From assembly GCF_900112865.1 (NCBI RefSeq), contig NZ_FONH01000022.1, positions 1 through 41,953 on the forward strand: a DNA stretch of 41,953 nt, read 5' to 3'. Made by a program: the position numbers and the translations under genes. Below are positions 1 through 41,953 of the stretch, piece by piece. This DNA comes from Dyella marensis (GTDB lineage: Bacteria; Pseudomonadota; Gammaproteobacteria; Xanthomonadales; Rhodanobacteraceae). Each line of letters starts with the position of its first letter. Position 1 is the first letter of the stretch. Below the pieces are notes generated by a model. That model was not told the DNA's origin and made no database searches. It worked only from the letters and a program-made list of their open reading frames with translations.

Positions 1-2
1 TG

Positions 3-98
3 CAGTTGATGGACAAGCTGCGTGGGCGTGGTACGGGGTTGTTGCTGCAGGTGCCCTACACATTGCAGTTGCGCGAGTCGACCGCCAAGCCGGCATGA
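3..98 (+). CDS. LacI-family regulator, C-terminal fragment (partial at window edge)
   Basis: An open frame enters from the left edge and stops with TGA at 96-98. The 31 visible residues end in LLLQVPYTLQLRESTAKPA, which resembles the last beta-strand of the periplasmic-binding-like domain of LacI/GalR regulators (typically ...VRESTAP). The context supports this: the next two genes each carry a perfect 14-bp LacI-style palindrome upstream. The DNA-binding half is outside the window, so the assignment rests on a short tail and on context. Confidence 0.6.
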   Translation, partial: QLMDKLRGRGTGLLLQVPYTLQLRESTAKPA

Positions 99-112
99 CA
101 GCATCCGCGTAG

Positions 113-152
113 GTTGGGGTTACGGGCTGCTGAGGCAGCCCGTAACCCCAAC
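113..152. repeat. Palindromic repeat, GTTGGGGT family (copy 1)
   Basis: Arms of 18 bp (113-130 and 135-152) are perfect inverted repeats around a 4-nt loop. The core GTAGGTTGGGGT is shared with copies at 194-303, 5761-5846 and 41789-41880. It starts 14 bp after the regulator's stop codon. There is no T-tract, so it is not an obvious intrinsic terminator. Confidence 0.8.
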
Positions 153-193
153 GGACGCTGGGGCATGAGGGGCGCAAGGTCTTGGGAAGGTTT

Positions 194-303
194 GTTGGGG
201 TTACGGGCTGCCTCAGCAGCCCGCCCTTCGGGCCATCCGCTACGCGGATGTTCGCTACGGCATCCTGCCTTCGCAGTCGCCTGCGGCTCACCCCAACCTA
301 CGT
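194..303. repeat. Palindromic repeat, GTTGGGGT family (copy 2, complex)
   Basis: The element begins GTTGGGGT and ends ACCCCAACCTACG. Several smaller hairpins lie inside it, including a GGGCTGC...GCAGCCC stem and a CATCCGC...GCGGATG stem. Together with copy 1 it fills most of the space between the regulator gene and the operator upstream of the GH3 gene. Confidence 0.75.
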
Positions 304-336
304 GGACGCTTCTTTATCGCTTGGTGCATCGCCAAT

Positions 337-350
337 TGACAGCGCTGTCA
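337..350. promoter_or_regulatory. LacI-type operator upstream of GH3 gene
   Basis: TGACAGCGCTGTCA is a perfect 14-bp palindrome. The same 14 bp recur at 3137-3150 before the TonB receptor, and the flanks match too (TCGCC before, TT after). It lies about 75 bp before the GH3 start codon. A LacI-type regulator tail sits immediately upstream, which is the natural candidate for binding it. Confidence 0.75.
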
Positions 351-424
351 TTTCTGGCAGGCTCACGGCTTCGGGGCAGCTCCTGGGGAGTGCCGATGAT
401 TTTTATCGTGAAGGGGAGAACAGC

Positions 425-2941
425 GTGCTGGCGTTTGTCCGTCGTTTGCGTATCGCACCGATCGCCTTGGCCATCGCCTTGGCTTGCCTGCCGCTAGGCG
501 CCGCACCGGCCGCCGATACGGCCGTCCATCCCGAGCAATGGCCCGCGGCGAAATGGCCGCTGCCGCGCAATGCCGCGCTCGAACAGCGCGTCGCCGAGCT
601 GATGGCGAAGATGAGCGTGGAGGAAAAAGTCGGCCAGCTGATCCAGGCCGATATCTCCGCGGTGACGCCGGAGGACGTGCGCAAGTACCGCCTCGGCTCG
701 ATCCTCGCCGGCGGCAACTCCAAGCCGGAGGGCAAGACCACCGCTACCGCCGAGCAATGGAAAGCGCTGGCCGATGCCTTTCATCGCGCCGCGATGGATA
801 CCAGCGGCGGCCATCAGGCGATCCCGCTGTTGATCGGCATCGATGCCGTGCACGGCCACAACAACACCGTCGGCGCCACGCTGTTCCCGCAGAACTCGGC
901 GCTCGGCGCCACGCGCGATCCGCAGCTGATCCGCGAGATCGGCGCGGCCACCGCGGCGGAAGTGCGCGCCACCGGCATCAACTGGACCTTCGCGCCGACC
1001 TTGGCGGTGCCGCAGGATCTGCGCTGGGGCCGTTCGTACGAAGGCTATTCGCAGGACCCGAAAGTCGTAGCGCAATACGCCAGCGCGATGATCGAGGGCC
1101 TGCAGGGCAAGGCCGGCACGCCGAAATTCCTCGACGCCTCGCACGTGATCGCCTCGGCCAAGCACTTCCTCGCCGATGGCGGCACCAAGGACGGCAAGGA
1201 CCAGGGCGACGCACAGGTCAGCGAAACCGAACTGCGCGAGGTGCATGCCGCCGGCTATCCGCCGGCGATCGATGCCGGCGTGCAGACGGTGATGGCCTCG
1301 TTCTCCAGCTGGAACGGCCAGAAGATGCACGGCAACAAGGCCCTGCTCACCGACGTGCTCAAGGGCCGCATGGATTTCCAGGGCTTCGTGGTCGGCGACT
1401 GGAACGGCCATGGCCAGGTGCCCGGCTGCAGCAATACGGACTGCCCGGCCTCGATCAATGCCGGCGTCGACATGCTGATGGCGCCGGACAGCTGGCGCGG
1501 CCTGTACGAGCACACGCTGGCCGAGGCGAAGTCGGGCGCGATCCCTGCGGCGCGGTTGGACGACGCGGTCGCGCGCATCCTGCGCGTGAAGTTCCGCCTG
1601 GGGTTGTTCGAGGCCGGCGCGCCGTCGACGCAGCCGTTGGCGACGAAATCCGCCGAGGTGATCGGCAGCGCCGCGCATCGCGCGCTGGCGCGCCGCGCCG
1701 TGCGCGAATCGCTGGTGCTGCTGAAGAACAACCACGGCGTGCTGCCGCTGGATCCGCGCAAGCACATCCTGGTGGCGGGCGACGCGGCGGACAACATCTC
1801 GCGGCAGAGCGGCGGCTGGACGCTGACCTGGCAGGGCACGGGGCTCGGCAACAAGGACTTCCCGGGCGCGCAATCGATCGGCGCCGGCATCGCCGAGCAG
1901 GTGAAGGCGGCGGGCGGGCAGGTGGAGATCGCCGCCGACGGCCGCTACACGAACAAGCCCGACGTCGCGGTAGTGGTGTTCGGCGAAGACCCTTACGCGG
2001 AGTTCCAGGGCGACTTGCCCAACCTGCTTTATCGCCCCGGCGACGAGCACGACCTGGAGCTGCTGCGCCGCCTGCATGGCGACGGCATTCCGGTGGTGGC
2101 GGTGTTCCTCAGCGGCCGCCCGCTGTGGGTGAACCGCGAGATCAATGTGGCCGACGCCTTCGTCGCCGCCTGGCTGCCGGGCAGTGAAGGTGGCGGCGTG
2201 GCCGACGTGCTGCTGCGCAAGCGCGACGGCAAGATCGCCAACGATTTCCACGGCAAGCTCGCCTATGCGTGGCCCGGCAGTGGCGTGCATGGCCAGGGCG
2301 AATCGCGCTTCCCGTTCGGTTATGGCCTGCGCTACGCCGATCATGCGGAAGCGCTCGACCTGCCCGAGGCCTCCGGCATCACCGGCGAGCAGATCCCGGT
2401 CGGCAATTACCTGGAGCGCGGCAAGTCGGTGCGCGGCTACACCTTCCGCCTGCTGGGGGCCGATGGCGTGGCGGTGGCCGGCGATACGTCGAAGTCCGGC
2501 ACGGCCGACGGCAGCCTGCGCATGAGCGCGCTCGACTACAAGGCGCAGGAAGACGCGCGCCGCTTCGAATGGAAGAAGAACGGCGCGGAACTCGCGATCC
2601 AGTCGCGCGCGCCATTCGATCTCGATCGCCAGACCAACGGCGACGTGCTGCTGGTGACCACGCTGCGCGTCGATGCGCTGCCCGGCAAGGACGCCTGGAT
2701 CGGCATGGGCTGCGGCGCCGGCTGCAAGGGCCGCGTCAATCTCGGCCCGACGCTGACCAGCCTGCCGGCCGGTACGTGGACGCGCGTCGGCGTGCCGCTG
2801 AAATGCTTCCGCACCGCGGGCGCCGACATGCATCGCATCGACCAGCCGTTCGTGTGGGGCGCGGGCGCGGGGTCGTCGCTGGCGCTGGCGCGCGTCGCCC
2901 TGGGCACGGATGCGGACCAGGTCGTCGATTGCCCCAGGTAA
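425..2941 (+). CDS. Secreted GH3 glycosidase (beta-glucosidase / exo-glucanase type)
   Basis: This 838-aa glycoside hydrolase family 3 enzyme probably releases glucose from beta-glucans in the periplasm or outside. The GTG at 425 is chosen because AGGGGAGA lies 5-8 bp upstream and a clean signal peptide follows (FVRRLRIAPIALAIALACLPLGAAPAA); the longer frame back to 182 would run through the operator and repeats. The GH3 N-terminal barrel spans about residues 45-400. The nucleophile is Asp325 in GFVVGDWNGHGQ, followed by INAGVDMLMAP. The GH3 C-terminal domain follows to about residue 650, then an ExoP-like carbohydrate-binding tail of about 180 residues. It shares an operator with the downstream TonB receptor, so hydrolysis and uptake are probably co-induced. 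The exact substrate is not readable from sequence. Confidence 0.9.
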   Translation: MLAFVRRLRIAPIALAIALACLPLGAAPAADTAVHPEQWPAAKWPLPRNAALEQRVAELMAKMSVEEKVGQLIQADISAVTPEDVRKYRLGSILAGGNSKPEGKTTATAEQWKALADAFHRAAMDTSGGHQAIPLLIGIDAVHGHNNTVGATLFPQNSALGATRDPQLIREIGAATAAEVRATGINWTFAPTLAVPQDLRWGRSYEGYSQDPKVVAQYASAMIEGLQGKAGTPKFLDASHVIASAKHFLADGGTKDGKDQGDAQVSETELREVHAAGYPPAIDAGVQTVMASFSSWNGQKMHGNKALLTDVLKGRMDFQGFVVGDWNGHGQVPGCSNTDCPASINAGVDMLMAPDSWRGLYEHTLAEAKSGAIPAARLDDAVARILRVKFRLGLFEAGAPSTQPLATKSAEVIGSAAHRALARRAVRESLVLLKNNHGVLPLDPRKHILVAGDAADNISRQSGGWTLTWQGTGLGNKDFPGAQSIGAGIAEQVKAAGGQVEIAADGRYTNKPDVAVVVFGEDPYAEFQGDLPNLLYRPGDEHDLELLRRLHGDGIPVVAVFLSGRPLWVNREINVADAFVAAWLPGSEGGGVADVLLRKRDGKIANDFHGKLAYAWPGSGVHGQGESRFPFGYGLRYADHAEALDLPEASGITGEQIPVGNYLERGKSVRGYTFRLLGADGVAVAGDTSKSGTADGSLRMSALDYKAQEDARRFEWKKNGAELAIQSRAPFDLDRQTNGDVLLVTTLRVDALPGKDAWIGMGCGAGCKGRVNLGPTLTSLPAGTWTRVGVPLKCFRTAGADMHRIDQPFVWGAGAGSSLALARVALGTDADQVVDCPR

Positions 2942-2971
2942 TGCGGTCCGCGGCGCGGAGAGCGCAGACAA

Positions 2972-2996
2972 AAGTCCGGCGCTAGACCCGGACCTT
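2972..2996 (+). terminator. Weak hairpin after GH3 gene
   Basis: AAGTCCGG pairs with CCGGAC(C)TT across an 8-nt loop, about 30 bp after the GH3 stop. It is followed by TCTCTCC rather than a clean T-run, so termination here is only a possibility. Confidence 0.4.
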
Positions 2997-3136
2997 CTCT
3001 CCGCTCCGCAGCATGGACGCCGCCGGCATTGGCGGCGTCGCCTCGCAGAACCAGTCACAGCAACGGTTTGACGTGGATTTCACGCGTGCTGCCACGCGTC
3101 AAGCTTCCACGGCGCAGGCGGTCTATCATCGCCGAA

Positions 3137-3150
3137 TGACAGCGCTGTCA
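3137..3150. promoter_or_regulatory. LacI-type operator upstream of TonB receptor gene
   Basis: This is an identical copy of TGACAGCGCTGTCA at 337-350, within the longer symmetric AATGACAGCGCTGTCATT. A -10-like TATCAT lies just before it at 3124-3129, so a bound repressor would block transcription initiation. It sits 74 bp before the receptor's start codon. Confidence 0.75.
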
Positions 3151-3223
3151 TTTTGAGATCGAGCCATCACGCCGCCGTCGGGGAGACGGTGGCGCCCATC
3201 GCTAAGACGTAGGGGAGACTTTC

Positions 3224-5671
3224 ATGAAGTTGCGCTACTCAGCTTTGCATGTCGCCTTGGCCCTGGCGCTCGCCTCGCCCGCGGCCTTCGCGGCGGACGA
3301 TCCGCAGAACGCGCCGGGTACGCCGGCGCAGAACATACCGGCGCAGGGCAGCCAGGCACCGGACAAGAAGATCAAGCAGCTCGATGCCATCGAGGTCAGC
3401 GCGACCAAGCGCGAGACCCCGCTGCAGAAGACGCCGGTCGCCGTCAGCGCCATCACGCCCGACACGCTCGACAAGGAGCGCGTGATGACGGTGCAGGATC
3501 TCACCCGCCTGGTACCGGGCCTGCAGGCCACCGCGCAGGGCGACCACGGCGTGGTGACGCTGACCATGCGCGGCATCGGCAACGACAGCGCCAAGACCGA
3601 ATACGCGGACCCGGAAGTGGCCACCTTCGTCGACGGCGTGTATTCGCCGCGCGCGGAAGCCGCCGCCGGCCTGCTGCTGGACATGGACGGCGTCGAAGTG
3701 CTGCGCGGCCCGCAGGGCACATTGTGGGGTCGCAACTCCACCGCCGGCGCGATCAGCTTCCAGACCGCCAAGCCGGACATCAACGCCGGCTTCTACGGCA
3801 ATGCGCAGGTCGAGGCGGGCAATTACAACCTGATGAGCGCGCGCGCCGCGGTGAACCTGCCGGTGAGCAACACCTTCGCCATGCGCGTGGCGGTGGTGCA
3901 CGCCCAGCACGACGGCTACGTCGACTACCAGAATCCGTCCAGCCAGTTGCCCAGCGTGGCGCAGCAGCAGACCGCGTATCTCGCCGCCGGCGGCAATCCG
4001 GCCAAGTTCCGTCCGATCGACCCCAGCCTGTTCGTGCAGGGCGGCGACAAGTACGGCGCGCAGGACCAGTCCGCCGCACGCGTCAGCGCGCTGTGGCAAC
4101 CGAGCGAGGCGTTCAAGTGGAACCTCTCGTACGAGTACTTCATCGATCGCGGCACGCTCAACATGAGCCTGATGCAGCAGCCGCGGCAGGGACAGGAGTT
4201 CTGGTCCGCGCTGATCGACACCGCGCCCTACCTGCACCGCAACTCCGGCACGCTGCGCAGCCGCATGGACTGGAACATCAGCGATGGCATGCAGCTGAGC
4301 TATATCGCCGGCTACAACCATTTCTCCGGCAAGAGCCAGTTCGACCAGGATTCCGGCGTGCAGGTGCCGACCAGCTTCGCCACCGGCGCCTCTTCGCAGA
4401 ACGACCGCACCAACTCGTCCAATTACAAAAGCTACAGCCACGAGTTCGACCTGAAGTCGGTGGGGCAGCAGACCGTCGACTGGATCGTCGGCGCGTACTA
4501 CGGCTACGAAGACAACAACATCCGCTTCGACATCCCGATCATGAACGGCACGATGGTGTCGGAGTCGGTGGCGTGGCAGGGCTCCTTCATCCAGCCGAAG
4601 GAGACGGTGAAGTCCACCGCGGCGTTCGGCCAGGCGACCTGGCATATGTCCGACCACTGGCGCCTGACCGGTGGCCTGCGCTGGTCCGATGACGTCAAGA
4701 AGAACATCGACGGCCGCGGCTGGGGCTGGGCTTATGACCCGACCGTGCCGCAGGTGCCGATCGCGCCGAGCACGTATCCGAGCCCAGCGAACGGCTTCAA
4801 CATCTCCACGCGCAACGACGCCCGTTACAGCGACGACCGCGTGACCTGGCTGGCGCGCCTGGACACCGATGTCGGCGAGCACGGCCTGCTCTACGCCAGC
4901 GTCTCCACCGGCTACAAGTCCGGCGGCACGCAGGACGCCGGCACGCTGTACAAGCCGGAGACGCTGACCAACTACGAGATCGGCAGCAAGTTCGTCTTCC
5001 TCGACGGCAAGCTGACCTGGAATACCGCGGCGTACTACGAGGACTTCAAGGACTTCCAGTTGTCCGCGCCGATCACTTATCCGGACGGCAACCGCGGCCT
5101 GGGCTTCAACAACGTCAAGGGCAGCACCAAGGTGGCGGGCCTGGAGTCGGAGCTGGCGTATCAGGAGCAGGACGATCGCGCCAACCTGGTGTTGTCGTTC
5201 ATCCCGAAGAAGAAGCTTGGCACCTTGCAGTACGCCGGCAGCAACGATTACCAGGGCCTGCCGGCGTGTGCGCCGCAGTCCGGCATCTCGGCCTGCATGG
5301 ACATCACCGGCAACGATCTGCCGCACGCGCCGAACGTATCGCTCACGGCGATCTATGAGCACGACTTTCATCTGGGCAACGGCGGCCGCCTGACCCCGCG
5401 CATCAGCGGGCAGTACCAGAGCGACCAGTGGCTGAGCACGTTCAACCTGGGCGATGGCGACAAGCAGAAGGCGTATTTCCGCGGCGACCTGGCACTGCGC
5501 TACACCGAGCCGCAGGACCGCTGGTGGGCGGCGGCGTTCGTGCAGAACTTCACCGACGGGCGCGTGCGCACCAGCGCGGGGCGGTTCGCGATGCCGGACG
5601 GAAGCTTCCAGTACGTGTCGCAGTATCTGCCGCCGCGGACGTTCGGGGTGCAGTTGGGCGTGTGGTTCTGA
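3224..5671 (+). CDS. TonB-dependent outer-membrane receptor
   Basis: This 815-aa receptor probably imports an oligosaccharide through the outer membrane using TonB/ExbBD energy. A signal peptide (MKLRYSALHVALALALASPAAFA) is followed by a Pro/Gln-rich linker and a TonB-box-like segment, then the plug domain (about residues 60-170; KRETPLQKTPVAVSAI, VLRGPQGTLWGRNSTAGAIS). The barrel fills the rest and ends in the aromatic residue expected for outer-membrane proteins (GVQLGVWF). The start has GGGGAGA 6 bp upstream. It shares its operator with the GH3 gene. A LacI regulator, glycosidase and receptor together form a typical Xanthomonadales carbohydrate-utilisation locus. The substrate is probably a beta-glucoside, inferred only from the partner enzyme. 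Confidence 0.92.
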   Translation: MKLRYSALHVALALALASPAAFAADDPQNAPGTPAQNIPAQGSQAPDKKIKQLDAIEVSATKRETPLQKTPVAVSAITPDTLDKERVMTVQDLTRLVPGLQATAQGDHGVVTLTMRGIGNDSAKTEYADPEVATFVDGVYSPRAEAAAGLLLDMDGVEVLRGPQGTLWGRNSTAGAISFQTAKPDINAGFYGNAQVEAGNYNLMSARAAVNLPVSNTFAMRVAVVHAQHDGYVDYQNPSSQLPSVAQQQTAYLAAGGNPAKFRPIDPSLFVQGGDKYGAQDQSAARVSALWQPSEAFKWNLSYEYFIDRGTLNMSLMQQPRQGQEFWSALIDTAPYLHRNSGTLRSRMDWNISDGMQLSYIAGYNHFSGKSQFDQDSGVQVPTSFATGASSQNDRTNSSNYKSYSHEFDLKSVGQQTVDWIVGAYYGYEDNNIRFDIPIMNGTMVSESVAWQGSFIQPKETVKSTAAFGQATWHMSDHWRLTGGLRWSDDVKKNIDGRGWGWAYDPTVPQVPIAPSTYPSPANGFNISTRNDARYSDDRVTWLARLDTDVGEHGLLYASVSTGYKSGGTQDAGTLYKPETLTNYEIGSKFVFLDGKLTWNTAAYYEDFKDFQLSAPITYPDGNRGLGFNNVKGSTKVAGLESELAYQEQDDRANLVLSFIPKKKLGTLQYAGSNDYQGLPACAPQSGISACMDITGNDLPHAPNVSLTAIYEHDFHLGNGGRLTPRISGQYQSDQWLSTFNLGDGDKQKAYFRGDLALRYTEPQDRWWAAAFVQNFTDGRVRTSAGRFAMPDGSFQYVSQYLPPRTFGVQLGVWF

Positions 5672-5723
5672 GTTGAGTCTGTTCCACCCGCCGGCGCAGC
5701 GAGGCCGCCGGCGTACTCCCCTT

Positions 5724-5755
5724 GGCCGGGTCCGTGCGACCCGGCCTTTTTCTTT
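5724..5755 (+). terminator. Rho-independent terminator after TonB receptor
   Basis: GGCCGGGTC (5724-5732) pairs perfectly with GACCCGGCC (5738-5746) across a 5-nt loop. TTTTTCTTT follows directly. It lies 52 bp after the receptor stop. Confidence 0.9.
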
Positions 5756-5760
5756 AGCGC

Positions 5761-5846
5761 GTAGGTTGGGGTGAGCCGTAGGCAAACCCCAACGAGCCTC
5801 ACACCTGGCCGCACCGTTGGGGTTCGCTGTGCTCACCCCAACCTAC
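5761..5846. repeat. Palindromic repeat, GTAGGTTGGGGT family (copy 3)
   Basis: This 86-bp element is bounded by perfect 16-bp inverted ends, GTAGGTTGGGGTGAGC and its complement. A second inverted pair lies inside it (AACCCCAACG...CGTTGGGGTT). The nested structure is the same as in the copy at 41789-41880. Confidence 0.85.
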
Positions 5847-5954
5847 GTCGGACGTTGCTGACAGGTGATGTCAGCAATGGGGCGCCTGCCTGGCCGCAGG
5901 CGCCATCACTGCTGGCATCATGTGCGAACCGTCCCCCTCGCCACGGTCCCGCTC

Positions 5955-6839
5955 ATGTCGTCCCGCACCAACGCCGCCCAGGTCGCACTCGCGGTCGGGG
6001 TCCTGCTGATCGCCATGGTGTCGTACCAGTGCGGCGCCTCGCTGGCCAAGCACCTGTTCCCGCAGGTCGGTGCGCAAGGCGCCACGGCCTATCGATTGGG
6101 CCTGAGCGCACTGATCCTGCTGCTGTGGCGCCGTCCATGGCGGCGCGCGCACAGCGGCAAGGACTGGCGCGCACTGTGGGGCTACGGGCTCGCCATGGGC
6201 GCGATGAACCTGGTGTTCTATCTGTCGCTGCGCACGATCCCGCTGGGCATCGCGGTGGCGCTGGAGTTCACCGGCCCGCTCGCGCTGGCGATGGCCGGCT
6301 CGCGCCGCCTGATCGACTTCGTGTGGATCGCGCTGGTGATCGGCGGCCTGGTCCTGCTGCTGCCGCTGCATGGACAAGTGCAATCGCTGGATCCGGTCGG
6401 CGTGATGTATGCGCTGCTGGCCGGCGTCGGCTGGGTACTGTACATCGTGCTCGGCAAGCGCACCGGCGCGGCCTACGGTGCGGATGCGGTGACGCTGGGC
6501 ACCACGATCGGCGCCATGCTGGCGATTCCGTTCGGCGTGGCGCACGCCGGCAGCGCGCTGCTGTCGCCCACGCTGTTGCCTTACGCGCTCGGCGTGGCCT
6601 TCCTCAGCTCGGCGCTGCCGTACTCGCTGGAGATGATCTCGATGACGCGCCTGCCCGCGCGCACCTTCAGCACCTTGCTCAGCCTGGAACCCGCGGTGGC
6701 GGCGATGGCCGGCGTGCTGCTGCTCGGCGAACACCTCACCACGCTGCAGTGGCTGGCGATCGGGGCGATCATCGTGGCGTCGGCGGGGACGGCGTTGAGT
6801 GTGCAGCGGCCGATGTCAGGCGAGTCGCTGGCGAATTGA
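5955..6839 (+). CDS. rhtA: EamA/RhtA-type inner-membrane exporter
   Basis: This 294-aa protein has about ten hydrophobic segments arranged as two EamA repeats and resembles the threonine/homoserine exporter RhtA. Family-like stretches are QCGASLAKHLFPQVGAQGATAYRL near the N-terminus, LRTIPLGIAVALEFTGPLALA in the middle, and LEPAVAAMAGVLLLGEHLT near the C-terminus. The start at 5955 is chosen because the extra 30 residues available upstream are basic and unlike the family. It stands alone between a repeat element and a convergent gene. The transported substrate is inferred from the family. Confidence 0.82.
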   Translation: MSSRTNAAQVALAVGVLLIAMVSYQCGASLAKHLFPQVGAQGATAYRLGLSALILLLWRRPWRRAHSGKDWRALWGYGLAMGAMNLVFYLSLRTIPLGIAVALEFTGPLALAMAGSRRLIDFVWIALVIGGLVLLLPLHGQVQSLDPVGVMYALLAGVGWVLYIVLGKRTGAAYGADAVTLGTTIGAMLAIPFGVAHAGSALLSPTLLPYALGVAFLSSALPYSLEMISMTRLPARTFSTLLSLEPAVAAMAGVLLLGEHLTTLQWLAIGAIIVASAGTALSVQRPMSGESLAN

Positions 6840-6982
6840 GCAAGCGCATCCACCTGTGATTGCGACGATGGACTGCGCAGCGCCGGGCTGCGCAGTTGCC
6901 GAATGATCCGGCAGTTATTGGCCGGCAGGCGCGTCTCGAAGTCCTGCTCACAGACCCATCGAGCGTGCCCTCCAGCGGCGGC

Positions 6983-7435
6983 TCAGGCCAGCAGCGACGT
7001 GGAAACGAAGCGCCACCGCTGATTCCCGCCGCGGTTCCATTTATGCGGCGCCACCGTCGCCTCCGGTTGCGGGTCGTCGCCCGATGCGTCCATCACGAGG
7101 TCGGCGCTGTGGTTGTTGATGGCCATGAAGCCATCGCCCACGCTGTCGAGCCGCATGAAGTATTCGGTGTCTTCGGGCCCGAACTTATCCACCATGATGC
7201 CTTCGCTGTCGCCGAACCGGGCGCACAGCCCTGTCTGCTCGTGCTTCAGATAGAAACCCTGGATGTCCTTCGTTCCCGGCACTGGAACCAGCGTCCAGAC
7301 GATGTCCGGGTTTTTGGCGTCGAACTTCTTGACGCAGCAGACGGTCTCCGTGCCTCGATGCTTCTTCGTGCCGAGACAAAGCAGTTTCGTCTCGGTCGAG
7401 GTGCCCAGGAATACGACGTAAGTCCCCTGATTCAT
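6983..7435 (-). CDS. Beta-trefoil (ricin-type) domain protein
   Basis: This 150-aa protein has no signal peptide. It shows repeated segments with trefoil spacing: GFYLKHEQTGLCARFGDSEG, GFMAINNHSADLVMDASGDD and a final NQRWRFVS. The xQRWxF ending and the ...L.MDA...D pattern are typical of RICIN/beta-trefoil carbohydrate-binding folds. GAGGAGAG lies about 6 bp before the ATG. There is no fused catalytic domain, so it may be a lectin-like or inhibitor-like protein; the ligand is unknown. It is transcribed alone, with almost 390 bp of non-coding DNA upstream. Confidence 0.65.
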   Translation of the reverse strand: MNQGTYVVFLGTSTETKLLCLGTKKHRGTETVCCVKKFDAKNPDIVWTLVPVPGTKDIQGFYLKHEQTGLCARFGDSEGIMVDKFGPEDTEYFMRLDSVGDGFMAINNHSADLVMDASGDDPQPEATVAPHKWNRGGNQRWRFVSTSLLA

Positions 7436-7822
7436 TGCAGCTCTCCTCAAAAAATGGCAAGCGAAGCTTGGGCCGGCCCTGGTGTGCGGGGCCGGTGGCG
7501 TGACAACGGAACGCATGTCGCGAAAGTCATCCTGTCGGCGCGGAGTAGGAAAAAAGCGGCCCGCGAAAAAAAGCGTGGGCTTCCGTGACGAGGGCGGTGC
7601 ACAGGCCATGCAGTGATGACTGCGGCGGAGTCTAGGTCGCCATCGCGCCGATAAAGCGTATGCGCCGGGAAATTGAGACGCACAGTCAAACTGCGTCAAA
7701 ACACAGTGAAAACGGCGGCTATGCCATGTATTCGGCGGCGGACCACGGTGTCCATCCGTACCGGGAGCGCTCATCCCTGTGCCGAAGGGGCTCGCATCGC
7801 CGCGAGCCCCTTGCATCTTTCA
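7436..7822. other. Intergenic stretch between two minus-strand genes
   Basis: It holds the leader and presumed promoter of the trefoil gene and the 3' hairpin of the propeller gene. A pair of minus-strand TTGAC motifs lies around 7685-7705 (TTGACG and TTGACT, 5 bp apart), but I could not match either to a good -10. Nothing else is evident. Confidence 0.5.
7785..7812 (-). terminator. Stem-loop after propeller gene
   Basis: AAGGGGCTCGC and GCGAGCCCCTT form a perfect 11-bp stem with a 6-nt loop, 10 bp past the stop codon of the minus-strand propeller gene. No T-run follows on the minus strand, so it may serve more as a 3'-end stabiliser than as a classic terminator. Confidence 0.55.
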
Positions 7823-9001
7823 TCAGTGCCCGATATCCAGGTTGGCGATACTGGTCGTCGTCGCGCCGGACCCGCCGGCCTCGGTGAACCACAGCAGGCC
7901 GGCGCGCTGTTGCAGCGCGATGTTGTAGTAGCCGCTGTTGGGCGGGGCGATCGTATATTCGGTGATCAGGCGAGTCTTCGGATCCAGTATGCCGATGAAG
8001 CCCGCGTCCTGCTCGAACCACACTCGCCCTTGGCTGTCCACGCGCATGTCTTCCGCATTGGCGTTGGCGACGGGCAGGGGATATTCGATCCAGCCGCGCG
8101 TTACCGACGGCTTGACCTCGCTGGTACTGGGCGTCGCCGGCGTGCGCGTCGCCGATGTGCGCGCCGTGACGGTGCGCGCGACCGTCGCGGCCTGCTGTTT
8201 CGCAGCGTGCGTCGCCGGCGCGGTGGTCTCGTCGGTATGCGGCGCCACGCCCGGATCGAGCAGGGCCAAGGCGTTGCCGTAGTACTCGGATACCCACACC
8301 GTGCCGTCGGCGTTCGCGATCACGCCAGAGGGCGTGCCTCCCGCCGTTGGCACCAGGTACGTGGTGATCACGTTCGTGCCCGGATTCAGCCGGCGAACCT
8401 TGTTGGTGCCCTTCGGGCCGGCGCCGGCGTAGTTGCGTTCCACGAACCACACGTTGCCGTGCCGGTCGAGACTGAGCTGCTCGAGGTGGTCGTCCGGATG
8501 CTCCAGCCGCACGGTCCATTCGGTGATGCTGCCGTCCGGCGCCAGGCGGCCGATGCCGGCGGTGACGGTAAACCATTGGCTGCCATCCGGCGCGAGCTGG
8601 ATGAAATACGGTTTCTCGCGGGACGGAATCGCGTACTCGACGACAGCGCCGCTGCGCGGATCGAGGTGCCCGATCGCGCGATGGACCTGGTCGGTGAACC
8701 AGATGCCATCCTTGCCCGCCTTGAGAATGAAGGGCTGGCCGCCATCGGGAAGCGGATACTCCGCCGAGCTGCGATCCGGGCGCAGCACGGCGATCTTGCC
8801 GGCGCTGGTTTCCGAGTACCACACGTTGCCGTCGGCGGCGACGTCGACGCCCTGCGGCGTGCTGGCCTGGGTTGGTGTGGCGAACGCGGTGAAGCCGGAC
8901 CTGGCGGGGACTGTGCCGGTAGCGGCCGTGGATGCAGCGGGAAGCAGGAGGGCAACGGCGCCGAGCATGGCCGGCGCTGCCAGATAGAGCATGCGATGCA
9001 T
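7823..9001 (-). CDS. Secreted Vgb-like beta-propeller protein (streptogramin-lyase fold)
   Basis: This 392-aa protein has a signal peptide (HRMLYLAAPAMLGAVALLLPAASTAA) followed by repeated propeller blades: QGVDVAADGNVWYSET, GIWFTDQVHRAIGHLDP, LSLDRHGNVWFVERN, GVIANADGTVWVSEY and MRVDSQGRVWFEQ. These match the virginiamycin B lyase (Vgb) superfamily, but exported relatives are mostly not proven lyases, so no catalytic claim is made. A Thr/Ala-rich stretch of about 45 residues interrupts the propeller after the DPGVAPHTD blade. The ATG at 9001 is preferred over the adjacent GTG because AAGGAG lies 7 bp upstream of it. It points away from the CadC-type gene. Confidence 0.75.
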   Translation of the reverse strand: MHRMLYLAAPAMLGAVALLLPAASTAATGTVPARSGFTAFATPTQASTPQGVDVAADGNVWYSETSAGKIAVLRPDRSSAEYPLPDGGQPFILKAGKDGIWFTDQVHRAIGHLDPRSGAVVEYAIPSREKPYFIQLAPDGSQWFTVTAGIGRLAPDGSITEWTVRLEHPDDHLEQLSLDRHGNVWFVERNYAGAGPKGTNKVRRLNPGTNVITTYLVPTAGGTPSGVIANADGTVWVSEYYGNALALLDPGVAPHTDETTAPATHAAKQQAATVARTVTARTSATRTPATPSTSEVKPSVTRGWIEYPLPVANANAEDMRVDSQGRVWFEQDAGFIGILDPKTRLITEYTIAPPNSGYYNIALQQRAGLLWFTEAGGSGATTTSIANLDIGH

Positions 9002-9147
9002 CACTCATCTCCTTATGAATGGGCGGGAATGCCCGCGATCCGGGCGGCTGCCCGGACCGCGCGGGACGCTAGCACGGGGCCTCGTGAAGGCGCGTGCACG
9101 GCGCCGGACGGATAGCAACCGCGAAGCCGATGGCCATAATGGCGCCC

Positions 9148-11538
9148 ATGACGACCAGCTACCGCTTCGGTGAATTCGAACTCGACCCGCAGGCGCGGGC
9201 ACTGAAGCAGGACGGGGTGCTCGTCGACCTGGCCAGCAGCGCGTTCGATTGCCTGGTCTACCTGGTCGAGCATCGCCAACGCCCGGTGGGCAAGGACGAG
9301 CTGATCGCCGCGGTATGGGGCAGCACCGAGATCAGCGACAACCTGCTGGCGCAGACCATCGTGCGCCTGCGCCGCGTGTTCGGCGATACGGCCGACGAGC
9401 AGCGTTGCATCAAGACCTTGCCGCGGGTGGGTTACCGCTGGGTGATGGCCACGGTGACCGTGTCCGACCAGCCCCATCCGGTGGCGGCACAGGGTGGCGA
9501 AACCGGGGCCGCCGTCGCCGATGTCACGCGTCAGCTGCCATCGCCCTGGCATCGCCGATGGTGGTGGGGCGTGCCGCTGTTGCTGTTGATCGCCATCGCC
9601 GGCTATGGCGCATGGCGGATGCATCTGCGCGCCATCAAGGCTTTCCGCCAGGGCACCGCCGTCGTGCTGCCTGCGCAGATCCATGCGTCGGACGACTGGT
9701 CGTGGCTGCGCCTGGGTCTGATGGAGCTGATTGTCGGCGACCTGCGCGGCGCCAAGGTGCCGGTCGAGGGCAGCCGGGCGGTGGTCCATCTGCTGGAGCA
9801 GTCCGGCGAGCATGAAAAAGAGGCGTTCGAGTCGTACGCCCTGGTGATCCAGCCGCAGGTGACGCTGGACCATGGGCGTTGGCAGATCCAGCTCGAGGCC
9901 AGGGCTGCCGATGGCAGCACGCTGCACGCCGAGGCCTTCTCCGACAACATGCTCAAGGCCGCGCATCAAGCCAATGCCTATCTGCTCGCGCAGATCGGCG
10001 CGGGCGATTCCGACCATGTGGCGACCGAGGATGCCAAGGAGCAATACCTGCTGCGCATGGAGGCTGCTTCGCACACCGGCACGTTCGCGGTGCTGCGCGA
10101 GCTGGTCGAGAAGGCGCCGCCCGGCCTGCGCCAATCGCCGGAATTCGCCTACGCCAGGGCTGCGTTCCATTGCAGCCAGGGCGAGTACGACGCCTGCAAG
10201 AGCGAACTGGACGAACTGCTGGCGCGGTTGCCGGAAAAGACCCGGCCGGTGCTGCGCGGCCGCGCGCTGGCGCAGCGGTGGTACGTCTATTCCCGCGAGC
10301 ACAAGTACGACGAGGGCGCCCAGGTGCTGGGCGAGGCGATCCGGCTGCTGAAGCAGCAGAACAACACCGGCTACCTGGCGTATGCCTATGCGCAGCGCGC
10401 CGAGTTGCTCAACATGGTGGGAAGGTACGAGGAGGCGGAAGCGGACTTCGGCCAGTCACGCGTCAACTACGCCCTGGCCGGCGATACGGCCGGCGCGCTG
10501 GGCATCGACGAGTCGCTGGCGGAGCTGAGCATGCAGCGCGGGCACTTCGCGCAGGCGATTCCGGTGATCCAGCGCGCCTATGACCAATACGAGCGCATGG
10601 GCATGCGCCAGTACATGCCGCAGCTGCTGGTGCACCTGGTGGTTGCGCAGAAGCTGTTGCTGCAGCACGCCGATGCGTTTGCCAGTACGGAGTCGTATTG
10701 GCCGATGGAGCAGAAATTCCCCGAGTTCACCGAGACCGTGAGCCGGCACATCTTGATGTTCCAGCGCGCCGATGCCCTGGGCGGGATCGGCCGCAGCGCC
10801 GAAGCCAGCGCGTTGCTGGAACAAGTACTGGCGCAGATCCAGGCCGATCCCCATGGCGAGCCGGGCCTGCAAGGCACGGTCTATACCCTGCTGGCCAGGC
10901 TGGCCTGGCAGCGCGGCGAGACCGCCGCGGCGCGCAGCTGGATCGGCAAGGCGCTGGCGGGCCGGCTGCTGGAATGGGACAGCGATGAGCGCGACACCGC
11001 CGACGCCTGGCTGCTCGACGTGCTCATTGCACAGCAGGCCGGCGACGTGAAGGAGATCCAGCGTGCCGTTCCCGCCATGCAGGCCTGGGCCGCCAAGCTG
11101 TTGCTCGCCGACCAGGACGACTGGGTCGCCATCCAGCTGTTGCGTGCACAAGCCGTGCAGGCGCAGGCGGAAGGCCGCCGCGAGCAGGTGCTGCAGTCAC
11201 TGCGGCAGGCCATGACCATGGCCAGTCGCTACGGCGTCCCCGAGCTGATCGCCGACACCGGCCTCGCCTACAGCCAGGCCCTGCTGGAGAGCGGCAAGAC
11301 CGGCGAGGCTTTTGCCATCTCCGGCCAGCTCTCGGCCTGGGGGCAGCTGGACTGGCGCGTGGCCTGGGCGCAGGCCTGCGTGTACCGGGCCATGGGCCAG
11401 GCGGCATCGGCGGCACAGTACCAGCGCAAGGCCAGGGAACTTGCGGGAGATCGCATCTTGCCGGCGCCACATCCCGCGCTTGAGGCAGGGGCGCCCGCGG
11501 CGGCTATGATGCGGGGCACAGGCAGGGGAGCTCAGTGA
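9148..11538 (+). CDS. CadC-type membrane-anchored winged-helix regulator with TPR output
   Basis: This 796-aa protein has an OmpR/PhoB-type winged helix at residues 1-100 (FGEFELDPQARALKQDG; ISDNLLAQTIVRLRRVFGD; IKTLPRVGYRWV). A single transmembrane helix follows at about 138-156 (WWWGVPLLLLIAIAGYGAW), then a long Ala-rich alpha-helical region with TPR-like repeats from about residue 300. That is the layout of CadC/ToxR-like one-component regulators, in which a periplasmic sensor controls a cytoplasmic DNA-binding domain. The ATG at 9148 begins exactly at the winged helix. The GH30 gene starts 43 bp downstream, so the pair is probably cotranscribed and the regulator may sense envelope glycans or stress. 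Confidence 0.85.
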   Translation: MTTSYRFGEFELDPQARALKQDGVLVDLASSAFDCLVYLVEHRQRPVGKDELIAAVWGSTEISDNLLAQTIVRLRRVFGDTADEQRCIKTLPRVGYRWVMATVTVSDQPHPVAAQGGETGAAVADVTRQLPSPWHRRWWWGVPLLLLIAIAGYGAWRMHLRAIKAFRQGTAVVLPAQIHASDDWSWLRLGLMELIVGDLRGAKVPVEGSRAVVHLLEQSGEHEKEAFESYALVIQPQVTLDHGRWQIQLEARAADGSTLHAEAFSDNMLKAAHQANAYLLAQIGAGDSDHVATEDAKEQYLLRMEAASHTGTFAVLRELVEKAPPGLRQSPEFAYARAAFHCSQGEYDACKSELDELLARLPEKTRPVLRGRALAQRWYVYSREHKYDEGAQVLGEAIRLLKQQNNTGYLAYAYAQRAELLNMVGRYEEAEADFGQSRVNYALAGDTAGALGIDESLAELSMQRGHFAQAIPVIQRAYDQYERMGMRQYMPQLLVHLVVAQKLLLQHADAFASTESYWPMEQKFPEFTETVSRHILMFQRADALGGIGRSAEASALLEQVLAQIQADPHGEPGLQGTVYTLLARLAWQRGETAAARSWIGKALAGRLLEWDSDERDTADAWLLDVLIAQQAGDVKEIQRAVPAMQAWAAKLLLADQDDWVAIQLLRAQAVQAQAEGRREQVLQSLRQAMTMASRYGVPELIADTGLAYSQALLESGKTGEAFAISGQLSAWGQLDWRVAWAQACVYRAMGQAASAAQYQRKARELAGDRILPAPHPALEAGAPAAAMMRGTGRGAQ

Positions 11539-11581
11539 TCCGGAATGATGGGTAGCGCAGGCGACAGGGTTTTCACGCACC

Positions 11582-13135
11582 ATGGATGAGCGGGGATCGG
11601 AATCCGGCCGGTTGATGGCCGCCGTCTTCATCGCTTTGATCGCCCTGCTCAGCCTGGGTGCGCTGTACATTCCGCGCTTCGAGCAGGCGCCGGTAAGGTC
11701 CAGGGTGGTCACGTCGGCGCGCCCGGTCATGCCGGCCGTCGAGCTCTGGCTGAGCACCGAGGACCGCCGGCTGCAGCTGAAGCAGCAGCCCGATATCGCG
11801 ATGAGTTTCCGCGAGCAGCAGGACGCGGACATCATCATCGACAGCAAGACCACCTACCAGGTCATGGCCGGCTTCGGCGCCGCGATGACGGATGCGTCGG
11901 CGTGGCTGCTGCAGAACAAGCTCAGCGTGCTGCAGCGCGCGGCGCTGATGCACGAGCTGTTCGGGCCGCCGCCCAATCTCAATTTCAACATGCTGCGCCT
12001 GACCATCGGCGCATCCGATTTCTCCTTGCAGCCCTATACGCTCGACGATGTGCCATTTGGTGCGACCGATCCGGGCCTGGCGCATTTCAATGTCACGCCG
12101 AACCTGCAGCAGGAAGTGATCCCGGCCGTGCGCGAGGCGCTGGCCGTCAATCCCGGCCTGCTGATCGTCGCTTCGTCGTGGAGTGCGCCGGCATGGATGA
12201 AGACCAGCGAGAACCTGATCGGTGGCGAGCTGCTGGAGCAGTACGAGAGCACCTATGCGGATTATCTGGTCCGATATCTCGACGCCTTCCGCGGCTTCGG
12301 CATCCCGATCTTCGCCCTCACCCTGCAGAACGAACCCGGCTTCACGCCGGTCACTTATCCGGGCATGGAGATGGACGCACAGACGCGCGCGCGGGTCATC
12401 GCACAGTACCTGGGCCCGAAGCTGGCCAGCCGCAAGCCGCGCACGCACATCCTGGAGTGGGACCATAACTGGAGCCATCCCGAGCAGCCGCTGGCGGTGC
12501 TGGGCAATCCCGATGCGGCGCGCTACATCGACGGCGTGGCCTGGCATTGCTATGAGGGCAGCCAGTACGCGCAGGGCGAGGTGCATCGCGCGTTTCCGCA
12601 GAAGGACGTCTATCTCACCGAGTGCTCCGGCGGCGACTGGGCCTCCAGCGTCAACGGCGAGCTGATCTGGTTCACGCGCAACCTGCTGGTGCTGGGCACC
12701 AAGCAATGGGCGCGCGGCGTGATCTATTGGAACCTGGCGCTGGACGAAGCCCACGGGCCGCATTTCGGCGGTTGCGACCTGTGCAAGGGCGTGGTGACGA
12801 TCGATTCCAGAACCGGCGCGGTAACGCGCAACGACGAATACTACGCACTGGCGCACTTCAGCCGCTTCGTCCCGCCCGGCGCCGTGCGGGTGAAGTCCAC
12901 CGACACCGACGCCGAGAAGGGCTTTGCCAATGTGGCGTTCCTCAACGAGGCCAACGGGACGCTGGTGCTGATCGTGGTCAACACGCACGCCACGCCGCGC
13001 ACCATTTCGGTGGCCGAGGGGCAGACGCGATTCGAATACGCGATGCCGGGGCGTAGCGTGGGCACCTTCGTGTGGTATCCGGATCGGGCAGGTTCGTTGA
13101 TCAGGCAGGCCTTCCGCTGGCTGAAAGGCGGCTAG
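11582..13135 (+). CDS. Membrane-anchored GH30 glycosidase (glucosylceramidase family)
   Basis: This 517-aa protein has an N-terminal hydrophobic anchor or signal (LMAAVFIALIALLSLGALYI, residues 11-30). A GH30 barrel and side beta-domain follow: QVMAGFGAAMTDASAW, MLRLTIGASDF, WSAPAWMKT. The acid/base is Glu251 in TLQNEPGF and the nucleophile Glu347 in LTECSGG. Family members hydrolyse beta-glucosylceramide, beta-1,6-glucan or xylan; which applies here cannot be told. It follows the CadC-type regulator closely, probably as one operon. Its TAG stop overlaps the stop of the convergent LuxR-type gene. Confidence 0.88.
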   Translation: MDERGSESGRLMAAVFIALIALLSLGALYIPRFEQAPVRSRVVTSARPVMPAVELWLSTEDRRLQLKQQPDIAMSFREQQDADIIIDSKTTYQVMAGFGAAMTDASAWLLQNKLSVLQRAALMHELFGPPPNLNFNMLRLTIGASDFSLQPYTLDDVPFGATDPGLAHFNVTPNLQQEVIPAVREALAVNPGLLIVASSWSAPAWMKTSENLIGGELLEQYESTYADYLVRYLDAFRGFGIPIFALTLQNEPGFTPVTYPGMEMDAQTRARVIAQYLGPKLASRKPRTHILEWDHNWSHPEQPLAVLGNPDAARYIDGVAWHCYEGSQYAQGEVHRAFPQKDVYLTECSGGDWASSVNGELIWFTRNLLVLGTKQWARGVIYWNLALDEAHGPHFGGCDLCKGVVTIDSRTGAVTRNDEYYALAHFSRFVPPGAVRVKSTDTDAEKGFANVAFLNEANGTLVLIVVNTHATPRTISVAEGQTRFEYAMPGRSVGTFVWYPDRAGSLIRQAFRWLKGG

Positions 13136-13938
13136 CCCTGCCGCGATGCACGCCGGGAATCGCCCGCGTCGCCGCCCCGCAATGCATGAAGACTGCCGAT
13201 GGATTCGTGCCGTGGATAATGCACGGTCGCAGGGCGTGTCACCGTGCGAAACACCGACTCCGGCATCACGTAGTAATACCCCAGCTGGATCGCCTTCTCG
13301 ATCAGGTCCTGCTTGGTGACCACGTTGAACTTCTCCTTGAGGAAGGTCACGTACTGCTCGACGGTGCGCGAGGAGATCGACAGGAAATCGCCGATGCGTT
13401 TCGCGGTGGCACCGCGGAGCATGTAGAACAGGACTTCGTACTCGCGCCGCGTGATGTCCAGGTCCGTGTCGCCGCCGGCGATCACATAGCTCACCCCGCC
13501 GGGATGGCTCAGGTCGTTGAAGATGCGCGGGGCGTTGCTGCGGTACGGGCCGAGCAGGCCGGTGTTGAGGGCGGACATGTCGGTCAGGTGGAACAGCACG
13601 CCGCTGGTCTGCGTCTCCTGGTCCAGGAACGGTTTCTTGGTCACCAGGAAGGCGTTGATCCGCGCGCACTTCATCCGATACACGTTGAAGGTGGTCATCG
13701 CGGTCTTGCGCTGCAGGACATACTGGTCCTGCTCGCGGAAAGTCTGCGCATGCACCGCCATTTCGCCCGGCAGGTCGAAATCGGTCAGCCCCGCGATGGA
13801 GTCTTCCGGACGCAGGCCGGCAATGGCCTTGAACTCCTGGTTCGCATGAAGGAACGTCGACTGCTCGTCCTTGCAGCCGCATGCGCCCGGGATCTGGTCG
13901 ATAATGGACGCTAAATTGCTGCTGATGGCCTGCGGCAT
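13132..13938 (-). CDS. PAS-LuxR transcriptional regulator, candidate phenazine-cluster regulator
   Basis: This 268-aa protein has a PAS-like sensor at about residues 5-140 (GCKDEQSTFLHANQEFKAIAG, LTDFDLPGEM). A C-terminal GerE/LuxR helix-turn-helix lies at about 165-230 (LDITRREYEVLFYMLRGATAKRIGDFLSISSRTVEQYVTFLKEKF). There is no acyl-homoserine-lactone binding domain and no receiver Asp, so it is not a quorum-sensing LuxR of the PhzR kind. AAGGAG lies 8 bp before the ATG. The last 40 residues are basic and of low complexity. It is the only regulator next to the phenazine genes, about 0.6 kb from phzNO1, but no binding evidence links them. Its stop codon overlaps that of the GH30 gene. Confidence 0.82.
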   Translation of the reverse strand: MPQAISSNLASIIDQIPGACGCKDEQSTFLHANQEFKAIAGLRPEDSIAGLTDFDLPGEMAVHAQTFREQDQYVLQRKTAMTTFNVYRMKCARINAFLVTKKPFLDQETQTSGVLFHLTDMSALNTGLLGPYRSNAPRIFNDLSHPGGVSYVIAGGDTDLDITRREYEVLFYMLRGATAKRIGDFLSISSRTVEQYVTFLKEKFNVVTKQDLIEKAIQLGYYYVMPESVFRTVTRPATVHYPRHESIGSLHALRGGDAGDSRRASRQG

Positions 13939-13989
13939 GGGTGGCTCCTTCCGTATCGATGGCGTAATTAGATAATCGCCGCGGCCTGC

Positions 13990-14008
13990 ATTTTATTCGG
14001 AATAAAAT
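13990..14008. promoter_or_regulatory. AT-rich inverted repeat upstream of LuxR-type gene
   Basis: ATTTTATT and AATAAAAT form perfect 8-bp arms around CGG, ending 52 bp before the start codon of the minus-strand LuxR-type gene. Its position suits an operator or promoter-overlapping site, possibly autoregulatory. The binding protein is unknown. Confidence 0.5.
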
Positions 14009-14215
14009 ACCTGCCGGTCGTGATCTTCCTTTTCATGGCGCAGCGGTTATACGCGTCAGGAAAGCCTGCGCCTATCTGTCATTTGTATTACGGCCAAATG
14101 CACCAGCACGCGGCCGCCCGAGCTTTGCGCGAAGCCGTTTGCCCGCGGACTGCCGTGCGCAATCGCGAGTACGGACATCGATGTATTTACGCCACGGTTG
14201 GGATCCGGAAGTAAA

Positions 14216-14239
14216 CACGAAACCAGTTTCGGTTTCGTG
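14216..14239. repeat. Stem-loop in intergenic region
   Basis: CACGAAACC pairs perfectly with GGTTTCGTG across a 6-nt loop. No T-run follows on either strand. Function is unknown; it may be a protein-binding site or the remains of a mobile repeat. Confidence 0.5.
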
Positions 14240-14510
14240 ACGCGATTAACCGTTGCCTTGTTGCAAAAATAAGCGCCCGCCTGATTTTTATACGCGTGCA
14301 GCCTTCTCCTCGACGCACTCTTCACGAGCGCGCGTTTACCAGTGAATAACGGCTTGGGCCGCTAATGAATTGGGCGACTATGACTAATGGCGGTGTGAAA
14401 GTGGCGTGTAACGAAGTGATCGACTTCATCGTTCCGGATTCGAATCGATCCAGCTCGCGCAGCGCTCGCCGGCATGCGTCGATCGGGGCGCTGCCGCGCA
14501 AGCTACGCGC

Positions 14511-14550
14511 AAAGAAAAAGGCCATCGCGACGCACGGTCGCGATGGCCTT
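14511..14550 (-). terminator. Rho-independent terminator of phenazine tailoring operon
   Basis: AAGGCCATCGCGAC (14518-14531) and GTCGCGATGGCCTT (14537-14550) form a perfect 14-bp stem with a 5-nt loop. On the minus strand it is followed by TTTTTCTTT. It lies 28 bp past the phzNO1 stop, so it ends the phzM-phzX-phzS-phzNO1 transcript. Confidence 0.93.
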
Positions 14551-14578
14551 CGAGGTCTGCCGTGCGGCTAGGGAACGA

Positions 14579-16246
14579 TCAGGCCAGCCAGGGCGAAGGC
14601 GACAGCACCGCATCGTTCGACGCGGCCAGGATAGTCGCCTCGGCGGGCGCGAACGCATAACCGGCATACCCGTTGGCCGCGATCTCGGCCAGACGTTCCC
14701 GATAAGCCGCCAGCCCGCCGAAGAAGAACAGCACACGGTTCGGCCGGCCGTCGATATTGGCGCCGAAGATCCACGACTTCACCTGCGGGAACAGCGTGTA
14801 GGCCGCCATCTGTTCGCACTGGCCGGTCCAGTCCTGTTCCGCCGCCGAGTCCGTATCGATGACGACCTGGCCGAGCTGTTCGGAGCGATCGATCAGGTGG
14901 GCGATCCAGTCCACCTGCGTCTCGATCGCCGGCGCCAGGTTGCTGAACACGCTGTTCGGCCCCAGCACCATGAACAGGTTGGGGAAGCCATGCACGCTGA
15001 TGCCGAGATAGCTGCACGGGCGCGAGCCCCAATGATCGACCAGCAGGGCGCCGTCGCGGCCGCGGATGGCCATCTCGCGATAACTGCCTTCGACGCACTC
15101 GAAGCCGGTGGCGTAGACCAGCACATCGAGTTCATGCTCCCGTCCGTCCGCGGTACGGACGCCGCGTGCGGTCGCCTCGACGATGGGATTGGCCTTCAGG
15201 TCGACCAGCGCGACATTCGGGCGATTGAAGGTCTCGTAGTAGCCGTCGGCGCAGACCGGGCGCTTGGCATAGGCCTGCGTCGGCGAAAGCCTGGCCGCCG
15301 TCGCCGGGTCCTTGACGATGCCGGCGATCTTGCCGCGGATGAAATCGCAGGCCGCTTCGTTGGCAGCCGGATCGATGGCGATATCGCAGAACGTCCCGAA
15401 CATGAAGCGGAAGCCGTTGCCGGCCTGCCAATGCTCCTCGAACACGCGGTGGCGTTCCTCGGCGGAGACAGACATGGCGGGGATCGCGGCCTCGGCGAAA
15501 CCGCAGGCGATCCGCGTCTGGCGCAGGCGATCCCAGTAGCCGTCGAAGTTCGCGCGGTAATCCTGGATGAATTCCGCCGGTACCTGATCGCTGCCCGCCG
15601 GCACGCAATACTGCGCGGAGCGCTGGAACACGGTCAGGCGACTGGCGACGGCCGCGGCGGCGGGAATGAACTGGACGCCGGTCGAGCCCGTCCCGATCAC
15701 GCCGACCTTCTTGCCCTCCAGCGACAGGTCGTGCGGCCACGCACCCGTGTGCACCTGGCGTCCTTCGAAACGATCGATCCCCGCGATGGCCGGCGCGTTC
15801 AACTTCGACAGCACGCCGACGGAGGCAATCAGGTAACGCGCTTCCACCACGGCACCGTCACTGGTCTGCACGGACCACACGCCGCGCTGCTCGTCGAACG
15901 TCGCCGCGGTGACCCGCGTATCGAACTGGATCGACGGGCGCAATCCGTGCCGGTCCACCACGGCATTCAAATAGGCGAGCATCTGCTCCTGCGACGCATA
16001 CTTCTGCGTCCACGGCCAGCCCTCGAACGTTTCCGGGTCGAACGAATAGCGATAGACGTAGCTTTCCGTATCCGAGCGGGCGCCGGGATAGCGGTTCCAG
16101 AACCAGGTGCCGCCTACGCCCGCGCCCTTCTCGAAGCCGCGCACCTCCAGCTTCAATTCATTGCGCAGCTTGTGCAGCGCATAGATGCCGGCAATGCCGG
16201 CGCCGATCACGATGGCGTCCACTGCAGATTTCTGACGAATGTCCAC
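14579..16246 (-). CDS. phzNO1: Phenazine N-monooxygenase (Baeyer-Villiger-type flavoenzyme)
   Basis: This 555-aa class B flavin monooxygenase has an FAD-binding GAGIAG at residues 15-20 and an NADPH-binding GTGSTG at 185-190. The Baeyer-Villiger fingerprint FEGRQVHTGAWP lies at 160-171. In Lysobacter antibioticus the family member LaPhzNO1 adds oxygen to the ring nitrogens of 1,6-dihydroxyphenazine, giving iodinin-type N-oxides; the same role is inferred here because the gene sits with phzS and phzM in a phenazine cluster. The GTG start at 16246 is fixed by AAGGAGG 7 bp upstream. It is last in the minus-strand operon, 56 bp after phzS, and is followed by a strong terminator. Sequence alone cannot separate N-oxidation from ketone Baeyer-Villiger chemistry. 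Confidence 0.86.
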   Translation of the reverse strand: MDIRQKSAVDAIVIGAGIAGIYALHKLRNELKLEVRGFEKGAGVGGTWFWNRYPGARSDTESYVYRYSFDPETFEGWPWTQKYASQEQMLAYLNAVVDRHGLRPSIQFDTRVTAATFDEQRGVWSVQTSDGAVVEARYLIASVGVLSKLNAPAIAGIDRFEGRQVHTGAWPHDLSLEGKKVGVIGTGSTGVQFIPAAAAVASRLTVFQRSAQYCVPAGSDQVPAEFIQDYRANFDGYWDRLRQTRIACGFAEAAIPAMSVSAEERHRVFEEHWQAGNGFRFMFGTFCDIAIDPAANEAACDFIRGKIAGIVKDPATAARLSPTQAYAKRPVCADGYYETFNRPNVALVDLKANPIVEATARGVRTADGREHELDVLVYATGFECVEGSYREMAIRGRDGALLVDHWGSRPCSYLGISVHGFPNLFMVLGPNSVFSNLAPAIETQVDWIAHLIDRSEQLGQVVIDTDSAAEQDWTGQCEQMAAYTLFPQVKSWIFGANIDGRPNRVLFFFGGLAAYRERLAEIAANGYAGYAFAPAEATILAASNDAVLSPSPWLA

Positions 16247-16302
16247 GACACTACCTCCTTGGAAAAGGCTTTGGCCTTGCGTGCAGCACGGGAGAGGGTT
16301 GC

Positions 16303-17529
16303 CTAGCCGCTGCGAGAGGACTGCTCGGCAACTGCGTTGTAGGTGCGCGTGATGCGCTCGATTTCCGCGGCCTTGTCGGCGCCCGCCGTCGACGCCAGCG
16401 ACCGTTCCGCGGCATCGCGGTCGCGATTGGCCTGGGCGATGTTGCCGGTGGCCGGTTGGCGACGGGTCTCGTAGTCGCGCAAGGCGTCGACCAGGCTGGC
16501 ACTGGCGGCCAGCGTTTCCGCCAGCACGAAGCCGTCGACGATGGCCTGCGAACCGCCGTGCGCACCGACCGGATACATCAGATGCGCGGCATCGCCGAGC
16601 AGGGTCACCCGGCCCTGGCCCCACCATGGCAGGGGCGGGCGATCCACCATGGTCTGCCGCATCACCTTGGCGCTGCCGGCCAGCAGCGCCTGCAGGTCGA
16701 ACGCGCCCATGCTCCAGCCGGCGTACTGGGCACGAATCTCGCGCGGCGAAGCAGGTTCGAGCGATGCCGTGCTCGGCGACGGCGGCAGCAGCTCGTCGGG
16801 AATCATGCAGACCCAGTTGACCAGCGCGCGGCCTTGCCGGGCATGCCGCGCCGAGATGGGATAGGCGATCAGCCGTCGCTTGCTTGGGTCGTTAGCGACG
16901 ATCATGGTTTCGCCATCGAAGAAGGACGGCAGCTCCGTCACTCCGCGGAACATCTGCAGGCCGCCGGAGCGCACATCCATGGCGCCCGGGTGCAGCTGCC
17001 GGCGCACGTTCGAATGGATGCCATCCGCGCCGATCAGGATGTCGCCGGAGATCTCTTCGACCCCAGTGCTCAGCGCGGACGCCAGCCGCACCGTCACGCC
17101 GCTGCCCCAGTCGTGAAACGCGATCACGCGTGCTCCGCCGATCACGCTTTCCGGACCGAGGCGGTCCCTTACCGCATACAACAGCATCGCCTGCAGGTCG
17201 CCGCGATGCAGCGAGTACTGCGGGAAGCGATGCCCCGCCGCGGTACCGCGCGGCTCGCTGCGATGTTGCCGCCCGGCCTCGTCGAGGTAGGCGATGGCGC
17301 TCGTGCGGATGCCGCTGCGCTCGAAGTCCTCGCCCAGCCCGACCAGGCTGAGTTCCGCCACCGCCGCCGGTTGCACATTGATGCCGACCCCGACGCGCTC
17401 GATGGCCGGCGCGGATTCCAGCAGCACCACGTTGCGAAAGCCATTCGCGTGCAGGGCCAGCGCACAGGCGAGGCCGCCGATGCCCGCCCCGGCGATGAGG
17501 ATCCTCGGTTGATACCCGGATGAGTTCAT
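16303..17529 (-). CDS. phzS: FAD-dependent phenazine hydroxylase, PhzS-like
   Basis: This 408-aa class A flavoprotein monooxygenase has GAGIGG at residues 14-19, the DG motif GADGIHSNVR at 167-176 and the GD motif LGDAAHLMYPVGAHGGSQAI at 311-330. All are laid out as in Pseudomonas PhzS (about 400 aa). PhzS-type enzymes replace a ring carboxylate by hydroxyl with NADH and O2. In a 1,6-dicarboxylate pathway this should produce 1,6-dihydroxyphenazine. The ATG at 17529 begins just before the nucleotide-binding strand; an upstream extension of 7 residues is possible. A very strong hairpin separates it from phzX upstream. Confidence 0.88.
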   Translation of the reverse strand: MNSSGYQPRILIAGAGIGGLACALALHANGFRNVVLLESAPAIERVGVGINVQPAAVAELSLVGLGEDFERSGIRTSAIAYLDEAGRQHRSEPRGTAAGHRFPQYSLHRGDLQAMLLYAVRDRLGPESVIGGARVIAFHDWGSGVTVRLASALSTGVEEISGDILIGADGIHSNVRRQLHPGAMDVRSGGLQMFRGVTELPSFFDGETMIVANDPSKRRLIAYPISARHARQGRALVNWVCMIPDELLPPSPSTASLEPASPREIRAQYAGWSMGAFDLQALLAGSAKVMRQTMVDRPPLPWWGQGRVTLLGDAAHLMYPVGAHGGSQAIVDGFVLAETLAASASLVDALRDYETRRQPATGNIAQANRDRDAAERSLASTAGADKAAEIERITRTYNAVAEQSSRSG

Positions 17530-17573
17530 GCGGACTCTCTTCGATGGCAAGGGGCGGGAGGCGGCGCACCGGT

Positions 17574-17615
17574 CCGGCGGACACCGAAGCAGGACGGCGC
17601 TTCGGTGTCCGCCGG
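17574..17615 (-). promoter_or_regulatory. Intercistronic 17-bp hairpin between phzX and phzS
   Basis: CCGGCGGACACCGAAGC and GCTTCGGTGTCCGCCGG form a perfect 17-bp stem with an 8-nt loop. It begins 8 bp past the phzX stop and ends 44 bp before the phzS start. There is no T-run on the minus strand. In the mRNA it would be very stable and could protect the upstream message, pause ribosomes or RNA polymerase, or separate expression levels of the two halves of the operon. Confidence 0.7.
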
Positions 17616-17623
17616 CAGCGCGG

Positions 17624-17953
17624 TCAGGCCGTGTGGATGGACGACACGGTGAACACGTTCGGCGTGGCCTTGGCCAGTTCCGCCATGCGCTTGGCGAACG
17701 GCGCCGCGTTGGGGTCTTCGCGGGTGGCCTTGACGTCGTCCAGCGACTTCCACTGCGCGTAGTTGACGACGCGGGTGCCGTCCTTGCTGGCCAGGATGCT
17801 GGCGGAGATGAAGCCCGGGCGCTTGCTGATCACCTTCTCGGCGCCTTCGTTCAGCACGTCGATCAGCTGCTGCTGCTTCTCCGGCTCCACGTCGAAGACG
17901 CTGATGAAGGTGACGGTCTCGTCGGCGCGAATGACGGCTTGCTTCTTGCTCAT
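17624..17953 (-). CDS. phzX: Small antibiotic-biosynthesis-monooxygenase (ABM) domain protein, PhzX-like
   Basis: This 109-aa protein has the ABM ferredoxin-like fold pattern: VTFISVFDVEPEKQQQLIDVL, GFISASILASKDGTRVVNYAQWKSLDDVKA, and a C-terminal helix and strand (AELAKATPNVFTVSSIHTA). ABM proteins are cofactor-free oxygenases or heme/quinone-binding relatives acting as dimers. A small monooxygenase gene also occurs in the Lysobacter myxin cluster, hence the symbol, used tentatively. Its role in phenazine tailoring is not established. It lies 205 bp downstream of phzM, with a hairpin in its leader and another after its stop, so its expression may be tuned separately. AGGA lies about 7 bp before the ATG. 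Confidence 0.75.
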   Translation of the reverse strand: MSKKQAVIRADETVTFISVFDVEPEKQQQLIDVLNEGAEKVISKRPGFISASILASKDGTRVVNYAQWKSLDDVKATREDPNAAPFAKRMAELAKATPNVFTVSSIHTA

Positions 17954-17991
17954 GATGGATTCCTTGAGGAACGGTTGGATGCAGCGAGGGA

Positions 17992-18017
17992 GCCCGGCAG
18001 GTCGTTCGATGCCGGGC
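17992..18017 (-). promoter_or_regulatory. Stem-loop in phzX leader
   Basis: GCCCGGCA and TGCCGGGC are perfect 8-bp arms with a 10-nt loop, 38 bp before the phzX start on the minus strand. It lies in the 205-bp phzM-phzX gap, which is long for an operon. It may affect translation or mark a secondary promoter region; nothing more can be said. Confidence 0.45.
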
Positions 18018-18158
18018 GTCAGCGACGGTAGCGATCGGTGGCGCGAAGCACATCGGTAATTTCTACGGACTCGTCGTGTCGCCGAATTTGTCCGGCGCAA
18101 TCACTGCACCGGCGCGTTGACGGCACGACGACATCGCCTGTGAGTTGCGAAGGAGCGA

Positions 18159-19205
18159 TCAGACCGGCACCGCTTCGACGATGCTCATGCCGGTGGACGT
18201 CGGGACGATCCGCTGCAGCTTGAAGCCGGACGCGGCGAACAGCTCGCGGAACTCGTTGGCCGTACGCTCGCGCGCACCGAGCAGCACCGCCATGTGCAGG
18301 TCCAGCCACTTGCCGAAGAACGGCGCCTCACCTTCCGGCAGCACCAGCTCGACCACCAGCAGGCGGCCGTTCGGCGCGATGCCGCGGCGGATGTTTTTCA
18401 GGATTGTCACGCTGCGCTCCTCGTCCCAGTCGTGCAGCAGCAGCGACAGGATGTAGGCATCGCCGCCGGACGGCACGGAGACGAAGAAATCGCCACCCTC
18501 GGCAAGACAACGGCCGCCGAGCCCCGCCGCCTGGATGCGCGCCTTCGCCGCCTCCGCCACATGCGGCTGGTCGAACAGGATGCCGCGCAGGTGCGGATAG
18601 CGGGCCAGCAGCTTCAGCAGCATCGGGCCGTAGCCGGCGCCGACATCGATCACCGTGCCGAACGGGGTGAAGTCGTAGGCGTCGACCACGGCACCGGCCA
18701 CTTCCTTGGTGTAGCCGGCCTGCGCTTCGTTGAAGACGCGGTCCGCTTCCGGATGCTCGGCCAGGTAGCCGAAGTAGGTCTTGCCGAATTCCTTCTCGAA
18801 GGCGATCTCGCCGGTCTTGACGTTGTGCAGCACATCGGACCAGGCGCGGTACTGCTCTTCGCCGTGCATGATCGCCTGCGGTCGCATGCTGTTGGGCAGG
18901 TCCGAGCGCAGCAGGTCGGCCAGCGGCGTCAGGCCGTAGCTGTCCTTGCCGTGCGTGGTGAAGATGCCGACGCTGCACAGCGCGCGCAACACACGGTTGA
19001 GCAGGTCCGGCTGGCTGCCCGAGGCGCGCGCCAGTTCATCGACATGCCGCGGGCCGTCGGCGACGAGGTCCGCGATGCCGAGCTTGGCGGCGACGTAGAT
19101 GGACTGCGTCAACCAGTATCCGGTGATCATCTGCAGCAGCTGGTAATGCGGCGGAACCTCGGCGACAGCGTGTTCGTCGCGCACGGCTTCGGCTTGCGTG
19201 GACAT
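18159..19205 (-). CDS. phzM: SAM-dependent phenazine O-methyltransferase, PhzM-like
   Basis: This 348-aa class I methyltransferase has an N-terminal winged-helix dimerisation domain (residues 20-105) and a Rossmann domain with the SAM loop DVGAGYG at 187-193. The catalytic His258 of LLLHDWDEE is typical of O-methyltransferases. Because phzS and phzNO1 are present, methylation of a phenolic oxygen (iodinin to myxin) is more likely than the N-methylation of phenazine-1-carboxylate done by Pseudomonas PhzM. GGAG lies 6 bp before the ATG. It is the first gene of the minus-strand operon, divergent from phzC across 201 bp. Confidence 0.88.
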   Translation of the reverse strand: MSTQAEAVRDEHAVAEVPPHYQLLQMITGYWLTQSIYVAAKLGIADLVADGPRHVDELARASGSQPDLLNRVLRALCSVGIFTTHGKDSYGLTPLADLLRSDLPNSMRPQAIMHGEEQYRAWSDVLHNVKTGEIAFEKEFGKTYFGYLAEHPEADRVFNEAQAGYTKEVAGAVVDAYDFTPFGTVIDVGAGYGPMLLKLLARYPHLRGILFDQPHVAEAAKARIQAAGLGGRCLAEGGDFFVSVPSGGDAYILSLLLHDWDEERSVTILKNIRRGIAPNGRLLVVELVLPEGEAPFFGKWLDLHMAVLLGARERTANEFRELFAASGFKLQRIVPTSTGMSIVEAVPV

Positions 19206-19406
19206 GTGGCGCTCCTTGTTTTGAATGGGCGATGGCGTGAGCCAGCTGCGACAGCTGGCGGGCGCAACGTAATGCACATGGCGCCGCTGCGGTTACGGGT
19301 TTTCTACGGTTCTTTGCGCGGATGGGTTTTGTTAGCTTGCCCGCTCGCTGATGCAAGGCTTCACCACGCCGCAAGTCCATGCCCGTCGAACACGGAGGTC
19401 GGTGAG
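19206..19406. promoter_or_regulatory. Divergent promoter region phzM / phzC
   Basis: These 201 bp must hold the promoters for both arms of the cluster. The clearest element is GCCAGCTG-CGA-CAGCTGGC at 19241-19259, with perfect 8-bp arms, 35-53 bp before phzM. A T-rich stretch (GTTTTCTACGGTTCTTTGCGCGGATGGGTTTTG) at about 19300-19331 lies nearer phzC. I could not identify convincing -35/-10 pairs. Confidence 0.6.
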
Positions 19407-20825
19407 ATGAACAGTCCACAAGGCAGCATGCGCGAGAACGGAAGCTGGACGCCGGCTTCATGGCGTTTGCGCGAGGCGCAGCAGCAGCCGTGCTATGACG
19501 ATCGCGCGCAGTTGGAAAACGTCGCGCGCCGGATTGGCAAGCTTCCGCCGCTGGTAACCTCCGGCGAGATCCAGGAACTCAAGCGCGCCTTGGCGGATGC
19601 GCAGGAAGGGCGCCGTTTTCTCCTGCACGGCGGCGATTGCGCGGAGAGCTTCGGCGACTGCGATGCGGACACCATCGTCAATCGCCTGAAGGTGCTGTTC
19701 CAGATGAGCCTGATCCTCGGCCATGGACTCAAGCAGCCGGTGATCCGCGTGGGCCGCTTCGCGGGGCAGTACGCCAAGCCGCGTTCGAGCGACCGGGAAA
19801 CCGTGGGCGGCGAGACGCTGCCGAGCTTCCGCGGCGATATCGTCAATGCGGCTGCGTTCGATGCGGCGGCGCGCCGGCCGGATCCCGAGCGGATGTTCCA
19901 GGCCTATGCGTTCTCCGCGCTGACGCTCAATTTCACGCGCGCGCTGTTCGAAGGCGGCTTCGGCGATCTGCGCCATCCGGAGTACTGGCAGCTCGACTGG
20001 ATCGACCAGTCGCCGCGTGCGATCGAGTACCGCAGGGAAGTCGAGGAGATCGCCAACTCGTGGCGGTTCCTGCATACGCTGGGCGGACAGGTCGGCACCG
20101 AGCGCGTCAGCGCCGGGTTCTACACCTCGCACGAGGCCTTGCTGCTGCCGTTCGAAGAGGCGGTGACGCGCCGCGTGCCGCATCGCCGCGGCTGGTTCAA
20201 TCTCTCCACGCATCTGCCGTGGATCGGCATGCGCACCAGCGACATCGACGGCGCGCATATCGAGTACTTCCGCGGCCTGCAGAATCCCGTCGCAATGAAG
20301 GTGGGTCCTTCGACCAGGCCGGCGGATCTGCTGCGCCTGATCGAAGTGCTCAACCCGCACGAAGAGCCGGGCCGCATGACGCTGATCACCCGCATGGGTT
20401 GCAAGCACATCGCTGAAGCGCTGCCGCCCTTGCTCGCCGCGGTGCGCCGCGCCGGCCGGCATGTGCTGTGGGTGGTCGACCCGATGCACGGCAATACCGA
20501 GACCACGCCGACCGGCATCAAGACCCGGCACTTCGACAATATCCGCTCCGAGCTCGAAGCCGCGTTCCAGATCCATGGCGCCGAGGGCACGCGGCTTGGC
20601 GGCGTGCACCTGGAAATGACCGGCGAGGATGTCACCGAATGTCTCGGCGGTGCGCGCAGCCTGCAGGAGCAGGATCTGTCGCGTGCCTACAAGACCACGG
20701 TCGATCCGCGCCTCAACTACGAGCAGGCAATGGAGCTGGCGATGCTGATCACCAAGGTCGCCCGCGCGGCGCCGAAAGTGACCGGGCGCGCCGCTGCCGG
20801 CCCCCGGCCCGTCGCTGTCATCTGA
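19407..20825 (+). CDS. phzC: Class II DAHP synthase of the phenazine pathway
   Basis: This 472-aa enzyme condenses phosphoenolpyruvate and erythrose-4-phosphate to DAHP, feeding the shikimate pathway to chorismate. Plant-type (class II) features are FLLHGGDCAESF, QPVIRVGRFAGQYAKPRS, GFYTSHEALLLPFEEA, MKVGPSTRP, RMGCKHIAEALP, WVVDPMHGNTE and GVHLEMTGEDVTECLGG. PhzC enzymes are usually less feedback-inhibited than housekeeping DAHP synthases; that is family knowledge and was not read here. GGAGG lies 8 bp before the ATG. It is the first gene of the plus-strand operon, with phzD 37 bp downstream. Confidence 0.94.
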   Translation: MNSPQGSMRENGSWTPASWRLREAQQQPCYDDRAQLENVARRIGKLPPLVTSGEIQELKRALADAQEGRRFLLHGGDCAESFGDCDADTIVNRLKVLFQMSLILGHGLKQPVIRVGRFAGQYAKPRSSDRETVGGETLPSFRGDIVNAAAFDAAARRPDPERMFQAYAFSALTLNFTRALFEGGFGDLRHPEYWQLDWIDQSPRAIEYRREVEEIANSWRFLHTLGGQVGTERVSAGFYTSHEALLLPFEEAVTRRVPHRRGWFNLSTHLPWIGMRTSDIDGAHIEYFRGLQNPVAMKVGPSTRPADLLRLIEVLNPHEEPGRMTLITRMGCKHIAEALPPLLAAVRRAGRHVLWVVDPMHGNTETTPTGIKTRHFDNIRSELEAAFQIHGAEGTRLGGVHLEMTGEDVTECLGGARSLQEQDLSRAYKTTVDPRLNYEQAMELAMLITKVARAAPKVTGRAAAGPRPVAVI

Positions 20826-20862
20826 ACCGGCCCATCCCATCCACTTGAGGTTTGCACACGCC

Positions 20863-21489
20863 ATGACCGGGATTCCCGCGATCAGCGCCTATACCCTGCC
20901 CGCGTCCGGGCAGCTGCCGCGGAACATCCCGCGCTGGACCATCGATCCGGCGCGCGCGGTGTTCCTGATCCACGACATGCAGCGCTATTTCCTGCGGCCG
21001 TTGCGCGAGGCCGGGCTGGATGCGCCGCTGATCGACAACCTGCGCGCCATCCGCGACTACGCGCTCGACCACGACATGCAGGTGGCCTATACGGCGCAGC
21101 CGGGCGGCATGAGCCGCGACGAGCGCGGCCTGCTGCGCGACTTCTGGGGCGATGGCATGCAGGTGGCGCCGGAGGATCGCGCCGTGATCGAGGAGCTTGC
21201 GCCGGAAGACCGTGACTGGGTGTTCAAGAAGTGGCGCTACAGCGCGTTCTGGCGCTCCGATCTGCAGGCGCGCATGCGTGCGCACGGGCGCGACCAGCTG
21301 GTCATCGGCGGCGTCTATGCGCATATCGGCATCCTGACCACCGCACTGGAATCGTTCTCGCACGACATCGAGACCTTCGTCGTGGCCGACGCCACCGCCG
21401 ACTTCTCGCTGGAGCGGCACCTGATGGCGCTGGAGCACGCGGCGCGCTGCTGCGCCGTGGTCCTCACCACCGCGGAGATCGTGCAATGA
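20863..21489 (+). CDS. phzD: Isochorismatase-type PhzD
   Basis: This 208-aa enzyme hydrolyses the vinyl ether of 2-amino-2-desoxyisochorismate to trans-2,3-dihydro-3-hydroxyanthranilate (DHHA) and pyruvate. Its N-terminus MTGIPAISAYTLP and overall pattern match PhzD closely. The catalytic acid is Asp38 in LIHDMQRYFLRPL, and the essential lysine lies in FKKWRYSAFW (Lys123). The substrate loop GGVYAHIGILTTALESF is also present. A TTG 18 bp upstream would add six residues, but the ATG matches the family start. Its TGA overlaps the phzE start (ATGA), so the two are translationally coupled. Confidence 0.95.
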   Translation: MTGIPAISAYTLPASGQLPRNIPRWTIDPARAVFLIHDMQRYFLRPLREAGLDAPLIDNLRAIRDYALDHDMQVAYTAQPGGMSRDERGLLRDFWGDGMQVAPEDRAVIEELAPEDRDWVFKKWRYSAFWRSDLQARMRAHGRDQLVIGGVYAHIGILTTALESFSHDIETFVVADATADFSLERHLMALEHAARCCAVVLTTAEIVQ

Positions 21490-23345
21490 GCCTGCTCGAG
21501 CGGATCGTCAGCGGCCAGCTGCAGGACGCCGCCTTTGCGCTGATCGTGCGCGATCACGGCAGCGGCCCGCGCCTGCTGGAGGTCTTCGCCGGCAAGGCGC
21601 GCCGGTGCGAGTCCTTCGTCGACCTGCCGGATACCGGCAGTGCCGGGGAAGGCGTGCTGGTGCTCATCCCCTATGCGCAGCTGCGCGAGCGTGGCTTCGC
21701 CTGCATCGACGACGGCGAGCGGCTGTGCGCGATCGAGATCCAGGAGCGCGAGACGCACGTGCTGGACGATGTACTCGCCAGCTTGCCCGAGGCCGCGCTG
21801 CACCTCTGCGAAGGTGCGTTCGACATGGAGGACGAAGCCTACGAGGAGGCCGTCCGCCGCGTCATCGCCGACGAGATCGGCAGCGGCGAAGGGGCGAACT
21901 TCGTGCTGAAGCGGACCTATCGGGCGCGGCTGCACGACTACTCGCTGACCACGGCGTTGGCTGGCTTCCGCCGCCTGGCCGTGCAGGAATCCGGTGCCTA
22001 CTGGACCTTCCTGGTGCATACCGGCCAGCGCAGCTTTATCGGCGCCAGCCCGGAGCGGCATGTCAGCGTCGAGGACGGCGTCGCCACCATGAACCCCATC
22101 AGCGGCACCTATCGCTATCCGTCGACCGGGCCCACCCTCGACGGCGTGCTGGACTTCCTCACCAACGAGAAGGAAGTCGACGAGCTCTACATGGTGGTCG
22201 ACGAAGAGCTCAAGATGATGGCGCACTTCTGCCCCGCCGGCGGCACCGTGCGCGGGCCGTACCTGCGAGAGATGTCGCGGCTGGCGCATACCGAGTACTA
22301 CATCGAGGGACGCACCCAGGCCGAGGCGCGCATCGTGCTGCGGCAGACATTGTTCGCGCCGACGGTGACCGGCAGCCCGATCGAGAACGCCTGCCGGGTG
22401 ATCGCGCGGCAGGAGCGCGAGGGGCGCGGTTTCTATGCCGGTGTCATCGCCCTGATCGGCAACGACGCCGCGGGCGGCGAACGGCTCGACTCCGCCATCC
22501 TGATCCGTACCGCGGAGATCGCGGCCGATGGCGCGATGAAGATCGGCGTCGGCTCGACCATCGTGCGGCATTCGCAGCCGCATGCCGAAGCGGAGGAGAC
22601 ACGCGCCAAGGCCAGGGCCTTGCTGGCGGCGCTCGGCGTGCAGGCCACGCGGAGCTTCGCCGGCGTGCCGGCGGTGCAGGCGGCGCTGGGCAGGCGCAAC
22701 AGTGACGTGGCCAACTTCTGGTTGACCGACAGCAGCAAGCGGATCTGCGTCGACCCGTCGCTGCGCGGGCGACGGGCGCTGATCATCGATGCCGAAGATG
22801 CGTTCACCGCGATGCTGGCCCAGCAGCTGGAGGCCATCGGGCTCGAGGTGACGATCAAGAGCTGCACGGATCCGGATCTGTTCGACAGCGACTGCGATGT
22901 CGCGGTGCTGGGGCCCGGGCCCGGCGATCCGCGCGACCACCGCGACCGGCGGGTGGCCAGCCTGCGCCAGGCGATGAGCGAGCTGCTCGCGCGCCGCAAG
23001 GCTTTCCTCGCGGTGTGCCTCAGCCACCAGATCCTGTGCCTGGAGCTGGGCCTGGACCTGGTGCCGCGCGCCGAGCCGAACCAGGGCGTGCAGCGCGAGA
23101 TCGACCTGTTCGGCAGCCGCGAGTGGGTCGGCTTCTACAACTCGTTCGTGGCCAAGTGCGAGGCGAGCGCGATCACCGTCAACGGCACTGGCCATGTCGA
23201 GGTCAGCCGTGACCTGGCATCCAACGAAGTGCACGCCCTGCGCGGCGACCGCTTCGCCTCCATCCAGTTCCACGCCGAATCGCTGCTGACGCGGCGCGGC
23301 GTGGACATCATCGCGTCCAACGTCAAGAGAGTGCTCTCGTCATGA
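21486..23345 (+). CDS. phzE: PhzE, 2-amino-2-desoxyisochorismate synthase
   Basis: This 619-aa fusion works on chorismate plus glutamine. The chorismate-utilising (MST) domain fills residues 1 to about 420, with ATMNPISGTYRYP, DEELKMMAHFC and TGSPIENACRVIARQE. It includes GRGFYAGVIALIG, where anthranilate-synthase relatives carry their active site. A class I glutamine amidotransferase domain follows at about 425-619, with the nucleophile Cys511 in FLAVCLSHQILCLELGL and the His-Glu pair in IQFHAESLLTRRG. The one-chain order synthase-amidotransferase is characteristic of PhzE. ATGA overlaps join it to both phzD before and the 121-aa gene after. Confidence 0.95.
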   Translation: MSLLERIVSGQLQDAAFALIVRDHGSGPRLLEVFAGKARRCESFVDLPDTGSAGEGVLVLIPYAQLRERGFACIDDGERLCAIEIQERETHVLDDVLASLPEAALHLCEGAFDMEDEAYEEAVRRVIADEIGSGEGANFVLKRTYRARLHDYSLTTALAGFRRLAVQESGAYWTFLVHTGQRSFIGASPERHVSVEDGVATMNPISGTYRYPSTGPTLDGVLDFLTNEKEVDELYMVVDEELKMMAHFCPAGGTVRGPYLREMSRLAHTEYYIEGRTQAEARIVLRQTLFAPTVTGSPIENACRVIARQEREGRGFYAGVIALIGNDAAGGERLDSAILIRTAEIAADGAMKIGVGSTIVRHSQPHAEAEETRAKARALLAALGVQATRSFAGVPAVQAALGRRNSDVANFWLTDSSKRICVDPSLRGRRALIIDAEDAFTAMLAQQLEAIGLEVTIKSCTDPDLFDSDCDVAVLGPGPGDPRDHRDRRVASLRQAMSELLARRKAFLAVCLSHQILCLELGLDLVPRAEPNQGVQREIDLFGSREWVGFYNSFVAKCEASAITVNGTGHVEVSRDLASNEVHALRGDRFASIQFHAESLLTRRGVDIIASNVKRVLSS

Positions 23346-23707
23346 TCGCTACGATTAGTTGGTGGAATCTCGAACGCTCGGCGCAGACGATCGAATCGCT
23401 GCGCAGCTATCTGCACGGCGAAGGTGTCGCGCCGTGGGAGACGATCGCCGGCATGCGGATGAAATTCTGGATGTCCGATCCGGCCAACAACCTGTGGGGC
23501 GCGGTGGTGCTGTGGGAACACCACGAGGCGATGAGCCAGTCGCTGCCGCCCAATCGCGCGACCGAGCTGATCGGCTATCCGCCGACCTGGCGCTCCAGTT
23601 TCGATGTCGAGGCGCTGATCGACCAAGGGCTGCCGACAGCATGGTTCGGCATCGGCGCGCCGGCGCCGGGCCATGCGCCGGTCGGCTTTCCGCAGGGAGG
23701 GCCGTGA
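23342..23707 (+). CDS. Uncharacterised 121-aa protein inside the phz operon
   Basis: This protein starts in an ATGA overlap with the phzE stop and ends 3 bp before phzG, so it is clearly a member of the operon. It is not PhzA/B. Its sequence (ISWWNLERSAQTIESLRSYL, MRMKFWMSDPANNLWGAVVL, LPPNRATELIGYPPTWRSSF) suggests a small alpha/beta ferredoxin-like fold, related to putative YdhR/ABM-type mono-oxygenase families, with a Pro/Gly-rich tail. I do not recognise a named phenazine gene. Roles to consider are assisting spontaneous oxidation of the tricyclic intermediate, a tailoring step, or binding a pathway intermediate. Confidence 0.7.
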   Translation: MIATISWWNLERSAQTIESLRSYLHGEGVAPWETIAGMRMKFWMSDPANNLWGAVVLWEHHEAMSQSLPPNRATELIGYPPTWRSSFDVEALIDQGLPTAWFGIGAPAPGHAPVGFPQGGP

Positions 23708-23710
23708 GCC

Positions 23711-24340
23711 ATGGCCGAGTATGAAGTCGCCACGGTGGCGGTGCGCGAGTCGAGCCTCTTCGGTGCGCCGCCGGCCGATCCGATGGGCGCCATCCGTGCC
23801 TGGTTCGACGAGGCGCGCGAGCTGGGCGTGCCGGAGTGCGGCGCGATGGCGCTGGCCACGGCCGACGCGCAGGGTCGCTCGTCGGCGCGCATGGTGCACG
23901 TGATCGAGGTGCGGCCGGATGCGCTGATCTTCACCACGCACCGGCATAGCCAGAAGGGACGCGAGATCGACGAGACGCATTGGTCCTCCGGCGTGCTGTA
24001 TTGGCGCGAGACCAAGCAGCAGATCACGGTGGCCGGTCCCACGCGGCTGGTGTCGGCCGAGGTCTCCGATGCGCTGTGGGGCCGGCGGCCGCTCACCACC
24101 AATGCGATGTCGTTCGTGTCGCGGCAGAGCGCCGCGCTGGACGACGAGGCCGCGCTGCGCGACGAAGCGAATGCGCTGCTGGCCGCCTCGCTGGGCCTGC
24201 CGCGGCCCGATGGCTGGGTCGGCTACGCCATCTATCCGGAGAACATCGAGTTCTGGCACGCCGCAGCGGATCGCCTGCACCAGCGCCTGCGCTACGACCG
24301 CGCCGGGCAGGGCTGGCAGTGGCGGAGGCTGCAGCCTTGA
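23711..24340 (+). CDS. phzG: PhzG, FMN-dependent oxidase of dihydrophenazine intermediates
   Basis: This 209-aa protein belongs to the pyridoxamine-5'-phosphate oxidase fold. Typical stretches are CGAMALATADAQGRSSARMVHVIEV (FMN-binding strands), FTTHRHSQKGREI, GVLYWRETKQQITVAGPTRLVS and the C-terminal GYAIYPENIEFWHAAADRLHQRLRY. The last corresponds to the PNPOx C-terminal domain. PhzG oxidises hexahydro- or tetrahydrophenazine carboxylates toward PDC/PCA. It is placed between the unknown 121-aa gene and phzF, with spacings of 3 and 5 bp. Confidence 0.93.
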   Translation: MAEYEVATVAVRESSLFGAPPADPMGAIRAWFDEARELGVPECGAMALATADAQGRSSARMVHVIEVRPDALIFTTHRHSQKGREIDETHWSSGVLYWRETKQQITVAGPTRLVSAEVSDALWGRRPLTTNAMSFVSRQSAALDDEAALRDEANALLAASLGLPRPDGWVGYAIYPENIEFWHAAADRLHQRLRYDRAGQGWQWRRLQP

Positions 24341-24345
24341 AAGCG

Positions 24346-25194
24346 ATGCCTTATGCCGTGGCGGATGTGTTCACCGAGAACCCGCTGGAAGGGAATCCGG
24401 TCGCCGTGTTTTTCGATGCGCAGGGCCTGGAAGCGCAGGACATGCAGCGGATCGCGCGGGAACTCAACCTGTCGGAGACCACGTTCGTGTTTCCTCCGCC
24501 GGCCGATGCCGACGTGCACGTGCGCATCTTCACGCCGGTCAACGAGCTGCCGTTTGCCGGGCATCCGACGCTGGGCACGGCCATCGTGCTGGGCCAGCGC
24601 GGGCACCGCGGCACGCTGCGCATGGCGACGGCGATGGGGACGATCCCGTTCGAGCTGGAGCGCGACCGCGAAGGCGTGGTGCGCGCGGCCTCGATGCGGC
24701 AGCCGGTGCCGACCTGGTCGCCGTACGAGCATGCCGAGGTGCTGATCGACGGGCTCGGCCTCGAACGCTCGACCTTGCCGGTCGAGGTGTATCGCAACGG
24801 GCCCCGGCATGTATTCGTCGGCCTGCCGACGATCGCGGCGCTGTCGGCGGTGAAGCCGGACCTGCGGGTGCTGGCGACGCTGCCCGACGTGGCGGTCAAC
24901 TGCTTCGCCGGCGAAGGGCGGCATTGGCGGATGCGGATGTTCTCGCCCGCCTATGGCGTTGCCGAAGATGCGGCGACCGGCTCCGCGGCGGGGCCCTTGG
25001 CATTGCACCTGATCCGCCACGGGCTGCTGCGCTTCGGCACCGGCATCGACATTCTGCAGGGCGTCGAGATGGGCCGGCCTTCGCTGATGCGGGCGACGGT
25101 CCAAGGGTCGATCGATGCGATCGGGCCGATCGAGGTCTCCGGTTCGGCCACGGTGGTGGCACGCGGGGAGCTGCTGCGCTGGAAGGCTCAATAG
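24346..25194 (+). CDS. phzF: PhzF, DHHA isomerase
   Basis: This 282-aa enzyme isomerises DHHA to the ketone that dimerises. It has the diaminopimelate-epimerase-like two-domain fold: VADVFTENPLEGNPVAVFFDA, catalytic Glu in LNLSETTFVF (about residue 44), FTPVNELPFAGHPTLGTA, YRNGPRHVFVGLP and VAEDAATGSAAGPLALHL. The ATG at 24346 fits the family N-terminus. A TTG at 24337 overlaps the phzG stop and has GGAGG 8 bp upstream, so initiation three codons earlier with tight coupling is possible. A dispersed repeat starts 3 bp after the stop. Confidence 0.95.
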   Translation: MPYAVADVFTENPLEGNPVAVFFDAQGLEAQDMQRIARELNLSETTFVFPPPADADVHVRIFTPVNELPFAGHPTLGTAIVLGQRGHRGTLRMATAMGTIPFELERDREGVVRAASMRQPVPTWSPYEHAEVLIDGLGLERSTLPVEVYRNGPRHVFVGLPTIAALSAVKPDLRVLATLPDVAVNCFAGEGRHWRMRMFSPAYGVAEDAATGSAAGPLALHLIRHGLLRFGTGIDILQGVEMGRPSLMRATVQGSIDAIGPIEVSGSATVVARGELLRWKAQ

Positions 25195-25196
25195 AG

Positions 25197-25314
25197 CCCC
25201 TCTCCCTCCGGGAGAGGGGTTGGGGTGAGGGTGCGGGCGGAGCGCAAGGGCGGCGTGCACCGCTTCGCCCGGACCCTCATCCGCCTGCCGGCACCTTCTC
25301 CCGGAGGGAGAAGG
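25197..25314. repeat. Dispersed CCCCTCTCCC...GGGAGAAGG repeat between phzF and phzB
   Basis: The element has two strong hairpins, CCCCTCTCCC/GGGAGAGGGG (25197-25219) and CCTTCTCCC/GGGAGAAGG (25294-25314), joined by about 75 bp of GC-rich sequence. It belongs to the GGTTGGGGTGAGGGT class of intergenic repeats common in proteobacteria. The second hairpin is followed by ATTCTTTTTC, so it can act as a terminator for the phzC-F transcript. Confidence 0.8.
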
Positions 25315-25323
25315 ATTCTTTTT
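25294..25323 (+). terminator. Terminator-like hairpin between phzF and phzB
   Basis: A 9-bp perfect stem with a GGA loop is followed by ATTCTTTTT on the plus strand. It is the right end of the dispersed repeat. It leaves only about 30 bp before phzB, so a promoter for phzB would have to overlap it, or phzB depends on read-through. Confidence 0.6.
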
Positions 25324-25355
25324 CGGAAGTAGATGCATTGATGAGAGGAGGTCCC

Positions 25356-25844
25356 ATGCCCCACACCAACCAGGCTCCACCCTTCACCACTGACCACGAA
25401 CTGCGCATCCTCCACCGCCGCGTCATCGAGGACTACTTCAGCCGCCGCGGCGAATCTCGCCTCACCCGCTACCAGCTGTTCACCGAAGACGGCTCCGGCG
25501 GCCTGTGGACCAACGACACCGGCGGCCCGATCGCCGCCCACGGCCACGACGCCCTGAAAGCCCACGGCGCCTGGTCGCTCCAATGCTTCCCCGACTGGCA
25601 ATGGCTCAACGTGGAGATCTTCGAAACCCAGGACCCGAACCGTTTCTGGGTCGAATGCGACGGCGAGGGCCAGATCCTGTTCCCCGGCTACCCGCCGGGC
25701 ATCTACCGCAACCACTTCATCCATTCGTTCCTGATGGAAAACGGCAGGATCAAGCAGGGCCGCGAGTTCATGAACCCCTACGAGCAGATGCGGGCCCTGG
25801 GGATCCCGTTTCCGGCCATCAAGCGGGAGGGAATCCCAGCCTGA
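25356..25844 (+). CDS. phzB: PhzB (PhzA/B family), dicarboxy-tricycle condensation protein
   Basis: This 162-aa member of the SnoaL/ketosteroid-isomerase-like fold speeds the condensation of two PhzF-product molecules to hexahydrophenazine-1,6-dicarboxylate. The match to PhzA/B is strong along the whole length: LTRYQLFTEDGSGGLWTND, CFPDWQWLNVEIFETQDPN, FWVECDGEGQILFPGYPPG, NHFIHSFLMENGRIKQGREFMNPYEQMRALGIPFPAIKREGIP. The conserved His (LKAHGAWSL) and Glu (GREFMN) are present. GAGAGGAGG precedes the ATG; an in-frame ATG 15 bp earlier is less well placed. There is one copy only (no phzA), and it is last rather than first in the operon, behind a repeat element. Confidence 0.95.
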   Translation: MPHTNQAPPFTTDHELRILHRRVIEDYFSRRGESRLTRYQLFTEDGSGGLWTNDTGGPIAAHGHDALKAHGAWSLQCFPDWQWLNVEIFETQDPNRFWVECDGEGQILFPGYPPGIYRNHFIHSFLMENGRIKQGREFMNPYEQMRALGIPFPAIKREGIPA

Positions 25845-26082
25845 GAGCCCGCCGGCAGGGCCGCAAGGGGTCCTGAGCGGCGCCGGTCCTGAACGGGCCG
25901 GGCGCCCGCGATTTGCACTTTGGCGCAATGCTCTCTATCGTACGCGGGCTGAGTTTCAAGGGTCAGCATGAATTGTGGCCCGATGTTAGATAGAAGCTTT
26001 ACTACACCGTGGTACCCCTTCCTCCTTGCGACCAGCTCTTCCGCCGCCCCATGCGGCTTTATTCGTTCCAAGGAGAAAAAAG

Positions 26083-26295
26083 ATGTCCCAGGCAGAAACC
26101 GGTACCGTGAAGTGGTTCAACGACGCCAAGGGTTTTGGCTTCATCAGCCGCGACCAGGGCGGTGACGACGTGTTCGTGCACTTCCGCGCCATCCAGTCCA
26201 ATGGCTTCAAGAGCCTGGTCGAGGGCCAGAAGGTGTCCTTCGTCGTGACCCAGGGCCAGAAGGGCCTGCAGGCCGACCAGGTGCAGGCGATCTGA
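26083..26295 (+). CDS. Cold-shock protein (CspA family)
   Basis: This is a 70-aa single OB-fold RNA/DNA chaperone. It carries RNP1 KGFGFIS and RNP2 VFVHF, starting [17 protein letters not shown], which is full-length for the family. AGGAG lies 7 bp before the ATG. The 240 bp before it contain no gene and presumably include a long 5' leader, as is common for csp mRNAs. Confidence 0.95.
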
Positions 26296-26319
26296 TCGCC
26301 TTTGCCAGTCAGTACGTAG

Positions 26320-26350
26320 AAAAGCCCGGCCTTGCGCCGGGCTTTTTCTT
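26320..26350 (+). terminator. Rho-independent terminator after csp
   Basis: AAAGCCCGGC and GCCGGGCTTT pair across a 5-nt loop, followed by TTCTTTT. Because the stem is flanked by A-rich and T-rich tracts it could also serve the minus-strand small gene at 26352-26504. Confidence 0.9.
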
Positions 26351-26351
26351 T

Positions 26352-26504
26352 TCAGGCCTGTTCGTCGGGCGCTGTTTTTGCGTTGGCGGGCTCAGGCTTG
26401 GCCTCGTCGCGCGACGCCATCTTCTTGGCCTGCTTGCTGTCCTGCTTCTTCTTCTTGGCAAGTTCGCGCTGGCGTTTTTCGAAGGAATAGTTGGTCTTTG
26501 CCAA
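26352..26504 (-). CDS. Small Lys-rich protein of unknown function
   Basis: This 50-aa highly charged protein contains TNYSFEKRQRELAKKKKQDS then KQAKKMASRDEAK. It is similar in style to small basic proteins that start MAKTNYSFEKRQRELAKKKK in many Xanthomonadales and Burkholderiales. The start is probably TTG at 26504, giving (M)AKTNYSF, since no ATG is suitably placed. Function is unknown. Confidence 0.65.
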   Translation of the reverse strand: MAKTNYSFEKRQRELAKKKKQDSKQAKKMASRDEAKPEPANAKTAPDEQA

Positions 26505-26542
26505 GGGATGGTTCCGTGGTGGTGAGGGATCGGTGGTCGACT

Positions 26543-26893
26543 TTACCCGCTGGCAGGGTCGAAAGGCCGTAAAACCTGGGCGGAAGGCTCGTGCCGTGCG
26601 CCGGCGGCATAGAACTCGGCGCGGATGGACCTGCAATACGGACCGTTCATCACGAACCGGCGGCACTCGGAAGGCCGGTTCTCATAGATGCCGCAATTCA
26701 TGCGGGTCCTGTCCAGGGCCACGCACCAGCCGTCTTCGGCATGCTTCATCACACGCAGGCCTTCGGGCGAGATGGCGGTGAGATGCCCCGGCATGGGCTC
26801 TTCCGGCTGCAGCACGACCGTGAGGCGGCAACAGACGGCCTGGCATGCGGAACAGTGTGCTGCGGTGCTGGCGGGCCTGGCTGGCGAACTCAT
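26543..26893 (-). CDS. YkgJ-family Cys-cluster protein (1)
   Basis: This 116-aa protein has the zinc/iron-chelating pattern CSACQAVCCRL near the N-terminus, then WCVALDRTRMNCGIYENRPSECRRF and a late Cys in NGPYCRSIR. These match the YkgJ / UPF0153 cysteine-cluster family of putative metal-binding proteins. The ATG at 26893 is chosen because it precedes the first Cys motif at the same distance as in the paralogue at 27591-27872. The metal and function are unknown. Confidence 0.82.
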   Translation of the reverse strand: MSSPARPASTAAHCSACQAVCCRLTVVLQPEEPMPGHLTAISPEGLRVMKHAEDGWCVALDRTRMNCGIYENRPSECRRFVMNGPYCRSIRAEFYAAGARHEPSAQVLRPFDPASG

Positions 26894-27155
26894 GCGTAGT
26901 GCCTCCCGGCTTCGGACGCAGGGTAGCAGGCTTGGCGGCGGCAAGCGGTTCTACGGCAACATGGCCGATAAGCTATGCTGCGGTGCAAGCGCTACTCCGC
27001 CTGTCAGAGATACTTGCATCGCCGATCGTGCGCGAAGCAAGCCGCTCTCCGAGAAGCAGACATCGCCCGGTAACCCCGAGTAGCCATTCTGGCTCGGCGA
27101 TCTGTATTCCGGCATGCCACGCGATGCCGGCCATTCCTTCTGCTCAGAGAGCGCC

Positions 27156-27350
27156 ATGACCCAACCCACCAAGCCCTTTACTGTGGCCGATATCCACTCG
27201 GCCTACGCCAGCGTGCCCGCACCCAAGGACACCACGGAGCGGAGCGGGGCCTCCAAGTACGTCAAGTCGGCTCATTTCAAGCGCGATCCCGCGCACTCCG
27301 GCAAGTCCCCCAACATGCCGACCTCCAGCCGCGGACCGCGCCAGAAGTAA
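27156..27350 (+). CDS. Small hypothetical protein
   Basis: This 64-aa hydrophilic protein reads MTQPTKPFTVADIHSAYASV and continues with APKDTTERSGASKYVKSAHF. It has no transmembrane segment and no recognised domain, and the tail is basic and rich in Ser/Pro. CAGAGA lies about 7 bp before the ATG. It may be a real conserved small protein, but evidence is limited to an intact frame with plausible composition. Confidence 0.5.
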   Translation: MTQPTKPFTVADIHSAYASVPAPKDTTERSGASKYVKSAHFKRDPAHSGKSPNMPTSSRGPRQK

Positions 27351-27590
27351 GCGGCGGTCTAGTATCCGCGAGCCCCTCCAGGGCTACGCAGCACGAAGGT
27401 CTTTGCACGCTCACCTGTCGCTGTGACCACACCCGATGAGGCAACAAGGCCCATGGGGTACTGGTCATGCGCGCGAGCCGCGACCTGGATGCCTCGCTTC
27501 AAGGAAAAAAGTGACCCAAGATTCTCCCCTCAAGACCGCTGCGACTCGTTCAAGCCGGCACCAGCCTGCGATCTTCCGGCGCGACGCCTC

Positions 27591-27872
27591 GTGAGCGACG
27601 CAGCGCGATGCTCGTCATGCGACGCGGTGTGCTGCCGCCTTACGGTGGTGCTGCAACCGGAGGACAACGTTCCTCCCCACCTGACGACGCACCTGGCGAA
27701 TGGCATGCGCGTCATGCAGCGCGATGAAGAGGGGTGGTGCGTAGCCCTCAACGGCAACCGCATGAATTGCGGTATCTACGAAAGCCGTCCGGGGGAGTGC
27801 CGGCGATTCGTGATGGGAGGGCCGTACTGCAAGTCGGTGCGCGCGGAGTATCGCGAGCGATTCGAGCGCTGA
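27591..27872 (+). CDS. YkgJ-family Cys-cluster protein (2)
   Basis: This 93-aa protein is clearly paralogous to the one at 26543-26893: CSSCDAVCCRLTVVLQPED, WCVALNGNRMNCGIYESRPG and ECRRFVMGGPYCKSVRAEY share most residues with it. The GTG at 27591 gives an N-terminus comparable to the paralogue. ATGs at 27423 and 27453 would add an unlike extension and cannot be excluded. Confidence 0.78.
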   Translation: MSDAARCSSCDAVCCRLTVVLQPEDNVPPHLTTHLANGMRVMQRDEEGWCVALNGNRMNCGIYESRPGECRRFVMGGPYCKSVRAEYRERFER

Positions 27873-27899
27873 TCCGCGCGGAGAGCCACGCGCGACTCT

Positions 27900-28274
27900 T
27901 CAATTCTCCGCATCGAACGCAGCTCTCGCCGCATCGATATCCGCCATGTGCTCGAACGCCCAGCTGCCAAGCGCGACCACCGGCGTCGTCAGCGAGATCC
28001 CCAGTGGCGTCAGTTCGTACTGCACATGCGGCGGCATCGCGGCGAAAACCGTCCGCTTGACCAGCCCGTCGCGCTCCAGGCCACGCAGGCACAGCGTCAG
28101 CATGCGCTGCGAAATGCCATTGATGGCGCGCTTGATCTCGCTGAAGCGCCGGGGCTTCTCCGCGAGGAACATGATGATCAGCACGCTCCACTTCTCGCCG
28201 ATCCGGGCGAGCACCTGGCTGACCTTCTGACAGTCGGTGGTTTGGAGGTCGTGGGGGTGATTAGTCACATCCAT
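27900..28274 (-). CDS. HxlR-family transcriptional regulator
   Basis: This 124-aa winged-helix protein has DCQKVSQVLARIGEKWSVLIIMFL, RRFSEIKRAINGISQRMLTLCLRGLERDGLV and RTVFAAMPPHVQYELTPLG, the HxlR/MarR-like core. Cys15 sits just before the first helix, at the position used for quinone/diamide sensing in YodB-type HxlR regulators. It is transcribed divergently from azoR, 94 bp apart, so it probably represses azoR and the genes behind it. Confidence 0.9.
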   Translation of the reverse strand: MDVTNHPHDLQTTDCQKVSQVLARIGEKWSVLIIMFLAEKPRRFSEIKRAINGISQRMLTLCLRGLERDGLVKRTVFAAMPPHVQYELTPLGISLTTPVVALGSWAFEHMADIDAARAAFDAEN

Positions 28275-28368
28275 GATACTTCGGTACCTCTGATGTGCCG
28301 TATTGTGCACGTTTTTGATGATAGTTACATTGGTAGTCCTGGTAACAATTCTATACCGAGGACATGCC
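28275..28368. promoter_or_regulatory. Divergent promoter region hxlR-type gene / azoR
   Basis: The region is AT-richer than its surroundings and contains an inverted repeat GTTAC (28324-28328)...GTAAC (28342-28346), a candidate site for the HxlR-type regulator. GAGG at 28359-28362 serves as the azoR ribosome-binding site. Promoter elements are not clear enough to place. Confidence 0.5.
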
Positions 28369-28977
28369 ATGAAGCTTCTTCATATCGACGCCAGCATCCT
28401 GGGCGAACAGTCGGTGAGCCGCCAGCTGACGGCCGCCATCGTCAAGCAACTGCTCGCGGCCGAACCCGCCGCCGAGGTCATTCATCAGGATCTTGCCGCT
28501 GAGCCGGCCGGCCACCTGTCCGCCGCCGAGTTCATGGCGTTCCAGGGTGTCGAGCCCCAGGACGACGCGACGCGGCAGGATGCCGCCCGCAACGCCCAGT
28601 GGCTGGACGACTTCCTGGCCGCCGATGTCATCGTCGTCGGCGCGCCCATGTACAACTTCTCGCTGCCCACGCAGCTGCGCGCCTGGCTGGACCGGCTGGC
28701 CGTCGCCGGCAAGAGCTTCCGCTACACGGCCAGCGGCGCCGAAGGACTGGCCGGCGGCAAGCGGGTGATCGTGGCCTCCTCGCGCGGCGGCATGTATGGC
28801 GAGGGTTCGCCCATGGCTGCGCTGGATCACCAGGAAACCTACCTGCGTGGATTCTTCGGTTTCCTCGGTATCACCGACGTCAGCTTTATCCGCGCCGAAG
28901 GCCTGGCGTTCGGACCGGAAAGCCGCAGCGCTGCCATCGATGCGGCCGTGGCGGACGTGGCCAAGCTCGCCGCCTGA
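28369..28977 (+). CDS. azoR: FMN-dependent NADH:quinone oxidoreductase / azoreductase
   Basis: This 202-aa flavodoxin-like enzyme starts MKLLHIDASILGEQSVSRQLT (the phosphate-binding SxLGxxSxS region). It carries PMYNFSLPTQLRAWLDRLAVAGKSFRY and SSRGGMYGEGSP, all typical of AzoR. It makes two-electron reductions of quinones and azo compounds, avoiding radical formation. It is the first of three plus-strand redox genes under a divergent HxlR-type regulator. Confidence 0.93.
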   Translation: MKLLHIDASILGEQSVSRQLTAAIVKQLLAAEPAAEVIHQDLAAEPAGHLSAAEFMAFQGVEPQDDATRQDAARNAQWLDDFLAADVIVVGAPMYNFSLPTQLRAWLDRLAVAGKSFRYTASGAEGLAGGKRVIVASSRGGMYGEGSPMAALDHQETYLRGFFGFLGITDVSFIRAEGLAFGPESRSAAIDAAVADVAKLAA

Positions 28978-29075
28978 CGCAGCGAACGTATCCAGGGCGC
29001 GCATGCCGCATCGGCCTTCATACGACCACTTCGCCGCTGCGGCGGCGCGCCCTGCCATCCGCGAGTACGACCATC

Positions 29076-29972
29076 ATGACTACTTCTAATGCATCCACGA
29101 CGGCACCGCGGCGCATCGCGCGCCGCACGCGCGGCCATGACTCGGGCGGCCCCATCACGCGCTTGATGAGCCCCTCTGACCTTGGGCAGCTGCTGAAGCC
29201 TTTCGTCTTCCTCGACATTTTCAGCGCCGGCGGCGCCACGCTGCGGATGATGGAAGAGATGCCGCTGCATCCGCACTCGGGCATCGCCACTGTCACGGTC
29301 TTCACCGAAGGCCGCATGCGCTTCAACGACCCGGCGAATGGCACCGGCACCATCGGCTACGGCGGCGTCGAGTGGATGCGTGCCGGCGGTGGCGTGTGGC
29401 ACGGCAAGGAAATGACGCCGGACGAGGTGCCGCGCATTCAGGGCTTCCAGCTCTGGCTGTCCCTGCCGGCCGAGCTGGAGAACGGCGAACCGGTCAGCCG
29501 CTATATCGAGGCGAAGGACATGCCCCAGGCCGGCCCCGCGCATGTGATCGTTGGCCAGCATGCTGGCGTGCACAGCCCGGTTCCCGCGCCGGAAGGCATC
29601 AACTATCTGTTGGTCACCTTGCGTGCCGGCGAGCGCTGGACCTACCAGCCGCCCAAGGGCCACGCCGTCGGATGGCTGGCGCTGGCCAAGGGATCGCTGC
29701 TGGCCGATGGCCGCATCGAAGCAGGCGAGATGGTCGTATTCGAATCCGGCGATGCAGCGATCGAGCTCGAAGCGTCGGGCGCGACGGATGCCGTATTCGT
29801 GCTGGGTTCGGCCGTGCCGCACCCGCATCCGTTGCATCTGGGCTATTACTCGGTCCACACCTCGGCGCAAGCGTTGGCAAACGGCGAGCGCCGCATCGCC
29901 GAGCTTGCGCGGAAGCTGCAGGAAGCCGGAGATCGGCGCACCGAGTCGGGAACGATCCCCGTCTTTCGTTGA
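29076..29972 (+). CDS. Pirin-family bicupin protein
   Basis: This 298-aa protein has two cupin domains. The N-terminal metal site motif is MPLHPHSGIATVTVFTEGRM plus the later WHGKEM. The C-terminal cupin includes NYLLVTLRAGERWTYQPPKGHAVGWLALAKG. Bacterial pirins often show quercetinase activity or act as redox-sensing partners, but function varies. It lies 98 bp downstream of azoR. The long frame open upstream of 29076 is a shadow of azoR. Confidence 0.9.
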   Translation: MTTSNASTTAPRRIARRTRGHDSGGPITRLMSPSDLGQLLKPFVFLDIFSAGGATLRMMEEMPLHPHSGIATVTVFTEGRMRFNDPANGTGTIGYGGVEWMRAGGGVWHGKEMTPDEVPRIQGFQLWLSLPAELENGEPVSRYIEAKDMPQAGPAHVIVGQHAGVHSPVPAPEGINYLLVTLRAGERWTYQPPKGHAVGWLALAKGSLLADGRIEAGEMVVFESGDAAIELEASGATDAVFVLGSAVPHPHPLHLGYYSVHTSAQALANGERRIAELARKLQEAGDRRTESGTIPVFR

Positions 29973-30079
29973 GGCAGCGGCACTTCGGTGCAGCTGTCCA
30001 ACTTTCGAATCACCACTCACACGTGACATGCCGAAGTCCACAGGGCCGGCAATCCGCACCCGCTTTCCGGATGTTTTCC

Positions 30080-31210
30080 ATGACTAACGCTCTCACCGTT
30101 TCACAGGTCGTCATTTATGGCGGCGGCATGGCGGGCGCCCTGTTGGCCAAGGCCTTGTCGCCGAAGCACCAGGTCACCCTGGTCGACCCCAACGAATATT
30201 TCGAGGTGCCGATGTCGGCGCCGCGCAGCCTGGTGCAACCCGGGTTTGCCGACGGCGCGATCATTCCCTTCAAGGCCGCCTTGCCCGGCGTCAGCCACCT
30301 TCGCGGCAGGCTCACCGAGCTACGCGCCGATGGCGGCATCGTCAGCTTGCAGGACGGCCGTGAGCAGCTGGTCAGCGGCCAGGTGACCGTGCTGGCGACG
30401 GGCAGCGTGTTTTCCAATCCGCTGATGCGAGCCATCGAGGGTTCGTCGATCGATGAGCGCAAGGCTTTTTATCGGAGCTACCGCGACCGTATCGCCGAGT
30501 CGCAGCGCATTCTTATCGTTGGCGGCGGTCCTATCGGTGTCGAGGTGGCTGGCGAGATCATCGAGAACCATCCGCAGAAAACCCTCACCGTGCTGGAAGC
30601 TGGCCCACGCCTGCTGGCGGGTACGTCGGAAGCGGCCGCGGAACACGCTGCCCGATTCCTGCGGGAGCGGGGCGTAACCATCCTGACCAACGAGCGCCTG
30701 GACAAGGCCGGCAGCGGCAGCACAGACGTCTTCGGCGCCAGCGGCGAAGCCCTTACGCACACCGGCCGCAGCATCGCCTACGACCTGCTGATCTGGTGCA
30801 TCGGCGGCAAGCCGAACACCGGCTACATGCAGGCACATTTCTCTTCCGTGCTGAACGCAGGCGGCCGCATCCGCGTGACGCCCGAGCTGCAGGTCGTCGG
30901 CCACGCCAACGTGTTCGCGCTGGGTGACATCACCGATCTGGATGAGAACAAGATGGCCTGGCATATCAACGGCCACGTCAAAGTTGCTACGCACAACATA
31001 GGTGCCGTACTGGCTCAATCCAGCGGAGCGCGCAAGCTCAAGGCGTACGAGCCGCAGACGGGCAATCCGAAAATGGCCGTGACGCTGGGCAGCCGCCATG
31101 GCGTCGTCCACCTTCCCGGTGTGGGTGTCGTGCGTTGGCCAGCGTTCGTGCGCATGGCCAAGTCGGCGCATATGTTGGTGCCGCAGTACAGGAAGGTGTT
31201 GGGGGTGTAA
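30080..31210 (+). CDS. FAD-dependent NAD(P)H oxidoreductase (AIFM2/NDH-2-like)
   Basis: This 376-aa pyridine-nucleotide-disulfide-type flavoprotein has an FAD site VVIYGGGMAGALLAKAL at the N-terminus and an NAD(P)H site ILIVGGGPIGVEVAGEI near residue 145. It also carries the late FAD motif NVFALGDITDLDENKMA. The redox-active CxxC of disulfide reductases is absent, which fits NADH:quinone or NADH:acceptor reductases (NDH-2/AIFM2-like). It lies 107 bp after the pirin gene and may be coexpressed. An in-frame ATG at 30071 is an alternative start. Confidence 0.85.
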   Translation: MTNALTVSQVVIYGGGMAGALLAKALSPKHQVTLVDPNEYFEVPMSAPRSLVQPGFADGAIIPFKAALPGVSHLRGRLTELRADGGIVSLQDGREQLVSGQVTVLATGSVFSNPLMRAIEGSSIDERKAFYRSYRDRIAESQRILIVGGGPIGVEVAGEIIENHPQKTLTVLEAGPRLLAGTSEAAAEHAARFLRERGVTILTNERLDKAGSGSTDVFGASGEALTHTGRSIAYDLLIWCIGGKPNTGYMQAHFSSVLNAGGRIRVTPELQVVGHANVFALGDITDLDENKMAWHINGHVKVATHNIGAVLAQSSGARKLKAYEPQTGNPKMAVTLGSRHGVVHLPGVGVVRWPAFVRMAKSAHMLVPQYRKVLGV

Positions 31211-31342
31211 GTGGGGTTGCGGTCTATGAGGGGATGAAGGCGTACTCGCCGATAACCGGGTCGACCGTAATTCTCGCGTCTTATCTCCCCGAGCCACCTA
31301 AAGTTCGACCGTCCGCTATGGGTCGGGCACTTCACGCCGCAA

Positions 31343-31822
31343 TCAAGTCTCCCTTCTCCACCAGGCAGCCAGATAGCAAGGGCCCTTGAGTCGGAACCAT
31401 AAGACTACGCCAGCAGTTCCTGCCAAAAAGGCCAGGATGTGTGTCCATAGATACGGCCACCGCCTGCCCATGCCGTCGATCTCGTAAGAGAAGCTGTATT
31501 GCCGCTTCGCTACGTGAACATCGGGGTCGAGCATCCCCTCGCCAAACTGGTCTCCGAACGGAACGAAGTCGCCCGTACTTCCATCCAATCTCTTAATGCG
31601 ATAGTGAGTGACGCAGCGGTTGTTGAGCGGTTGCTGACAGACTCGATACGAGTCTTCGACCGTAAAGTCGGCCGAGAACAGAAATGTGTCCGAAATCCTC
31701 TGCACGCACGTAACCAGGGCCAAAACGCTCAAGCAAATAAACATGAGCATCGGAACAAAGGCGCGGTATCCCTTCTCGACGCCCACATTTCCACCGTCAG
31801 GTACGGCATCTCCAGCACTCAT
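31343..31822 (-). CDS. Hypothetical membrane protein
   Basis: This 159-aa protein has a transmembrane segment at about residues 24-42 (AFVPMLMFICLSVLALVTCV) and another near the C-terminus (LWTHILAFLAGTAGVVLWF). Between them is an extracytoplasmic stretch of about 75 residues with YSFSYEIDGMGRRW. The arrangement recalls DUF3592-type two-helix proteins, but I am not sure of that family. The start at 31822 has AAGGA 7 bp upstream; an ATG 15 bp earlier is possible. It is the first of the low-GC minus-strand array. Confidence 0.65.
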   Translation of the reverse strand: MSAGDAVPDGGNVGVEKGYRAFVPMLMFICLSVLALVTCVQRISDTFLFSADFTVEDSYRVCQQPLNNRCVTHYRIKRLDGSTGDFVPFGDQFGEGMLDPDVHVAKRQYSFSYEIDGMGRRWPYLWTHILAFLAGTAGVVLWFRLKGPCYLAAWWRRET

Positions 31823-31924
31823 CAGGCATTCCTTCATTGACCGGTGGCCGAGACGTCCGGCCCGTTCCTTGCTGCGTAGACAACATTCTCAGTGTTCATT
31901 CTGGATGCAAAGCAGACTTATGGC

Positions 31925-32578
31925 TCATGGCCTCCAGACGCCAAAGTTGCCGTCGGCTTCGACCGAGCAAAGCGCAAGCTGCTGTCGCCAGTCGACCAGG
32001 ATGAGCCTGAAAGAGGAATGCAGTTGCGAGAAAACCTGCGACAGCTGCATGTCGTCTCCATCGACCATAGCTCCAAGCGCCGGGATGCCGCGCTCATCCG
32101 CCAAACCGTAGAGCAGCACATCAGACGACGGCCTCAAGGCAAAACCGCCATCGACTTGCCCAAGCGGCCGAGACGTCGTCGTCAGGATAGGTGAGTTGAT
32201 CGGCGTGGTCCCGAACAAATCGGCCAGTTTGCGGACAGCGTCGGCCCCCTCGATAAGCGGGGTTCTTTCCAGCTTGCGGACAAATATTTCGGACCAGCCA
32301 TGCTGCAGCCGATGGGCTTGTTCAAAGACCTTGTACGCGGCGAGGGTGGTTTGAAGTTCGTCCAGGGCACCCGCCGGCAAGAATTCAATCTGACACCACT
32401 CATCTTCATGAAACTGCGGCGCCCCCTGGAATGCGGCCTCTGTGGGAACAACGAAGGCTATGTCGTCGGCGGCAATCGTCGGCATCGAATAGCGGATCGA
32501 GCCGGTATCCATGGTCTTGTGCGCGACTTTCCCGTCCTTAGCTCCAAGCGACGATTTCAGCCGGTCGATCCAGCTCAT
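31925..32578 (-). CDS. Hypothetical protein
   Basis: This 217-aa soluble protein reads MSWIDRLKSSLGAKDGKV...; I recognise no family. The C-terminal half contains DVLLYGLADERGIPALGAMVDGDD. The frame stays open 40 codons upstream, but that part reads ASEPKRTLALEHGVRRQVEI, the translation of the hairpin-repeat family, so the real start is the ATG at 32578. Base composition is lower in GC than in the phenazine region. Confidence 0.65.
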   Translation of the reverse strand: MSWIDRLKSSLGAKDGKVAHKTMDTGSIRYSMPTIAADDIAFVVPTEAAFQGAPQFHEDEWCQIEFLPAGALDELQTTLAAYKVFEQAHRLQHGWSEIFVRKLERTPLIEGADAVRKLADLFGTTPINSPILTTTSRPLGQVDGGFALRPSSDVLLYGLADERGIPALGAMVDGDDMQLSQVFSQLHSSFRLILVDWRQQLALCSVEADGNFGVWRP

Positions 32579-32825
32579 GCCAAGTCTCCATGTGGGAAAT
32601 CTAAAGGGCGCGATGTCTGCTTTGGTTCGGAAATGGATTTCCACCTGACGTCGAACGCCATGTTCGAGAGCAAGCGTCCGCTTCGGTTCGGAGGCCAACC
32701 TCCATCAAACCTTCACTGCCAGTAACTCCTGCCTCGCTTCAGCGTTTCATCGACACCCGTTGGCGAATGAAGAACGAGCGACGCCTCTTTCAGCTCGACA
32801 CCACCGGCCAGCCCACGGATCCCAA

Positions 32826-34391
32826 TCAAAGATGCGCACCATCAACCGCATGATCGGCACTGCGACGAGCATCGATCCGCGCTGGGGCTGGAAATGCCGG
32901 GACTTTGAATGTCGGCGCAGGCAAAGTGATTTCCGACGGCAGGCCATCCAAATCGCCCGTCCGAAGAAACGCATACACCGCATTCTTGGCCGCAGGCTCA
33001 TTGCGCAACTGGTAGAACGTGCCGTCGTGGCCGCCTCGATGCACCACGACGCCGTGGCCACGGGGAAAGTACGCCAGTTGCGTCAGCATGTTTTCGATGG
33101 GCGTGGAGGTGTCCCAATCGCCATGCACCAGCAACACGGGAATATCGCTGCGCGCGAACGCGCGGAACGCATCGCCCATGTCCGGCGTGGGCCAGTCCTT
33201 CGCCGAAGCCATGTAGCTGGCGAAGCCATAGGTGCCCAGCATGGCGACACCGGCATCGTTGCGCAGCAGGTATTCGCGCTGGGGCGTTGCGCCCAGGCTG
33301 GTATCGATCAGCGGACCGATCAGCTTGACGGGTTGCGACTTGCGGTTTTCGATGGCTTCGCGCGCCCACTCCTCGTGGTGGCCGTAATACTGCGACAGGA
33401 CGAAGGCCGGCCAGTTTTCCGCGTCGCTGGCTTCCTCCAGCAGCGCTCCCTGGAAGTCCAACAGCCCGAGCACAACGGATTGCCGGCTACCATCCGCACC
33501 GCTTACTTCCACCCGCACGGGCGCCTTGGCCAAACGCTGTTCCAGCGTGCGGATCGCCTCCATCAGGCCGCCTTTGGGGAGATACGGCGCCAACCCGGCG
33601 TCCTTGTCTGCATCGAAGGCGATCCGCTGCATGGAGGCGAACACCTGCGAGGGCATGTCATAGCCGAAGTCCAGCGGCTCGACTGCGGACAGTACGGCGC
33701 GCGCCACGATCTCCGGATGCAGGCGCATCACCGCGAAGCTCCACTGGGAACCGAAGCTGCCGCCGAACAGGCTGATGCGGTCGTAGCCCAGCGCGCGCCG
33801 CAAATCGTTCACGTCCTCGGCGCAGGCCGCGATGGTGTAGCCGGCGAGATCCTTGCCCGGGTTTGCGGCCACCGCAGCCTTTGCCAGGGCGACCATGTTC
33901 GCGATGTCCGCTTCGGTGCTGCTTGGGCGGTCCAGCGGCTGGGCAGGGGCCGTGATCTCAAGCTTCTCGCCGCGCACGGTATAGCCGCGCTGCTCGATCA
34001 CGACCAGGTCGCCGACGCTGGCATAGGTCAGCCATGAGGCCAGTCGCGCACGGGCGGACGGATCCTGGCTGTCCAATGCATCCAGCACGCTCAGGCCAGG
34101 ACCACCGGGAAGCCAGAACACCGGGGGCGCACCGGTAGGCGTCTTCGCCTTCAAACGCGCGAAGCCTACGCCAATGAGCCGGCTGGTTGGCGATTGACGA
34201 TTTTCCGGCACGTAGAGCGTGCCTACTTCATACGGAACGGAGGTTCCATCCGCGGCCTTTGCGACACCAGTCTGGACCACGATGTCACCAGCTTTCGGCG
34301 AGGCGGCGAGACTGAGAGGCGAAAACGCGATGCACACCAGCCATAACGACAGCGTAGTGGCGAGCGACCCAAGCGGATACCTGCGCAGCAT
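32826..34391 (-). CDS. Secreted alpha/beta hydrolase, S33 peptidase-like
   Basis: This 521-aa protein has a signal peptide (LRRYPLGSLATTLSLWLVCIAFSPLSLAA). The hydrolase core includes FWLPGGPGLSVLDAL (oxyanion loop HGGPG-like), VVIEQRGYTVRG and the nucleophile elbow LFGGSFGSQW. Asp in LLVHGDWDTSTP and His in VVVHRGGHDGTF complete a triad. This matches proline iminopeptidase/tripeptidyl-peptidase-like S33 enzymes. GGGAGG lies 7 bp before the ATG at 34391; another ATG lies 15 bp upstream. It is the largest gene of the region. Confidence 0.85.
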   Translation of the reverse strand: MLRRYPLGSLATTLSLWLVCIAFSPLSLAASPKAGDIVVQTGVAKAADGTSVPYEVGTLYVPENRQSPTSRLIGVGFARLKAKTPTGAPPVFWLPGGPGLSVLDALDSQDPSARARLASWLTYASVGDLVVIEQRGYTVRGEKLEITAPAQPLDRPSSTEADIANMVALAKAAVAANPGKDLAGYTIAACAEDVNDLRRALGYDRISLFGGSFGSQWSFAVMRLHPEIVARAVLSAVEPLDFGYDMPSQVFASMQRIAFDADKDAGLAPYLPKGGLMEAIRTLEQRLAKAPVRVEVSGADGSRQSVVLGLLDFQGALLEEASDAENWPAFVLSQYYGHHEEWAREAIENRKSQPVKLIGPLIDTSLGATPQREYLLRNDAGVAMLGTYGFASYMASAKDWPTPDMGDAFRAFARSDIPVLLVHGDWDTSTPIENMLTQLAYFPRGHGVVVHRGGHDGTFYQLRNEPAAKNAVYAFLRTGDLDGLPSEITLPAPTFKVPAFPAPARIDARRSADHAVDGAHL

Positions 34392-34406
34392 ACGTAAGCC
34401 TCCCAT

Positions 34407-34774
34407 GGCGATAGCGCAGCTTCCAGAGGGGATTTCTTCGTGTCAAGGCACTTTTGTCACGGAGGGGCAGTCGTCGATGGCAGCCTGTCCACGATGGCGA
34501 GTTTCGTTGGTGCGCAGGCGGATGTCCGTCAGCCGCCCATCGGCTCCAGGCCTTCCCTGCTAATAGCATCAAGTACCAGCGACTGACGATCGCCGTGAAA
34601 CCCAACGTCATGGCTGCAGTTAGGTTCATCTATGACCTTCTGCGTTCATTCGCTCTTTGATGTCTGCTTTTGGGTTGCGACTTCAGCCGGACGCGGACAT
34701 TCTTCGTCTAAGGCGCTCCAGTATCCCCAGATGTCTCGATGACGACATGTGTGTACGCGGCAACAGACGTAAGC
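34407..34774. other. Intergenic stretch with degenerate repeat and possible gene remnant
   Basis: A degenerate copy of the hairpin repeat lies near 34660-34705 (GTCTGCTTTTGGGTTG...GCGGACAT). A minus-strand frame starting at 34629 begins MNLTAAMTLGFTAIVSRWYL, which looks like a membrane-protein start, but its continuation has no coding character. It may be a broken gene. Nothing else is supported. Confidence 0.4.
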
Positions 34775-34996
34775 TCATGGTGTTGTCAGAACCACGGTCA
34801 GCGCAAAACCGCCGAATGCCATCAGCAAGAAGGCTGTCAGTAGCAGTGTTTCTGAAAGGCTCAACATGGAGAGGCTAGACAGCGGAGGAAGCATCGGCCA
34901 GCGACGGCCGTTCCGCTTCGCCAGCCTCGCAAAGATCACGCTTCCGCCTGCTGACCATGCCAAGGCCCCCAGTATCAACGGCAAGTACGGAAGCAT
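34775..34996 (-). CDS. Small hypothetical membrane protein (73 aa)
   Basis: The protein has two hydrophobic helices (LPYLPLILGALAWSAGGSVIFA and LLLTAFLLMAFGGFALTVVL) separated by a basic turn KRNGRRW. GGAG lies 5 bp before the ATG at 34996. No family is recognised. Confidence 0.6.
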   Translation of the reverse strand: MLPYLPLILGALAWSAGGSVIFARLAKRNGRRWPMLPPLSSLSMLSLSETLLLTAFLLMAFGGFALTVVLTTP

Positions 34997-35110
34997 TCCC
35001 TCTCCAGAATTGAACAATACGGCATGCCTGGCGACGGCCACTCTGGGTCGAAAGTGAGCCTCGTCATTGGCTTGTCCATGGACAGCAAGCTATCCAAGCC
35101 CGACGTCGCC

Positions 35111-35233
35111 CTAGCGGTCCCTCAACAAGCTAATACCCAAGACCACAAAGCCAATCACGACCATCAGAATGTACAGAATGGACCTCACCTGATTCAGGCG
35201 ACGAAGGTTCTTCGATTGCAGCGGAAACCCCAT
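35111..35233 (-). CDS. Small single-helix membrane protein (40 aa)
   Basis: This short intact frame has a good ribosome-binding site, AAGGGGAT just before the ATG at 35233. It reads MGFPLQSKNLRRLNQVRSIL then YILMVVIGFVVLGISLLRDR. A basic N-terminal half is followed by one clear transmembrane helix and a basic end, which is typical of real small membrane proteins. Function is unknown. Confidence 0.55.
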   Translation of the reverse strand: MGFPLQSKNLRRLNQVRSILYILMVVIGFVVLGISLLRDR

Positions 35234-35372
35234 ATCCCCTTCCTTTGAAGTATCGATCTTATCGGCGGCGATGCCCGTTCCGGATCGGAAGCAGACATGT
35301 CGGGTAGCAATGAATGGCGCAAAGCTCGCTGGTTAGCCCCGGAACCAAGCCTTTCTTGTCGGCGCACCAAAT

Positions 35373-35819
35373 TCAGAACGTAGGTGTCCCGACGGACTTT
35401 CTATCCATGTCAAAACAATGCCTTCCAGGTGGATGGTGCCAGCGTTGCTCGCTAGACGGAGGGATGTAACCCTCATGCCCCCTATCCTCCGACTCGGATG
35501 GCACATCGAAATCGGCGCATAGCCGATAGGTTTCTGGGCCAGTCACCACGTAGCCGTAGGCTGCGCCGCTGACTGGATCGCCGATGTGGCCGCCCCCCGC
35601 ATCGACCACCGTCAAGTCAGGCGGCAAGGACTTATGTTGCGACCAATAGCTCATGACCTGCAACGAGATGCGGCTCAGGTCCGATACCCTGCGCCCATCC
35701 AATCGAAGCGCACGCTGGTGCATGGGAGAGCCCACCACAAACAGGCCGGCCGCCACGGCCGCAGCCATGCCAACCGATGCCGCGATCGCCAACCATCGCA
35801 CTCCATGGCGGGGCATCAT
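35373..35819 (-). CDS. Hypothetical exported/membrane-anchored protein
   Basis: This 148-aa protein has an N-terminal hydrophobic helix (RWLAIAASVGMAAAVAAGLFVVGS) followed by a soluble domain with RALRLDGRRVSDLSRISLQV, LPPDLTVVDAGGGHIGDPVSG and AYGYVVTGPETYRLCADFDV. It starts at 35819 in an ATGA overlap with the DUF5671 gene, so the two are translationally coupled and probably work together, for example as a membrane pair. Confidence 0.75.
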   Translation of the reverse strand: MMPRHGVRWLAIAASVGMAAAVAAGLFVVGSPMHQRALRLDGRRVSDLSRISLQVMSYWSQHKSLPPDLTVVDAGGGHIGDPVSGAAYGYVVTGPETYRLCADFDVPSESEDRGHEGYIPPSSEQRWHHPPGRHCFDMDRKSVGTPTF

Positions 35820-36454
35820 GCGACACGCTCGTCGCTGCGCAGATCCCAAAGGTAGTAACCGAACACGGTACAAGCTATCACCGCGGCAACCAGCACCTTA
35901 AGCACAAAGCGCACCGTGATTTCGCCGCCGAGCACACCATCTACCAAGGTGATCAGATCGCAGATGACCACGACCGCAGCAACGAACAGCGTCAGGTAGG
36001 TCAGCCAGCGGCGCGCCGCGGATTGCCGTTTGATGGGTTCTCGTGCGATCTCGCCGCGGATCCTGCCGGAGATCCAGAGGAAAACGGGGAAAGCGATGAC
36101 GATGGAGGAAACGGACCACCGCATGCTTTGCGATACCCCATTGTTGTAGGGCATCGCGGCATCCGGAAAGGTACGGTTGATCAGCTGAAACAGCAGACTT
36201 CCGAAGTGATAAGCGCTCAGGTAGAGCGTTGTGAACAGCACGAGATAGATAAAGGTATCGCGCGCTGACAGGTAGGGTCGTGGCTTGGGAACCGGTACCG
36301 TGAATTCCACATCAGCGAAGCCTGAGAGGGCGCCGCGCACCTGTTCCGGTGTCCAGCCTGCATCCAGGAGCACGGTTTCGACGCTTTTCCGAGTACATCC
36401 ACGCATCAGCGAGCTGCGTACAAATCGCTCCAAGTCCTGAGTGCCGCTAGGCAT
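35816..36454 (-). CDS. DUF5671-type multi-pass membrane protein
   Basis: This 212-aa protein begins with a short helical domain (LERFVRSSLMRGCTRKSVETVLLDAGWTPEQVRGAL). Four hydrophobic segments follow, among them TFIYLVLFTTLYLSAYHFGSLLF, SVSSIVIAFPVFLWISGRI, LTYLTLFVAAVVVICDLITL and VLKVLVAAVIACTVFGYYLW, as in DUF5671 proteins. The ATG at 36454 is preferred since AGAGGA lies 6 bp upstream. It is coupled to the following gene by ATGA. Confidence 0.78.
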   Translation of the reverse strand: MPSGTQDLERFVRSSLMRGCTRKSVETVLLDAGWTPEQVRGALSGFADVEFTVPVPKPRPYLSARDTFIYLVLFTTLYLSAYHFGSLLFQLINRTFPDAAMPYNNGVSQSMRWSVSSIVIAFPVFLWISGRIRGEIAREPIKRQSAARRWLTYLTLFVAAVVVICDLITLVDGVLGGEITVRFVLKVLVAAVIACTVFGYYLWDLRSDERVA

Positions 36455-36579
36455 GCGCATTCCTCTTCCGTGGTTGAGTGATATCGAGCTAAATCTGAAC
36501 TGCAATTCGAGCGATACGCGGCGACTATTGTGGCGGATGTCTGGCTTCTTTTTCCTCGGCTGGCGCACCGCCCGTGTAA

Positions 36580-36605
36580 TGTCCCCGCTGGGTCGAAAGC
36601 GGTCA
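36580..36605. repeat. Hairpin repeat, GTCCGC...GCGGAC family
   Basis: A 26-bp copy with the loop GGGTCG conserved. Its right end supplies the TGA stop codon of the minus-strand gene at 36603-36899. Confidence 0.75.
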
Positions 36606-36899
36606 CTTGCTGTACTTGTGTATCAGTCCAGCCACGATACCAACGAGTGCTCCACCCACCCAAAGCGCTCGTAGCTTGGACACCTCGTCCTCGGAGTAGT
36701 AAACGACCACGCCATGGTTGTTTCGAGGGATTACGTGCCCGGTCTTTAGTTCCGGTGATCGAGGAAGTGACATCTGGTAGCTGCGCTCTAAGGCAAACCC
36801 ATACAGCGGCCCGCAAAGCGCAACCACTATCAGAACGTCCGCCAGTACCACATTCCACTTCATGCGAATTTCCATTCTCATGCTGGCCAAAAGGTTCAT
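36603..36899 (-). CDS. Hypothetical membrane protein (98 aa)
   Basis: The protein has an N-terminal helix (WNVVLADVLIVVALCGPLYGFAL), a middle soluble stretch (SLPRSPELKTGHVIPRNNHG) and a C-terminal helix (LRALWVGGALVGIVAGLIHKY). The longer open frame upstream is read through a hairpin repeat and is not real N-terminus; ATGs at 36899, 36881 and 36863 are all possible. The stop codon lies inside the repeat copy at 36580-36605. Confidence 0.6.
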   Translation of the reverse strand: MNLLASMRMEIRMKWNVVLADVLIVVALCGPLYGFALERSYQMSLPRSPELKTGHVIPRNNHGVVVYYSEDEVSKLRALWVGGALVGIVAGLIHKYSK

Positions 36900-36904
36900 G
36901 GTTA

Positions 36905-36930
36905 GGTCCGCTTTGGGTCGAAAGCGGACA
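36905..36930. repeat. Hairpin repeat, GTCCGC...GCGGAC family (near-consensus)
   Basis: GTCCGCTTT and AAAGCGGAC form perfect 9-bp arms around GGGTCG, the best-preserved copy in the window. A degenerate second copy lies at 36961-36986 and supplies the stop of the next gene. Confidence 0.85.
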
Positions 36931-36983
36931 TGAGTACCGCAGGCCGCCTCTTGCGCAAAATGTCCGCTCTCGGCCACAAGCGA

Positions 36984-37304
36984 TCATTCCCTGTCCGCTA
37001 AGCGGTTTGTCGCTTCCCTGCGGTGCACTGCCGAAGCTATGAAGTCACCGATGATCTGATCAAGACGATCATCCGTGAGTCCGATTCCGGCTCGGTCCGC
37101 TCGCGTCCCCCTGTTCCAGGCCATTACGGCGGGCATCACCGACTCTGAAAGATCAGGGAGCTCTGCGTATAACAAGTGCACAAGGGCTGGGGCGGTGCTC
37201 ACGTAACCGCGTTCGAAAAGCTTGCGGAATGCTTCGCTTGGCGCGAGTCCAGCAGCCAGAATCTCGAAGACTCCCAACGTCCGCTTATCGTTACTCTCGG
37301 GCAT
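36984..37304 (-). CDS. Hypothetical protein (106 aa)
   Basis: This soluble, mostly helical protein reads MPESNDKRTLGVFEILAAGL, then APSEAFRKLFERGYVSTAPA; no family is recognised. The ATG at 37304 is chosen over one 24 bp upstream by composition. Its TGA stop coincides with the end of a degenerate hairpin repeat at 36961-36986. Confidence 0.6.
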   Translation of the reverse strand: MPESNDKRTLGVFEILAAGLAPSEAFRKLFERGYVSTAPALVHLLYAELPDLSESVMPAVMAWNRGTRADRAGIGLTDDRLDQIIGDFIASAVHRREATNRLADRE

Positions 37305-37331
37305 GACGCGCGATCCCCATGGAGGCACATA

Positions 37332-37357
37332 TGACCGCTTCGGGTCGAAAGCGGACC
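37332..37357. repeat. Hairpin repeat, GTCCGC...GCGGAC family
   Basis: A 26-bp copy (TGACCGCTTC, GGGTCG, AAAGCGGACC), 7 bp past the stop of the minus-strand gene at 37365-37682. Confidence 0.8.
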
Positions 37358-37364
37358 TATCGAA

Positions 37365-37682
37365 TTACCTTGCCACTGCGACCCGCAATGGGTGCGACGG
37401 ATTCTCAGCTATGAACGCTTCAACGTCTGCGAGCCTGGACGGCAATGCAGGGCCAGATGTGCTGCGGTAACTGAAGAACCGAAAGCCGGCCTGATGAAGG
37501 CGTCGCACTTTCTCCCACTGCTCTCTGTCGCGCTGCTTCGGGGCACGAAATGATCGACCCATAATGTGAATCGGTCCGCCGCATTGAGGGCATGTCGGGT
37601 TGCCATCCCTCCGAGGATGTGTCTTGAAGCTCTTGCAGCACCTGAAGCAGGCATGGGCAACTAGATAGTCAGGTCCAGCCAT
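37365..37682 (-). CDS. Small zinc-ribbon-like protein
   Basis: This 105-aa protein has ACFRCCKSFKTHPRRDGNPT followed by CPQCGGPIHIMGRSFRAP. Cys12 and Cys15 with Cys31 and Cys34 form a CxxC...CxxC zinc-ribbon. The rest is basic, with DREQWEKVRRLHQAGFRFFSY. Function is unknown; nucleic-acid binding is possible. GAGGGG precedes the ATG. Confidence 0.7.
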   Translation of the reverse strand: MAGPDYLVAHACFRCCKSFKTHPRRDGNPTCPQCGGPIHIMGRSFRAPKQRDREQWEKVRRLHQAGFRFFSYRSTSGPALPSRLADVEAFIAENPSHPLRVAVAR

Positions 37683-37707
37683 AGGCCCCTCTCTCTCAGT
37701 TCGCGAA

Positions 37708-37733
37708 TGTCCGCTATGGGTCGGAAGCGGACC
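37708..37733. repeat. Hairpin repeat, GTCCGC...GCGGAC family
   Basis: A 26-bp copy (TGTCCGCTAT, GGGTCG, GAAGCGGACC) upstream of the 37365-37682 gene. Read as protein it gives the spurious peptide MSAMGRKRT. Confidence 0.8.
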
Positions 37734-37954
37734 AATGCTAGCTCGTTATCCCACGCCGGCGGGTTGATCGGAACAGCGGGCGAAATTGGCGACACAGACA
37801 ACGGCGTAAGCCCGACTCTGCATTCCACGGACGACTACGGCCAATCTCCTGGCATGGCCGCAAGACGGGCGGCCCAAGCATGGCCCCCGGTGCCTTTCCG
37901 CGCCCGGGGCAAAGCCGCGTAAAATGGTCGCTTTACGCCCACTCAAGTGCCCCC

Positions 37955-38509
37955 ATGGCCCTCACCGCCACCATCCACAAGGCCGAACTGTCGATCAGCG
38001 ACATGGACCGGCACTACTACGCCACCCACGCATTGACCCTCGCCCGGCATCCGTCGGAAACCGAGGAGCGATTGATGGCGCGCTTGCTCGCGTTCACGCT
38101 GTATGCCGACGAACGGCTGGAGTTCGGCAAGGGGCTCAGCGACACCGACGAACCGGCCCTGTGGCGCAAGGCCTATACCGACGAGATCGAGCTGTGGATC
38201 GACGTCGGCCTGCCTGATGAAACACGCTTGCGCAAAGCCTGCAACCAGTCGCGGCACGTCGTGGTGCTGGCCTATGGCGGCCATGCCGTCGACGTCTGGT
38301 GGAACAAGATCGCCAGCACGCTCACCCGCCACGACAACCTCAGCGTGCTCGCCATCGACCACGCCGACATGCAGCAACTGGCTGCCCTGTGCGAGCGCAG
38401 CATGCGCCTGCAATGCCTGATCCAGGACGGCGAACTGCAGCTCATCGCCGGCGACCTCACGCTGCCGATCCGTCCGGCTATCCGCAAGGGTGAGTACGCT
38501 GTCGCTTGA
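37955..38509 (+). CDS. yaeQ: YaeQ family protein
   Basis: This 184-aa protein matches YaeQ throughout: MALTATIHKAELSISDMDRH, YYATHALTLARHPSETEERL, MARLLAFTLYADERLEFGKG, TDEPALWRKAYTDEIELWID and VGLPDETRLRKACNQS. YaeQ has a PD-(D/E)XK-like fold; a role in transcription anti-termination has been suggested in enterobacteria but is unsettled. The ATG at 37955 matches the family start. It is the only plus-strand gene in this region and probably belongs to the ancestral chromosome. Confidence 0.95.
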   Translation: MALTATIHKAELSISDMDRHYYATHALTLARHPSETEERLMARLLAFTLYADERLEFGKGLSDTDEPALWRKAYTDEIELWIDVGLPDETRLRKACNQSRHVVVLAYGGHAVDVWWNKIASTLTRHDNLSVLAIDHADMQQLAALCERSMRLQCLIQDGELQLIAGDLTLPIRPAIRKGEYAVA

Positions 38510-38535
38510 GAAAGTGCCCCTGCCCCGTTTTGAAA

Positions 38536-38561
38536 CGTCCGCCGTGGGTTGAAAGCGGACC
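38536..38561. repeat. Hairpin repeat, GTCCGC...GCGGAC family
   Basis: A 26-bp copy (CGTCCGCCGT, GGGTTG, AAAGCGGACC), 26 bp after the yaeQ stop and 116 bp past the stop of the VOC gene. Confidence 0.8.
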
Positions 38562-38677
38562 TTACAGGTTCCAGCGGAGTAACTGCCCTCTCGCTTAGAT
38601 CACCACATCAGAGGCGCAAAGATAACCCTCAAGAACCCAACCCGTTTATTCCGCCCCCCTCTCCGAATTTGCACGCA

Positions 38678-39046
38678 TCAGCTCTCCGATTCGTGGCAAA
38701 CCACTTCGATGTTGTGCCCGTCCGGACCGATAACGAAAGCCGCGTAGTACTTGCCACTGTAGTTCGGCCGGAGACCAGGCGCGCCATTGTCCTTACCACC
38801 TGCATTTATAGCCGCACGGTGGAAAGCGTCGACCTGATCGCGATGACTGGCTACGAACGCCAGGTGGAGATGCGCTGGCTTCTCATCGCTTTGAAGTAAG
38901 CACAACGACACCTTACCGTCCGAACTGAGCTCGATACCACCGGGTCGCTCACTGACGATCTCGACGCCGAGGGGCTCGAGAGCCTTAATGAAGAATGCCT
39001 TGCTCGCTTCGTAGTCACTGACTCCGAACACGACATGATCAAACAT
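38678..39046 (-). CDS. VOC-family (glyoxalase/bleomycin-resistance fold) protein
   Basis: This 122-aa protein shows two beta-alpha-beta-beta-beta modules: MFDHVVFGVSDYEASKAFFIKALEPLGVE and HLHLAFVASHRDQVDAFHRAAINAGG. It ends in GKYYAAFVIGPDGHNIEVVCHE, where His4 and the late Glu fit VOC metal ligands. Substrate is unknown: detoxification, dioxygenase and resistance roles all occur in the family. AGGAGA lies 6 bp before the ATG at 39046. Confidence 0.9.
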   Translation of the reverse strand: MFDHVVFGVSDYEASKAFFIKALEPLGVEIVSERPGGIELSSDGKVSLCLLQSDEKPAHLHLAFVASHRDQVDAFHRAAINAGGKDNGAPGLRPNYSGKYYAAFVIGPDGHNIEVVCHESES

Positions 39047-39069
39047 AGCTCTTCTCCTCTCTCCCATGG

Positions 39070-39095
39070 CGTCCGCTTTGGATCGGAAGCGGACA
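39070..39095. repeat. Hairpin repeat, GTCCGC...GCGGAC family
   Basis: A 26-bp copy (CGTCCGCTTT, GGATCG, GAAGCGGACA), 5 bp past the stop of the minus-strand gene at 39101-39661. On the minus strand it encodes the spurious peptide MSASDPKRT. Confidence 0.82.
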
Positions 39096-39100
39096 TTCCC

Positions 39101-39661
39101 TTACCCCGCTTTCAGCGCGATACGGGACATCCCCTGTGACGCGATCAGCTCGATGAACTGAATCAAGGCATCGGCTGGTGCCGTTCCGAAGTCGCCCGTT
39201 AGGAACCACAATCGTCCGTTCGACTCAATTTGACTGAACGAGTGAACAGCGCCGCTAAGTCCGTCCTGGCTCATGGCTCCGCAGTCTTCAACATCCAGCC
39301 AGCGGGTGATCCAACCTTCGATCTGCTGGAGGTTTTGAGGAGGCTTATCGAATACAACCTGAACACTTGACCAAGTGAATGGACGAACCTCCACCTGAAA
39401 AGCTCCGAAGTTGTAGCCGCGTGCTTCAAATGCGGGGTCGGCATCGATCCGGACTTCACTCACCTGTGGCTGGCCATTGTCGCCCTTTGACACAAAGTCG
39501 GCACGAACGTAGCGATACGGATAAGGGATCTGGTCGTTGTTGATTGAAATCAGCAACTCTCCAACGACGTCCTCCCGGCTTGCGGAGAGCCCCGCCTTGG
39601 CTTCGACGTAGAAGTTCACGTAGCGCTGTCGTTCGGCGCTTATAACATCCTCAATACTCAT
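39101..39661 (-). CDS. Hypothetical protein (186 aa)
   Basis: This soluble protein reads MSIEDVISAERQRYVNFYVE; a middle stretch reads FQVEVRPFTWSSVQVVFDKP, and the end FLTGDFGTAPADALIQFIEL. No family is recognised. The style (beta-rich, acidic, single domain) is like the cytoplasmic hypothetical or immunity-type proteins often found in variable regions, but that is only an impression. GGGGAG lies 5 bp before the ATG. Confidence 0.7.
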   Translation of the reverse strand: MSIEDVISAERQRYVNFYVEAKAGLSASREDVVGELLISINNDQIPYPYRYVRADFVSKGDNGQPQVSEVRIDADPAFEARGYNFGAFQVEVRPFTWSSVQVVFDKPPQNLQQIEGWITRWLDVEDCGAMSQDGLSGAVHSFSQIESNGRLWFLTGDFGTAPADALIQFIELIASQGMSRIALKAG

Positions 39662-39681
39662 GGATCTCCCCGTTTCCGAAA

Positions 39682-39707
39682 TGTCCGCCGTGGGTCGAAA
39701 GCGGACG
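39682..39707. repeat. Hairpin repeat, GTCCGC...GCGGAC family
   Basis: A 26-bp copy (TGTCCGCCGT, GGGTCG, AAAGCGGACG), 19 bp past the stop of the DUF3144 gene. Confidence 0.82.
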
Positions 39708-39726
39708 CTACGAAATCAAGCGAATG

Positions 39727-40014
39727 TCAGCCAACCTTCCGGTCCATGTAGGTCTTAAAGTTATCGATGTAGTCATCCAGGTTCTCTTCCAACATGGATC
39801 GGAATTGTTTGACGAAGTACTCAATCGTTTCCTGCTTTGCGGCCGCCATGTCCTCACCCGACTCGAAACCGCAAGCGCTCAACCAAGCGCTGAAGCGGGA
39901 CGAGGCATACATGCACGAGGCACTGACCTTTCCGCGCGAAACCTCCGCGAGCTGATCATTCGCTAAGCGAATTACAGCATCTGCGCGATTGTAAAAGTCA
40001 TTATCGGTATCCAT
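39727..40014 (-). CDS. DUF3144-type protein
   Basis: This 95-aa protein reads NDFYNRADAVIRLANDQLAE then VSRGKVSASCMYASSRFSAW; its C-terminal part has AAAKQETIEYFVKQFRSMLE and NLDDYIDNFKTYM. This is the pattern of DUF3144 proteins, small helical proteins of unknown function. The ATG at 40014 is supported by AAGGAGA upstream. A frame extending to 40116 is only translation of the hairpin repeat (SASGPERTLSVES). Confidence 0.88.
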   Translation of the reverse strand: MDTDNDFYNRADAVIRLANDQLAEVSRGKVSASCMYASSRFSAWLSACGFESGEDMAAAKQETIEYFVKQFRSMLEENLDDYIDNFKTYMDRKVG

Positions 40015-40071
40015 AGCCAAACGATCTCCTTCGACGGACGATAAATCATACGGGACGGACTCTACCGAAAG

Positions 40072-40097
40072 TGTCCGCTCGGGGCCGGAAGCCGACC
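40072..40097. repeat. Hairpin repeat, GTCCGC...GCGGAC family (diverged)
   Basis: A 26-bp copy (TGTCCGCTCG, GGGCCG, GAAGCCGACC), 8 bp past the stop of the minus-strand gene at 40106-40564. Confidence 0.7.
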
Positions 40098-40105
40098 TTA
40101 GATGT

Positions 40106-40564
40106 TCACTCATCACTGCGACGACTGTGAGATCGGCTTGATCGCCACAACACCACTACGTAGATGACGGCGATCAGGGCCGGCACAGCCACAATAAAAA
40201 GTGTTTGCAGGCCAAGCGGGTGCCAGAGTTGCCCTGAGGCAATCGATCGACTCAGGTCCCTTGCTCCAGCCACAAGAAATGCCGCACAGAGAGCCAGCAC
40301 GGGCAAGGCCTTGTTCTTGATCGGGCAGACGAATGTCCCGGCGGCAATCACACAAATTGGCGTGAGAAACCCGGCAATTCCGAAGGCAAGAAGATCACTG
40401 TCGCTGACAGCAACGATATTGCTGCTCAACGACACGCCAAAGGCTCGCAGTATCCAATGGTGTACATATCCGGCCAGCCAGGCAGCCGGAAGAAACGCAA
40501 TCCAGCGTCCAATCGTAATCACTCTCAGAGTGGCGCCGGATTCCTCGATACCCGCCTTCTGCAT
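40106..40564 (-). CDS. Hypothetical multi-pass membrane protein (152 aa)
   Basis: There are four hydrophobic segments: WIAFLPAAWLAGYVHHWIL, LLAFGIAGFLTPICVIAAGTF, ALPVLALCAAFLVAGA and TLFIVAVPALIAVIYVVVL, with a basic Ser/Arg tail. The ATG at 40564 is chosen; a GTG 9 bp upstream is an alternative. No family is recognised. Confidence 0.65.
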   Translation of the reverse strand: MQKAGIEESGATLRVITIGRWIAFLPAAWLAGYVHHWILRAFGVSLSSNIVAVSDSDLLAFGIAGFLTPICVIAAGTFVCPIKNKALPVLALCAAFLVAGARDLSRSIASGQLWHPLGLQTLFIVAVPALIAVIYVVVLWRSSRSHSRRSDE

Positions 40565-40692
40565 TGGCCTCACCAGTCTCCCGAAAGGTATCGCTCAGCC
40601 TGACCTTCGTTCACGAGGAGGATCGCGAACTCCATGACATGGCCCCATCTGCCTTCAGTTCCATCCCTCCTCCTTTCCGGCCTCGTCGGGAG

Positions 40693-40718
40693 TGTCCGCT
40701 ACGGGTCGGAAGCGGACA
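40693..40718. repeat. Hairpin repeat, GTCCGC...GCGGAC family
   Basis: A 26-bp copy (TGTCCGCTAC, GGGTCG, GAAGCGGACA), 37 bp past the stop of the DUF998 gene. Confidence 0.82.
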
Positions 40719-40755
40719 TCTCAGGAGATTCATTTGATGCCCCGCTCGTGGCCCA

Positions 40756-41409
40756 CTACTGATTGACTGGGAGCTCTCGCGGTGACGCTCGCAATCGAAA
40801 CGACACGGCGAACAGCCACGCGAATAGCACCACGACAAAAAACCGGTTCGCGAGGCCGTATGGCATCCCCTTGTGGAGGGTGAGGAACTGGACGACGAAT
40901 CCGAGCAATATCAGAGAAGTCAGTATCCAAGCGGTTCGCCGATAGGAGCGCCACGCTGGGTGCGCGCCAAAACTCACGGATAGCAGGACGCTTGCGAGGA
41001 AGATACTTCCCACATTCACAAGGAAGCTCATGTCGTGGATGGCTCCCGTTGGAGTAGAAGGCGCGCCGGGTGCATCCGTGGGAAATATGGCCGAGACGAC
41101 CAGCCCAATCGCCGCGATGACGAGCAGAAATATCCCCAAGCGGGCGATAATGGAGCGCAAGCCATTGGTATAGAGCCCCGCTGCAAGCATTAACAAACCG
41201 CAGCTCATCGCAATGAACCAGCTTGTCATGATCCAGCCATACCGACCCACAGCGTAGTTGCTGATGAAATTGGTTGCCGGGGCGTAATCGGGCCGCAGAA
41301 AGTGCAGTGTCAAAAGAGCTATCGCGGCGTAGCCGAAAAAGGCCATAGCGGTGGTTGCAAAGACGCTAGACGTTGAGCGTGGCGCTTTCCCGGCATTCTC
41401 TGTAGCCAT
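40756..41409 (-). CDS. DUF998-family membrane protein
   Basis: This 217-aa protein has six hydrophobic segments and the DUF998 signature layout: HFLRPDYAPATNFISNYAVGRYGWIM in the first loop, IFPTDAPG...TGAIHDMSF between helices 3 and 4, and a late KGMPYGLANRFFVVVLF. AGGAGA lies 8 bp before the ATG. Function is unknown. Confidence 0.88.
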   Translation of the reverse strand: MATENAGKAPRSTSSVFATTAMAFFGYAAIALLTLHFLRPDYAPATNFISNYAVGRYGWIMTSWFIAMSCGLLMLAAGLYTNGLRSIIARLGIFLLVIAAIGLVVSAIFPTDAPGAPSTPTGAIHDMSFLVNVGSIFLASVLLSVSFGAHPAWRSYRRTAWILTSLILLGFVVQFLTLHKGMPYGLANRFFVVVLFAWLFAVSFRLRASPRELPVNQ

Positions 41410-41953
41410 AGTCGAATCTCCTGGCTTTTGCGTTTTCTGGGAAACTTCTCTTCGACCTGCTGTCGCTTTCAGCGCTCTGCTTTCGACGACATGGCGTTCC
41501 TGCGCATGCTCTTCTTCTCTGCGCCCGACGCTTTCAAAGATCTACCCCTTCACACTCTCCGGATACTCCCACCACCACCTCATAATCCCAATGCAACGAA
41601 ACACCCTCGACCCCCTCCTCCCCCCGGCGAAGCGGTGATGCGTGCGAGCGTCGGATTGATCTCCGGGGCCAGGTCGCCGTTCCAGGCGCGGCTGTCGGGT
41701 TGCTGGTGTTGCACGAGCGGCGAACCGGTCGCCGTCGCCACATGCTGCCCGTTCGGCTACCGTCGGCGGAGCATACTCGAACGCAACCGTAGGTTGGGGT
41801 GAGCCAAGGGCGAACCCCAACGGTGCGGGGCGCTTGGAGGTGGCGATGTTGGGGTTCGCCTCTGGCTCACCCCAACCTACGAGGGAGTGGACAAACCCTG
41901 CCTTCCTGTATGGGATAAGCGGCCAACGCCAAGTTCGGAGAGCGACGTGGAAG
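41410..41953. other. Right-end intergenic stretch
   Basis: It contains the palindromic element at 41789-41880. Open frames here (for example 41542-41820 on the minus strand) run into the repeat and show no family-like sequence. A fragment reading AWNGDLAPEINPTLARITA on the minus strand near 41640-41700 has some coding flavour and might be a gene remnant, but this is weak. Confidence 0.4.
41789..41880. repeat. Palindromic repeat, GTAGGTTGGGGT family (copy 4)
   Basis: This 92-bp element has perfect 17-bp inverted ends (GTAGGTTGGGGTGAGCC and its complement). An inner ACCCCAACG/GTTGGGGT pair repeats the nested structure of the copy at 5761-5846. Confidence 0.88.

Follow-up and report, generated by a model that had tools for sequence, protein, structure and literature searches.

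Organization of the phenazine locus

The window analyzed here, a stretch of 41,953 nucleotides, contains a complete two-operon phenazine N-oxide cluster at positions 13132-25844 (Table 1). The cluster consists of two divergent halves, phzC-D-E-X-G-F-B and phzM-ABM-phzS-phzNO1, together with a gene for a PAS/LuxR regulator, and the open frames of its eleven genes are intact. Gene starts were picked by hand from the open-frame list, that of phzB being approximate. All core genes (phzB, C, D, E, F and G) were detected by Pfam/NCBIfam profile search; the PhzG score of 258.6 bits is 11.4 below the NCBIfam cut-off of 270 (NF038138). Every gene named in a preliminary description of this DNA was recovered as an open frame in its place, as judged from frames and profile matches. 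That list was correct for the genes it named and lacked two members, gene X and the PAS/LuxR regulator.

Table 1. Features of the phenazine cluster and their supporting matches (window positions)
Feature	Position	Strand	Evidence
PAS + LuxR-type (GerE) regulator, candidate phzT	13132..13938	-	PF08448 4.1e-11, PF00196 8.9e-11 (on 13132-13992)
phzNO1, Baeyer-Villiger-type flavoprotein, inferred phenazine N-oxidase	14579..16246	-	fingerprint, tree 100/98
phzS, FAD-dependent hydroxylase	16303..17529	-	NF005720 2.4e-126, 422 bits vs cut-off 400
ABM-type (antibiotic-biosynthesis-monooxygenase-type) small protein	17624..17953	-	PF03992 2.4e-10
phzM, phenazine O-methyltransferase	18159..19205	-	6c5b E 1.8e-159; Methyltransf_2 1.1e-44
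conserved box TTACGNNNTTTNTACGGTT, candidate regulator site, divergent promoter region	19293..19311	+	alignment of intergenic regions
phzC, class II DAHP synthase	19407..20825	+	TIGR01358 9.8e-190
phzD, isochorismatase-type hydrolase	20863..21489	+	PF00857 2.3e-35
phzE, chorismate-using amidotransferase-fused synthase	21486..23345	+	PF00425 1.3e-40, PF00117 2.8e-24
gene X, NosA-like small protein, 121 aa	23342..23707	+	4za1 NosA E 3.4e-18
phzG, FMN-dependent oxidase	23711..24340	+	NCBIfam NF038138 4e-77
phzF, isomerase	24346..25194	+	PF02567 1.1e-72; TIGR00654 9e-56
phzB, condensing protein, PhzA/B family	~25356..25844	+	PF03284 2.3e-72 on 25326-25844

The same gene order, including the regulator, was observed in Dyella sp. 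SG609 and in genomes G364, G704 and G568. The PAS/LuxR regulator adjoins all five complete clusters examined, and its identity to the window copy is 88% in L004, 56% in L095, 57% in L098 and 73% in L103. The box TTACGNNNTTTNTACGGTT is exact in four of the five aligned phzM-phzC intergenic regions, the L004 version being one base longer. A genome pattern search allowing up to two mismatches gave one match for the box and three for a reversed-pattern control, so that it is solely by conservation and place that the box is a candidate. The regulator likely turns on both divergent operons, perhaps via this candidate box between phzM and phzC. In Dyella japonica, deletion of phzA or of the adjacent regulator is described as giving colorless cells (PMC7591250).

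Genes for HxlR, flavodoxin-fold, pirin and dehydrogenase proteins (27900-31210) were also considered as cluster members and excluded because they had no match near the Dyella sp. SG609 cluster (L096, L121).

Flavoenzyme and other modifying proteins

Type I Baeyer-Villiger enzymes carry the fingerprint FxGxxxHxxxWP. This fingerprint is present in the flavoenzyme of the cluster as FEGRQVHTGAWP, from residue 160, and an FMO-like profile also matched (7.2e-15). The closest entry in a PDB sequence search was cyclohexanone monooxygenase 5m0z (E 2.5e-209), and the best NCBIfam model was PtlE, a Baeyer-Villiger enzyme, with 273 bits against a cut-off of 1100. The unaltered fingerprint, the cyclohexanone monooxygenases as nearest solved structures and the PtlE model, although far under its cut-off, would fit a ketone Baeyer-Villiger monooxygenase that adjoins the phz genes by chance, in which case the cluster would yield 1,6-dihydroxyphenazine or its methyl ether and no N-oxides. 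This reading was prompted by the PDB search and dropped after a quick and a careful tree.

Matches to the flavoenzyme were found at 84 loci. The quick tree comprised 81 of these and the window copy; two short matches (L080, L081) and L096, which is from the same genome as L004, were omitted, and one very long row (L083) was contained. For the careful tree of 60 rows, L083 and 22 more rows (redundant marine or other alphaproteobacterial rows, plus the long L074) were taken out and the Rhodococcus enzyme was included. Here a branch at 100/98 splits 10 rows (8 phz-linked, 2 Streptomyces) from the other 50, and the solved T. municipale cyclohexanone monooxygenase (L013, which is 5m0z) falls among the 50, on the opposite side from PhzNO1. 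The preliminary description had proposed to compare the enzyme with both types, and it groups with phenazine-linked rather than ketone Baeyer-Villiger enzymes, the phz-linked group taking in Actinomadura and Rhodococcus proteins. Together with its position beside phz genes in five complete clusters and the N-oxides that D. japonica is described to make (PMC7591250), this placement renders a ketone-oxidizing chance neighbor very improbable and argues for a putative phenazine N-oxidase. The window PhzNO1 is 62.5% identical to the G568 copy.

The two Streptomyces rows inside the PhzNO1 group had no phz genes within the stretch examined, and the Rhodococcus row had a long branch (1.08). Eight residues, at thresholds set by us, tell phz-linked from cyclohexanone-type enzymes.

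PhzS matched both 3c96 (E 6.6e-112) and 2rgj (E 7.3e-112), and the window and G568 copies share only 49% identity. The window PhzM is 70% identical to 6c5b, which we take to be LaPhzM, and scored 533 bits with it compared to 173 bits (E 5.7e-50) with 2ip2; the PhzM of G568 is identical to 6c5b across 335 residues (100%). Both phzS and a gene for a predicted LaPhzM-type O-methyltransferase are found in the cluster. The ABM protein, 70-97% identical to its copies in the other four complete clusters, is probably the counterpart of LaPhzX. Homology of PhzM to 2ip2 and of PhzS to 2rgj could suggest pyocyanin-type N-methylated phenazines, with PhzM and PhzS working as in Pseudomonas aeruginosa. However, the much closer relationship of PhzM to 6c5b, the presence of NO1 in the cluster and the products given for D. 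japonica, which are phenazine-1,6-dicarboxylate (PDC), myxin and reduced myxin (PMC7591250), leave this idea with hardly any likelihood.

Relatives, proposed product and occurrence

In Lysobacter antibioticus, myxin is summarized as the product of six core genes, LaPhzB-G, together with NO1, S, M and X (PMC7927275). In G568 (L098), which served as a stand-in for the LaPhz cluster, the core and modifying genes, their order, the divergent layout, the regulator and gene X are all alike, with protein identities to the window of 49-77%; the ten LaPhz genes summarized in PMC7927275 differ from the window in that no NosA-like gene is named among them, whereas gene X is present in the window. D. japonica UNC79MFTsu3.2, in which myxin was detected by LC-MS, is reported to make phenazine-1,6-dicarboxylate, myxin and reduced myxin (Dar et al. 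2020, PMC7591250). Its cluster, compared by description, is also from Dyella, with L. antibioticus-like gene content and a regulator beside the operon; given this precedent, the window cluster belongs to an already known kind. Rhodococcus plasmid pLP156 (L116) has PhzS, ABM and NO1 homologs beside the core (48, 53 and 54% identity to the window), but no phzM match was found in the 20 kb examined and its X domain is fused to PhzF.

With genes, gene order, homology and the PhzNO1 phylogeny established, we are highly confident that the phenazine di-N-oxide cluster in the window, from a Dyella species and known here from its genes, is of the myxin type and looks intact. The 1,6-dioxygenated phenazine N-oxide proposed in the preliminary description gains support from the PhzNO1 grouping and from the match to G568 in gene set and order. 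Because D. japonica makes myxin, the end product is probably myxin and not only iodinin. By analogy with the L. antibioticus and D. japonica literature, from which we infer each chemical step, the product and the regulation, PhzC would feed the shikimate pathway, and PhzE, PhzD, PhzF, PhzB and PhzG would convert chorismate to phenazine-1,6-dicarboxylate. PhzS would then exchange the carboxyls for hydroxyls, PhzNO1 would oxidize the ring nitrogens to give iodinin, and PhzM would O-methylate iodinin to myxin, while the ABM protein may shield the producer.

By kinship, the host belongs to the genus of Dyella sp. SG609 (G218) within Rhodanobacteraceae, in agreement with the earlier impression gained from the surrounding genes. 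Such clusters had been expected to be uncommon in Xanthomonadales outside Lysobacter, and the PhzA/B cut-off was indeed passed by only 5 of 233 Rhodanobacteraceae genomes, the window's included, and by 2 of 395 genomes sampled from the family of G243. In G114, 1 bit above this cut-off, no match to the window phz genes was present in the 14 kb examined. With the window cluster, a Dyella genome joins the myxin-type producers by gene content, a system that is rare and patchy in the sampled Xanthomonadales.

Gene X, a NosA-like protein

The new lead of value at this locus is gene X. No Pfam or NCBIfam model matched it; a search of solved structures detected homology to NosA (4za1) across residues 3-105. 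NosA is the terminal amide synthase of the thiopeptide nosiheptide, and imine hydrolysis has been proposed to give the terminal amide (PMC4525488). Counterparts of the catalytic NosA residues Lys49 and Glu101, and of Arg29, are kept in the window protein. Among ten X proteins compared, the Lys is invariant, and the Glu position is occupied by Glu in seven and by Asp, His and Ala in one each. The alignment stops at NosA residue 117, and the X tails vary among one another. Separate X proteins have 112-124 residues compared to 151 in NosA, which leaves X with at most a shorter version of the C-terminal loop; this loop (residues 112-151, above all 120-140) is described as needed for NosA activity (PMC4525488). 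Gene X is placed in the NosA family by its barrel-domain homology, without assignment as a terminal amide synthase; it also differs from NosA in sitting amid phenazine genes.

X was found in all seven Xanthomonadales phz clusters examined and directly after phzE on the Burkholderia, Rhizobium and E. coli plasmids examined. In the Rhodococcus plasmids and in G772, one Rhodanobacteraceae genome, it is fused in frame to PhzF. An adjacent X was absent from 8 of 20 phz clusters examined, among them those of Pantoea and Xenorhabdus, each with one phzB; X was likewise not found in the two Actinomadura clusters with NO1. Pantoea and Xenorhabdus phenazine products stem from the dicarboxylate. X was considered as a marker of dicarboxylate producers or of single-phzB clusters, a proposal weakened by the Pantoea and Xenorhabdus clusters and by those of Actinomadura.

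Pairing of the two highly reactive aminoketones after PhzF is usually credited to PhzA/B alone. X may act beside PhzF, and we give about even weight to the idea that it is an unrecognized part of core phenazine assembly, a NosA-like protein handling imines or enamines on or beside PhzF. X would receive the reactive aminoketone AOCHC from PhzF and would then aid its productive pairing by PhzB or hydrolyze off-pathway imines. A bystander outside core assembly, such as a protein sharing the broad fold and serving self-protection, is a real possibility that we rate somewhat short of even. Heme-degrading enzymes and HapK are listed among NosA fold relatives (PMC4525488), a sub-threshold match to ydhR was obtained (E 0.063), and the clusters lacking an adjacent X point the same way; the in-frame fusions to PhzF and the placement right after phzE in distant genera argue against it. 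If the assembly role is true, the pathway as usually described would lack a piece: a dedicated helper after PhzF that occurs in two phyla and that two separate lineages have fused to PhzF. In the Rhodococcus fusion, the X domain has Lys and His at the catalytic positions.

Gene content and relationship to known clusters

The window is one entire contig (C44) of a 5.0-Mb genome in 44 contigs. It contains eleven phenazine genes, every frame of which is open (Table). The preliminary description had proposed an iodinin/myxin-type phenazine N-oxide cluster, and all the genes it named were present with open frames; it missed a gene for a small protein, designated X, and did not list the adjacent PAS/LuxR regulator.

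Features of the phenazine region and its surroundings
Feature	Position	Strand	Remark
Large Trans_reg_C + TPR regulator	9094-11538		upstream of GH30
PAS/LuxR regulator	13132-13938		beside cluster
Phenazine cluster	14579-25844		eleven genes
Baeyer-Villiger-type flavoprotein (NO1)	14579-16246	minus
PhzS, ABM protein, PhzM	within 14579-25844	minus
Box TTACGNNNTTTNTACGGTT	19293-19311		phzM-phzC intergenic region
PhzC, D, E, G, F, B	within 14579-25844	plus	divergent from minus-strand set
X	23342-23707	plus	121 residues; between PhzE and PhzG
Dispersed repeat	25194-25320		~127 bases; between phzF and phzB
HxlR regulator, divergent flavodoxin-fold protein, pirin, pyridine-nucleotide-dependent flavoprotein	27900-31210		2 kb from phzB

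All eleven genes were found, at 82-97% identity, in the nearest named relative, Dyella sp. SG609 (L004). Since loci L004 and L096 are identical at 16,300 of 16,300 overlapping bases, both belong to G218, a genome of the same genus as the window; the host therefore shares its genus with SG609.

Occurrence of PhzA/B was assessed with PF03284, for which none of 14 control genomes exceeded the cut-off. It was exceeded by 5 of 233 genomes in the window's family and by 2 of the 6 genomes of its genus. Samples of 395 genomes from the family of G243 and of 398 from the order contained 2 and 4 such genomes, respectively. The four from the order included G114 (25 bits), in which none of the window's phz genes was detected within the 14 kb taken. 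Seven Xanthomonadales clusters were compared, and the whole set with NO1, PhzS, ABM protein, PhzM and regulator was present in five (window, SG609, G364, G704 and G568). The cluster of G473 ends at a contig end, beyond phzM; in G772, NO1, PhzS, ABM protein and PhzM were all absent from the 20 kb taken.

PhzM of G568 was 100% identical to chain 6c5b over 335 residues, compared with 70% for PhzM of the window. We take 6c5b to be LaPhzM of L. antibioticus OH13, so that G568 stands in for the characterised LaPhz cluster; identity of the window proteins to this stand-in was lowest for PhzS (49%) and highest for PhzB (77%). According to the available text of Dar et al. 2020 (PMC7591250), who set L. 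antibioticus beside a D. japonica cluster and named the conserved adjoining regulator phzT, D. japonica UNC79MFTsu3.2 yielded PDC, myxin and reduced myxin by LC-MS, none of which was found in phzA or phzT deletions, and its pigment was induced by phosphate limitation. On this account, a myxin-type cluster was already known in Dyella. The window cluster adds to this known kind, and X is an overlooked conserved component of it. The PAS/LuxR gene is the obvious candidate for phzT.

A NosA-like gene in phenazine clusters

The first four bases of X are also the last four of phzE. Neither Pfam nor NCBIfam gave a match at E 0.001, and NCBIfam gave none at 0.1 either; similarity to ydhR (E 0.063) fell under the Pfam cut-off. 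The thiopeptide enzyme NosA (PDB 4za1) matched at E 3.4e-18. The NosA structure paper, as far as its text was available (PMC4525488), describes Lys49 and Glu101 as essential, proposes Glu101 as water activator against an imine, and does not contain the word phenazine. Lys49, Glu101 and Arg29 are all retained in the window protein. Among ten X proteins and NosA, the Lys was conserved in 11 of 11 and the Glu in 8 of 11, replaced by Asp, His or Ala in the remainder.

X lay behind phzE in all seven Xanthomonadales clusters, and in G772 it formed the N-terminal part of a single open frame with PhzF. A 398-genome phylum sample yielded four genomes: the window's, G989 (3.8e-21, within a phz cluster) and two weak matches (1.4e-4 and 4.5e-4). 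Direct matches occurred in 7 of 72,556 plasmid records, from Burkholderia ubonensis, Rhizobium leguminosarum (four), E. coli and Streptomyces camelliae. X was behind phzE in the Burkholderia, E. coli and one Rhizobium record; the three further Rhizobium records had the same X-phzB spacing as the examined one, and in S. camelliae X was ~57-64 kb away from the phz genes. In addition, the X domain was annotated inside PhzF in six Rhodococcus records. One such protein scored 70.5 bits against an X profile built without it, with PhzF starting at residue 106, and the Rhodococcus cluster also had PhzS, ABM and NO1 homologues.

By organism, the 13 plasmid records with X or its domain represent groups within the 24 PhzB plasmid records; the remaining records (Streptomyces, Pantoea, Embleya and Xenorhabdus) gave no X match. 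Among 20 phz clusters (G218 counted once), a set that drew on ten of the 24 PhzB plasmid records and is biased in that 4 of the 12 with X (Burkholderia, Rhizobium, E. coli and G989) were found by X searches, X was separate in 10, fused in 2 and not adjacent in 8, which counts against a universal role.

The PhzF product is a highly reactive aminoketone, AOCHC, two molecules of which condense to a hexahydrophenazine dicarboxylate that is oxidised to di- or monocarboxylate phenazines (PMC5524880, available text). We give a role of X in core phenazine assembly about an even chance. Most simply, X would act at the AOCHC step, given that its family has been proposed to handle enamine/imine tautomers and that it is fused to PhzF in two separate lineages; it could aid PhzB pairing or clear wrong imines. 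Searches within one collection of open-access papers gave no match for Rhodanobacteraceae with phenazine or phz, and for phenazine and phzF with NosA or its fold only yeast work, by title; for Rhodococcus with phzF some papers were listed.

Two plasmid clusters showed further features. The phenazine cluster of E. coli O170:H18 plasmid NZ_CP076707.1 (L112 5135-17419) has an X-type gene overlapping phzF. That of the Burkholderia ubonensis plasmid (L109 9364-29600) has genes for a ketosynthase, carrier protein and HAD-IIIC protein scattered through it and may make an acylated phenazine.

Phylogeny of the flavoenzyme

Closest solved relatives of the flavoenzyme, which carries a type I fingerprint, are cyclohexanone monooxygenases (5m0z, Thermocrispum municipale, E 2.5e-209); LaPhzNO1 is also called Baeyer-Villiger-like in the available text of PMC7927275. 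Quick (82 rows) and careful (60 rows) trees, rooted at midpoint, concurred. In the careful tree, a branch with support of 100/98 parted ten rows, comprising eight phz-linked enzymes (window, SG609, G364, G568, G704, two Actinomadura and one Rhodococcus, the last on a long branch of 1.08) and two from Streptomyces, from the other 50, among which was the 5m0z enzyme (L013). The preliminary assignment to phenazine enzymes, apart from ketone monooxygenases, is thus borne out by the grouping. The Streptomyces loci (L005 10001-11590 and L006 9388-10983) had no phz genes in the stretch examined, so the eight phz-linked rows need two changes on the tree; these two enzymes may act on another substrate.

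Regulation and genomic setting

Five divergent phzM-phzC intergenic regions have the box TTACGNNNTTTNTACGGTT in common, exact in four; the SG609 copy is one base longer. Allowing up to two mismatches, the window genome contained one match, which was exact, and three matches to a reversed-pattern control, so the case for the box is its conservation and place, not rarity. We infer that it is a candidate site for binding by the regulator.

The left flank (GH30 and a SARP-like regulator) is common to the window and SG609; the right flank had no match in the stretches taken, the dispersed repeat excepted. In G310, a congener lacking PhzA/B, sequence resembling window 26385-26863 (inverted) and 27618-27856 occurs ~3 kb past GH30. 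This is weak evidence, but would be consistent with the cluster having been gained or lost at this place. Genes from the HxlR regulator to the flavoprotein look like a redox-stress set and had no counterpart beside the SG609 cluster. The large regulator upstream of GH30 is 72% identical to its SG609 copy. At least 85 matches to the dispersed repeat were listed in the genome, including same-place reverse-strand ones, from a scoring of 40 out of 252 candidates. In SG609, partial matches lie between phzF and phzB (L096 4476-4629) and two copies ~7 kb past phzB (L121).
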